Below are positions 1-64,000 of a stretch of 64,000 bases of DNA, in pieces. The stretch covers positions 143,657,296 to 143,721,295 of the forward strand of contig CM041776.1 of assembly GCA_023374045.1 (NCBI GenBank). Direction: 5' to 3'. The stretch is from Limonium bicolor (taxonomy: Eukaryota > Streptophyta > Magnoliopsida > Caryophyllales > Plumbaginaceae). Within the stretch, counting starts at the first letter, position 1. The number at the start of each line of letters is the position of its first letter. Both the position numbers and the translations under genes were made by a program. The notes below the pieces were generated by a model. That model did no database searches. It was not told the origin of the DNA and saw only the letters and a program-made list of their open reading frames with translations.

Positions 1-317
1 AACGCTAGGGCCGTAGCGAACTCCGACCGGGACTTCGAGTGTAAGACGACTCGTGCTTCGAATAAGGTATGGACATGTGTGGTTCGTATGTTGCCGTGTT
101 ACACGGTTTGTTTGCTTTGTGTGTTGTGTGCTTTGTGTGACAATGACTCTAAGACTAAAAGCATGAAAATTGGATTGCTTCTTGTGGCTTGCTTTTATGC
201 GTGTTATATATATCCTTGTGGCATTTTACTTGCGCGCACACAGTAGTTTAGTCCCTTTCTCGTTTATGGAACTTGAGACGAACTACTACGAACTATGAAA
301 ACAAAGAAAACTCAATA

Positions 318-525
318 AGGGGAACTCCTCTCTAATCCATTGAGGACTACCATGACACCCACTATGGTGTCTATTCATTAATCATAATGAAGAGCAAGTC
401 TCCTTGGGTGAGACATGACGAACCACGTAGACAAAACAAAAGAACTATACAAAGAGACGAATCCTCTCTAACTTTAGAGGACCGCTAATGACACCCACTA
501 TGGTGTCGAGATTATAATGATAATG
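318..525 (+). repeat. Two-unit direct repeat in left LTR
   Basis: Two diverged copies of a block containing 'cctctctaa', 'gaggac' and 'atgacacccactatggtgtc', starting near 330 and near 450. The core includes the inverted repeat GACACC-cactat-GGTGTC in both copies. Confidence 0.7.
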
Positions 526-654
526 AAACGAAAAGTATCAACTGTGAAACATGAGAATAACCCGGGAAGACAACAGCTCGGGCCGCGCGGTATGGATGAT
601 CGGGAGTTGGTATCTGCATCAGATCCTTCGACCGTCTATGATGGAATATATTTG

Positions 655-879
655 GTGAAGCACATCCCGGAGTCCAGAGGTGACTTCCGCTTCCTTGACC
701 CTGGGTGTCGGGAATGGGGGAGTGACAAGTTGGTGAAGCACATCCCGGAGTCCAGAGGTGACTTCCACTTCCTTGACCCTGGGTGTCGGGAATGGGGGAG
801 TGACAAATTGGTGAAGCTTATCCTGGAGTCTAGAGGTGACTTCCGCTTCCTTGACCCTGGGTGTCGGAATGGGGGACTA
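655..879 (+). repeat. 78-bp tandem repeat, three units
   Basis: Units begin at 655, 733 and 811, each with 'gtgaag' followed by 'ccggagtc' or a variant and ending 'gaatgggggagtgacaa'. The period of 78 is a multiple of three, so frames stay open through the array on both strands. This explains the spurious ORF over 517-912, which is not a gene. Confidence 0.9.
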
Positions 880-920
880 GCTATGGAGGAGACGTCCTCC
901 AACGTGCGGTGATAAAAGAA

Positions 921-1180
921 TTCACAAGTAACCCTTGAAGAAACAAGGAATGATTAGCACCTACTAATAAAGCCTCGGGATCTAATCTATATCCCCTGAC
1001 TCGGTGCCAGAGAATAGAGGAAAACATGTGTAACGAAACCAAGCAAATAAGAAAAATTCACAAATGTGATCATTTAAGTAACAAGGAATGAATAGCACCT
1101 ATATTATAAAGTCTCGAGATCTACCCTACATCCCCCAGACTCGGTGCAAGAGAAGAAAGGAAAACATATGTAATGAGAAC
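921..1180 (+). repeat. Two-unit repeat of about 130 bp
   Basis: 'attcacaa...aacaaggaatgattagcacct...ctcggtgccagagaatagaggaaaacat' at about 921-1045 recurs in diverged form at about 1055-1180. It is non-coding and lies inside the LTR. Confidence 0.75.
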
Positions 1181-1315
1181 AAGATAACAATGCGCAATCT
1201 CTTGAATGATCCCATAGCGAGGATTGACGGTATAATGTACCTACGCACACGTCCTATAATTACTTGACTGTTGTTGCTACACTAGCAGCTTATTATGCTG
1301 GACTGCGTGTTTGAC

Positions 1316-1420
1316 ATTGTTATGCTACTGGCAAGTTGTGCTTGGTTGCTTATTGATATTGCTGTGCTACTTGCAAGATGTGCTTGGTTGCTTGCTGATA
1401 TTGCTATGCTACCGATGAGT
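1316..1420 (+). repeat. Short tandem repeat of about 48 bp
   Basis: The phrase 'gctacttgcaagatgtgcttggttgctt' and close variants recur with 'gatattgct', about two units plus a partial one. Confidence 0.65.
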
Positions 1421-1543
1421 GTGTATGATATCATGATGTACTGATGTGTGCTTTACTGCTTTATCATAGCATGTAAAATGGACTTAATAATATTCGACCA
1501 ATTAGTCGTGTGGCCCGGTAACATGCGGGCTTCACACGTTCAT

Positions 1544-1564
1544 ACTCAGCGTAGTTTGCTGAGT
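1544..1564 (+). other. Perfect mini-hairpin near LTR end
   Basis: ACTCAGC-gtagttt-GCTGAGT, a 7-bp perfect stem followed by 'ccttta'. The same CAGC...GCTG arrangement occurs in every gypsy LTR family of the window, several hundred bases from the LTR end (8533, 14035, 33797, 39313, 47474, 54906, 55774). Confidence 0.6.
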
Positions 1565-1936
1565 CCTTTACACCCAATTTTTTTCAGGTCTTGTGCCAGA
1601 CGATAACGGAGAGTAGGCAAGGGTGACTATCATAGGGGTAGTCCACATGGCAAGACTTTAAGTAGTATGCTTTCTTATGTATGAGTTATGTTGTTTAAGT
1701 TGTTAACTAAACTGTAGATGCTCGGTACTTGAGTTGTACTTTATATTGTATTTGGATTTCGTTAAGTTGGACTTCCAGTCATACAGACCGTAACTTGGAG
1801 TTGGTAATGAGGACTGTCAACCACGTGGGTGGTTGGCGTCTGTAGCACCCGAATAGAGTAGGAACCGCTGCGTAGACATCTCGTATTACCGTTAGGCGCG
1901 TCGTTTGATTATTGGTCGTTATTCGGGGGTGTTACA

Positions 1937-2643
1937 AGTGTTATCACGCGGCTTCTCGCGTTGAGATCACTTGCCAGTTAAGGGGTGAAGAGACCGCGCT
2001 GAAGCGCAAAGCCAACAACAAAAACACCAGCACTGAGGAGCAGAACCAGGGGAAGAGCTGGAAAAAGAAGAAAGGGAATTTCTTTCAGCAATCCCAAAAG
2101 AAATCCCAGGGTGAGAGCAGTGCCCATGCTGAGCAGGGCAAACCAGCTGAGCTTCTTCAGCTTGGTTATTCTGCACCGGTGGCAGCAAAGCCACTGAGAT
2201 CACACCCACCTAAGGGTAAATTTCTAATCCAATTTGTATTCGTATAAGTAATGTATCTAGTATATCCACGCACACATGTGCTAACCCTCTAACCTCAGGT
2301 TCTAGCTCCGGTGCCGCCAAAACCTTCGCCGATGGCCGCACCTATGTGTGCAGAAAGTGCAACCAGGACCATCCTGGTAAAGACTGTTATGGGAGAGACA
2401 TCAAATGCTACAACTGTCAGAAGTTGGGACACACAGCTAATAGATGCCCAGAGAATGCTAAGCCAAAGGGAAACTTTCAGAACTACAAGCAGAGAGAGGG
2501 CAAGGAGGTGGCATTTGGCGATGCACCGGCCCAGCAGGCACCTCAGGGACAGGGATCCCGGGGTCCTCAGAGGGGTGCACCCCAGAGGCAGCCTGTTCTT
2601 CATGTTATCGACCGTGATGGGTCCGGTTCGAAATCCGGCCCAG
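1937..2643 (+). pseudogene. gag: Gag, C-terminal part with zinc knuckles (Gyp-A), two predicted exons
   Basis: Capsid/nucleocapsid protein of the element. Only the part after the LTR insertion remains. The first exon (coding from 1939 to 2215) begins with a stretch matching Gyp-B gag exon 2 (Gyp-A CYHAASRVEIT, Gyp-B CYHAAAKVEIT) and is then Lys/Gln-rich. A predicted 83-base intron (2216-2298) restores the frame to the second exon (2299-2643). That exon holds two zinc knuckles: CRKC-NQDH-PGKDC (CX2CX3HX4C, a variant spacing) and CYNC-QKLGH-TANRC (standard CX2CX4HX4C), which bind the genomic RNA. A basic, Gln/Pro-rich tail follows. The exon ends ...SGP-G at a splice donor at 2643/2644. The same exon order and junction phases recur in Gyp-B. 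Confidence 0.8.
2216..2298 (+). other. Predicted gag intron (83 bp), Gyp-A
   Basis: The donor is AAGG|GTAAAT and the acceptor CTAACCTCAG|GTTCT, with a branch-point-like CTAAC upstream. The intron interrupts a Gly codon after its first base (phase 1). Removal joins the two gag frames exactly. Gyp-B has an equivalent 81-bp interval at the same codon (32129-32209). No transcript evidence is available here. Confidence 0.65.
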
Positions 2644-2796
2644 GTAATCATCTAAACCTTTAATCCTTGGAGTAGCATGACTAAGTAGTAGAATAATTGT
2701 TTGAATGAATGCATGAGTAAATAAGTGAAGTATGTATGAAGCATGAAATGAAGTAGTTGAAACTAGTACTTACTGTAGATGAATTTATAACCTTAG
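2644..2796 (+). other. Predicted intron between gag and AlkB exon, Gyp-A
   Basis: The donor is CCAG|GTAATC and the acceptor AACCTTAG|GAAGC. Splicing joins a Gly codon (G2643 + GA2797-2798) in frame with the AlkB reading frame. An alternative acceptor at 3676/3677 (CCAATAG|GTTGT) joins the same donor in frame with the protease, skipping AlkB. Both options are phase 1 and both are conserved in Gyp-B. Confidence 0.65.
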
Positions 2797-3536
2797 GAAG
2801 CTTTAGTATCTGTTACCCGATACCGGTAAACTTGAATCAAGAAGAGATCGACATCACCAACCACGACTACACCAACAATCAGTGTCAGGTCATCCGACCA
2901 GGTATGATCTTATTAAAGGGATACCTGACACCCGAAGCGCAAATCTCAATCATTCGACGATGCAACGAGCTAGGAACGGGTCAAGGTGGATTTTATACAC
3001 CCGAATTCCCCGGTGGAGCGAAGATGAAGCTGAAGATGATGTGCTTGGGAAAGGACTGGAATCCTTATACCAAGACATACCAGGAGACACGAACACGAGA
3101 TGGAGCGACGCCACCGACAATACCGCCAGAGTTTCAGACACTCGTCGCACAAGCAGTAGGACTTGCACAACAATGTGAACCTGAACTGATCCCCGCACTC
3201 GAAGCGGATCTCTGTATCGTCAACTTCTACGAGAAAGAAGGACGACTTTGGTTACACCAAGACAAGGACGAGACAGCGGAATCTCTTGAACAAGGAGTGC
3301 CCGTAGTGTCTTGGTCCATTGGTGATGACGCCGTATTCCTGTATAGCGAGCAGAAGCGTGTGGACCTCGCACAGAAACTGGTATTGAGATCAGGAGATGT
3401 CCTAATCATGGGTGGAAACTCTAGGATGCTGTATCACGGAATCAACAAGATCAAGTTGAATACGGCACCGCCGGCGATAATCAATGCCACACACATGAAA
3501 CCAGGACGCCTAAACCTTACCTTTAGAAAGTATTAA
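2797..3536 (+). CDS. AlkB-like Fe(II)/2-oxoglutarate dioxygenase domain of Gyp-A
   Basis: Predicted oxidative nucleic-acid demethylase. The reading frame is open from 2757 (259 codons with the upstream ATG); by homology with Gyp-B the exon starts at 2797. Counting from the ATG at 2757, the iron ligands are H167 and D169 in LHQDKDE and H227 in MLYHGI. The 2-oxoglutarate arginine and substrate-site arginine fit RLNLTFRKY (R251, R257). NFY (156-158), [12 protein letters not shown] and [11 protein letters not shown] also fit the AlkB fold. The N-terminal part ([32 protein letters not shown]) matches my recollection of plant ALKBH1-type enzymes, which act on N6-methyladenine in DNA or methylated adenines in RNA. 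The frame is complete with no stop or shift, although the downstream pol is decayed. It sits between the zinc knuckles and the protease. It could be translated as a Gag-AlkB fusion after splicing, or alone. Enzyme activity and substrate are inferred only. Confidence 0.92.
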
Positions 3537-3676
3537 ATTCCTAGTATCATGTAATCTATTAGTAACGTGTATTAGAGACACGGTATGTATGATGGTTGGT
3601 TTATCAATAAAGAGCAGTGTTGATTTAATTCCACTTGTGTCCACCATCAATACTTATCCAATTGTGAATCCAATAG
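3537..3676 (+). other. Non-coding spacer with protease-exon splice acceptor
   Basis: 140 bases between the AlkB stop and the predicted acceptor CCAATAG|GTTGTGG at 3676/3677. If the upstream gag donor is used with this acceptor, the whole AlkB exon is skipped. The Gyp-B counterpart (30761-30915) is 155 bases and ends CACAATTAG|GTTATGG. Confidence 0.55.
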
Positions 3677-6600
3677 GTTGTGGGCTCGGTACCGAAGGTA
3701 ACCTGAGCATCCTCACCGAAGCACAAGCCGGCAAGAGCGGCACCATTCTAACGGGAACCTTCCCAGTAAATGGCATTGATGCCAATGTGTTATTCGACTC
3801 CGGCGCCTCTCACACTTTCGTATCACCATCCTTTGTGAAGAGGTTGAAGCTAGATGCGGATGAGCTACCGAACTTCATGGTTACTCTCCCATCGAAGGAG
3901 CGAGTAAAGTGCACCAAGTATTACCAATCAGCCACAATCCAAATCAAAGGCGAATCGTTTCCCATTTCCTTCATCGAATTCAACGGATTGGGATTCGACG
4001 TAATCATTGGAATGAATTGGTTGGAGCGGCACAAGGGTAGAATCCTCTGTGCCGAGCATCGTTTGCTGCTCAAGAGTCCTTCTAGGGTTACAGTATCTTA
4101 CCGCCAGAGACCGAGAGAGCCTTCGACCACACTCATATCTGCCATGGCTATGTACCGGGAGCTCAGAAAGGGCCAAGAAGTATATATGTGTTATGTGCAA
4201 GACCTGGAGAGAGATCCAGAGTTCAGTGACGATGTACCCATTGTATCCGAATATCCCGATGTATTCCGTAAGGAGCTACCCGGCATGCCACCACCGAGAG
4301 CAGTGGAATTTGAAATTGATCTATTGCCAGGTACCGGTCCCATTGCCAGGGCACCGTACCGCATGGCACCTGCAGAAATGACCGAATTGAAAGAACAGTT
4401 AAGACACCTTCTAGACAAAGGGTTTATACGCCCGAGCGTATCACCCTGGGGAGCACCGGTTCTCTTCGTGAAGAAGAAGGACGGTAGCCTCCGACTTTGC
4501 ATTGACTACCGCGAGCTGAATGCGGTCACAGTCAAGAATAAATACCCACTACCACGTATCGACGACCTATTCGACCAGTTGAAAGGAGCCTCAGTCTTCT
4601 CCAAGATCGACCTCCGTTCAGGGTATCATAAGATTGCAATCAAAGAGCAAGACATCGAGAAAACGGCATTCCGTACCAGATATGGCCACTACGAATTCAC
4701 GGTGATGCCATTCGGTTTGTCAAATGCACCATCTAAATTCATGGACCTCATGAATCGTTTATTCAGCGAGCAGTTGGACACTTCGGTTGTGGTCTTCATC
4801 GACGACATCCTTGTATATTCCAAATCACCAGAGGAACATGAAATCCATTTGAGGAAAGTGCTTGAGACACTGCGCGAGAACCAGCTGTACGCGAAGTTCT
4901 CCAAATGCGAGTTTTGGCTTGATCAGGTATCATTCCTTGGACATGTCATCTCGAGCGCAGGTATCTCGGTTGACCCTTCTAAGGTAGAAGCTGTACGATC
5001 ATGGCCTAGACCCAAGACTGTTACCGACATAGGAGCTTTCTTGGTCTAGCCGTTTACCGGAGATTTGTAAGGGACTTCTCGAAAGTCGCTAAGCCCATGA
5101 CTACACTGATGAAGAAAGATGCACCGTTTGTGTGGACACACGAGTGCAAACTATCATTTCAGAAACTGAAAGACTCATTGACCTCAGCGCCCGTCCTTAC
5201 TCTTCTAGAGGGCACAGAGGGATTTGGGTGTACTGTGATGCATCAGGCAAAGGAATGGATGCGTACTCATGCGCATGGCAATGTTTGTTGCATATGCCTC
5301 TCGCCAGCTGAAAAAGCATGAGGAGAATTACCCGACTCACGATTTGAGTTAGGAGCCATTGTCTCGCCTTGAAGATATGGCGACACTATCTCTATGGGGT
5401 AAGCATCACCATCTACTCCGACCATAAGAGCTTACAGTATGTATTCACTCAGAAAGAATTGAACTTGAGACAGAGAAGATGGATGGAATTTCTTTCAGAT
5501 ATGACATCAATCTGCAGTATAAGGAAGGGAGGCAACATCGTAGCCGACGCCCTGAGCCGTCGAGCACACTCGCTCCATTCGCTACTTCGCTTCTTCTAGC
5601 TTGGTTGACGAGGTGCGAGACGCTCATTGAGCGACCCTTACCTAACCGAAATCAGACACAAGATCGAGAATGTACATTTGAGAAGAAAAGTATGATTTTA
5701 AGCTACATGAAGATGGTTTGATTCGGTTTGAATGGCAGGCTATGCGTTCCCCGAAGCAATGCTGAGCTAAGGGATGGTATCCTGCGAGAGTCACACTGTT
5801 CCACATTGTCAGTCCATCCGGGAGCCTCCAAGATGTACAAGACATGAAGAGGTACTTCTGGTGGTCTGGAATGAAGTCAGATGTGACGGAATTTGTATTG
5901 AGATGCTTGACATGCTAGAGGTAAAATTTGAACACCGTAGACCGGGCGGAATGGTACAATCTATGCCAGTTCCGGAGTGGAAATTTCATGATATCTCCAT
6001 GGATTTTGTTGTAGAACTCCCACCTGCCAGGGGAGGACTCAACATGATCTGGGTTGTAGTAGATCGCCTTACCAAGGTTGCCAGATTCATACCGATGAAG
6101 GACACCTGGAAGGTAGTAAAGCTAGCTGAGCTTTTCGATAAGGAGATTATCAGACACCACGGAGTCCCTAGACTATAGTATCTGACCGCGACACCAGATT
6201 TCTTTCGAGATACTGAAAGCTACACGGGAAGCGTTGGGTACAAAATTGAAGTTGAGTACCGCCTTCCATCCTCAGACCGACGGTCAGACAGAAAGGACCA
6301 TCTAGACACTGGAGGACATGCTTCGGGCATGTGCCTTGGACTTTCAGGGGAGTTGGTTAGATAAGCTTCACCTTATCGAGTTCTCATATAATAATAGTTA
6401 TCACGCCTCGATTAAGATGTCGCCTTTCCAAGCTCTATACGGTAGACCTTGCCGTACACCCTTGTGTTGGGATGAGTCAAGTGAATCGGTCATAATAGGA
6501 CCGGAGTACCTTGAGCAAGTACAAGCCAAAGTGCAACAAATCCGAGCTAACATGAAGGCAGCCCAAGATAGACAGAAATCCTATACGGATGTGAGACGAC

Positions 6601-7039
6601 ACGACCTTGAGTTCGCCGTGGGCGACCAAGTGTTCTTGCGAGTTTCACCTATGAAGGGTGTCTTCAAATTTGGTCAGAAGGGCAAGTTAAGCCCAAAGTT
6701 TGTAGGGCCGTACACTATCACCGAAAGAGTTGGATCCGTAGCCTACAGGTTAGCACTACCTGAGGACTTGGGGCGTGTCCATGATGTATTTCATGTGTCA
6801 CAACTCAAGAAGTATATTGTTGATCCTTCTCATGTGTTGGAGCCCGAGCACTTATCCATTGAGCCAAACATGAGATATGTCGAAACCCCAGTGAGAATCC
6901 TTGATAGGAAGACCAGAGACACTCGCCATAAGTCTATACGAATGGTGAGGTCCTATGGTCAAACCATGATGTCGAAGAAGCGACATGGGAGTTGGAAGAT
7001 GCCATGAAGGCTAAGTACCCACAGCTGTTCATAGACTAG
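3677..7039 (+). pseudogene. pol: Pol polyprotein of Gyp-A: protease, RT, RNase H, integrase, chromodomain-like tail (degenerate)
   Basis: Aspartic protease with DSGASHTF at about 3800. Reverse transcriptase has [27 protein letters not shown] and the catalytic FIDD at about 4797. The frame is open to 5049. One missing base near 5031 then shifts DIRSFLG-type sequence out of frame. RNase H (5097-5600) is broken by several shifts; [13 protein letters not shown] and ADALSRR remain. Integrase has VVVDRLTK (first Asp), an SDRDT segment after a TAG at 6176-6178, and TDGQTER (Glu) followed by a TAG stop at 6303-6305. The DNA-binding tail runs 6318-6950. A shift near 6950 separates it from a chromodomain-like end (VEEATWELEDAM) terminating at TAG 7037-7039. 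Chromodomains target insertion to chromatin. This copy cannot make Pol. Confidence 0.88.
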
Positions 7040-7475
7040 AGAGTCTAGTATTTAGAAATACGGGTACGGGTCGTACCCCTTTTAAGGGGGGTAGAGCCCT
7101 TTTGCTTTTGCATTGCTTCGGGGTAAGCATTGCTTAGTGTGTAGGTATTGTAACAGATTTTGTATGGCACATGTAGTGTAAGTGAATTTGGTATGTGTAT
7201 GTATGTGTAATGTGTAGTGTATGAATGTATTGGTATGATGAATGATGTATGTGTAATGCGTATTGTGAATGGTAATGATGTATTGCGTAACGTGGAATGG
7301 TATGCATGTGAAGTGTGTATGTTGCTGAACTGTGTATGCTTGCAATGTGGAATGAAGTAAACACCTCATAGGTATAGTAAGACACATTAGGGCAATTGGT
7401 TTGCCTAATGAGTAGAATAAGTAAACTATTAGCCTTGAGCAACTTTGAGGGCAAAGTTTCTTAAGGGGGGTAGAT
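7040..7475 (+). other. 3' untranslated region of Gyp-A with two polypurine tracts
   Basis: A TG/TA-rich non-coding stretch between pol and the LTR. It contains AAGGGGGG twice, at 7084-7091 (followed by tagagc) and at 7463-7470 (followed by tagat and the LTR). The second is the position expected for the plus-strand primer. The first is an extra copy. Confidence 0.75.
7463..7470 (+). other. Polypurine tract of Gyp-A
   Basis: AAGGGGGG five bases before the LTR start TGAAATACCCC at 7476. This is the plus-strand primer for reverse transcription. Confidence 0.8.
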
Positions 7476-8157
7476 TGAAATACCCCGTAATTAAAAACAG
7501 TGATTAATTAGACTAATAAATAATTTAGAGGCTTAATTAAGTGTAAATAATCATGAGGGAACAAATCCCGAAGAAAACGGATCCTTAAAATGGATTAAAA
7601 TCACTAATGAACATTAAAGCGCGTTTTTCGAGGTAACCGGGAAAACGTGTCTTTAAACGGGTCAAATAGACTCGTAACAATTTTAGTCAACTAAATAATC
7701 ATTAATAAATATTAGTGAGCTTTAGAACCAATAAAATCAAGAAAACGAGAAATTAGTAAATACTGTCAAAAACGGGAAGTTGTGGGGTAGAAGTATAAAC
7801 AACACAAACTTATGTGTCCAATTTTGTAAATAAAATTTTAAAACCCCTAGAGGGTCTGTGTGCTAGCCGATTTTAAGGCCCCCCTCACACCCTCACACTC
7901 TCCTCTTAACTTAACTAAAGACAAAAAACAATTAAAAACACAAAAGTAACCCCCACTCTCACATACTCTCTCTCCTACCCCATTCTCTCCTCTCTCTCAC
8001 GTGAATACCCTCACCCAGCACCCTCTCTTTTCTTCCTCCTCCTTCCTCATCGGTCATCCATGGAGAAATAAGGAAACCTCACAAAAACTACCACTTCTCT
8101 CCTTGTGTTAACCCATTAAACTTGCTCCAAAAATTATAAAAACTACACCATTGTCTT
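7476..8157 (+). mobile_element. 3' LTR of Gyp-A, first part
   Basis: Begins TGAAATACCCCG directly after the polypurine tract. It is interrupted at 8157 by LARD-C, whose LTR begins TGTAACACCCC at 8158, and resumes near 52142. It includes a CT-rich stretch at 7880-8050. The two parts together give about 3.97 kb. Confidence 0.8.
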
Positions 8158-11100
8158 TGTAACACCCCTACTCTGATCGGCTCCTAATCATCTTACTTAA
8201 CAATATAATCGCAGCGGTAATCTCAACAACTCAACTACTGGTGTCACCGTTCTCACTCGCCCATACGAGTAATAACGTGCTTCCTGATATATTCTTACAT
8301 ACGAAACATTTTCTCGCAGTGACAACAAGAGATAGATCTAAACTTCCCAACCAAATGTAATACATTCACAGTGAGCTTTCTAAGTATCCAAAACCTATAC
8401 ACGTTTCTAGGTTCGTATCAAAATGCAACAGTGCATGTTCGAATAACTGTAATCATACTACCCAGCGCGTCACTCTCTTTGCCGACACCGGAAGTTGCAT
8501 ACCTGCAAAAATAGTAGTTTGTGGTATGGAATCAGCCCCTGCTGAGTATGTTATTACCTGACTGTCATGCACCCTCGGACCATTCAGTTATTTGGTCGAG
8601 AGCATGCAAACCATTTTCATGCAAATAGTTTAATATTAAAACTGTAAAGCAACATTATATTTTGCAGTAAACTCAAATAACAAATAAGCCCCCGGCTCCA
8701 CACATCGCATCGTAATAGACCACTGAAAGCGTTATAACGCTTATATGAGTACGTAGACTCCACTCCAACAACACCTGAAAGTTCATAGTTGAGTACGTCG
8801 ACCCGTTCGACGAACAATCCACAAAATCCACACACGAGCACAGTGACTCGACTCATCCAGTTCACACACAGATATAAGTACAGTTTATTTAATTAATCCA
8901 ATTCACAACACACACTTATGAGTACAACGACTTATTCAATCAACACCACCAACATACCACACATAACCACACAGCATAACCAGTGAACAACAAGGCAAAA
9001 CAACGAGAATTATAAACGAGTATGAACTCTCGTCTTTGGCATGCACGCCCACATAATGTTCGCCTAATGTACGAGTTATTTAAATCGTCGTAATTGTTCG
9101 GTCATGTCTAATGACAACGTCCATAGAACGACGTGTCTCTAAGTTACCACCATCTCTTTGGCGGGTCACCCACGGCAATAGCCACTCCAGCGGTAGAGTC
9201 TCCGTCCTACGAACATCTGTAGTTCGTTGGAAATTTATCCTGATACTTACGGTTACCACACGGTATCCTAGTATCGTTAATGGATCACATTTCACAGCAA
9301 GAGCCACATCCTCTTGATAACTTATCATACCCGCATCGTTTTATTACTTCCTTTAACACAATAGACTAAGGTCGTTAGTCCAATCCTGAGTATGTCGACT
9401 CGGATCCAGTGTTAGATACGAGAGCGGCGTTAAAGAGGCCAAATGCTCCGTATATAAGTCTCAGATAATAATATCTTATTATCCTGATGCACAACGTACT
9501 TACGTTCCTTATGTTACACATACAAGATAGCATCACTGCCGCTAGTTCGTTTTATAATATGTTCATATTACGAACGGTACTGGTATCGCATGACAGTAAT
9601 AGTAAAGCAGCATTAATACACAACTCAAGCATATTAATTCACACAAGCAGACATTCAATCTTATCACAGATTTTCACACAATGTCTGAACTGAGGGAATC
9701 CTCAGAGACAATCAAGCCACATAAATAACATAACCGTTCACCCTGGTATTACGGTGGAGTATGAATCAGCAAGATCCTATGCTCCGTGTGTCGTCTCTAA
9801 CAGTCTATACAATACATAACGCTACTTTAGCATACTGTATAACAACACAAAATTCTACGGTACCCCGTACGTCACTAATAACTCCCTGTTAACCCCCCGT
9901 AATTAACTGTCAATGTGGTCGGGGCTTTCGGTTTAACTCGAGATTGGAAAGTGTTACATTACATGCGTAGTCTTATCTCGTATTTAACATACTTATTGTT
10001 GGACTTTGTTATCGCATGTAACTTAAAACGTATATTTGTAGATCGTATAGTTTGTTTCTTTATTGCATGTATGATCTTCGTCATGCACTAACATCTCACC
10101 TTAGTATTTATTTTTCTAAGGTTAGTTTTTCCAAGTGTAATGTTGTATAATTCATATGTACAAATACTTTGAATTATATAAATCCTTATTATTTCATGTA
10201 CACTCTTAACATTAGAATTCCATATCCAATGTTTATAATTCTTTCCCTTCATCTCATATCATTTTAATTGTGGTAACACATAGTTATTGAACTATATTAT
10301 ATTTTCCACAATGACATATATTTATTTATGTATATGCATTATAGGGCTATTTATTATATGGTAAGTCATTATAATATATATTCATTCTTTTTGATGAATA
10401 CCTCTTATATTATAAATGTTATAGCTCTTATAACATAAAAACCATATTATAAACTTCATTCCAAAATAGTAATATTCCGAACAGCACCTATAATCCCAAT
10501 ATTTACAAAATCCACCACATAATTATATAATGTTATATTATAGTTGTAAAACATATATTATGACATTTAAGTCATTAAAACAATTATAACCTATAGTTAT
10601 ATTTTGTTATAAAATCCAAACAGCACTTAAACTCTCGGTTTTTAATTAATTCCCACCAACTTCCATAACTTACAATCAATCCCAAAAATATATTCCATTG
10701 TTACACTTATAATGTATACCTTATATATAATCCTTAAACCTTAATAAATTAATAACCCATAGTTATAATTTCTCCAAATGCCGAGCAGACCCCATGGTCT
10801 ATTTAAATTTAATTTCCACCACTTACTTTCTATATTCACCAATTTACCCCATTTTTAAACATATAGTTTCTAATATCACCAAAACTATATATTATCTATA
10901 TCTTCATAAAACCTTATATATAATCCCAAAAATTACGAAACCATACCAAAAGGTTATAAATATCATTATTAACCTTATACTTCCTCTAAATCTCGGTTTT
11001 ACCACATATGTTACCCATGTGTAACAGTTATGAAATATCTTATAATATACCTAGATAATCATATAAACTCCAAATTTACCCAAATCAACTTCTAAAAATC

Positions 11101-13166
11101 CCTAATAATCTAAGGTTTGTACTAAGCTCCATTTAGTACCCCTAGTTTTCGGAAAATCACAATACCACCCCAAGACTTATAAATCTTTACAATTTAATTA
11201 CTATCTTAATATAAGGTAGTATTTTAATTCCTTAAATTCTCCAAACTTGGTCAAGGTCTCCTACATAGTCAACTTTGACTACTAATACCAATTGGGACCC
11301 AAACTTTTGGTAATTACCAACACCCCCATACTTTTCTATTTTTACAATTTTTACCCAAAACTTTATAAAATGTTATACTTCTTATTAAATTCATTAAAAA
11401 CCCTAAACTGCTCTTATTTACCCACGGCTTTCTAATTCCTTAATAATTACGAATTGGCCCCAACTTAATTAAGCATAAATAAGCTTATAAACTTAAATTA
11501 AAATGGCCTAATGACATGGCCTTATTACAACCTTGAACTGCAAAATAAATTACACAATAAATGTCTCAAAATATCACATATATATTCGGCCTCACTTAGG
11601 TTTAATTATTTTTCCACATAATGTCATAATTTGACCATTATGTTAATTAAATCCCTTAAATGACTAGCTTAATTTATCTTAGCCATTTTTTTCCATTTTA
11701 GGTCAATATGACCTATATATAATTCACTCTCGGCCATATATATATATATATATGCTTAAAAATTACAAAAATCATAAGTTTAATGTTTATACCTGATTTT
11801 CCTTGTATAGGCTCGGTCACTTGTAGGAAAATTCACCACTTGATTTAGACATGTTTAATACACAAAAACAAGATATGGTTACACTCCAAGCTTGAGCTTA
11901 ACCATAGGAATAATTAATGTAAGATTTAAGGCAAAAATCACCTTAAAAATGCAAGGGAAGTTCTAGGTATTTTCGACCTGAACCAAACACCACAAGGTGT
12001 TAGATCCACCATATTGACATAGGAAATAGTTAGATCTCGAAATACTACCTTGTTATTAGGTTTTTACCTTGGAAAAATGCCTTAAAAGAGAGTATTTCTT
12101 GGATCTCGGTCCCCACCCTTGCTCCAAATGGCTAACCAACAGATTCCACATGAAAAGGAGAAGAAGATGAGCTATGACCAAAGTTTCACAGCCAAACTCG
12201 AAGGGAATCAAAAGTTATGAGCTTAAAGCACATTTTTACCTTAAATGTAGATTTGAACAACCTTGGTCCTCTACTGTCTCAACCGAGTTTAGCTCTTGTT
12301 CTAACCTTAGAACACTGAGAATAAGCCATAGGAATTGATGAGGCCACGAAATTTAGGTGTTGGTGGTGAAGAGATGAAGAAAAAGAGCTAAAATGACATT
12401 AAAACACTTACATTAGGAGCTTAGGAGTTAGGCTTGCCTTCCATGCTCAAGAACACACTGGAGAGCTTGAGAGGAAGGGAGAACTCGGCTGGGATGGTGA
12501 AGATTGGACAAGGAAGGAAGGAGGAAGGAGGGAATGATTGGTAATAATGAAAAAGTAACTTAATTTGAAAAAGTCATATTAGGTAGCATTATTTGTCATC
12601 AATGACTTATGCTCCATCCTCTTATTGCACCGGCCTCCATGGTCCAAATGAGTCAATTAATTGACCATTGACCATGCTTGGTCAATGTTGACTCATGTGG
12701 GCCCCACTTTAGGGTTTTATTAATATTTTAATATTAAATTTGTAAAAATTCGTAAATTTCTGGAATTAAATTCCTAATATGATATAATATGATAAATATC
12801 ATATTTAAGGATAATTAATCATTAAGCCCATTAAAATCAATTTAAAAGGCAATCTCACAAAACGTGCTTTAAGGAGTTTTAGCGCACATTTTGTGTCACA
12901 GGATGTTCCTGAGCTTAGTTCTCTTTGAGAATGGTTTTATTGTGTTCCTTGCTTCATTATAATACTTAGGAATCCACTTTGGATCCTGCTTGGGGTCATA
13001 CAACCTTCATGGTGTCTTAAAGCACATTTTTGGCTTTACCGATCTAAGGCGTGTTTTGCCTTGTTGAGCTCTTTTAAATTGTTCCCCAATAATATTTAGA
13101 TGTTTAATAATCATCTTAGATCATTAATAGATCATTTAATTTATTTTAAAGGTTAGGGGTATTTCA
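8158..13166 (-). mobile_element. 3' LTR of LARD-C
   Basis: 5009 bp, TGTAACACCCC...GGGGTATTTCA on the plus strand, nearly identical to 47097-52141 with frequent one-base indels. AT-rich from about 10000 to 11800, with a (TA)n run near 11738-11753. There is no credible ORF: the longest frames are short, unsupported and not conserved between copies. Confidence 0.85.
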
Positions 13167-13660
13167 GTCTACCCCCCTTAAAAGGCTTCGTCCCGAAGTC
13201 CTTAATCCTCTACAGTTCACCTAAGGAATCAAGTTCACTAAGTAACCAAACAGTCCATTGCTAAGGGAGTAACTCCCACTAGGTTCAGACCTAGTCTATA
13301 CATACAGTATATATCAATAGCCAACTCATGGTATAAACTCATTCATATCAAGCACTAAACGAGGTGCACATCCAACTTATCAACCACAAAGTACTCAGCG
13401 GTACTATGTACATATTCAACAGGTGTAAACTCTAGACACAGCACCAAACAGGTGCAAAACTCATAATACACAGCACTAGACAAGGTGCAAATCTCGTAAT
13501 AAATCACAGCACTAGACAAGGTGCAATCTCATAATACACAGCACTAGACAAGGTGCAAATCTCATAAAGTACTCAAAGGTGTTTGCAAGGAATACTCCAC
13601 GCATCCCTATCTATATGTTAGTATCTCGCGAGGATACCCACACATCATTCCACATGTATG
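13167..13660 (-). other. LARD-C interior, 3' end
   Basis: Polypurine tract at 13167-13179 (minus strand), then non-coding sequence with three to four copies of a unit of about 38 bases containing CAGCACTAGACAAGGTGCAA (13430-13565). It ends at the TGTGC target duplication (13661-13665) of the Gyp-B insertion. Confidence 0.75.
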
Positions 13661-13665
13661 TGTGC

Positions 13666-16600
13666 TGTAACACCCCATCCAAAGCCTATCGTGGTTATCG
13701 CAATCTGAACACTTAATCGAATACGCCGCAGCGGAAATAAACAACACCTGGACCTCGCCACGGTCTGATCGTTAGAATATACCGGCTTAAACGCTTACAA
13801 TACTTATCCAAAAATACTTATCCAGCTTAAACATCAACATTCATAACACCACAACCAACCGAGTACTAGTATTTTACACATGATCCCAAACTTACATCAG
13901 TTTAATATAAACAGTCGGTGCACGGCGCAACCAACTCAAAATGAATGTCCCGACCTAAGTCTAACCGCTCCTACTCTAGTAGTGCGTCCTCATGGGCCTC
14001 TTACCTGCAAGTGTAAAAATAGCCCCCGAGGGGTCAGCACGAATGCTGGTACACCCTCTCATGGCCCCCAAGCTAACGGGGCTACGACGACTATTGTCGA
14101 TAGCATGGAATTGATTACATACACAAGCATAATATGAAGTGCAATAACAATACCACAGATGAACATATATAGTTCACAACCAATGAACGACTCAAGCGTT
14201 CCCTTAACAAGTGGGTTAGTAACCCCCTCCTTAGTCCTCATTTCCTTAATCTTAGTTCCTTACCTTACCTTACTTAATCTTAATCTCAATCTTAATCTTA
14301 ATCTCAGTATACAACCTTTCCTGGAAGGGATTGGTTGTAGCTTAATTCGAACCTGGGATTTAGGTGATCCCACCGCAAATCTTAATGCCACCTACTCTGG
14401 ACGGAGTCCAGCGTAGCTGAGCCGGCAACCGGCCCTAGGCAACAAGTCCGAAGACAAGTCCTTAAGCGGAGGGCGGATCTGATTCAGATACCGTCCCCTT
14501 TTTCCTCAGCATGCATGACCGGAGATCGGTCCCGGGTTTCCTCACTCAATTCCAGTTAGTAGACATCTTAAACACCATGTGCTAGCTAAGCCTTATTGGG
14601 CATTAACCAACAACCACCAAACTTAACTCTTATTCTTAACTCAGTAAGTACTAAACCTGGTTAGTAATCATCTCAAGTCTCGCGGGTTAGTTGTAAAGAT
14701 AACACAACACAACGAGAATAAATATAACCGGTTTGCATGCTTATTGTTTAAGTCATAGCAAGTAAACAGATAGCACACAAGCCGAGGGAACACCTCGTTA
14801 GCAAGCAGGTCACAAGAAGGATTGTACCGTTCACCGTCGATCGTTGTTTGACTAATCTTCTTCGGGTCCCAATTCACAAACCTAAAACATTCATTCATTT
14901 TTAGGTTATTAGTTATTGCACCTTACTTAACTCACTTAGTTCCTAAAGATTCCCATTTAATACCCTCTTAAGTCTTTGCCCCTAGCTTACAACCTTAACT
15001 TTAAACTTAAACTTATACTTAATCTTAACTTAATTCCTTAAGTTCTTAGGGTCCCAATCATTACCACCCTATCAAAGGTTACCTCATACCTATCACCATT
15101 CTTAGAATTCAAAATTTCTTTTTTTCTAAGTGTTAAGGGTCGACCGACCCACCGACCGACCCTACCCTGGGTCGGTCCATATAGAAACTCTTTCGTCTCT
15201 TGAAACCCCTCCGACCGACCCAGAGCTAGACGACCGACCCAAACCCTCTGGGTCGGTCCCTTACAGACCCATTTTCCTACTTAAACCTTGCCCGACCGAC
15301 CCAAGGCTAAGCCGACCGACCCAAACCCCCTGGGTCGTCCAGTCCAAGGCATTCCGGATGGCTTAACTTGGCCCGACCGACCCAAGACTGGGTCGGACCC
15401 TGGGTCGGTCCTCTACAGACCTTCCTCTTAAATTGCCTCTTTCAATTCCAAACTCTTCCACAAGTGTCCTAATAGGTCCAACACCATCTTGGCACCTTAA
15501 ACCCACCTTATAACCTCCACCAAACTCATTAAATCATTCACCAAAATCCATCTTAGTCATTATGCTTTTTCCTTGTGATAATGCTACACTTGTAATGCTT
15601 TCCTCTAGGTTTCTAGGTGGTGGTTCATACCTAATGTAACCACTATGCCAAATGTTTCCTTCACCACTATAACATCATCTCCCGAGCATCTCTCACCACC
15701 TAAAACTCTTTTAAGCATTTACTTAATGTTCTTTCACAACTTAAACTTCCTTCCTAGTTGTGCACCAACATTTACCTAAGTCCTAAATACTCAAATACAT
15801 TCTCTTGATTCATAAATCTCCCATGGTGATACCTAAGTCATCATAAGTCATTAAAACACCTTAACTTCACCCTTTTCCATCAAGACAACCTATAGAACAT
15901 TCCTAGTACTTCATTGATCATTAAATTCCCTTAGAATATCTTAAACACTTAAACTCTCCTTAAAATTTTGCCATAGGTTCTCTAGTATATAATACCACCT
16001 AACACAGGGTTTTTCTCCATCAAACAACCAACATCACACAAATTCTCACCACAACACCTTAACACCCAATTTACACCAAAGCCCCACAATCATCATATAG
16101 TGCTTAAACTTAAAATGCTTGGCACTTAGGCCCTTAAATGACAATAATCTTAACCACTGAATTTCCACATATATAAGCCTTCAACCTGCGAATACACTCA
16201 ACAGGCTCCCATTGAAATAAATGCTTCTTGTACTTCACCTTTATATTCTTAAACTATCTCTTTCTCATTTGCTCCTTAGTCACAAGTTCACAAGAATAGT
16301 CATTGTTTCTCCTAGGTTTTATAGCACCTTCCCAATATAAACTCTACACTAAACTCATCATATACCTACATCTCATTCCCTTAAACAACAAAACACCTTA
16401 AGGTAAGTATTTACCTTGTTTTCTCACAAGCTTAAAAGCTTTCTCTCCTTAGGTTTTCTTTGTTCAATCTCGGTCACCAATGTGATTCTCCTTGCCAATG
16501 TTCTAACCAATATCCAATGACTCCAATGAGTACTAGATAACACATTAACCCTAAGGAACAAACCCTAGGTTAAAAATATGCTTTAAGGTATTAATGTGAT

Positions 16601-17722
16601 TATTTTACCTTGGTTTCCCAAGACAAACTTGGATATGAAGCAAGAAGGACCTCCTCTCTCCTTTGAAGAGTAGAAACAAGCTAGAACAAGGCATAAACAT
16701 GGAGTCCCATGAGTATATATTTTCGGACATGTGAAGAAAATGGTGGAAACCTAGATTTTCTTACACTTTCTTTACCTTAAGAGAATGGAGATGCCAATGG
16801 AGTCTCCAAACTTGAATTTCCTCCTCTAATGGTGGTTTGACTTGGCACCAAAATGAAGCTCTTGAAGTTTTGAAAAGATAGAAAGGAGGAGCTTGAGCTA
16901 ACTAAGAAGAATATGTATTTTGTTTTGGATTTGGAGTTTAAATGAGCAAGTGGTGTGCAAGAGAAGATGGAGCTTTCATGGAGTTGAGCTCTACGTGAAT
17001 GGAGAAGAGAAAGAGAGCAAGAAACCGTGTGAACAAGGGAGAATGAAGAAGTGAGGAGAGAGGTAAGTAAATGTGATATTTATCTTAAAAGGTGAATAGT
17101 GTTTTTACTTTATAACTTACTTATTTTTGCTTTCTCTTTACTTAGCTAGATAAGTGTGGTGAGTCACACTTAAAAAAAACCGTCCCCCTTTAATGAATGA
17201 GGGTAGTTTAGTCTTTGTTGACCAAATGTCTCACTTATATAGACTTATGTTATAAACTAGCTTAATTAATTCACTATTCATCAAAAACAAGGCACATTGT
17301 TGTGAAATTTTTGATTTCCCATTGATATAGACCTCCAAATGTGATACTATATAGTACCATATTAATTAAAGAGTAATGATGGACATTTAGCCATTCAAAA
17401 CTCATTTACAAGACAATTTTTCAAAAACGTGCTTTAAGACTCCTTAAAGCACATTTTGTGTTTTAACTTGTTTTCAAGCTTGGTTTTCTTTGGTAATTGA
17501 CTTAAAATGACCATTAGGATATTACCAAGGTCTTAGAACAATATTTGGGTACTCTCCCAAGTCTCTCCAAGCTTAGAGCGCGTTTTTGTCAAAACTGCTC
17601 TTTTGGTGTTTCCTTATATTTTCTTTGATTAGAAATGTTTCTTAATGTTTCTAAGGCATTATTTAGCCTCCTTATATCTTAGTTTATCATTTGAACACCA
17701 TATCTAAGTTTGGGGTATTTCA
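13666..17722 (-). mobile_element. 3' LTR of Gyp-B
   Basis: Starts (plus strand) TGTAACACCCCATCC and ends TTGGGGTATTTCA at 17722, followed by the minus-strand polypurine tract. It matches 33425-37466 along its whole length. Differences are largely one- or two-base indels. No supported gene. Confidence 0.9.
15141..15410 (-). repeat. GACCGACCC/GGGTCGGTC inverted-repeat cluster in Gyp-B 3' LTR
   Basis: Several direct and inverted copies of a 9-10 base word, for example CCGACCCA-aga-cTGGGTCGG near 15373, spaced about 60-75 bases. The transcript would fold into strong short hairpins. The same cluster is at 34909-35178 in the other LTR and in Solo-D. Confidence 0.85.
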
Positions 17723-18028
17723 ATCTACCCCCCTTAAAAGAACTTTGTCCTCAAAGTTCAGACATGTGCTTAACCATTCACGGTACACATTTCTCTTAAT
17801 CTTAATACCACATCTTATATTCACATTCATCATCTCAAGACTCAAAGGTCAATCTCAAATACAATACATAAGTATTATACATAACTCAAACTTACAACCG
17901 AAGTGTAGCAACTTACACAAATTCACATCTTAAACAAAAACAAACGACAAACATGATCGTTTCCTAACTCAAAAGCGAGGAAGCTCTACCCCCCTTAAAA
18001 GGGTACGCCCGTACCCTATACAGACGAT
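17723..18028 (-). other. 3' untranslated region of Gyp-B with two polypurine tracts
   Basis: On the minus strand, AAGGGGGGTAGA occurs next to the LTR (about 17726-17735) and again about 260 bases upstream (about 17987-17998). The doubled arrangement is the same as in Gyp-A. No ORF is supported. Confidence 0.75.
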
Positions 18029-18668
18029 CTAGTCAGTAAATAAAGAAGGGTACTTCGCCCTCATCTTATCCTCTAATTCCCACGTGGCCTCTTCGACATC
18101 CTGGTTAGACCAGAGAACCTTCACCAGTCACACTGACTTGTGGCGAGTGTCCCTAGTCTTATTGTCCAAGATTCTCTGAGGAGTCTCCACGGATCTCATG
18201 TTTGGTTCTAAAGTCAACCTCTCAGGTTCTAACACATGGGAGGGGTGGTGCATGTATTTCTTTAGCTGTGAAACATGAAAAACATCATGCACTTTACCCA
18301 ACTCAGCAGGTAAATTCAACCTGTAAGCAACCGGGCCCACCCGCTCCGTAATCTCATAAGGACCAACAAATTTCGGGCTTAACTTGCCCTTCTGCCCAAA
18401 CCTGAATACACCCTTCATCGGTGATACTCGCAGAAATACCCGGTCGCCCACTGCGAACTCCAGGTCCCGTCGTCGAACATCAGCATACGACTTCTGCCTA
18501 TCTTGAGCAGCTTTCATGTTCTCCCTGATTTGCTGAACTTCAGCCTTAACTTGTTCTAAGTACTCTGGTCCTATAATGACCATCTCACTCGACTCATCCC
18601 AGCAGAGCGGTGTACGACATGGTCTACCGTACAACGCTTGAAAAGGTGCCATCTTGATCGAAGCGTGA
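18029..18668 (-). pseudogene. pol: Gyp-B integrase C-terminal part and chromodomain-like tail
   Basis: Continuation of the integrase frame after Cop-E. It begins ASIKMAPFQALYGRPCR next to the CGTGA duplication. The DNA-binding region follows (VGDRVFLRVSPMKGVFRFG, KLSPKFVGPYEI, VHDVFHVSQLKKY). A TGA at 18128-18130 replaces an Arg codon. The same frame then continues to a chromodomain-like end (LVKVLWSNQDVEEATWELE) and the natural TAG at 18029-18031. Cop-E split the gene between the codons of SYH and ASIK. Confidence 0.88.
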
Positions 18669-19486
18669 TGTTGGGACATCGGAGTGTTGCAGAGATAGCC
18701 TTTCACCGCGACAGAGTCGAGCGTCATTTGACAGACACAAAGACTGAGCTTCTGCGATGGAGTCCGCGCAACAAAGAAGACTCCACAGAGTCTGCCATGC
18801 TGTTGCGAAAAATCAGGAGTCAACTCGGAGCACATTAAGCGCCTCAACGGTCACCAAGCTCTTCCTCAACACCGAAGATCGCGGCCCAAGTAAGAAGACC
18901 AAGTAAGAGCCGTTGGAAGTTGCCCACTAAGTTAGTTCCGGTATTTTCGGAACTAACTCCTTCGATTGGCTGCTACACTTAGAGTATAAATAAGACATGT
19001 AATAGATAGTTGTAAGTGTGCTTTCATTGAGTATTATTCCAGAGCTTAGAGAGAGAAAGAAGAATTGCATTGTAAGCCCGAAAGAGAGAGAGATTCGTAC
19101 CAAGTTAGTTAGCACCTCTAGAAAGACTCTATCTAGGAAGATCCTAGTTTCATTACGCTTACCATTGTTCTGATCAGAGAGTGTGTTGGGTAAGTGAGTG
19201 AAAACCGCTAAGTAGATTTCCTCTACTTAGTGGGCATCTGTAAGTTGTTTTGTTTGACCAGGAAATGAAATAACTTATTTGTGTATCTTGCTGAGTTTCA
19301 CAGAGTCCTTCTTTCCTTCTATTGTCTCACTACAATTACCACAAGAGTCTTTCGTGTCATTAGTCTAGTTTATTCGATTGAGTGACTCTGCTTCATAGAG
19401 TGCCTCTTAGTAGAGAAGACGATTGAGTCAAACCAATCCTTAGACTCACACCTTTGGTTGGTTTGAGTTAGCCACCCGATCCTACA
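18669..19486 (+). mobile_element. 5' LTR of Cop-E
   Basis: TGTTGGGACATC...GATCCTACA. Contains a TATA box (TATAAATA, 18985-18992) and GA-rich tracts near 19045-19095. Confidence 0.92.
18985..18992 (+). promoter_or_regulatory. TATA box of Cop-E 5' LTR
   Basis: TATAAATA in the middle of the LTR, repeated at 27510-27517 in the 3' LTR. The likely transcript start is some 30 bases downstream. Confidence 0.65.
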
Positions 19487-19488
19487 CG

Positions 19489-19500
19489 TGGTATCAGAGC
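19489..19500 (+). other. Primer binding site (initiator tRNA-Met), Cop-E
   Basis: TGGTATCAGAGC two bases after the LTR end, complementary to the 3' end of plant initiator tRNA-Met. Confidence 0.9.
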
Positions 19501-19532
19501 CTCGCTTAGGCTAACGATCAATCAACGAAGCA

Positions 19533-21615
19533 ATGGCAGATCTCTTTGCCAACCAAAACAACAAAATGCACTTCGAGCACCCCAGACTCACCTCCACCAA
19601 CTATGACCATTGGAAGAACGAGATTGAGCAACACATTGAGTCCGTCAACTCTGAGCTTTGGGAGATCGTCACCGGAGGCGATCTTGAAGTTAATCCAGAC
19701 CGATCAACATGGACCTGCAGCATCGCAAAGATACGAGCTGAATCGACAAGCATCACGTGCGATATACACTTGCTTGTCCATCCCAGAACAAAGGAGAGTC
19801 AATCACTGTAAGTCCGCAAATGAGATATGGACACTCCTTCAAGCAACCCGAAGGAGTCACTGAACTCAAGAAATGCAAAGCTCAAGAACTTCGAATGGAC
19901 TATGAAAATTTCCTGCAGAAACCCGGTGAGTCTCTGGAAGAAGTGCTTGATCGTTTTATTTACTAACCACTACTATGCAGGAAGTTAGCATCCTACCAGA
20001 TAGAGAGAGTGTTTTACACAAGTTGCTGGACAGTCTGAGAGAAGAATGGGCAGAAACGGTAATCTCCACCAAAGCATGCAAGGACTTATCCAAATGGAGC
20101 TGTCAAGACCTAGGTTCCTATCTACAATCCGTAGATAAATACAAGAAGAATGTTCGAAGAAGTGTGGTAATGCTTCCTCTTCCTCTTCTGGTAAGACTGC
20201 TACTCTGAATGACCAAGCCTTGCAGGTTAATTCAACTCAGTTAACTCAAGAAGGAGCCTATGTTGCTGATACTCAAATCAGACAAGTCAAGGCTGAACTG
20301 GTGGATATTATTGTTGAGGAAAGTGAGGCTGAGACTATGGAGGACTTCGTCTTCATAGTCAAGAACTTCCGAAAGTTCATGCGTAACCAACCTAATCGAC
20401 AGAGTCGGTCGTTCTCGAACACCTCTAAACAAGTTTTCAATTCCGTCACTTGCTTCAATTGCAATAAACCCGGTCACTTCAAGAAGGACTGTCCTTTACT
20501 CAAAAGCCATTATGGAAAATCTCAAGGGAGATCACTCATGGCAGCTGTTGGATGGGGCGATTCAGACTCCGACGATCCAGACACAGAGTCCAGCGGACTG
20601 GTATGTCTAATGGCACATGACACGACGGAGTCCATGATCCCTGATAATGAGGTAACCCGTTCTCACCTTGAAACAGACCTTTACCGTATTTCTCCCATGG
20701 GATTTATGACATTAATTGCTAAGATTGTCTCTGAGACAAACTCTCTCAAAGCAAGTCTCAACAAAAATCTCCGAGTTAACAGAGGAGCTCGAAATATCAA
20801 AAAGTCTTATGTATGCCTTAAGAGACGAAGCTGAGGAACAAAAACCATCTCTGTTCTCTAAGGCTAGATCTACAAGAATCAAGGTGTCATGTTGACTCCC
20901 TTGAAAAGGAACTTCGTGATACCTTAGAATGCAATCAGTTTGAACAGGGTGACCAGAAAGAGTCTCTCACCCTGATCGACTCCCTCAAACAAGACCTCAC
21001 CATCTTTACTGATAAGTGTTGTTCTCTTCAAAATGATCTTAATGCTTCTGAATCCAAAAACATATCCTTGAACACCACTATCAAAAATCTCACTCAAAAA
21101 TTGAAAGAAAAAGAACACGCCCTTTCCCTTAAGCCAGTCAAGTTTATCAAACAAGTCACCGCCTCCGAACTACCTGAGTGGGCCAATTCCAAAATCAAAG
21201 AAATTAGCCAAGATCGAGATACTCTTCGCTCTAAAGTAGAACAACTCTCTCAGCAGATTGTGAATCTACAATCCGGAGTTCGATCCACTCAATCCACACC
21301 CAAGTGGCACAAAGGAAAGTTCGACATCCACAAAATATGTCCAAACCTGACAACAGAATCAAACGATATCAAGAAAAAGAAAAATTCGACTCCTGGTGGA
21401 AAGGACAACAGAAATACGTCAATCTTCCACCAACCAAGATTTGTGGCTACTGCGGGAGTCTTGGACATCGAGACAGTGCATGTGATAAACTGAATAGAGA
21501 TCTCTCTTTTAATGTCAAACGTGTTAAACTGATACTTGAAGCACGAGAAAAATTGAAACAGTCTGGCTCGAAAAGGGAACCCAAGTACATCTGGGTTCCC
21601 AAAACTAACAAATGA
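19533..21615 (+). pseudogene. gag: Gag of Cop-E (frameshifted)
   Basis: Starts MADLFANQNNKMHFEHPRL, then NYDHWKNEIEQHI, typical of copia Gag N-termini. The frame moves near 19710, 19850 and 19970. The pieces contain ELKKCKAQELRMDYENF and LLDSLREEWAETV. A zinc knuckle CFNCNKPGHFKKDC lies near 20452-20493. A long coiled-coil-rich stretch (about 20700-21290) follows. A second knuckle CGYCGSLGHRDSAC lies near 21441-21482, and the segment ends KYIWVPKTNK at 21615. Gag packages the RNA into virus-like particles; this copy would not make it intact unless the shifts are sequence errors. Confidence 0.85.
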
Positions 21616-21630
21616 TCTGTTCTTTTGTAG

Positions 21631-24600
21631 GTGAAGGCGAATGGAGACAGCTGGTACTTGGACAGTGGATGCTCTCGTCACATGACTGGAGATCCAAATC
21701 AATTCAATTCGCTTTCATCCTACCAAGGAGGTAAGGTTACTTTTGGAAACAACAACCAGGGTGAAATCGTGGGAGTTGGATCCGTAGGTAACCCCTCAAG
21801 ATTTAAAATTGATGGAGTCCATCTGGTCACTGGACTCCAGCATAGTTTATTAAGCATCTCTCAAATTTGTGATAGATTCAATTTGGTACTTTTCTCCTCT
21901 TCGGATTGTAAGGTTTATGATGAGCGTACAGGTTCACTAAAAGCTGTGGTCGTAGAGAAGGCAATCTCTACAAAATGTGCTTAAACTCCATTAAGCCAGA
22001 CGACCAAGTCTGTCTCAATGTGCATTCCAAAAACTCACTGATGTGGCACTCCAGACTTGGCCACGCAAATCATAGGCTGTTGAACAAACTCAAAAGCAAG
22101 GACTTGGTGATTGGTTTACCAGACACCACCTTTGACACAGACTCTGTCTGTGAAGCATGTGTTAAAGGTAAACACACCCGGTCCTCATTCAAAAGTAAGC
22201 CTACTCTCTCTACTAACTCTCCACTGGAACTACTACACATGGATCTTGTTGGCCCCATGCGACACAAAGCAGAAGCGGTAAGAGGTACATCCTGGTCATA
22301 GTTGATGACTATTCCAGGTGGACCTGGGTCATTTTCTTATTTACCAAAGATGAAACTTTTACGGAGTTTGTCAAACTCCATAAAATGCTTGTCAACAAGT
22401 TTTCATTCACTCTAAAGACCCTGAGAACGGACCAGGGTACTGAATTTTGCAATAAGTCGTTTGATGAGTTTTGCAGGGACAATGGAGTGGATCACCAAAT
22501 CTCATCTGCACGCACTCCAGAACAAAACGGAGTAGTTGAACGCAAGAATAGAACCTTGGTAGAAATGGCTCGCACCATGCTCATCGACAGTCAACTTACT
22601 CCATCTTATTGGGCAGAGGCCGTTAACACAGCTTGCTATGTGTTAAATCGTGCGATGATTCATCCATTCCTTCACAAGACACCCTATGAACTACTCCGTC
22701 AACGTAAACCAAGTCTTCTACATCTCAGGCGTTTCGGATGTAAGTGTTTATTCACAACAATGGTAAGGACAACTTGGGTAAGTTCTCTCCTAAAAGTGAT
22801 GAAGGTATTTTTCTTGGCTATTCTTCTAAGCAAAGCTTATCGTGTTATCAATCTTAGAACTCAATGTTTAGAAGAAAGCCCGCATGTCAAGTTCGATGAG
22901 TCCCACAATGTTGGCTCATCTTCTGATCAACTTGACTTTGCCCCCGATGATTTTCTCACCGATCCACACTTCATCACTGTACCAATAGGAAGACTCCCTG
23001 AGTCCCACTCCATCACTCCTCATGTTTCCCCTGCAAACAAAGACAATTCATCAGAATCTACAGACTCAACAACCCCGGAGACACCCTTACAACAAAACTT
23101 GAATTTTGACTCCTCTGAAAAAGAAACACCCCCTCCTGCTTCACGTCGCCATTTCCAGCAAAGATCTGCTCACCCTCCTGAAAACATCATTACAGACCCA
23201 AACACCGGTGTCCAAACACGCCTACAAGCCATGCAAAATCTCTGTGCCTTTGGTGCTTTTCTGTCTAGTACTGAACCAAGAAATGTCAAAGAAGCACTCC
23301 TTGATAGTGATTGGGTTACTGCTATGCAGGAGGAACTCATTCCCTCCAGCGCCATGCTGTCTGGGAATTAGTTCCTCGCCCCACGCATCAACAAGCCATT
23401 GGCACTCGTTGGGTCTTTCGTAATAAACTTGATACTGCAGGCAAGTTTTCAGGAATAAAGCTCGATTAGTTGTTCAGGGCTACAATCAAGAAGAAGGGAT
23501 TGACTATGACGAAACCTTCGCTCCAGTAGCTCGTCTTGAGCAATTCGCATGTTCATTGCATTTGCTGCTACAAAGGTTTCCAATATATCAAATGGATGTT
23601 AAGACGCCTTCCTCCACGGCTACATTGATAGAGAAGTTACGTCGAACAACCTCCAGGATTCACAGACTCCGTCCATCCCAACTATGTTTACAAACTATGT
23701 AAGGCCCTTTACGGACTGAAACAGGCTCCACGCGCCTGGTATGAAAGACTGTCTACATATCTATTGCAAAATGGTTTCTCTCGAGGTAATGTAGATAAAA
23801 CGCTCTTCATTCTACACTCATCACATGACTTACTTCTAGTCCAGATCTATGTTGATGATATCATTTATGGTTCTACAAGTAACACCCTCTGTGACCATTT
23901 TGCTAACCTTATGAAGCAAGAGTTTTCCATGAATGAGTTAGGTGAGCTCAAGTTCTTCTTAGGATTACAAATTCAGCAAGAAGAGGACGGGATCAAGATT
24001 CATCAACAAAAGTACATCAAGGAACTCCTTGATAAGTACAACCTAAAAAATGCCAAGAGTATGTCCACACCAAGCTGTACATCTGCAAACTACATCCTGA
24101 TGATGACGGAGTCGGCGTGAATGCCACTGAATATAGAGGAATGATAGGGTCTCTCTTGTACCTGACTGCCAGTCGCCCAGACATTCTCCATGTCTGTCTT
24201 TGTGCTCGCTTCCAAGCAGCACCAAAACAGTCTCATCTCAAAGCAGTCAAGCGCATCTTTCGCTATCTTAAAGGTACAAGTACACTCTATCTATGGTATC
24301 CACGATCTCCTACTTTTACTTTATCTGGATATAGTGACTCTGATTGGGCTGGTTCTCTCCAAGATCGAAAGAGTACTTCAGGTAATGCACAGTTCTTGGG
24401 TCTTTGCCTTGTTTCATGGTCCTCCAAAAAACAACACTCCGTAGCACTGTCTACAGCGGAGGCAGAGTATGTCTCTGCTGCAGCATGTTGCTCTCAACTC
24501 CTTTGGATGAAACAACAACTTCAAGACTATCATATCACCCAAGAACAAATCCCAATCTTTTGTGACAACAAAAGCACAATCAAAATATCCGAAAACCAGT

Positions 24601-24786
24601 CCAACACTCAAGAACCAAACACATAGAAATACGTTTTCACTTCTTGAAAGACTGTGTCGAGAAAAAGCTTATCCAACTTGATTTTGTGCCCACAGAAGAT
24701 CAACTTGCAGATATTTTTACTAAGCCTTGTCTACAGCGAGATTCGAAGCACTGCGATCAGCAATCGGATTGACTCCGTCTACCTAG
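21631..24786 (+). pseudogene. pol: Pol of Cop-E: protease, integrase, RT, RNase H (frameshifted)
   Basis: Protease: WYLDSGCSRHMTGD, with the D-S-G active site near 21660. Integrase: HHCC finger in MWHSRLGHANH...CEACVKGKHTRSSF, MDLVGPM (first Asp), a shift near 22285, TDQGTEF (second Asp) and NGVVERKNRTL (Glu). Reverse transcriptase: YGLKQAPRAWYERL and the catalytic YVDD near 23850; the segment 23370-23700 is shifted more than once. RNase H: SDSDWAGSLQDRKSTSG, LSTAEAEYV and CDNKS. The tail QLADIFTKP shifts near 24740 to [11 protein letters not shown] and stops at 24784-24786. Integrase before RT defines Ty1/copia. Confidence 0.9.
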
Positions 24787-25086
24787 ACGGTCGCATCTCC
24801 TTGCCCCAACCGCAATCTTCAGCAGGTACTCCCTCATGTATCATAGAGTCTGTCTTTGTTTGCACTTGAATCAGTGAATTGTGTTTTGTTACTTCGCATA
24901 CCTATTGCTCTAGCGCTACTTTCCACGTCATCTATCCGCACCTAACCCGCCTAAATCGTCGCCCCTCATCTAACCCCCCATGACGTCGCCACATTTATCG
25001 GACCTGACACACAAACTCTGCAACTGCCTGCCTTATATCAATCACCGCACAGTCCAGCTCTATCACTTCCACTCCCTTTACACTCA
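24787..25086 (+). other. Spacer between pol and third ORF, Cop-E
   Basis: Pyrimidine-rich, non-coding. It may act as leader for the third ORF. No clear splice acceptor was chosen. Confidence 0.5.
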
Positions 25087-26730
25087 AGCATCCCTCCAAC
25101 TCCAAATGGCCGGCATAAACTTCAACGGAATCCAAATCCCAGCCGATATTTTCGCCGATCCCATTCGCCTTCAGGCGTATCTACAAGCGATGGCAAACCC
25201 TAACCCACCTACACTCACCACCACCACCACTACATCTCCCACTAACCACCGCCACTTCTTCGCCCACACACTCCTCCACACCACCGCCTGATACCCGACC
25301 CATCCACCCTTCAAACACCACCATCGCTGCAAGAACAGAGATTCTTGACACCGATATTGAAGAAGTTACCCCAATCCAAACCCTACCACCATCCCCAACC
25401 CCACAAGCTGACAACCCTCCTACCGAAAATCAGCCAACTGATCAGCCACAAACCCATGCCAGCAAATCACCGACAAATCTCCTACACCAACCCACCAGCA
25501 TCCCCCGCTAAATCCGCAACTCCGCCTCAACAACCTCCACCAAAACCAAGCGCAAAGGCCAAGCTCATCCCGACCTACAGCCAAAAGAATCCTCCGTTCC
25601 TCTGTCAAGGCCCACCATGTCTCCTCTGGCTCCGGTGAATCATCGCCCATCCAAGAACTGCCCACCGCCAGTCACGATGCCTCCACGGGTGCTACCTCCG
25701 CCAGAGATCAGAAACCTCCAAAACCCCACCGTCGGAGTGTGAAGGTCGACCCCTTCACTCAAAGGTACATGCTCGGACCCTGCCTCCGACCGTAACATAG
25801 TAGGGGTAAGTTCCTAGACTTTTCTTGGGCTCAGTCTTCCAACTTAGGGGAGTTAGTCACAATGCTAGAAATTCAGGGGTGGAAACACCTCTTCTGCGAA
25901 ATTCCGAGTGGTATCCCAAAGAGTCTGTCGACTTCTTCCAAAACCTTGTCATCCGTAACGGTGCTGCTCATCAGTGTTGTCAATTCCACCCAATATTTTT
26001 TGATCTTGCAAAGCTGTCTGAAATTCTTGGCGTTCCTGCCACTGGCCTGTCATTTTATGAAAAAGGAATCCTTCCTGAGATCCCCGGGGTACCACATAAT
26101 AAAATCTACCGCTTTTTCTCCTCCAAGAAAAAGATTGGCTCCCCCATACCCCGTGGTGATCTCTCTATCCAACACCAACTCCTCCACATTTTGGTCATCA
26201 AAAATATCGTCCCACGAAAGGAAGGGAACCTTGTGGTCAACTGCTTGGACTTAACCATTATGTACTGCATCATTAATCGTCACTCTATCAATTTGGCACA
26301 CATCATTCTCCATCACTAGCTAGCCCAGTCGGTCGACACCCCGAAACACTCCTTGGGGTACGTGTTCTGGCTGCCTCGTATCTTCCAATTCTTTCAGGTA
26401 CCCTTGGCGTCTTCGACGCAGAGTCCACCGAGGAGGCAGACACCATCAACCTGCGGTATTTGAATCGGCTCACTTCAATCGACAAATCAACGCTGCTGCC
26501 CCCTCCATCTACTCTCAACAACGGCGGGGACATCCACTTCTCAAGAGGCAGTTCCTCAAGCTTCACTCCAACCTCTCCTGGAGAAAGTGGAGCACCTCAT
26601 TGCGCGTGCAGCCGAGCTGATTCAGGGCCAGAAGCGGATGGAAGACCGACTCGCCGGGATAGAGACGACAGTGTCGGCCTTGCAGGAACAACTCCTTGAC
26701 CTTCAATCCACCCTTACCCCCAACCCTTAG
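25087..26730 (+). pseudogene. Third ORF of Cop-E (env-like position; plant-transposon-protein-like domain and C-terminal coiled coil)
   Basis: Starts MAGINFNGIQIPADIFADP, followed by a Pro/Thr-rich low-complexity part (25200-25700). The next domain resembles the 'putative plant transposon protein' family of SIRE/Maximus third ORFs (VTMLEIQGWKHLF shifting to EWYPKESVDFFQNLV, then LSEILGVPATG, DLTIMYCIINRHSINLAHII). A shift near 26320 leads to GVFDAESTEEADTINLRYL. A final shift gives a predicted coiled coil (VEHLIARAAELIQGQKRM) ending at TAG 26728-26730. I see no signal peptide or membrane segment, so 'envelope' would be a positional name only. The function is unknown. Confidence 0.65.
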
Positions 26731-27193
26731 AATGACGTGGCTGTGTAGTGTTAGAACTTAGGTTGTTTTTTAAGTTCTAAACACTTTTTATTGGTTTTTG
26801 TGTGAATACTTGACTAACTCTGTGCTACTATGGGCTTCCCCTCTGATGAAAGCAAAAGGGGGAAGCGGTGAATCCCGTCTGGTGTACGGGTTATTTTGTT
26901 GCTGGTTTAAAACTGCTTTCCGGATTGCGCTGCTAGACTATGTGGTCTAGTATTTTGTTGACTGCCTTATACACTATCCTGCTCATTACACTGCTTATTT
27001 ATGGTTTGCTTGCCTAGAGTCCCTCTCCGATCAAGGGGGAACCTAAACAGAGTCCTTGCACTTGCTTGTTACTGCTACTATTAAGGGGGAACTTTGACAG
27101 GGTCGGTTCCCCTAGTCTTTGTGTTTTTATCTTTCAGGATTGACTCCATCGGGATTCACGAAGGTTTGCTATCATCAGCAACAAGGGGGAAAT
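26731..27193 (+). other. 3' untranslated region of Cop-E with repeated polypurine tracts
   Basis: Contains AAAGGGGGAAG (near 26858), AAGGGGGAACC (near 27035), AAGGGGGAACT (near 27082) and finally AAGGGGGAAATTG (27183-27195) adjoining the 3' LTR. Only the last is at the standard plus-strand primer position. Confidence 0.8.
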
Positions 27194-28012
27194 TGTTGGG
27201 ACATCGGAGTGTTGCAGAGATAGCCTTTCACCGCGACAGAGTCGAGCGTCATTTGACAGACACAAAGACTGAGCTTCTGCGATGGAGTCCGCGCAACAAA
27301 GAAGACTCCACAGAGTCTGCCATGCTGTTGCGAAAAATCAGGAGTCAACTCGGAGCACATTAAGCGCCTCAACGGTCACCAAGCTCTTCCTCAACACCGA
27401 AGATCGCGGCCCAAGTAAGAAGACCAAGTAAGAGCCGTTGGAAGTTGCCCACTAAGTTAGTTCCGGTATTTTCGGAACTAACTCCTTCGATTGGCTGCTA
27501 CACTTAGAGTATAAATAAGACATGTAATAGATAGTTGTAAGTGTGCTTTCATTGAGTATTATTCCAGAGCTTAGAGAGAGAAAGAAGAATTGCATTGTAA
27601 GCCCGAAAGAGAGAGAGAATTCGTACCAAGTTAGTTAGCACCTCTAGAAAGACTCTATCTAGGAAGATCCTAGTTTCATTACGCTTACCATTGTTCTGAT
27701 CAGAGAGTGTGTTGGGTAAGTGAGTGAAAACCGCTAAGTAGATTTCCTCTACTTAGTGGGCATCTGTAAGTTGTTTTGTTTGACCAGGAAATGAAATAAC
27801 TTATTTGTGTATCTTGCTGAGTTTCACAGAGTCCTTCTTTCCTTCTATTGTCTCACTACAATTACCACAAGAGTCTTTCGTGTCATTAGTCTAGTTTATT
27901 CGATTGAGTGACTCTGCTTCATAGAGTGCCTCTTAGTAGAGAAGACGATTGAGTCAAACCAATCCTTAGACTCACACCTTTGGTTGGTTTGAGTTAGCCA
28001 CCCGATCCTACA
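27194..28012 (+). mobile_element. 3' LTR of Cop-E
   Basis: 819 bp, same sequence as 18669-19486 except one extra A near 27620. TATA box at 27510-27517. Confidence 0.92.
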
Positions 28013-30760
28013 CGTGATAGCTGTTGTTGTATGAAAACTCGATCAGATGCAATCTGTCAATCCAACTGCCCTGGAAGTCTAAGGCACATGCTCTCAGCAT
28101 GTCCTCGAGTGTTTGAATAGTACGCTCAGTCTGACCATCTGTCTGAGGATGGAACGCGGTACTCAGCTTGAGTTCTGTACCCAACGCTTCTCTGGTAGCT
28201 CTCCAGTACCTCGAAAGGAATATAGTATCTCTATCTGACACTATGGTCTTTGGTATGCCGTGATGTCTCATGATTTCTTTCTCAAATAACTCAGCTAATT
28301 TGGTCACCTTCCAAGTATCCTTCATCGGTATGAATCAGGCTACTTTGGTAAGGCGATCCACCACCACCCATATCATGTTGAGACCTCCCCTAGCAGGTGG
28401 AAGCCCAACTACGAAGTCCATGGAGATATCATGGAACTTCCACTCCGGAACTGGCATCGACTGTACCATTCCGCCCGGTCGTCGGTGCTCGAATTTCACC
28501 TTCTGGCATGTGAGACACCTCAAGACGAACTCGGTAACATCTGTCTTCATCCCCGACCACCAGAAGTATCTCTTCATGTCTTTATACATTTTAGAGGCTC
28601 CCGGATGGATGGAAACTGAAGAACAGTGTGATTCTCTAAGTATACGGTCTTTCAGATCCGTGTTGCCTCGTGGTATGCATAATCGGCCCTTAAGTCTGAT
28701 CAGATCATCATCATGAAGTCTGAAGTCGTATTTCTGACTCTCAAAGGTACCATCTGCCAGCTTCTGTCTGACCTCTCTCATATACTCATCTGTCCTCTGA
28801 GCCTCTCGCACCTCATCAACCAAGCTGGAGAAAGAAACTAGCGAATGGAGTGAGTGTGCTCGACGGCTCAGGGCATCTGCTACAACATTGGCCTTCCCTT
28901 CTTTGTATTGGAGGTCAATGTCATAGTCTTTCAGAAACTCTAACCATCTCCTCTGTCGAAGATTTAACTCCTTTTGAGTGAATATGTATTTCAAACTTTT
29001 GTGATCGGTGTAGATCGTGACACTAACCCCATATAAGTAGTGGCGCCATATCTTCAAAGCGAAGACTATAGCTCCCAGCTCTAAATCATGTGTGGGGTAG
29101 TTCTCCTCATGTTTCTTCAACTGGCGTGAGGCATATGCCACCACCTTGCCATGTTGCATGAGCACGCAACCCAGCCCTCTGCCGGATGCATCACAATAAA
29201 CCTCAAATCCCTCTGTACCGTCTGGAATGGTCAGTACCGGTGCAGTGGTCAGTGAGTCCTTCAAGCGCTGAAATGATCTCTCACAGTCAACTGTCCACAG
29301 AAATGGTGCGTCTTTCTTCATCAGACTGGTCATCGGCTTCACGACCTTGCTGAAATCTCTAACAAATCTCCTGTAGTAACCTGCCAGACCGAGAAAGCTC
29401 CGGATGTCGGTAACAGTCTTCGGCCTTGGCCAGGTACGTACGGCATCAATCTTTGCTGGATCCACTGCGATCCCAGCATCTGAGATGACATGACATAGGA
29501 AAGAGACCTGGTCAAGCCAAAACTCACACTTGGAGAACTTACATATAGCTGGTTCTCCCTTAATATTTCTAATACCCTCCTCAGATGTTCCTCATGCTCA
29601 ATCTTAGATTTTGAATATATCAGAATATCATCAATAAAAACCACAACCGACTTGTCCAGCTGCTCCCGGAACAAGCGGTTCATCAGATCCATAAACTTCG
29701 CCGGTGCGTTCGACAAACCGAACGGCATCACTGTAAACTCATAGTGGCCGTATCGTGTCCGGAATGCCGTCTTCTCAATATCTCCCTCCTTAATGGCTAT
29801 CTGATGATACCCCGATCTGAGATCAATCTTGGAAAACACAGATGCTCCCTTCAACTGATCGAACAAATCGTCAATGCGGGGTAGTGGGTACTTATTCTTC
29901 ACTGTTACTGCATTCAGCTCTCTGTAGTCGATGCAGAGGCGGAGACTACCATCCTTCTTCTTCACGAAGAGGACTGGCGCTCCCCATGGTGACACACTTG
30001 GTCTAATGAATCCTTTATCTAACAAATCTCCCAATTGTTCTTTTAACTCAGTCATTTCTGCCGGAGCCATACGGTATGGTGCTTTGGCTATCGGTCCGGT
30101 ACCAGGTAGCAGCTCAATGGTGAACTCTACCTCCCGAGTGGGTGGCATGCCGGGAAGTTCCCGCGGGAATAAGTCGGGGAACTCCGACACTACCGGTAAG
30201 TCGGGGTCGAACTCAGGGTCTCTCTCTATGTCCTGTACATAGCAGAGGTATACTTCTTCCTTTCTCCTTAATTCTCTATGCATTGCCATGCGCGGCGGTG
30301 ATGATCTTAGTCGAAGGCTCCCTGGGCCTCTGGCGGTATGATATTGTTACCCCAGACGGACTCCTGAGCAGCAATCTATGCTCGGCGCAGAGGATACGTC
30401 CCTTGTGCCGCTCCAACCAGTTCATCCCGACGATAACATCAAATCCTAGCTTACTAAACTCAATGAAACTGACTGGAAAGTCTTCTCCCTTAATTCTGAT
30501 GGTGGCTCCTCGGTAGTAACGAGTGCAACGAACCTTCTCCTTAGACGGGAGCGTAACCGTGAAGTCGGGTAGCTCATCAGCGTCTAGCCCCAACCTGCTC
30601 GCGAATGATGCAGAGACAAAGGTATGCGAGGCCCCTGAGTCGAAGAGAACTGATGCCTCAATCCCATTGATCGGAAAGGTGCCGGTGAGGATAGTACCGC
30701 TGGCGTCGGCCTGTGCCTCTGTAAGTATGCTTAGTGCACCTTCCGTACCGAGTCCATAAC
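28013..30760 (-). pseudogene. pol: Pol of Gyp-B: protease, RT, RNase H, integrase N-terminus and core
   Basis: Read on the minus strand from the predicted acceptor at 30760/30761. Protease: [27 protein letters not shown], with the active-site Asp in [33 protein letters not shown], catalytic FIDD. One base is missing near 29542 (LYVSSP instead of the [15 protein letters not shown] sequence). The following frame holds the end of RT, RNase H ([30 protein letters not shown]), the integrase HHCC finger (HCSS...LRCLTCQ) and [14 protein letters not shown] at 28335-28337 stands where Gyp-A has Arg (ARFIPMK). Then [16 protein letters not shown] and FSYNNSYH, where Cop-E inserts. Only one shift and one stop lie in this part, so the copy is recent. 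Confidence 0.9.
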
Positions 30761-30915
30761 CTAATTGTGTTCACAAGCTCCATGAGTATTGATGGTATAA
30801 CAAGAGTCGTAACAATTTATATGAACAACACTGTTATTTTATTCATGACCATCCTGTTTACAACATGTGCTTCAATCTTACATCTCATTTCTCATCTCAT
30901 TCTAACATTACATGG
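30761..30915 (-). other. Spacer with protease-exon splice acceptor, Gyp-B
   Basis: 155 bases from the AlkB stop to the minus-strand acceptor CACAATTAG|GTTATGG. Joined to the gag donor at 31787/31786, it continues in frame into [15 protein letters not shown] and the protease. Confidence 0.55.
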
Positions 30916-31654
30916 CTAATATTGTCTAAAGGTTAGGTTTAATCTTCCTGGTCTCATATGCGTTGCATTGATTACTGCTGACGGTGCTGTATTCAGCTTG
31001 ATTCTCTTAATCCCATGGTACAACATCCTTGATTCTCCTCCCAAAATTAATACATCACCTGACTTAAGTATTATCTTATCTGCACGGTCCGCACGCTTCT
31101 GCTCGCCGTATAAAAATTCCGCATCATCTCCAATGGACCAAGACACTACGGGTATCCCTCTTTCGAGAGATTCCGTTGTCTCGTCCTTATCCTGGTGTAG
31201 TCCCAGTTTCCCATCTTTTTCGTAGAAGTTTACAATGCAAATGTCTGGCTGGATGTCTGGAATCGGTTCAGCTTCCAACTGCTGAGCGATTTCCATGACT
31301 TGTGTAATAACTGGATGGAACTCTTCGGGTATTCCCAGTGGTGAGACTCCGTCTTGCTCCCTCATGGTTTGGTAGTTCTTGGCATACGGATTCCAATCCT
31401 TGCCCAAGCTCATCATCTTTAATTTCATCCTTGCTCCCCCTGGGTACTCCGGTGTGTAAAAACCTCCCGGTCCCATTCCTAGTTGATTGCATCTCTGATG
31501 ATGGCTATTTGTGCGTCGGGTGTCAGGTATCCCCTTAATAAAATCATACCTGGGCGGATAACCTGACATTGTTCGGTTGGAAAGTGTACAGTTTCGATGT
31601 CGGTGTGCTCCGGGTTAGGTGTAGATGGTATTGGGTAGCAGATGTTGAATCTTC
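30916..31654 (-). pseudogene. AlkB-like Fe(II)/2-oxoglutarate dioxygenase domain of Gyp-B (one frameshift)
   Basis: Same domain and same place as in Gyp-A, roughly two thirds to three quarters identical by eye. The exon begins after CCACTCTAG with RFNICYPIP (Gyp-[10 protein letters not shown]) and [12 protein letters not shown] single missing base near 31494 (AIIR-RCNQLG) breaks the frame once. From there it is open to the stop at 30916-30918. Ligands: H and D in LGLHQDKDE, H in MLYHGI; 2-oxoglutarate motif [28 protein letters not shown] and SGDVLILGGESR are very close to my recollection of plant ALKBH1-type enzymes. Differences from Gyp-A are mostly conservative, and all catalytic positions are kept. 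The predicted role is oxidative removal of methyl groups from nucleic acid. If the shift is a sequence error, the gene is intact. Confidence 0.9.
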
Positions 31655-31786
31655 CTAGAGTGGTAGTAGGTTATGTCTCACTTAAGTTCTAATCTCATCT
31701 TATTTTTACTTAACTCATTTATTCACCAAACATGCATGATAATGCGGTAAGCAGGTAGTTTTATTACTAAATGGTTATAGTGGTAC
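31655..31786 (-). other. Predicted intron between gag and AlkB exon, Gyp-B
   Basis: 132 bases on the minus strand. Donor GGCCAG|GTACCA, acceptor CCACTCTAG|GAAGA. A phase 1 junction in a Gly codon, identical in phase and codon to the Gyp-A intron at 2644-2796. Confidence 0.65.
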
Positions 31787-33202
31787 CTGGCCTCGATGAG
31801 GGCTCAGGCTCATCGTCCCGGTCCACCATGTGTAGAGTGGGTCCCGTCTTCTGGGTCACCCGTGGGTTCTTGTCCGCCGGCTGCTGCACTTTCCTCTGAC
31901 CGTCAGATCCAGCTCCCTGATCGGTCTTGCCCTTGCCCCTGGTGTCGGGCCTGTAGGCTCTACTAGCAGGGTTCCGGTAACACTCGTATGCCCGGTGTCC
32001 ATACACTCCGCAGAAGTTGCACTCCACCTTGTTTCCCTTACAGTCGAGCCCGGGGTGGTCCTTGTGACACCACCTACAAATGAAGCGTCGCTGGTAGCCA
32101 CCACCGGCTCCCCTCTCAGTCTCAGATCCTGATGATTCACATTGTCAATTCTCATATCTCACACGGTTACTAATTTATTTCTTAACTCATTCAATATCCA
32201 TTTCCTTACCCTTTGGCGCCTTAGAGCGCAGGGGTGTAGCTGCAATAGCGTATGTCAGCTTCAATGGCTCTTCCGAAGCCTTCTCCTTTTCCTCCTTCCC
32301 TTTCGGGTTCTGATTTTTCTGGGCCTGAGGCTGGTACTTTTGTTTCTTGTACCCTCCTTGCCCTTGACTTTCTGAGCTCTTCCCAGCACTCTTCCTCTTT
32401 GCATTCTCCTCGTCCCTCAGCTGGACGGTAATCTCAACCTTAGCAGCGGCATGATAGCACTCCTGCTTTTCCATAATATTAGTCTCACTTATTTCTCATA
32501 ATCTAAATCTTATTCATCACTTACTCAAATCTCAATCATTCTTATTACCTGCAAGGTAGTGTAACTCGTCGGCCCCATGCCGTAGCGGAGTCGATGGCTA
32601 AGCCCGCCATAGAAGCGGTCCACCAAGATCTGGTCAGAATACCCTAGACCCGGCAGAAGACGGAGCAAGGCAGTGAACTCTGAGTAATACTCGTCCACTG
32701 TCATCTTGTCCGACTGCTTAAGCGCATCCAACTGCAAGCGCTTCTTCGTCTGGACATGGGCGGGGTAGTACTTTGCTCGTAGCAAGGTGGTGTACTGCTC
32801 CCAGCCGAACTCTGGATTGGCCACATGCTCGGCCCTCACCAGCTTCCACCAATCGCCCGCCGCCCCCTTCAGGTAGAAAGCAGCTAAGCGCACCTTGATC
32901 CCAGCAGGGACATCAAGGGTCTCGAAGGCGGTCTCCAGCTCGGAGATGTACGCCTCAAGCTTGGCGGGATCGGTCTCCCCCTTAAAATGAGCGGGTCGAA
33001 GGTCTGCAAGACTCTTCACCCAGTTGGGTTCCCTAGGTTGTGGCGGTAGAGGTGGTGCACCCACACCAGGCTGATAGCCCATATGCCCTAAAGCAGCAGC
33101 TACGATCTCTGCGATCGTCTGCCCTCCAGGTATCCCTGAAGTATCCTCACCCCGGCCGCGACCACGGCCTCCTCTAGGGCGTCCTGCCATCTGAACAAGC
33201 AT
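31787..33202 (-). CDS. gag: Gag of Gyp-B, three predicted exons
   Basis: Capsid/nucleocapsid protein. Exon 1 (33202-32549) starts MLVQMAGRPRGGRGRGRG; the Met at 33190 is an equally good start. It carries the retrotransposon Gag domain (FYLKGAAGDWWKLVRAE, WEQYTTLLRAKYYP, SDKMTVDEYYSEF). Exon 2 (32462-32210) has ECYHAAAKVEITVQLRDEE and a Lys/Gln-rich part. Exon 3 (32128-31787) has two zinc knuckles, CRWC-HKDH-PGLDC and CNFC-GVYGH-RAYEC, and a basic tail. Junction phases are 0, 1 and 1. Without splicing each exon runs into a stop within a few codons of its 3' end. No lesion is visible within the exons. Confidence 0.85.
32129..32209 (-). other. Predicted second gag intron, Gyp-B (81 bp)
   Basis: Donor AAAGG|GTAAGG, acceptor GAATCATCAG|GATCTG. 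It splits a Gly codon after base 1, as in Gyp-A 2216-2298. Confidence 0.65.
32463..32548 (-). other. Predicted first gag intron, Gyp-B (86 bp)
   Basis: Donor CTTGCAG|GTAATAAG, acceptor GGAAAAGCAG|GAGTGC, phase 0, AT-rich. It joins TTLQ to ECYHAAAK. In Gyp-A the corresponding point is lost at the LTR insertion. Confidence 0.6.
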
Positions 33203-33391
33203 AACTTACATTAGATTCGTACTCACCACTGTTTTGGTTAGTAAATTTATAACGTCCGTAGACGGTAAAGACAATCCACACTTATTAGTGGTCATCTGAC
33301 TCTACTCACTCTAACTTCTCACACCCTTATCACATCACTTATTCCTTTCTTATATCCTAACTCGGTGGTCACTCAAGTCCGATATTTCTTG
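33203..33391 (-). other. 5' leader of Gyp-B
   Basis: Non-coding sequence between the primer binding site hairpin and the gag start. No further feature recognised. Confidence 0.6.
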
Positions 33392-33419
33392 ATCAGAGCG
33401 TAACTACGCTCTGATACCA
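33392..33419 (-). other. Primer binding site within a perfect palindrome, Gyp-B
   Basis: The minus-strand PBS TGGTATCAGAGC (33408-33419) is five bases from the LTR. It overlaps the inverted repeat ATCAGAGCGTA-(2 bases)-TACGCTCTGAT (33392-33415), 11 of 11 base pairs. The repeat could hide the PBS, dimerise the RNA or prime in cis. Confidence 0.85.
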
Positions 33420-33424
33420 CTTTT

Positions 33425-36400
33425 TGTAACACCCCATCCAAAGCCTATCGTGGTTATCGCAATCTGAACACTTAATCGAATACGTCGCAGCGGAAATAAA
33501 CAACACCTGGACCTCGCCACGGTCTGATCGTTAGAATATACCGGCTTAAACGCTTACAATACTTATCCAAAAATTTATCCAGCTTAAACATCAACATTCA
33601 TAACACCACAACCAACCGAGTACTAGTATTTTACACATGATCCCAAACTTACATCAGTTTAATATAAACAGTCGGGTGCACAGGCGCAACCCGAACTCAA
33701 AATGAATGTCCCGACCTAAGTCTAACCGCTCCTACTCTCGTAGTGCGTCCTCATGGGCCTCTTACCTGCAAGTGTAAAAATAGCCCCCGAGGGGGTCAGC
33801 ACGAATGCTGGTACACCCTCTCATGGCCCCCAAGCTAACGGGGCTACGACGACTAATTGTCGATAGCATGGAAATTGATTACATACACAAGCATAATATG
33901 AAGTGCAATAACAATAACCACAGATGAACATATATAGTTCACAACCAATGAATGACTCAAGCGTTCCCTTAACAAGTGGGTTAGTAACCCCCTCCTTAGT
34001 CCTCATTTCCTTAATCTTAGTTCCTTACCTTACCTTAATCTTAATCTCAATCTTAATCTTAATCTCAGTATACAAACCTTTCCTGGAAGGGATTGGTTGT
34101 AGCTTAATTCGAACCTGGGATTTAGGTGATCCCACCGCACCATCTTAATGCCACCTACTCTGGACGGGAGTCCAGCGTAGCTGAGCCGGCAACCGGCCCT
34201 AGGCAACAAGTCCGAAGACAAGTCCTTAAGCGGAGGGCGGATCTGATTCAGATACCGTCCCCCTTTTTCCTCAGCATGCATGACCGGAGATCGGTCCCGG
34301 GTTTCCTTACTCAAGTTCCAGTTAGTAGACATCTTAAACACCATGTGCTAGCTAAGCCTTATCGGGCATTAACCAACAACCACCAAACTTAACTCTTATT
34401 CTTAACTCAGTAAGTACTAAACCTGGTTAGTAATCATCTCAAGTCTCGCGGGTTAGTGTAAAGATAACACAACACAACGAGAATAAATATAACCGGTTGC
34501 ATGCTTTATCTTGTTTAAGTCATAGCAAGTAAACAGATAGCACACAAGCCGAGGGACACCTCGTTAGCAAGCAGGTCACAAGAAGGATTGTACCGTTCAC
34601 CGTCGATCGTTGTTTGACTAATCTTCTTCGGGGTCCCAATTCACAAACCTAAAACATTCATTCATTTTTAGGTTATTAGTTATTTGCACCTTACTTAACT
34701 CACTTAGTTCCTAAAGATTCCCATTTAATACCCTCTTAAGTCTTTGCCACCTAGCTTACAACCTTAACTTTAAACATTAAAACTATACTTAATCTTAACT
34801 TAATTCCTTAAGTTCTTAGGGTCCCAATCATTACCACCCATCAAAGGTATACCTCTTACCTATCACCATTCTTAGAATTCAAAATATTTTTTTTCTAAGT
34901 GTTAAGGGTCGACCGACCCACCGACCGACCCTACCCTGGGTCGGTCCATTACAGAAACTCTTTCGTCTCTTGAAACCCATTCCGACCGACCCAGAGCGAC
35001 GACCGACCCAACCCTCTGGGTCGGTCCTTACAGAACCATTTTCCTACTTAAACTTGCCCGACCGACCCAAGGCTAAGCCGACCGACCCAAACCCCCTGGG
35101 TCGGTCCAGTCCAGAGGCATTCCGGATGGCTTAACTTGGCCCGACCGACCCAAGACTGGGTCGGACCCTGGGTCGGTCCTCTACAGACCTTCCTCTTAAA
35201 TTGCCTCTTTCAATTCCAAACTCTTCCACAAGTGTCTTATAGGTCCAACACCATCTTGTGTACCTTAAACCCACCTTATAACCTCACCAAACTCATTAAT
35301 CATTCACCAAAATCCATCTTAGTCATTATGCGTTTTCCTTGTGATAATGCTACACTTGTAATGCTTCCTCTAGGTTTCTAGGTGGTGGTTCATACCTAAT
35401 GTAACCACTATGCCAAATGTTTCCTTCACCACTATAACATCATCTCCCGAGCATCTCTCACCACCTAAAACTCTTTTAAGCATTTACTTAATGTTCTTTC
35501 ACAACTTAAACTTCCTTCCTAGTTGTGCACCAACTTTACCTAAGTCCTAAATAACTCAAATACATTTCTCTTGATTCATAAATCTCCCATGGTGATACTA
35601 AGTCATCATAAGTCATTAAAACACCTTAACTTCACCCTTTTCCATCAAGACAACCTATAGAACATTCCTAGTACTTCCTTGATCATTAAATTCCCTTAGA
35701 ATATCTTAAACACTTAAACTCTCCTTAAAATTTTGCCATAGGTTCTCTAGTATATAATACCACCTAACACAGGGTTTCTCCATCAAACAACCAACATCAA
35801 CAAATTCTCACCACAACACCTTAACACCCCATTTACACCAAAGCCACACCACATCATCATATAGTGCTTAAACTTAAAATGCTTGGCACTTAGGCCCTTA
35901 AATGACAATAATCTTAACCACTGAATTTCCACATATATAAGCCTTCAACCTGCGAATACACTCAACAAGGCTCCCATTGAAATAAAATGCTTCTTGTACT
36001 TCACCTTTATATTCTTAAACTATCTCTTTTCTCATTTGCTCCTTAGTCACAAGTTCACAAGAATAGTCATTGTTTCTCCTAGGTTTTATAGCACCTTCCC
36101 AATATAAATCTACACTAAACTCATCATTACCTACATCTCATTCCCTTAAACAACAAAACACCTTAAGGTAAGTAATTACCTTGTTTTCTCACAAGCTTAA
36201 AAGCTTTTCTCCTTAGGTTTTCTTGTTCAATCTCGGTCACCCATGTGATTCTCCTTGCCAATGTTCTAACCAATATCCAATGACTCCAATGAGTACTAGA
36301 TAACACATTAACCCTAAGGAACAAAACCCTAGGTTAAAAATATGCTTTAAGGTATTAATGTGATTATTTTACCTGGTTTCCCAAGACAAACTTGGTATGA

Positions 36401-37466
36401 AGCAAGAAGGACCTCCTCTCTCCTTTGAAGAGTAGAAACAAGCTAGAACAAGGCATAAACATGGAGTCCCATGAGTATATATTTTCGGACATGTGAAGAA
36501 AATGGTGGAAACTAGATTTTCTTACACTTCTTTACCTTAAGAGAATGGAGATGCCAATGGAGTCTCCAAACTTGAATTTCCTCCTCTAATGGTGGTTTGA
36601 CTTGGCACCAAAATGAAGCTCTTGAAGTTTGAAAAGATAGAAAGGAGGAGCTTGAGCTAACTAAGAAGAATATGTATTTTGTTTTGGATTTGGAGTTAAA
36701 TGAGCAAGTGGTGTGCAAGAGAAGATGGAGCTTTCATGGAGTTGAGCTCTACGTGAATGGAGAAGAGAAAGAGAGCAAGAAACCGTGTGAACAGGGAGAA
36801 ATGAAGAAGTGAGGAGAGAGGTAAGTAATGTGATATTTATCTAAAAGGTGAATAGTGTTTTACTTTATAACTTACTTATTTTTGCTTTCTCTTTACTTAG
36901 ATAAGTGTGGTGGTCACACTTAAAAAAAACCGGCCCCCTTAATGAATGAGGGTATTTAGTCTTGTTGACCAATGTCTCACTTATATAGACTTATGTTATA
37001 AACTAGCTTAATTAATTCACTATTCATCAAAAAACAAGGCACATTGTTGTGAAATTTTTGATTTCCCATTGATATAGACCTCAAATGTGATACTATATAG
37101 TAACATATTAATTAAAGAGTAATGATGGACATTTAGCCATTCAAAACTCATTTACAAGAATTTTTCAAAAAACGTGCTTTAAGACTCCTTAAAGCACATT
37201 TTGTGTTTTAACTTGTTTTCAAGCTTGGTTTTCTTTGGTAATTGACTTAAAATGACCATTAGGATATTACCAAGGTCTTAGAACAATATTTGGGTACTCT
37301 CCCAAGTCTCTCCAAGCTTAGAGCGCGTTTTTGTCAAAACTGCTCTTTTGGTGTTTCCTTATATTTTCTTTGATTAGAATGTTTCTTAATGTTTCTAAGG
37401 CATTATTTAGCCTCCTTATATCTTAGTTTATCATTTGAACACCATATCTAAGTTTGGGGTATTTCA
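33425..37466 (-). mobile_element. 5' LTR of Gyp-B
   Basis: 4042 bp, the partner of 13666-17722, bounded by the PBS on one side and the TGTGC duplication (37467-37471) on the other. No supported gene. Confidence 0.92.
34909..35178 (-). repeat. GACCGACCC/GGGTCGGTC inverted-repeat cluster in Gyp-B 5' LTR
   Basis: The same array as 15141-15410, about 2.3-2.55 kb into the LTR in element orientation. Confidence 0.85.
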
Positions 37467-37471
37467 TGTGC

Positions 37472-38920
37472 ACATATAGTTAACGTTGACAACTCACAGG
37501 GAAGCAGTCTTAAAGACCAGGACTTGGCGATCCCCAACCCAACCAACGTCTACTACCCGCGGACACACCGGTTTTATCATAACAAAGGACACTGCGGTCC
37601 ACGGCTCCCCGGGCAGTCACCTTATTTCCTTAGTCACCCACAGACACGCCGGTCTAATGACAAAGGGCTCTGCGGTCCACGGCTCTCTGGGTGATGTCAC
37701 TCGCAGACACACCGGTCTAATGGCGAAGGACTCCACGGTCCACGGCTCTTCGAGTGACGCCTAAATTCCAATTTCCATTCATATCTGTGTCCACTTGTAG
37801 GAAGTTCGAGAATCATTCAACCCCGACGTGGTCAGTGTCAGTGTTGAACTATCTCTCACCTCAATTTGTGTTCGGTTTCCCTTGATCGGACCAGGATCAA
37901 GCTCAACTTCCCACGTCCATTTCAATCAATTAATTGTTTATTCATTTCTAATCTTGTTTCCTCTTGTTACTTGCCACCTTGGTTCTATAGATACACAAGT
38001 CAACTAGGGTAATTAATCTAGTCGTTGGCATATAAGATCATGTATCCTAACCGTGTACCAAGTTCTCTTGACTTATTATTATTCATACAACACCTAGAGT
38101 ATTCTCTTCTACTAGATTACACCATCGGTCTCATGCCGATCCACTCATCGCATTCAAACAGTCGGTTTTATACCGAGTCACAAATCACATAATACGAGCT
38201 TGCTACTCCTTCTATCCAAAATCTCTCATCAGGGCTACAGAAAGTTCTACTTGAATTCTCACATCAGAGCTAACAAGTTAGGTGTGATGTGACTATTGTT
38301 CGCAATGTGCGTAAATAGTCGGAAATAGGGTAGAACAATCTATCTGTACTCCCTTTCCTATTCGCCATAACTAATGCGAATTAAAATATATTATGTTCAT
38401 ACACATAATACATCACAGTATTACTTCAAGTAATATAACACAATCATGACACTTGTACTTACGTACAATAATAGTGTTTGCAGCATGTGTACCATGCGCT
38501 ACGTACTCCAAGTACGGTATGTTTAAGGCGTTCTACCCCCTTAAAAGGATTAACGCCCAGTAATCTACGAATATATCATCTTGAAGTAATAAGTTCAAGA
38601 GTTTCCATCCTGTGGATCTATTCGTGCACTAATGTGTTACATATTTCATTACCCCTTTTTTTTCTAGGGTCGGCTTTAGTCCATCTGGCTATACAGCCTA
38701 TCTCGGTTAGGTGTATGTCTATTTATACGGTTTGATCGGGAGATGTAAACACATCATTTGTTTTCCCCAAACTGCTAGGCTGTCAAACCTATGCAATATA
38801 TGGGCCCACTCGCTCGCAAGCAGTATGCCCAACTACTTTATGGTTAGTTTACCTCTTTTAGGGTAGTAGTTTTATGTCGGTTTCGACTCCGTGACGGTGT
38901 TTCTACACGGCTTCCATAAT
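37472..38920 (-). other. LARD-C interior, middle part
   Basis: Non-coding. At 37558-37760 a unit of about 65 bases (ACACCGGTCTAATG...GCGGTCCACGGCTCT) recurs three times. A PPT-like TACCCCCTTAAAAGG lies near 38535. It ends at the ATAAT duplication of Solo-D (38916-38920). Confidence 0.7.
37558..37760 (+). repeat. Three-unit tandem repeat of about 65 bp
   Basis: Diverged copies of CAGACACACCGGTCTAATG followed by AAGG and CGGTCCACGGCTC. Confidence 0.75.
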
Positions 38921-41900
38921 TGTAACACCCCATCCAACATTAACATATTACAACAACTGCAGCGGAAGAACAACCTCATCACATTACTTAACTTGTTGGT
39001 GTTACACGCCGTTAGCCACCTACGTGGCTAACAAGGCTAATACATACACAATGTACCGGTCTGATGGCTAAATTCCCGAGCAACTATACATTAGTATCCC
39101 TTTCCATTAACAACACAACAACATACACCTTATCAACTATACCGAGTTTTTATAAACTGTTGCCGACAACAATTCGGTCTTACTACACTTACTGTATACA
39201 TACACATAAAAGTTTACCCATGTACAATAACTACCCGTCTACTCTCGAACGGCTTCCAGCACTTCGTACCTGAAATAGGAAAAGAGAGAAAGGGGGGTGG
39301 CCCCAAGGGGCTCAGCACCTTTGCTGGTATGGTAATCCCGCAGCAGCCACATGCTATCGGCCACGCACAACTACTTGTCGTCTTAACATGCGGTTTTGAT
39401 TATATTTAAATCATGCATGTAACAATAAAACACATCACATAACATTTTCGCCTCAATGGCTCAACAACGGATAATATATCCTTACTTAATAAGTCACTCC
39501 TGGTATTCATCATGCCTAGAGTATTCCTCCTCTGATGGAGCTACTTCCTTAATAGACGACACATACCCTTAAGTCGGGTTACCCTTACAAACGCCTCTTA
39601 TCACAAACTGGGAATCATATCCATGATCCACAAACTCCATATTTTACATATAACATACACTACATAACAACACTTAACAACACTTTGCACGTTTCCACGT
39701 GCACAACATAACACCGCAATAGATATTGCATCACAACAAAGATACATAACATAACGGGAATGGTCCTCTCAGGAACCGACCCAAACATTACCAACACACT
39801 GGTGAGCCTAGAGATTTTTGCCAGTCTCATGATAAGCTCGTTACATAACTCGTTACCGTCTCGTTAAATGAACGGTTAACTTAACACAAGGTGTCCCGGA
39901 TATAGTGATCCAAGACACCGAAACAAACATAACAATAGTATGCCCCTGGCCCGACGTGAGTCAGTAATAGCCTTGGTTAAGCTAAAGGGAAGGTTGGGAA
40001 CCAAATTGGAAAACAACCATAACATACAGAGAGGATCGAACCTGCTATGACAACGACCCCCATACTCACACGCGTGGCCGGAACAGACCGGACTCCTCAC
40101 TCCCCCCATTAGCACTTATTAGAAGTTCAACTTTGAACTTTATTAAACAACACAACATTGGGTAAGTCTTGTTAGACATACACAAGGGAAAGAGAGTCAT
40201 ACATTCACATACAACATCACGCACAAACATCACATAACCAATCACGCATAGCCTGGTTAGAACGTTCCTTAAGTCGGAAACGTTGTTACCGGATACCGTT
40301 CTCTTACGTTTACCTAATAGTGGTTAACTAGCCCTTAAGCGCATTAGAGGTTACCGGATCGGCACGTAAACATACATTAACAATAACGACTGTAAACTCG
40401 TTTCATGATTTATATCATAACGTGGCAAACATACAGAAAAACACATTGGCATACAAGCCGGTGTAATCCGGTAGGACACAGGTTTGCAAGAAAAACCATA
40501 CCTGTCACCGGAGTCCACTTTACCACGTCCACTTATGTTCCTCGAGCAATTCTCGAACAACTGTTAACATCACATGGTTTTTATTAACAACAGGGTTTGC
40601 TTGATTATTAAAGTCAATGCTTAATTTTTCCCCGTTAACTTAGTTTACATAACTTAACATTTAACTTGTTTTACTCTCACATTTTAATACAACTTTAGCC
40701 CACTTTATTGTCATTAAAACTCACCTAACATGTCCTTAACATCCTTATAACATCATTACCTACCAATCCCCATCATCACATATCATTTCATAACCTTAAA
40801 CCATGTTTTTGGTCCGACCGACCCACCGACCGACCACAGCTGGGTCGGTCCATTACAGAACCCTTTTACTTCCTTATAATCATGCCCGTCCGACCCACGT
40901 CCGACCCACCATTCTGGGTCGGTCCATGTGCGAACTTTTTCCTTCCTTTGAAACTTGGCCGACCGACCCATGTCCGACCCACCCTTTTGGGTCGGACCAT
41001 TACCGAACACATTACTAACATCTAACAGAGGCTCGACCGACCCAAAACTGGGTCGGCCCCTGGGTCGGTCGCCTTCTATACTTACCCAAACTTTGCCAAT
41101 CTTCACCAAACTTCTCCTAAGGCCTCTTAATGTGTTCTAACATCATTTGGCACTTCAAACACACCCTTAAGATATTCTTAAACACTTCACAAAACTATTT
41201 TTCCTAATTCCTTAAACCTTTACTTATTTCCTTGTAAAATTCCTTAACACTTACAATGTTTTCTCCTTATGATTCTAGGTGGCATTTCACCTATAATGAC
41301 CACAATACCAGGTGTTCCTCTACACCTTATCATTACCTCTCAACTTCTTTTCTTACTAACTAAATCTCCTTTTTCACATCATACCTAAACATCACTTATT
41401 CCTTGACACCAACCTTACCTAAACCTTAACAACTTCTCCAAGACTTTATACATTCACAAAACACCCATTGAATTCCTAGAACTTCCAAGACAACACCTAA
41501 ATCCTTGCATCACTCTTAATCACTTTATTACATGTTTCCCTCTCAAGTAAACATTCATTCACCTTTAATCCTTCCTAGTTCACCAAAACTCACTTACCAC
41601 ACTTAGAACTTCTTACACATTTCCCAAATTTGGCCATAGCTTCTCTAGTATATACCCACATCCAAACACTTAGGTTTTTACCTTATTTCACTCAAGAACA
41701 GAACACCTAAAATCCATCAAACACATCTTTATACACAAACTTCACACATTTTGCACTACATCACAATATAGTGCATAACTTAAATTGCTTGGCACTTAGG
41801 CCCTTAAATAACATGGCTCTTAGGCCCTTAAATTGCATAACCTTAAACACTGAATTTCCCACATAAATAATGCCTTTGACCTGCAAATACATACACCAAA

Positions 41901-43491
41901 ACATATGTTCTTTTACTAGTCTCCTTGAGAACATTTTACTAGGTCACTCACCATTGGCTCCTTAGGTATTTTATCAAGCAAATCAAGCTCATTTTCCTAA
42001 GGCATTAAAACTACATTGAGATAGTTTGTTTACCTCTTTCCTCACAAATTTCTTTCTTGTTTCCTTACAAACCGGTGGGGTACTTGATTCCTTGTCAAGT
42101 TCTATACATTGTACAACAACATAATGAGTATTCAAGCTTTAAGCTTCATCTCATTGTAAACCCTAGTTACATATATTGTTTTAAAACATTAAGGTAATTG
42201 TTTTACCTTGGAATTGGAAGAGAACCTGAATAGTATCAAGAGAGGACTCCTCCTAGCCCTTGGAAGATTCAAATGAAGCTAGAACAAGGCAATATAAGAG
42301 CTCCATTAATGGTGAATTTTCGGACAACAACAAAACATGGAGGAAACATGGATTTTCTTTGAGTTTCCTTACCTTGAAGCAAAGGAGAACAAGAATATGT
42401 GAAAAGATGAGCTCAAGCTCCTCCCATGGTGGTTTCTCTTGGCACCGAAATGGAGGTTTTGAAGTTTTGAAGAGACAGATTGTAGAGCTTGGCTTAACTA
42501 AGAGAATGGTGGTGTGTGTTTGTTTTTGATTTGGACAAGAGAGCAAGATTTGACAAGAGTTCAAAGCTTGAGTTCTAATGGAGGTAGTGGTATTACCGAG
42601 AGAGAATGAAGAAGAGAGGTTGGTGTGGTGTTTGGAACCGTGGGAAATGAAGGAAAGGAAGGGAGAATGAAGATAGAACTTACTTTTTGAAGATATTTAA
42701 GTCTTAAAGCAAATAGTAACTATGAGTCACATTTATTTACTTAACAAGTTAACATACTTGGTGACTCCTCACTACAAAAACCGGCCCCCTTTAATATAAC
42801 AAGGGTATTTTAGTCTTTGTTTGTCAATTTAATTACTTAACATAACATATGTGTTATATACTAGCTTGTAAAAATTACTATTCACAAATACAAGGCACAT
42901 AGAAGTGAAATTTTTGATTTCCCACTAATATGGCCACCCAAATGTGATACTATATAGTACACATGTTAATTAAAGAGTAATGATGGACATTTAGCCATTC
43001 AAAACTCATTTACAAGACAATTTTCAAAAACGTGCTTTAAGACTCCTTAAAGCACATTTTGTGTTTTAACTTGTTTTCAAGCTTGGTTTTCTTTAGTAAT
43101 TGATTTAATATGTTCATTAACATATAAATAGGGTATAGGTATGACCATTAGGCCTTATACACATTTATCCCAAGCTTAGAGCACATTTTTGCTCATATTG
43201 ACTTTAAGGTATTACCTTGTGTTTTATTTGGTTTAACTACCCACCGAAGTTTCTTAAGGACTTATTTAGCCTTATTAAATCATAATTAAATGTTATCAAG
43301 TCTTGGTAGGCTCTTTGGGTCCTAACCAAGTTCACTCATAGCTTGGAGCATGTTTTTGCTCAAACTGTGTCTTAATGCTTTGTTGCATTTATTATGGTTT
43401 AAATTGTTCACTGATGTTACTAAGGCACTTTTTAGCCTTTACATACCATAATTTGATATTTAAACCACATATCAAGGTTTGGGGTATTTCA
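38921..43491 (-). mobile_element. Solo-D: solo LTR related to Gyp-B LTR
   Basis: 4571 bp, TGTAACACCCCATCC...GGGGTATTTCA, flanked directly by the 5-bp duplication ATAAT (38916-38920 and 43492-43496), with no interior. This is the product expected from recombination between the two LTRs of a full element. It shares the GGTCGGTC cluster and several segments with the Gyp-B LTR (for example the stretch around AAAACGTGCTTTAAGACTCC at 43028, also at 17423) but is clearly diverged. Confidence 0.9.
40811..41070 (-). repeat. GACCGACCC/GGGTCGGTC inverted-repeat cluster in Solo-D
   Basis: Four blocks of opposed GACCGACCCA and TGGGTCGGTC words, like those in the Gyp-B LTRs but with different spacers. Confidence 0.85.
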
Positions 43492-43496
43492 ATAAT

Positions 43497-46400
43497 TATG
43501 GGAATGGAGTAAGTTATTCACTGTGTGGTATTGTTTGTTACACACTTTTATTATTTCAATTAGCTATTTATTTATTCTTTCTGTTTCCTATACATGTTCA
43601 TGGTATACTCCCAAGGGTTCATGTCACCCTACCGAACTAACCTTCGGTTTAAGGGTTGTCGAGCTATGCTCTAGCACCTAGTGTTTGTAGTAATTTCCTT
43701 TAAATTTCAAAACGAGTCTGCTATGCGCAACTAACTGGCGCCTCAAGACTCAAAGTTTTTCCCTCAGGAATGAGTTCATTCTGTAGGTACCTTATAGGTC
43801 CTCTTTTGTTGGTGTGAACTCGAATCCCTAGTGTTTTGGTATTTTAGTACCCACACGTATGGTTCATCCCTTTACTCGATTAGGGGAATCCATTAGTTTA
43901 TCTGGTCTTTCATGTTCTAATTCATACTAACATAACTGGGTTAACAGTTATTCTAATGGTCGTTTGTTGCGCACCATGTACCAGTCGATTAGACGGTTAT
44001 CCGCTATTGCGGTTTGCATGGAGTATCTAATCTCTAGTTTAGAGTATCTCTCATAACGCTCGCTTTCGCCCTTCGTCTGTTGTAAACATACAGTACGACT
44101 GTGGGTTTTAGCTTGGTATTCATTTTCTGTTCAACCTAATTGGTACTAACATACTAACGTTTATGACTTGAGCATGTGGTTATTATTATTTAATGCGACA
44201 TCATCGCGGCGCCCTCAGCGCGTGGTATAATTCTCTCTGTGTCCCCCCTTTTTGGGTAGCATCTAATATCACACAGGTTTCTCTAATATAACTTCCTTAG
44301 ATACCTCAATTCCTCTTTTCATTCATGAGTTCAACTTGCCATTACCATTAAATTGGCCTTAGTTTCCTTGTTTACTAAAATCCCCAAAACTTATGTTTAA
44401 CTCCTCCACTGTGGAGTTGCGACCTTATGTCACTTTATTATCAAGCTATCCTTGATTTTCCTAACCTTGCTAGTTTGACTGAGATCTCTCTCGTCATTAC
44501 ATGGTTTACCTAGTCAGGGTTCCATTCGCTGACTTAGACACAGAGTGGATTACCTCCTGGGTCCTACACTACTCGTTTACATGCATGGGGTACCATACTG
44601 ATACATTACTACTTACCCAACTAACTTAATATAGTCTGTCAGGCCCACAAGCTCCTAGGAGTGTGGTCGTCCCATGTCTCGTTTAGTGCACTCGTAGCGT
44701 TCGTACCCGGTGATTATCGTACTCTTAGTCTCGGTAATTTATGTTTGAGTAACTATGTTGCCAATTCTTAACCTTTAATGTCAGAATGGCCCTAATATTA
44801 GGTTCTATGGGTTCTTGTATTAATGTATCTTTCCTTCAATTTCTCTAAGATAGGTGTTTGCGACTTATCGCCCTACTTCTGATTTCCACACGCTCGTCAT
44901 CTGGTATCTGTGAGTGGGGATCAGTAACTACTTATTATCTCTCCCGTTCACTCTTAGGCTGTCAACGCCTTCAGATATGAGTTTCCAGTATTCGAATTCC
45001 ACCCAATCTATTGGGTTACACCTTATGGTGTTTCCGGACTCCATGATAAAGGTTGACACTTCATGTTTCCCCTGTCTTATGGTCGTCCCGTTAGTCTGAT
45101 ATTAATCAGTACTTGTGATTCATCACCCTTTTTCCCCTAGTTTTGGGTCACTTTGGTGGTACTAAGGTATCCCTCCGTAGGCCTATGCCATACGGTATTC
45201 AGACTCAATACTTATTCTGATAGTTAAATGACTGTTAATCTTGTTATTTAATTTATTCCTAGTTGGTTCTAATACTTTCTCTGAGGTTACAATTGGATAC
45301 CCACAATTTAGTGGTTTCCGCTAATCATTCCTCTTCATTGTGTAGTTCTTACTCTTATTCAACTCATATCTCCTCCATCCTCTTTGAGGTAACGGTATCT
45401 CCCGTCATCGAACAATTTTCACTTTTTTTTTGTTATATCCACTGCCCTCCATACGGGAGTCTAGCAGTATAACGGATCAACAACACCTCCGGTGTGTGTA
45501 GTGCGGGCATAACCTCGGCCCTTTTTATTGCACGATCACCTCTGCCTTATAATTATTTTTGAAAAGTTCTGACTCGTATAACTCACCTCTTGCCCTCTGG
45601 CAATATTCAGTGGTAATGGTTTAACCACGAGTGTCGTGCACCTTCTAAACATGGTCACGCTGGTCCTAAAGACCCGTCACTCCCCACCGGTAATGATTGA
45701 CGTTTCATGTCCATACCGGCACTGGGGTTAGGCTTGTAGGCATTAATTATTGTTATTCTCATTTATTCTCCTTTTAATTTTCTACGGAATGGTGTATTAT
45801 TTTCAGGTTTAATGGTCAGACCGGCTAGGTCTTCCCGAGGTTTAATCGACCTCCAACCCGAGGGTTTCGTACCTCTGCCCTTCAGAAGGCTATGTCTTAC
45901 TTTATTGCATTACGGACTCACATAAAATTTAGTGTTTATTGGTAACCACTTGGACCACTCGGTCCTTTAGAAATAGTTTACTGTCGCTGCACTTGCTGTA
46001 GCAAGTGCGTAAGGTAGGTTGAAATTTGGTACTTTGGTTAGTGTGGCACTTGCAATGGCAAGTGCGCCATGCAGCCTGCACCACCGGTACGGTGTGTCAG
46101 TGCAGTGCTATTCCCTAGTCGGGTTCCTGTTCATGTCAGAAGTTCTTATTCAAATTTATACAGTCTCACTCCCGCACTCGTTCCCACAAGCTTGTCATGG
46201 TAGTAAGGTCTTACTTTCCTCACGAGGCGTTGCATGATAGCAATTTAACGAGTTCTTGTTCCTACAGTTCTTAAGATTTCTCCTCATGCACGTCGGGCCA
46301 TCTTGAACCTTCAGTGTTGCATGGTTTTAGAGTTACCCGGTTTGGATGAGACTTAAAAAGGTAATTCCTTCCATCTGTCACATATCTTTTAAACTAATCA

Positions 46401-47064
46401 TTACTCGTCGTTTCCACTCCTTTTCCCCCAAGCGCACTGACCCGTGCTTTCTTGGATATAGGACAGGGTTGTTTTGCTTATAGCAAGCGAACCCCATTAG
46501 TCCTATGGAAATTATCTCCTCAACCTTGTTTTAATATTCATTTAATACTCATATGGTAGGCATTATGCCACAGCTCATCATAACTTAAAGTCTTATTCTC
46601 TATATTTAACATAATTCTCATAGCATCCACATCGAGTCTTTCCGATCAGGAGAGTTATCTCCGTGGTGTTTCTCATTTCATTGTCTCACTAGATAGTACC
46701 CAGGGTACGGGCTGCGGCGGGTGGGGTACCATTGCAAATTCCCCGGGATGTTCTCCCATCAAGTGCGAGCGGTTCATACCGTCCTCGCATTACTTGGGGT
46801 TGCTGAACCTTCACCACCATCCGCTGCCCCGTGTTCTTCCTTAGTACTGTTACCCAGACCTCTTCCTGACATAAGTCAAGAGGACGGGTTAAACCTCAAC
46901 TCGGTCTAATACCGCAGTCTCGGTCTTTTAATATTGAAGTGCCTCTACGGCTATGGTGTGCAAGTCTTAATCATTGCATCAACCCCGCAAAGTCACGTAT
47001 CCTCACAACGTTTCCCATATCCCCATAACCTATGCTCACTGTATAAATCCTACTATCTCTTGTC
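43497..47064 (-). other. LARD-C interior, 5' part
   Basis: 3.6 kb with no ORF longer than about 70 codons and no recognisable gag or pol motif on either strand. It contains a short repeat GCACTTGC...GCAAGTGCG near 45985-46070. The lack of even decayed domains supports a non-autonomous element. Confidence 0.7.
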
Positions 47065-47092
47065 ATCAGAGCGGTACTCCGCTCTGATACCA
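47065..47092 (-). other. Primer binding site within a perfect palindrome, LARD-C
   Basis: The minus-strand PBS TGGTATCAGAGC (47081-47092) overlaps ATCAGAGCGG-tact-CCGCTCTGAT (47065-47088), 10 of 10 base pairs. Same layout as Gyp-B although the sequence around it differs. Confidence 0.85.
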
Positions 47093-47096
47093 CTTT

Positions 47097-50000
47097 TGTA
47101 ACACCCCTACTCTGATCGGCTCCTAATCATCTTACTTAACAATATAATCGCAGCGGTAATCTCAACAACTCAACTACTGGTGTCACCGTTCTCACTCGCC
47201 CATACGAGTAATAACGTGCTTCCTGATATATTCTTACATACGAAACATTTTCTCGCAGTGACAACAAGAGATAGATCTAAACTTCCCAAACCAAAATGTA
47301 ATACATTCACAGTGAGCTTTCTAAGTATCCAAAACCTATACACGTTTCTAGGTTCGTATCAAAATGCAACAGTGCATGTTCGAATAACTGTAATCATACT
47401 ACCCAGCGCGTCACTCTCTTTGCCGACACCGGAAGTTGCATACCTGCAAAAATGGTAGTTTGTGGTATGGAATCAGCCCCTGCTGAGTATGTTATTACCT
47501 GACTGTCATGCACCCTCGGACCATTCAGTTATTTGGTCGAGAGCATGCAAACCATTTTCATGCAAATAGTTTAATATTAAAACTGTAAAGCAACATTATA
47601 TTTTGCAGTAAACTCAAATAACAAAATAAGCCCCCGGCTCCACACATCGCATCGTAATAGACCACTGAAAGCGTTATAACGCTTATATGAGTACGTAGAC
47701 TCCACTCCAACAACCCTGAAAGTTCATAGTTGAGTACGTCGACCCGTTCGACGAACAATCCACAAAATCCACACACGAGCACAGTGACTCGACTCATCCA
47801 GTTCACACACAATATAAGTACAGTTTATTTAATTAATCCAATTCACAACACACACTTATGAGTACAATGACTTATTCAATCAACACCACCAACATACCAC
47901 ACTAAACCACACAACATAACCCTGAACACAAGGCGAAACAACGAGAATTATAAACGAGTATGAACTCGTCTTTGGCATGCACGCCCACATAATGTTCGCC
48001 TAATGTACGAGTTATTATAATCGTTCGTAATTGTTCGGTCATGTCTAATGACAACGTCTCATTAGAACGACGTGTCTCTAAGTTACCCATCTCTTTGGCG
48101 GGTCACCCACGCAGTAGCCACTCCAGCGGTAGAGTCTCCGTCCTACGAACAATCTGTAGTTCGTTGGAAATTTATCCTGATACTTACGGTTACCACACGG
48201 TATCCTAGTATCGTTAATGGATCACATTTCACAGCAAGAGCCACATCCTCTTGATAACTTATCTATACCATCGCATCGTTTATTACTTCCTTTAACACAA
48301 TAGACTAAGGTCGTTAGTCCAATCCTGAGTATGTCGACTCGGGATCCAGTGTTAGATACGAGAGCGGCGTTAAAGAGGCCAATGCTCCGTATATAAGTCT
48401 CAGATATATATATCTTATTATCCTGATGCTACAACGTTTACTTACGTTCCTTATGTTACACATACAAGATAGCATCACTGCCGCTAGTTCGTTTTATAAT
48501 ATGTTCATATATACGAACGGTACTGTTATCGCATGACAGTAATAGTAAAGCAGCATTAATACACAACTCAAGCATATTAATTCACACAAGCAGACATTCA
48601 ATCTTATCACAGATTTTCACACAATGTCCGAACTGAGGGAATCCTCAGAGACAATCAAGCCACATAAATAACATACCGTTCACCCTGGTGTATTACGGTG
48701 GAGTATGAATCAGCAAGATCCTATGCTCCGTGTGTCGTCTCTAACAGTCTATACAATACATAACGCTACTGATTAGCATACTGTATAACACAAAAATTCT
48801 ACGGTACCCCGTACCGTCACTAATAACTCCCGGTTAACCCCCCGTTATTAACTGTCAATGTTGGTCGGGCTTTCGGTTTAACTCGAGATTGGAAAAGTGT
48901 ACATTACATGCGTAGTCTTATCTCGTATATTAACATACTTATTGTTGGACTTTGTTATCGCATGTAACTTAAACGTATATTTGTAGATCGTATAGTTTGT
49001 TTCTTTATTGCATGTATGATTCTTGTCATGCACTATACATCTCACCTTAGTATTTATTTTTCTAAGGTTAGTTTTTCCAAGTGTAATGTTGTATAATTCA
49101 TATGTACAAATACTTTGAATTATATAAATCCTTATTATTTCATGTACACTCTTAACATTAGAATTCCATATCCAATGTTTATAATTCTTTTCCCTTCATC
49201 TCATATCATTTTAATTGTGGTAACACATAGTTATTGAACTATATTATATTTTCCACAATATGACATATATTTATTTATGTATATGCATTATAGGGCTATT
49301 TATTATATGGTAAGTCATTATAATATATATTCATTCTTTTTGATGAATACCTCTTATATATAAATGTTATAGCTCTTATAACATAAAAACCATATTATAA
49401 ACTTCATTCCAAAAGTAATATTTCCGAACAGCACCTATAATTCCCAAATATTTACAAAATCCACCACATAATTTATATAATGTTATATTATAGTTGTAAA
49501 ACATATATTATGACATTTAAGTCATTAAAACAATTATAACCTATAGTTATATTTTTATAAAATCCAAACAGCACTTAAACTCTCAGTTTTTAATTAATTC
49601 CCACCAACTTCCATAACTTACAAATCAATCCCAAAATATATTCCATTGTTACACTTATAATGTATACCTTATTTATAATCCTTAAACCTTAATATAATTA
49701 TAACCCATAGTTATAATTTCTCCAAAATGCCGAGCAGACCCCATGGTCTATTTAAATTTAATTTCCACCACTAACTTTCTATATTCACCAATTTACCCCA
49801 TTTTTAAACATATAGTTTCTAATATCACCAAAACTATATATTATACATATATCTTCATAAAACCTTATATATAATCCCAAAAATTACGAAACCATACCAA
49901 AAGGTTATAAATATCATTATTAACCTTACTTCCTCTAAATCTCGGTTTTACCACATATGTTACCATGTGTAACAATGTTATGAAATATCTTATAATATAC

Positions 50001-52141
50001 CTAGATAATTCATATAAACTCCAAATTTACCCAAATCAACTTCTAAAAATCCCTAATAATCTAAGGTTTGTACTAAGCTCCATTTAGTACCCCTAGTTTT
50101 CGGAAATCACAATACCACCCCAAGACTTATAAATCTTTTACAATTTAATTACTATCTTAATATAAGGTAGTATTTTAATTCCTTAAATTCTCCAAACTTG
50201 GTCAAGGTCTCCTACATAGTCAACTTTGACTACTAATACCAATTGGGACCCAAACTTTCGGTAATTACCAACAACATCCCATACTTTTCTATTTTACAAT
50301 TTTTACCCAAAACTTTATAAAATGTTATACTTCTTATTAAATTCATTTAAAAACCCTAAACTGCTCTTAATTTACCCACGGCTTTCTAATTCCTTAATAA
50401 TTACGAATTGGCCCCAACTTTAATTATAAGCATAAATAAGCTTATAAACTTAAATTAAAATGGCCTAATGACATGGCCTTATTACAACCTTGAACTTGCA
50501 AAATAAATTACACAATAAATGTCTCAAAATATCACATATATATTCGGCCTCACTTAGGTTTAATTATTTTTCCACATAATGTCATAATTTGACCATTATG
50601 TTAATTAAATCCCTTAAATGACTAGCTTAATTTATCTTAGCCATTTTTTTTCCATTTTTAGGTCAATATGACCTATATATATACATTCACTCTCGGCCAT
50701 ATATATATATACTTAAAAATTACAAAAATCATAAGTTTAAGGTGTTTATACCTTGATTTATCCTTGTATAGGCTCGGTCACTTGTAGGAAAATTCACCAC
50801 TTGATTTAGACATGTTTAATACACAAAAACAAGATATGGTTACACTCCAAGCTTGAGCTTAACAATAAGGAATAATTAATGTAAGATTTAAGGCAAAAAT
50901 CACCTTAAAAATGCAAGGGAAGTTCTAGGTATTTTCGACCTGAACCAAACACACCACAAGGTGTTAGATCCACCATATTGACATAGGAAATAGTTAGATC
51001 TCGAAATACTACCTTGTTATTAGGTTTTACCTTGGAAAAATGCCTTAAAAGAGAGTATTTCTCTTGGATCTCGGTCACCCTTGCTCCAAATGGCTAACCA
51101 ACAGATTCCACATGACAAGGAGAAGAAGATGAGGCTATGACCAAAGTTTCACAGCCAAACTCGAAGGGAATCAAAAGTTATGAGCTTAAAGCACATTTTT
51201 ACCTTAAAATGTAGATTTGAACAACCTTGGTCCCTCTACTGGTCTCAACCGAGTTTAGCTCTTGTTCTAACCTTAGAAAACTGAGAATAAGCCATAGGAA
51301 TTGATGAGCCACGAAATTTAGGTGTTGGTGGTGAAGAGATGAAGAAAAAGAGCTAAAAATGACATTAAAACACTTACATTAGGAGCTTAGGAGTTAGGCT
51401 TGCCTTCCATGCTCAAGAACACACTTGGAGAGCTTGAGAGGAAGGGAGAACTCGGCTGGGATGGTGAAGATAGGACAAGGAAGGAAGGAGGAAGGAGGGA
51501 ATGATTGGTAATAATGAAAAAGTAACTTAATTTTGAAAAAGTCATGTATTAGGTAGCATTATTTGTCAATCAATGACTTATGCTCCCTCCTCTCTTATTG
51601 CAGCCGGCCTCCATGGTCCAAATGAGTCAATTAATTGACCATTGACCATGCTTGGTCAATGTTGACTCATGCGGGCCCCACTTTAGGGTTTTATTAATAT
51701 TTTAATATTAAATTTGTAAAAATTCGTAAATTTCTGGAATTAAATTCCTAATATGATATAATATGATAAAATATCATATTTAAGGATAATTATAATTTTT
51801 GAAGCCCATTAAAAATCAATTTAAAGGCAATCTCACAAAAACGTGCTTTAAGGAGTTTAGCGCACATTTTTGTGTCACAGGATGTTCCTGAGCTTAGTTC
51901 TCTTTGAGAATGGTTTTATTGTGTTCCTTGTCATTATAATACTTAGGAATCCACTTTGGATCCTGCTTGGGTCATACAACCTTCATGGTGTCTTAAAGCA
52001 CATTTTTGGCTTTACCGATCTTAAGGCGTGTTTTGCCTTGTTGAGCTCTTTTAAATTGTTCCCCAATAATATTTAGATGTTTAATAATCATCTTAGATCA
52101 TTAATAGATCATTTAATTATATTTTAAAGGTTAGGGGTATT
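47097..52141 (-). mobile_element. 5' LTR of LARD-C
   Basis: About 5045 bp, the partner of 8158-13166. The terminal GGGGTATTTCA is cut to GGGGTATT at the right junction, where Gyp-A LTR sequence (CCTCAAGAGC) follows. No supported gene. Confidence 0.85.
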
Positions 52142-53338
52142 CCTCAAGAGCAACATTTTCTCTTTTCAAAATCCGGAAAAGAGCACTTTCGATTTTATGG
52201 GTATATCCCACTTGGAGCTTCAACACCACCATTAGAAGGCCCTCCTTCTCCTTGTTCTATTAAGGTAAAAACATCTTCAAAAACTCCATCTTTTCTAGCC
52301 TCAAAGGCAAAACGAAATTCATGAACTAAACCCTTGTTCTTCCTCTTGTTCTAGCCGATTTTGGCTTGTTGGTGGAGTTGGAAATATTGTTCTTGAGCCA
52401 CTCCAAGCTCCATTTGCACCCTTGAAAGGTACTATAAATTCTAAACCCTAGAATGTGCATTAGAACTCAAATAATGTTTAAGGTTAGTTTTAGCATTGAA
52501 TGTGTGTATGTATGGGTGATAATATTAGATTGGTTGAGAGACTAAAACCGGTAGAGAGAGAGAAGGAAGGAAGAAGAAGAGAAAGAAAATATAGAAGGAA
52601 AACAAGGTAAGAATGCTCATTGTGTAGCCTTGTATGTATTTGTATATGTAACAGATTTTAGAAATGAAAATGTGTATCGTAAAATGGTATTTTGTAGTAG
52701 AGTAACGTATAAGAGAATATAAGTATTTGAAACCCTTATAAGACATTGTAAAAACTGTTACAAACAGATTGGGAATTGAATGTGGTGTGCAGAATTTTTA
52801 GTAGTGTTTAGTGTTTGGGAATTGTGTAAGAAAGTTTGTATATTGATGTCTATTGATACAGGTGAAATAGGTGTTGATTTGTGAACTAGAATGTGTGGTG
52901 AGAGTGTAAAAATATAGGGGAGATTATGGCAAAATTTATCTAGAATTAGAACACTTAGTGAATTTTAAACTAGGTGAATGAGGTAGGTTGTAACAGATTT
53001 TGTTAGAGAAAGATAGGGTATATTAGGAGAGATAGCTAATGTAGTTGTAATGTATTAGAGGTGTTAGAAATGACATTAGAAGAGGGAGTTGTAGATGGAG
53101 AGTGTTAGTGTTAAAATCTGTAGCATAATGCAACTAGAGAAGAAGCTAGGTGAGTGTTGTAAGAAACTTGGAAAATATGTGAGTGAATGAGTATAGAAAG
53201 GTGTAAAGAGTTAATGAGTGAATTAAGGTGTATTAGGAGGTTTAATTAGTGTTAAAACATGTGGGGTTAAGTGTAGGAACAATGGGGAAAAATGGGTAAG
53301 AAGAGGGACTGAAAACAGAAATTAAAATGCAAATACTG

Positions 53339-53806
53339 GGGCGGACCGACCTTGGGACCGAACTTGCAAGGTCGGTCGAGCCCAGATTTACAAAGACGGG
53401 AAAGCTTCTGGAATTGACCGGACTTGCGACCGGACTTGCAAGTTCGGTCGGACTAGAAAATTCTCCCGTCTGTAACCTACTGGAATGGACCGACCTTGCG
53501 ACCGGACTTGCAAGGTCGGTCGACTCAAAAATTTTCCGTCGGGTAAGCTACTGGAATGGACCGACCTTGCGACCGGACTTGCAAGGTCGGTCGGGCTAAA
53601 ATTCGCCTGTAGCGAAACTTACTGGAATGGACCGACCTTGGGACCGGACATGCAAGGTCGGTCGACTCCAGAATTTCGAAACCAAAACTTACTGGAATGG
53701 ACCGACCTTGCGACCGGACTTGCAAGGTCGGTCGGCCAGAAGAATTTCGGTAATGTGAGCTACTGGAATGGACCGGACTTGCAAGGTCGGTCGCAAGTCC
53801 GGTCCG
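53339..53806 (+). repeat. Tandem hairpin repeat, about seven units
   Basis: A unit of about 70 bases with the core GGAATGGACCGACCTTG...CAAGGTCGGTCG. Each core is an 11-bp perfect inverted repeat, GACCGACCTTG/CAAGGTCGGTC, around a 12-base loop with CGACCGGACTTG. Spacers vary while the stems are kept. Confidence 0.88.
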
Positions 53807-53819
53807 GTCAAAAAAAAAA

Positions 53820-53847
53820 TAATATTATTTAAATTAATATATAATAT

Positions 53848-53893
<46 letters not shown>

Positions 53894-53918
53894 CATATAT
53901 ATATATATATATATGTGC
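53820..53918 (+). repeat. AT-rich microsatellite (TA)n
   Basis: Long runs of TA with a few interruptions directly after the hairpin array. Confidence 0.9.
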
Positions 53919-55431
53919 ATGTATGAAAGCATGCCAAAGTAAGTAAGAAAGTGAACTTAAGTAATGAAAAATAAGTAAGTAAAGTGTAGTGTAAGAAGTG
54001 TAAGGACATAGTAAGTAGGAATTAAGTTGATGATAGGTAAATTAATCATTCAATTGTATATATAATAGGACTTGATTTGTGACACCGAAGGACGTTTGGA
54101 AACACGTGCAACGGTGAACGGTATGGATTCCTCATGCCCCGTATGCTATCTTGGTTACTCTGATTTGTGTGTTGTGTGCTAATTGATCACCAAATAAGAT
54201 AAATGCACGAATCGGAGTTAATATGCATACTTGTGAATATGTAGTGTTGTATGTTGTGAATATTCTCTTAAATTTCAGTTTGTATAATTCATGAAATGTA
54301 TGGATGAATATGAATGCTTGTATGAATGTTGTACTGTACCGTGACCGTTTATTATTGTGTTTGGACTTCTAGCTTATTCCTAACAAGCTAACCACTCTAA
54401 CTTAAATTGATAATTAAATTGGAATGAGTAGAAGTCCGATATAGTTTCGGCCACGCGTGAGGATGCGGAGTCACGAGAGGTTGGCTCTAATTCCTGACTC
54501 TTAAACTGGCCCGCGGCCCAAATCCCTTAAGTGGGTAGCATCCCGGATTGGTGAGTCAAGTAAATCCCAGGGCCGGAGGTCCCGACGACTTAACTTGAGT
54601 ATAAGTAAGTAAGTAAGAATGAGTAAGTAAAGTAAATGAAAGTAAGTAATTGTAAGTAAGAAAAAGTAAGTAATGAGTAAAAGAGTAAAAGCATTCCGAT
54701 TAACCCGGATGCATAATTTGGCTAACCTTGTGAAGGTAAGTAAGTTGTGTGCTACTGTATCGTTGCCTTGAATTATGTAATGAATCGTATGAGCATGTAT
54801 GTTGTATGAAAAGCATGTATGTATGAAATAAATGAACAGCATGTTTAGTGGACGTCAAATAGTCGGCGTGCCCTAGCTAGCACGCGGTATATGCGGAGTT
54901 TATACGCAGCGTTTGCTGAGCCCCTTGGGGCACCATTTTTACTACACGCAGGTACCCGTGAAGGATGAAGACTAGGAGAGTTGAAGTTTAATTTTCCTGT
55001 CTTTCTTTTGGTTTGTAAACAATGAAATTATGATGGGTGTACTAAGTAGTACATGGCTACAGTTTTTGAATAGCCGGTGTACCATGGGGTACACCTTTTT
55101 GGATTTTGATAGAATAGGAATTGGTATAGATGAGTAGTTGGTAAACTCATTCTTTTGGGAAGATTGGTGAAGGATGTAATTCGATACTTAAATACTCGGT
55201 GATCCAATGATGTAAGTATTTGGTATATGGTATTTGGCAAGCAATTTTAGTAGCTCGGTATATTATGTTCATCAGACCGTGACTGTAAGTAAGGTAAGCC
55301 TAGCTAGCCGTATGGGCGGTTAGCGGCGTTGTACCACCCGCCGTAGTAAGTAGTAATATTTCCGCTGCGAACTCGTAAGATTAACGGGACGATTAGACGG
55401 TAAGTATAGGATTAGCGGTTGGGGTGTTACA

Positions 55432-55556
55432 CTGACCTTTATTTTGGAAAGTCTTCCGCTGTAATATATACATAACATCATTATGGGCACTAGCATCCTT
55501 TTATTTATCCAGAGTTATGAGTAGTAATTCGGAGTTGGCGAAGTCGGGGTGTTACA
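55432..55556 (+). mobile_element. Terminal fragment of another LTR (target of Gyp-A)
   Basis: Ends AAGTCGGGGTGTTACA at 55556, a second LTR terminus 125 bases after the Gyp-A end. Gyp-A therefore probably inserted close to the end of an older LTR. Its predicted target duplication on this side is CTGAC (55432-55436). The other side is outside the window. Confidence 0.55.
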
Positions 55557-56043
55557 GTTTGAGTTGTGGATTTCACTTTGTGATTCCAGTGGGGTGTTGA
55601 GATTTAACCGGTTCACGAGGTACGAATGTGATGGTAATCCAAGGGCAGGTAAACTCTTCTGTGTGATATACTCTTATTGCATGCTTATGCTTGTGTGATG
55701 ATGTTGGGTGCTTACTTGTTATGCAAAGAGTTTTAAAGAAAGAATGAATTTTACAGGGTGTGATATTTGTTACTCAGCTTTGCTGACGTTTTCTGGTTTG
55801 TGCCTATGGCCCCTTCGTGTGATTGCTTGCTGGCCACAGATTTGTGTTTATGGTTGCAGGTGAAGTTGATTCTTTGTGTGATATTGCTCTTGAGCTTGGG
55901 ACAAGGGAACGCGCCGACATAGCTAGGGATTTCATTTATTTGTAAGTGGCAAACTCCTTGGAGCATGTTCCGGGAGTTAGGATGTAGGTGGATTAGCCTT
56001 AGCATCCACACTAGTTGGTGTGGGTGTGGCGGTAGCACTCCGC
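55557..56043 (+). mobile_element. LTR-like remnant
   Basis: No gene. A TCAGC-ttt-GCTGA mini-hairpin (55774-55786), like those near the ends of the gypsy LTRs here, suggests a fragment of another LTR. It is cut at about 56043, where the Tat-F interior begins. Confidence 0.4.
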
Positions 56044-56689
56044 CCCGAGCACCTCTCTGGATCAATCCATACCCGGTTTGACTTGAACATCTACTGAGGA
56101 CATGTTGAATTTGTGTGGGCTTAGTTTGCTTGTATGATTGGCCCACTACCCAGCCTAGAGATTGATAGGAACTTTTCCCTACGTCAGCCTAGCCCCACCC
56201 GAATTGGCAGCTTTATTTGTTTACGACCCAAAGGCCCTGTCTGGTTTGATATGTAAGTCATCTGGGCTTCGGCCTAAAAGTTTAGACTTATGTGATTTCT
56301 CTTTCAGCCTAGTTTGAATTATCAATTTAGTTCCAGGCCCATGAAAAACAAATCTACCTAAAGCAGTCCATAAGAAATGAAAATCAATCAGGCTTTTCCA
56401 TTTCGGCCCAAGGTCTATTCTAGTCTAGGTAAACTTTTTGTTCGGGCCCAGGCCCAAAGTCCTAGATCTAGGTGTCATACCTTTTAGGCCCACTCAAAAC
56501 CATTTGTTTAGGTTTCAACCCATTCGAATTCAAGATAGTTTTTCGTAACTCATTCATCAAACAAATCTTAGACTTCAAAGTTTCTCTCTTGGCCCAGCGG
56601 CCCATTCACAGTTCATGTGGCTTCCTTCAGCCTGTATGTATCACTACCAGATTAAGGGCTTTCAGGCCCACACATCCATTCTAGTCAAG

Positions 56690-57130
56690 AAGTCCCTCCG
56701 GCCCATATGTCATACTTCAACCCCAAATCATTTCGTCCTGAGAGCCACATTCCCAAATCATTCCGGCCCATGTGCCACCTTTCCAAACACATTCTGGCCC
56801 AAGCGCCACATTCTCAAACACGTTTCGGCCCAAGCGCCACGCTTTCAAATACTTTCTGGCCCAAGTGCCACATATTCTAAACATTCCGGCCCAAGTGCCA
56901 CAGTCTCACAACATGTTCTGGCCCCAATGCCGCATCCTCATTCCGGCCCGAGTGCCAACCCGCTTATGAATCATTCTGGCATGTGTGCCTCACTTTCAAT
57001 TCATCCAGGCCTGAGTGCCTATCCACATCCATGAAAATCATCCAGGCCCGAGTGCCTAATCCACATTCATGAAACCTTTTCAACCCATGCACCTCACATC
57101 CAGGCCCAAGTGTCTCATCCATCCATAGGC
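56690..57130 (+). repeat. Tandem repeat of about 31 bp, 'ggcccaagtgccac'
   Basis: About a dozen diverged units of CATTCCGGCCCAAGTGCCAC plus a 10-12 base spacer. The same array recurs at about 63740-64000. Confidence 0.85.
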
Positions 57131-58880
57131 ATTCCTAGGAGCCTACTAAGAGTCCAAGAAGAAGACGATCACAGTCATCTTAGCGACATCCCGATGGTCA
57201 AGAGCTCGAGTCTTCAGCATGCCGACTTCAGACGTTTCAGTAGGATTTGGATTCAATAGAAATTTTAGGGTTCCCATGCATTCTACTGCATAATCTGCCA
57301 TAACACTCATCTTTCAAATGCACCTCTCATATTTTTCAAAGAATGATCGTTTTCAAACCACTAATAAGAAGCATTGATCTTGTTAAATCATCTTCTTCCT
57401 CGTGTTCACAAATGGATGACTTTTTCAAGTCTAAATGATAACAAAAAAAAAAGGTTTTGTTTCACACAAGTTTCTTTTGAGAAAATGGTTCATGAATTAA
57501 TTATCTCCCGACAATGGAATACAAAGACTTGTATTTTGTTTCTGAAGTTTTGAACATGCCTTACCAAACCCCACAGCTTATCCCAAAACATCCAAATAAC
57601 CCCCAAAGCGGTTCGAAATCCATATCTTTTAAATTGTCGTCATTAACCCCAAATCAATACTGGGGGCAATCTGAGTTTAGGTTCGTCATCTTTCATCTTT
57701 CGTTTAAGCGTGTGAACTAGTCTCTAATTGAAATTCACGAGAGTGTCTTGAGCGGAAAACCATGAGCGAACGAGCGTGTCATTTTACCCGACTCCGGTGA
57801 GACCACATTCAAAGGTGAGGTAAACGGTATAACTCCGACCGAAGGAGATAATTTGTAAATTTACTCTTAGACCTGCGAAAAGTAACAAAGAACGGATACA
57901 CAACTATCTGGAATGACGAAGCACCTAGGTACAACACCACATAGCCAAAAGCTTGTAAACCCTATCATTAAACCCTAGGCACTCCCGTTGAGCCTTTCGT
58001 ATATCCCTTTTCGATATTGTGAGCTCCACAAAATAACCTAGCCAATGATGAATGTCCGACCCGGTGACCAAAGGAAATGAGGAGCCGGACTCTCAGATAA
58101 CATTCTCATCAGTCCAAAGAAGCATTGCCACTATCAGCATGACGAAGCGATCCGCAAATGGTTCCAGAGTGACACAGATCAAAAGAGCTCACATCAAAAC
58201 AGCTATGAAGCCCAAAACCGGGAAACACAAGAACCCCGAAGGCAAAGCCAAGAAAGGATAAAAAAAAAGGCAAACCCAAAGTGCCTCGAAGAAATCCAAA
58301 TGACGAAAAGAGAAATGGTGTAAAGGACAACTTCAAAAGTCCAGGTCTAGAAGCTCAAAAACAACATCAACATGAAGCAGCCAGACGACTTCAAGACAAG
58401 GAAGATGAATCCGATAGAAGATGCAAGTTGCAGCATTTGTCACCCATTTAAGCTCCACATACCTCAATCATCCCTCCATGATCCCGTCATCTTTCATCAC
58501 ACCCTATGGCCAAGTTATAAGCTTTAAAGACTTCCGACTTGATAGTTGTGTGTCCAATCACGTGAAAGGAACAGATCGAATGCGTAAATTCATCAAATAT
58601 CAAATTCAATGGTCTAGAAGTTATGACCGTAAGTGAGAAACGAGTGTAAACACCAAACACGTCAAGTGCAGGTTAGAAAGCACCAAATCAAAACATAAGC
58701 CTTGACCATGTGAAGACGAGACTCGTTCGCACGTTTAATCAAAATATTGGGGGCAATCGACCGTTCCGATCAATTGCCATGAAGTCTAGCTCAGATTGTC
58801 TTAAGGAGAAATACTGGGGGCAATTTGTTCCAACAATTGCCATGACAACACCAATTGAAACCCAAAGCTTGAACACCACC
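57131..58880 (+). other. Tat-F interior without gene
   Basis: No convincing ORF. It contains three copies of a PPT-like word, TGGGGGCAAT (57661, about 58748 and about 58815), resembling the true tract at 60671-60684. Confidence 0.6.
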
Positions 58881-59035
58881 ATCCCACCACAGGCACACAT
58901 AAGCCCTTACCTCCACGTCAAACACCTCAGGCTCTCATAAGCCCTTATCTCTAAACAAACGCCACTTCACCACACAGGCTCACATAAGCCCTTACCTCCA
59001 CACCACCACTACACAGGCCCACATAAGCCCTTACC
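58881..59035 (+). repeat. Short tandem repeat 'cataagcccttacctcca'
   Basis: Four diverged units of ACAGGCTCACATAAGCCCTTACC with spacers of 15-25 bases. Confidence 0.75.
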
Positions 59036-59213
59036 TTCACATCATACACCACATATATGCCTTGATCATCACTCAAAAGATCTTCACATCAAACACCACA
59101 CCCCACTTGTAGCATGTTCATCTCCTAGGAGATAAATTACAAGTCTGAAATCTTTAGTCAGGAAATGGTAATTTCATTTTTCTTTTTAGTACACAAAATT
59201 TTCTTCAAACATT

Positions 59214-59790
59214 GCCACGTTTGGCATATTCCTAGCAATTTCTTGTTTTCAGCAAATCTGCATCATCGCCATGTTTGGCATATTTCTAGCAATTTTTGCT
59301 TTCGACAAATCTGCATCATCATCGCCATGTTTGGCATATTCCTAGCAATTTCTTGTTTTCAGCAAATCTGCATCATCGCCATGTTTGGCATATTTCTAGC
59401 AATTTCTTGCTTTCGACAAATCTGCATCATCGCCATGTTTGGCATATTCCTAGCAATTTCTTGCTTTCGACAAATCTGCATCATCGCCATGTTTGGCACA
59501 TTCCTATCAATTTCTTGCTTTCGACAAATCTGCATCATCGCCATGTTTGGCACATTCCTAGCAATTTCTTGCTTTCGACAAATCTGCATCATCGCCATGT
59601 TTGGTATATTCCTAGCAATTTCTTGCTTTCGACAAATCTGCATCATCGCCATGTTTGGCGTATTCCTAGCAATTTCTTGTTTTGGACAAATCTTTTTTCA
59701 TAGCCATGTTTGGTATATTTTCTAGTTATTTCTTGCTTTGGACAATTTTCACACCTCATAATTGCCATGTTTGGCACTTTCGTAATTAGC
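59214..59790 (+). repeat. 54-bp tandem repeat, about eleven units
   Basis: The word GCCATGTTTGGCATATTCCT recurs at 59268, 59324, 59378, 59432, 59486, 59540, 59594 and 59648, with a first diverged unit at 59214 and later ones near 59703 and 59764. The period of 54 is divisible by three, so all overlapping ORFs (for example 59165-59725) are by-products. Confidence 0.93.
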
Positions 59791-59821
59791 TCTTATCATA
59801 TGTGAGAATCCAATCAAACTT

Positions 59822-60255
59822 CAGGTTCCCGACACCTTATAATGCTCGGCGTATTCCAATCAAACCTCAGGTTCCCGACACCTTATAATGCTCGGCGTAT
59901 TCCAATCAAACTCCAGGTTCCCGACACCTTATAATGCTCGGCGTAATCCATTCAACTTCAGGTTCCCGACACCTTATAATGCCCGGCGTAATCCATTCAA
60001 CTTCAGGTTCTCGACACCTTATAATGCTCGCGTATTCCAATCAAACTCCAGGTTCCCGACACCTTATAATGCTTGGCGTAATCCATTCAATTTCATGTTC
60101 CCGACACCTTATAATGCTCGGCGTAATCCATTCAGCTTCAGGTTCCTGACACCTAATAATGCTCGGCGTATTTCATTCAACCTCAGGTTCCCGACACCTT
60201 ATAATGCTCGGCGTATTCCATTTAATTTTAGGTTCCCGACACCTTAGATGCTCGG
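59822..60255 (+). repeat. 45-bp tandem repeat, ten units
   Basis: CAGGTTCCCGACACCTTATA and variants at 59822, 59868, 59914, 59959, 60004, 60049, 60094, 60139, 60184 and 60229 (first intervals 46, then 45). The ORFs across it are a consequence of the period. Confidence 0.93.
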
Positions 60256-60295
60256 TCTTGATTATTCACTCTTAGTTCAGTCCACTTTTCACATT

Positions 60296-60565
60296 TTAGG
60301 TAGTCAACGCCTTAGAATCGCTTGACATGTACTTCATCATTTTAGGTAGCCAACACCTTAGAATCGCTTGACATTTATTTCATCATTTCGTTTTTAGGTA
60401 GTCAATGCCTTAGAATAGCTTGACATCATTTTCATCTTTTTAGGTAGTCAGCGCCTTAGAATAGCTCGACAGCATATCATTATTTCGGGTAGTTGGCGCC
60501 TTCGAATAGTTCAACAACATCTCCTTCCTCTTTAGGTAGTCAGCGCCTTCGAATAGCTCGACACA
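60296..60565 (+). repeat. Tandem repeat of about 45-52 bp, six units
   Basis: TTTAGGTAGTCAACGCCTTA plus GAATMGCTYGACA, at about 60299, 60345, 60397, 60443, 60489 and 60535. Confidence 0.88.
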
Positions 60566-60670
60566 ACCCGCTAGATTTCAAGCGGCATGCAGGGTCTTTT
60601 AAGGTCTGAAATTTTGGGGTATCACTCAAGCATCAACTAGATTCTTCATATCCATTACAAAGTCTAGTTG

Positions 60671-60684
60671 ACGGGGGGCAATCT
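60671..60684 (+). other. Polypurine tract of Tat-F
   Basis: GACGGGGGGCAATC immediately before the LTR start TGTTATACCC at 60685. Confidence 0.75.
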
Positions 60685-61374
60685 GTTATACCCAAAATTT
60701 CAACCCCCTCGGAGTAGTCTCTAAGACATACATGTTACAAAGGGCAAAATGGTCAAAAGGCGCCAATGCAGGATTTTCCAAGGACATTCTCGGGATTTTC
60801 TATTTTCATATGACTTGTTCATTATCTCCAAACACTTCCAAATAGCATAGTCATTATGAAAGGTATTTCATGATTTTCTGATAATATTTATTCTGGAAAT
60901 TAAGCTTTTAATAAGCTAGTTACTTCAATAATTAACACATGAAATAGCCTCAAAATAGAAATAAAAGGGTTTTCAAAATTAAAATAAAATTGTCACATGG
61001 TTAGCATGACTACATACAGTCATAAACCTGAAATCATTTTATTTGGAACCTTATCCCAAAATTTAAAAGAGAAATTCAATCATTTTCGCATAAGATAGAG
61101 GATGATTTTTAGAGACTAATGCCGTTGGAATTTCGTTATTTCGACTTTCCAATAATTAGTTATGAATTATGAGAGATTCCAGATTGTGAGATTTTTATCT
61201 AATCGGTTATTTATCAAACTAACCCGATTCCAACTCTCAAAATTCTTAAAAATCATCCTTTACCTTCAGTTAAATCTCGGCTTGCAGCATATTCTAAAAA
61301 ATCAGATTCTCTTAGAGCACAAAATCTGGATTTTAGATAAAAATTTTGTTCTATCAACATGGCCTTGCTCTCTC

Positions 61375-61383
61375 TATAAAAGG
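61375..61383 (+). promoter_or_regulatory. TATA box of Tat-F LTR
   Basis: TATAAAAGG, a strong plant TATA context (CTCTCTATAAAAGGACC). Transcription would start some 30 bases downstream. Confidence 0.65.
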
Positions 61384-61964
61384 ACCTTCCAAAAACGACC
61401 TAAGGCAGAGGAGAACACTTCCAAAGTCAGAAAACACAGCCACAAACCTTCTCCCACGTTTTTACACTTCCAAGCCTCAAATTAATACCGAAACACTACA
61501 GAAATCACCCCGAAATCACCAAAAACTCGTCCTTTCTTCTCCCATTGAACTTCCAAGCACCAAAAACACAAAACCACCACAAAAAAAGAAGAGAAACGTC
61601 CTTAGAAGCATAAAGAAGAAGGAGTCAGAAGCTTAATTCAGTAATCCAGAACCGGCATCAACGAAGCACCAAAAGATCCCCGATGTGAAGAGTCTCATTA
61701 AATCCGAAGGTAAAACAGGTTGAAATCATGTTTTTCTGACTTTGTTCAACTTTACTACTCTGTGTTAAAATTTGGAGTCGAATTGACTTTTTACCGCCTG
61801 AATTAGCGTTTGTGTTCGCTTCTGCCTAATAACTTGTTTGCTAAGTTTCGTGTTTATTTCGATTCAAATTGTAACTTTCGATCACTAACGTGTTTAGAAT
61901 CTTTCAGGCTACCTACCCATAAAATTTGAGCCAGAAACACTGCCGGGAGCCACCTAAACGCCGT

Positions 61965-62225
61965 CGTCTGAGGGCGTCCGCACCCACGGACGCTATGTCC
62001 GGGGTCCCGGACGCTCTGTCCGAAAGCCGGACGCCCCCGGACGGTGGCGGGATATTTTTATTTTCAAAAGTTAGGGTTTTATAAAACATGTCCGGGCCCA
62101 CGGACGTCCTGTCCGTGGCCCCGGACTTTTCAAAATCTCGTTTCTGTTTAAATTTGACTTTTCTGTGTAATTAGGTTAACTAGGGTCCGTGGGTTCGGAC
62201 ATTGGTCCGTAGCCACGGACGGAAA
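61965..62225 (+). repeat. CGGAC/GTCCG inverted-repeat cluster in Tat-F LTR
   Basis: Many opposed GTCCG and CGGAC words. The best stem is 62090-62105 against 62111-62126 (GTCCGGGCCCACGGAC / GTCCGTGGCCCCGGAC), 15 of 16 pairs with a 5-base loop. Further stems lie at 61975-62045 and 62184-62220. Confidence 0.8.
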
Positions 62226-62639
62226 CAAAATTTGACCTAATTCTGCCTCCGAAACCCTAGTTTAGGTATTTTAATTTCCACTTTAATTTTCTGTCAAAAA
62301 GCGTTAAAAAATAAAAAAAACAGAAGCACCACTTAGGTTAAAAACGACTCCTAATAAGCCGTAATTAAACTAAGTAGAGGAAAAACGACTTCTAAGGGTA
62401 ATGAAAGTAATTTGAACCCTAATTTCGAATACTAAGCCCCCGAACCCGAACTCTCCTTTCCTAATTTGATCTAGGTAAAAATTAGGTGGCGACTCATAAT
62501 AGGTTCCAGTGAGCTAGCTTAGGTTTAATAATTATGTTTATGACATAGTTATTAACTTAGGTTATAAGTGGACCTAAAACCCGACTAGATCTATCAACTT
62601 AATCAACATAGGATAGGGTTTAAAATCGAGCTCACAGAC

Positions 62640-62656
62640 TGGCGACTTGCTGGGGA
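62640..62656 (+). other. Primer binding site of Tat-F
   Basis: TGGCGACTTGCTGGGGA three bases after the LTR end. It resembles the tRNA-Arg-type primer site I associate with Tat/Ogre elements. Confidence 0.6.
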
Positions 62657-64000
62657 CAAACTTCTTAATTTTAACTTGTTTAATTTTAAGAAAGAGGGCT
62701 TAACTCGAAATTGTTTATTTATGGCTTTATTACATTTTTTGTTTACTTTTGTGCGCACTTTAATTTCTGCACCTTTGCATCATATGAGAGCGAGGGTCCA
62801 CGGAAACCGATCTCACCCCGGGACCCACTTTAGGGTCCCCTGTCAGGAACTCACACCTTACTAGGTGATGTGAATAAGTGGGGAAAAGAGGAGGATGTCG
62901 TCTAACCACATCCCCTTAATACCCGGGTTTTAGCCCCAAGCATTTTCCTGCCAGTACCCTTACCTAGCCCATTGTTTGGTCAGTCAAAGACCCGACCGTA
63001 GACGTACACCTTTTGGTGATGTGAAAAGAGTGGGGAAGCCCAAAGAGAATAGCGTGCAAGCCCTATTCCTTTGTGGTGACCTGGGCCCGCGCCCCAGCAC
63101 CTCTCCGGATCGATCTATACCCGGTTTGACTTGAACATCTACTAGGACATGTTGAATTTGTGTGGGCTTTTTGCTTGTATGATTGGCCCATACCCAGCCT
63201 AGAGATTGATAGGAACTTTTCCCTACGTCAGCCTAGCCCCACCCGAATTGGCAGCTTTATTTGTTTACGACCCAAAGGCCCTGTCTGGTTTGATATGTAG
63301 TCATCTGGGCTTCGGCCTAAAAGTTTAGACTTAGGTGATTTCTCTTTCAGCCAAGTTTAATTATCAATTTAGTTCCAGGCCCATGAAAAACAAATCTACC
63401 TAAAGCAGTCCATAAGACATGAAAATCAATCAGGCTTTTCCATTTCGGCCCAAGGTCTATTCTAGTCTAGGTAAACTTTTTGTTCGGGCCCTGGCCCAAA
63501 GTCCTAGATCTAGGTGTCATACCTTTTAGGCCCTCAAAACCATTTGTTTAGGTTTCAACCCATTCGAATTCAAGATAGTTTTTCGTAACTCATTCATCAA
63601 ACAAATCTTAGACTTCAAAGTTTCTCTCTCGGCCCAGTGGCCCATTCACAGTTCATGTGGCTTCCTTCAGCCTGTATGTATCACTACCAGATTAAGGGCA
63701 TTCAGGCCCACACATCCATTCTAGTCAAGATCCCTCTGGCCCATATGTCTACTTCAACCCCAAATCATTTCGGCCCAAGAGCCACATTCCAAATCATTCC
63801 GGCCCAAGTGCCACCTTCCAAACACATTCTGGCCCAAGCGCCACATCTCAAACACGTTTCGGCCCAAGCGCCACGCTTTCAAATACTTTCTGGCCCAAGT
63901 GCCACATATTCTAAACATTCCGGCCCAAGTGCCACAGTCTCACAACATGTTCTGGCCCCAATGCCGCATCCTCATTCCGGCCCGAGTGCCAACCCCTTAT
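62657..64000 (+). mobile_element. Tat-F interior, second copy (5' portion)
   Basis: Follows the primer binding site and runs off the window. From about 63096 it is a close direct repeat of 56044-56965, with mainly small indels and a few substitutions. No gag-like ORF is found near the start, consistent with a non-coding element. Confidence 0.72.

Follow-up and report, generated by a model that had tools for sequence, protein, structure and literature searches.

Why would a plant LTR retrotransposon carry a putative nucleic acid demethylase, and how would it express it? This question was raised by a 64,000-nt stretch of the Limonium bicolor genome (assembly GCA_023374045.1, contig CM041776.1, forward-strand positions 143,657,296 to 143,721,295; hereafter the window, to which all positions below refer), in which a preliminary description had placed an AlkB-type domain within a Ty3/gypsy element, Gyp-A.

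An AlkB domain in two Ty3/gypsy elements

The plus-strand frame at 2757-3536 of Gyp-A encodes 259 amino acids without a stop. Searched with the AlkB profile PF13532, as the preliminary description had proposed, it matched the whole profile (positions 1-194 of 194; E 1.8e-43, score 149.5, cut-off 31.2), so that the absence of a profile match, named there as grounds for rejection, does not arise. The uninterrupted frame also carries the AlkB hallmarks claimed for it: HxD (LHQDKDE), the distal His (YHG) and RLNLTFR were all found. Its best relative among solved structures is rice OsALKBH1 (PDB 5xeg, E 1.8e-71), with E. coli AlkB at E ~2e-20. A chance open frame is excluded by the PF13532 score and the 5xeg match, and also by the second copy and the number of matches across the genome (see below). 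The region 2757-3536 is therefore confirmed as a complete AlkB domain in a Ty3/gypsy element.

A structure model computed from 121 sequences (mean pLDDT 91.4; with 11 sequences, an earlier model reached a poor pLDDT of 46) predicts the jelly-roll fold, the outcome that the preliminary description had expected of a structure prediction. Foldseek ranked OsALKBH1 top for this model (PDB 5xeg/5xoi; 50% identity, TM 0.90-0.92 by target length), followed by E. coli AlkB with methylated DNA. N156, Y158, H167, D169 and H227 are invariant and R251 and R257 nearly invariant among 11 aligned proteins; with 121 proteins aligned, Y158, H167 and D169 stay invariant and N156, H227, R251 and R257 are kept in at least 90%. 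From AlkB structures, we take these positions to be the iron ligands (HxD and the distal H) and the 2OG residues (N, Y, R and R). The window copy has a Trp two residues before the first iron-binding His, at a position that is Gly in 20 of 20 sister copies.

Gyp-A is a Ty3/gypsy element with the AlkB domain between the CCHC zinc knuckle of Gag (~2330-2460, read from the sequence) and the protease (RVP_2 protease/RT frame, 3589-5049), just where the preliminary description had put it. The coordinates 2757..3536 given there hold for the open frame; coding sequence is predicted from 2797 on, and 2757-2796 is predicted intron. The features of Gyp-A are as follows.

1937..2215, plus strand: what is left of gag exon 1, which lacks its 5' part; frame CYHAASRVEI...
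2216..2298, plus strand: predicted intron 1 inside gag; GT...AG in 21/21 A copies, 65% A+T, exactly absent in one B-family copy
2299..2643, plus strand: gag exon 2 with the CCHC zinc knuckle, from the sequence and from zf-CCHC PF00098 (E 6.1e-06) in a sister copy
2644..2796, plus strand: predicted intron 2a; donor GT 2644, acceptor 1 AG 2795-2796, 70% A+T; GT and AG in 34/34 copies, exactly absent in 8/8 junction copies
2797..3536, plus strand: AlkB exon (ALKBH1-like 2OG-Fe(II) dioxygenase), stop TAA 3534-3536; PF13532, 5xeg and fold model
2644..3676, plus strand: predicted alternative intron, AlkB skipped; donor shared with intron 2a, acceptor 2 AG 3675-3676 in 34/34 copies, 14 exact gag-protease junctions in the genome
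3677..5049, plus strand: protease and reverse transcriptase (RVP_2 E 7.3e-29, RVT_1 E 1e-37)
5050..7039, plus strand: RNase H, integrase and chromodomain-like tail, with stops and frameshifts; SH3_Tf2-1 here, RNase H and integrase H2C2 in a sister copy
7476..8155, plus strand: start of the 3' LTR (TGAAATACCCC...), from the sequence and the blastn edge, interrupted at ~8156 by the LTR of element C

Sister copies show that the window copy lacks its 5' end: each of the 20 fetched begins to match it at 1937. The pol of the window copy is frameshifted, and many fetched copies likewise have broken pol frames. In pieces of sister copies, profile searches found the Gag capsid, CCHC, protease, RT, RNase H and H2C2 integrase. 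The window contains a second, diverged AlkB-bearing element, Gyp-B, on the minus strand with the AlkB domain in the same place.

33425..37466, minus strand: 5' LTR; PBS GTGGTATCAGAGC adjoins, TSD TGTGC 37467-37471
31787..33205, minus strand: gag (capsid and zinc knuckle, own intron 1, frame breaks); Retrotrans_gag E 3.8e-18, Ty3_capsid E 4.7e-13
31655..31786, minus strand: predicted intron 2a; donor and acceptor kept in 13/13 B copies
30919..31654, minus strand: AlkB exon, its frame broken once near 31500; 66% identity by tblastn (E 3.6e-96)
28020..30760, minus strand: protease, RT, RNase H and first part of integrase, from the frames; a nested element interrupts at 28019
17723..18668, minus strand: rest of integrase, chromodomain-like tail and 3' internal end, from the frames; SH3_Tf2-1 E 1.2e-27
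13666..17722, minus strand: 3' LTR; TSD TGTGC 13661-13665

The element that interrupts the Gyp-B integrase (18669-28019) is copia-like and young. The Gyp-B LTRs are 97.2% identical, with 25 mismatches in 4094 columns and 75 gap openings; because gap openings are three times as frequent as mismatches, the frameshifts seen in copies may be partly technical.

The LTRs and TSD of Gyp-B and the Gag, CCHC and Pro-RT-RH-IN domains in Gyp-A, Gyp-B and sister copies place both in Ty3/gypsy. In all three sister copies scanned, Chromo PF00385 was matched just below its cut-off of 25.1 bits (24.3-25.0 bits, E 1.8e-5 to 3e-5), and SH3_Tf2-1 was also present. The PBS TGGTATCAGAG, which we take to be complementary to tRNA-Met, lies 3' of the 5' LTR in 19 of 20 A copies and is also found in Gyp-B. 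The label Tekay-like, as we apply it to Gyp-A and Gyp-B, is meant as resemblance only. A tRNA-Met PBS is described for most chromoviruses and not for non-chromoviruses (excerpts of PMC6317226). Judged by their PBS and the near-cut-off chromodomain, the two elements appear chromovirus-like. Pol relatives in the protein database reached at best 61% identity (query coverage at least 90%), and PF13532 was found in none of the 120 listed.

Predicted splicing of the AlkB exon and its genomic traces

Introns were first suspected because the gag frame stops soon after the GT at 2644, the AlkB frame has its first Met within the catalytic core and the protease frame has no clear start. That Met is within the core in 15 of 20 A copies; an ATG lies ahead of the exon in four, and one copy is broken. 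From one gag donor (2644), splicing in phase 1 could lead to either of two acceptors, AG 2796 for AlkB and AG 3676 for the protease; the shared donor and both acceptors are kept in all 34 aligned copies (21 A and 13 B). Phase 1 is open over 40 codons in 18/21 (exon 2), 21/21 (AlkB) and 18/21 (protease) of the A copies, and open in 11/13, 10/13 and 10/13 of the B copies, respectively; copies were selected by AlkB similarity, which biases such counts of frames and intactness upward. With one exception, AlkB and protease have no other open phase in the A copies. In 13 of the 21 A copies, phase 0 of exon 2 is open as well, and the phase of this exon alone therefore proves little. In the window copy, A+T content is 65-70% in the predicted introns and 44-52% in the exons. 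Both ends of gag intron 1 are present in 11 of 13 B copies; of the remaining two, L053 has lost the acceptor and L050 lacks exactly the intron. The AlkB domain is thus likely to be an alternative exon, with one donor serving two acceptors.

A frameshift from AlkB into pol was rejected as the main route, since the Gyp-B pol frame is closed between the two and gag-protease joins exist. The pol frame opens ~20 bases before the AlkB stop in 15 of 20 fetched A copies (frames of at least 100 aa).

Both joins occur, free of intron, in the L. bicolor genome. The gag-AlkB junction pattern had seven exact matches and 122 with up to two mismatches (control, 0); among the matches listed, many with two mismatches look unspliced because they end in CTAG or TTAG. 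In all eight gag-AlkB copies that were read, namely the seven exact ones and one with a single mismatch, intron 2a is precisely absent (one copy of family A, seven B-like). Gag runs into AlkB as one open frame over the fetched piece in L060, L061, L063 and L065, and stops occur in L059, L062 and L064. The gag-protease pattern had 14 exact matches among 37 with up to two mismatches (control, 0), and the 14 exact copies, six A-like and eight B-like, were read: all joins are precise. Not every junction copy is independent, as L076 and L077 lie 9 kb apart and L062 and L063 are near-identical. The flanks of the gag-protease copies are 78-98% (upstream) and 90-99% (downstream) identical to their own family, as against 53-59% and 71-75% to the other. 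Since both kinds of join are represented in each family, both spliced RNAs would once have been reverse-transcribed, and we read the joins as two alternative splice products that both entered the genome.

Four A-like copies without AlkB (L068, L072, L073 and L080) are mutually alike, with 78-79% upstream and 90-92% downstream identity to the nearest A copy. This likeness suggests that an AlkB-less lineage has spread and hence that AlkB is dispensable in cis; such copies perhaps spread with help in trans.

Regulated splicing has precedents among LTR elements, which a 2025 review calls generally intronless in plants, with Ogre and EVADE as notable exceptions (excerpts of PMC12786077). Ogre has an intron before RT-RH-INT, and EVADE and BARE1 make a short GAG (excerpts of PMC12786077, PMC6317226). 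In these elements, as in our model of Gyp-A and Gyp-B, partial splicing sets the ratio of Gag to Pol products. Splicing there joins Gag-Prot to Pol or truncates Gag, whereas Gyp-A and Gyp-B would use two acceptors, leading either to an enzyme exon with its own stop or to the protease.

Abundance, selection and origin of the AlkB domain

In the 2.92-Gb genome of L. bicolor, one AlkB 24-mer was found with up to two mismatches at 5,626 + 5,427 = 11,053 places (reversed-pattern control, 0 + 0). The A domain as query gave 52,984 first-look candidates, most of which were left unscored; all 147 scored matches are 92-100% identical, and 125 of them, a biased sample, have no internal stop. The B query gave 150 scored matches at 84-100% identity; it included out-of-frame residues, which makes its list no fair measure of AlkB intactness. 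Together with Gyp-B, these numbers (147 + 150 scored matches and 11,053 24-mer places) rule out the other objection raised in the preliminary description, a one-off host exon captured in a single dead copy. LTR pieces of seven of eight A copies tested differ by 0.4-2.3% mismatches (9/2466 to 57/2501 columns, one measured over 791 columns only), and the eighth gave no match. This low divergence, along with that of Gyp-B (25/4094), indicates that both families moved recently.

Comparison of AlkB between 11 of the 21 A copies and the window Gyp-B (192 codons) yielded dN of 0.157-0.174 and a saturated dS of 1.8-2.4, hence dN/dS of 0.065-0.090 (~0.07), with an upper bootstrap limit of 0.138-0.161. 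RT behaves similarly between A and B (pS 0.81-0.87, pN 0.11; 235 codons). Window Gyp-A and Gyp-B are 71.5% identical in the AlkB exon and 72.1% at the start of the protease, and 47.9% in the zinc-knuckle exon, 54.0% in intron 2a and 62.4% in the stretch after the AlkB stop. Within family A, this last stretch looks non-neutral, because its variation is no higher than that of the protease (10.5 versus 10.7 changes per kb). By these estimates AlkB is under strong purifying selection between Gyp-A and Gyp-B, and the saturated dS, the low dN/dS and the protease-like conservation together imply that it is older than the split of the two families and was retained for its protein product. The preliminary description thus holds as to an AlkB-type domain in a Ty3/gypsy LTR retrotransposon, which proves to be conserved, multi-copy and under purifying selection; it had missed the second element, the likeness to ALKBH1 and the alternative splicing. 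The role it put forward, erasure of methyl marks from the RNA or cDNA of the element or evasion of host control, is plausible.

In phylogenetic trees, the element AlkBs form one group with the database proteins P0002-P0005 and P0048, which are their close relatives (support 100/99; 87/74 in a core-only tree). The A copies read retain the catalytic motifs, as does the P0002-P0005 group over the stretch those proteins cover. The group lies beside, not inside, the flowering-plant ALKBH1-like proteins, in trees built without ALKBH5-type proteins. In the core-only tree, the host proteins are not one clade in the best tree, and one clade is not rejected (p-AU 0.494). A position beside the host group fits an old capture and is not firm, because the set has no named fern, moss or conifer proteins. 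Several of the named hits are ALKBH1C/1D-like or DNA N(6)-methyladenine demethylase, and many are "uncharacterized" or "DNA oxidative demethylase"; the high score of P0122 (Artemisia annua) apparently reflects an AlkB domain present twice. By its nearest sequences and structures, the element AlkB appears ALKBH1-like. Plant ALKBH1 proteins (OsALKBH1 and ALKBH1C/1D-like) share with it an N-terminal FDIC-type motif and the cofactor residues, but they are products of cellular genes and the element group branches apart from them.

The preliminary description knew of no plant LTR-retrotransposon lineage with an AlkB domain, a view overtaken by the literature (cited here and below from excerpts of each source unless stated otherwise). 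In 2022, Alvarado-Marchena et al. reported the Ty3/gypsy family Gypsy_Pa_2799 of the orchid Phalaenopsis, with a 2-ODD/AlkB ORF for an ALKBH5-type m6A demethylase; their screen of 121 angiosperm genomes, as excerpted, reports the domain for Phalaenopsis only (PMC9289625). A 2025 review names the orchid case as its AlkB example (PMC12786077). Section 13 and further passages of a survey of plant elements name no AlkB (PMC6317226), and the word "AlkB" has no occurrence in a review of additional ORFs (PMC7264820). The orchid family is the one precedent in the literature found, and the closest. Like Gyp-A and Gyp-B, it is a high-copy Ty3/gypsy family with a captured plant AlkB-family demethylase whose cofactor residues are intact, and its likely role is methyl erasure on nucleic acid (PMC9289625). 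The two cases differ as follows (PMC9289625 for the orchid). First, the Phalaenopsis domain is of ALKBH5 type, near AtALKBH9B/10B, whereas that of Gyp-A and Gyp-B is closest to ALKBH1. Second, it occupies a separate 565-aa ORF2 rather than a predicted alternative exon between gag and protease. Third, the orchid elements belong to Tat/Ogre, measure 25 kb and have a tRNA-Arg PBS, whereas Gyp-A and Gyp-B appear chromovirus-like and have the PBS TGGTATCAGAG; neither the separate ORF2 nor the tRNA-Arg PBS is found in Gyp-A or Gyp-B. Fourth, m6A activity of the orchid domain was shown in vitro, while the activity of the domain described here is a prediction. At last, the Gyp-A/Gyp-B domain is old, spanning two families with saturated dS. 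Set against the orchid precedent, the present case is, on sequence evidence, that of an ALKBH1-like domain in a chromovirus-like element.

AlkB domains also occur in plant RNA viruses of the Alphaflexiviridae, Betaflexiviridae and Closteroviridae (PMC9289625). These resemble Gyp-A and Gyp-B as mobile parasites with an AlkB domain, a likeness drawn from description, and unlike them they do not reverse-transcribe. Viral contigs scanned with the element AlkB alignment gave 244 pattern matches, none of them a confirmed relative.

A possible particle-borne eraser

With a probability of roughly 60%, we propose that a long-kept, high-copy Ty3/gypsy family splices AlkB to Gag and that the fusion enters particles and demethylates the packaged RNA or cDNA. 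The fuller history, in which an ALKBH1-type demethylase was captured long ago, became an alternative gag exon and now serves as a particle-borne eraser, with splicing in place of frameshifting to fix the proportions of Gag, Gag-enzyme and Gag-Pol, is more tentative, and we hold it at slightly under even odds. Unspliced RNA would serve as the genome and give Gag alone with a short tail, owing to the stop soon after the donor; use of acceptor 1 would give Gag-AlkB, ending at the AlkB stop, and use of acceptor 2 Gag-Pol. In other elements, the Gag to Pol ratio is set by frameshifting; here, splicing would set the ratio of Gag to Gag-AlkB to Gag-Pol, provided that spliced RNA is still produced and translated today. 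Gag-AlkB would be co-packaged with the RNA through its capsid and zinc-knuckle parts, and the predicted demethylase would remove methyl groups from packaged RNA or cDNA inside the particle. It would thereby clear the RNA template and the cDNA of methylated bases, either marks added by the host or m1A and m3C lesions. Such lesions stop reverse transcriptase. AlkB proteins repair both m1A and m3C (PMC10469495). By analogy with rice ALKBH1, which acts on single-stranded DNA, and with one plant ALKBH1-like enzyme that acts on m6A RNA (PMC12736721), single-stranded nucleic acid in the particle (genomic RNA and minus-strand DNA) would be the likeliest substrate. Some observations run against this reading: the ATG ahead of the AlkB exon in some copies, the open phase 0 of exon 2, the low variation downstream of the AlkB stop within family A, the AlkB-less lineage, the non-independence of some junction copies, the broken pol frames and the Trp close to the HxD in the window copy.

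The main rival to action within the particle is action on host chromatin, which we consider unlikely. In that case the Gag-spliced AlkB would work in the nucleus, removing 6mA or nascent-RNA m6A at the element or at host genes and lifting silencing. The abundance of 6mA in plant DNA is disputed, and the in-frame joining of the AlkB exon to a gag with a zinc knuckle points to the particle. On the other side, rice ALKBH1, a nuclear protein, removes the methyl group of 6mA in single-stranded DNA and influences histone methylation (PMC10469495), and the element itself has a chromodomain-like tail.

Less probable again is translation of AlkB from its own frame in unspliced or shortened RNA, by an internal start or re-initiation and without fusion to Gag. 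The frame is indeed open from 2757, with an ATG start in 4 of 20 A copies, and the Phalaenopsis AlkB is a separate ORF (PMC9289625); yet the first Met falls in the catalytic core in 15 of the 20, all 34 aligned copies have acceptor 1 and the genome contains fossil gag-AlkB joins. That AlkB is a passenger without a role, kept because elements copy themselves, seems a shade more doubtful still. AlkB-less copies exist, one group of which has seemingly multiplied, and many copies are broken, but a dN/dS of ~0.07 across saturated dS, a conservation between families equal to that of the protease and better than that of gag, and the retained catalytic motifs (in the A copies read and, over the stretch covered, in the P0002-P0005 group) speak for a function. 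It is highly improbable that the gag-protease copies are an ancestral AlkB-less state and not splice products, even though the four A-like copies stand as a group apart. In both families the junctions coincide to the base with the prediction; identity (upstream/downstream) is 98/99% between L074 and the window Gyp-B and 92/98% between A and L069 and L070, with 53-59% upstream to the other family, and intron-free gag-AlkB joins exist too.

If Gag-AlkB does form as we propose, the predicted enzyme would let the element clean its own copies or blunt host control. The genome would then be a fossil record of both splice forms, making retrotransposon splicing visible from DNA alone, and the long-kept spliced Gag-AlkB form opens a direct test of substrate and particle location. 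Taken with the orchid case, it would mean that Ty3/gypsy elements took up AlkB-family erasers at least twice, from the ALKBH5 and the ALKBH1 branches and into different element lineages, and this would be convergent evidence that base methylation limits plant LTR retrotransposons.

Nested elements around Gyp-A

The 3' LTR of Gyp-A, the 5'-truncated Ty3/gypsy element bearing an AlkB domain, is interrupted by a large element, element C, inside which lies Gyp-B, a second, diverged AlkB-bearing element. Features of the window include the following:

Features within and beside the nested elements
8156-13163 and 47095-52141, minus strand: LTRs of element C (~5 kb each, 96.7% identical)
37467-47094, minus strand: interior of element C (9.6 kb)
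18669-28019: LTR retrotransposon with copia-type frames, nested within the Gyp-B integrase
53334-53805, 59210-59784 and 59807-60563: short tandem arrays
56041-56967 and 63090-64000: two copies of a 0.9-kb repeat (96.7%)

Element C shares an identical primer-binding site with Gyp-B, and its LTR ends resemble those of Gyp-B. Among the minus-strand frames scanned in its interior, the longest were at most 147 aa, and element C looks like a non-autonomous partner. The copia-type element is young; its LTRs (826 bp) are 99.76% identical. Comparison of the two Gyp-B LTRs (13666-17722 and 33425-37466) revealed 75 gap openings versus 25 mismatches, which suggests that the assembly contains indel errors; frameshift counts in the Limonium bicolor genome need caution.

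The 5' end of Gyp-A

In the window's Gyp-A, the 5' part of gag is replaced by the sequence at 1-1936, which was absent from the 20 sister copies of Gyp-A compared with the window. The terminus of this sequence is LTR-like (GGGTGTTACA).

Relatives with and without the AlkB domain

Five database proteins encoded on contigs, P0002, P0003, P0004, P0005 and P0048, none of them listed with an ncbi, uniref or nr source among the hits obtained, are close relatives of the element-borne AlkB (54-71% identity to the window domain). The LG preceding the FDIC-type motif, an N-terminal motif common with plant ALKBH1, spans a predicted splice acceptor in the window AlkB and is retained in P0003 and P0048. 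In four mutually similar Gyp-A-like genomic copies (L068, L072, L073 and L080), gag is joined straight to the protease. These copies represent an AlkB-less subfamily that seems to have multiplied.
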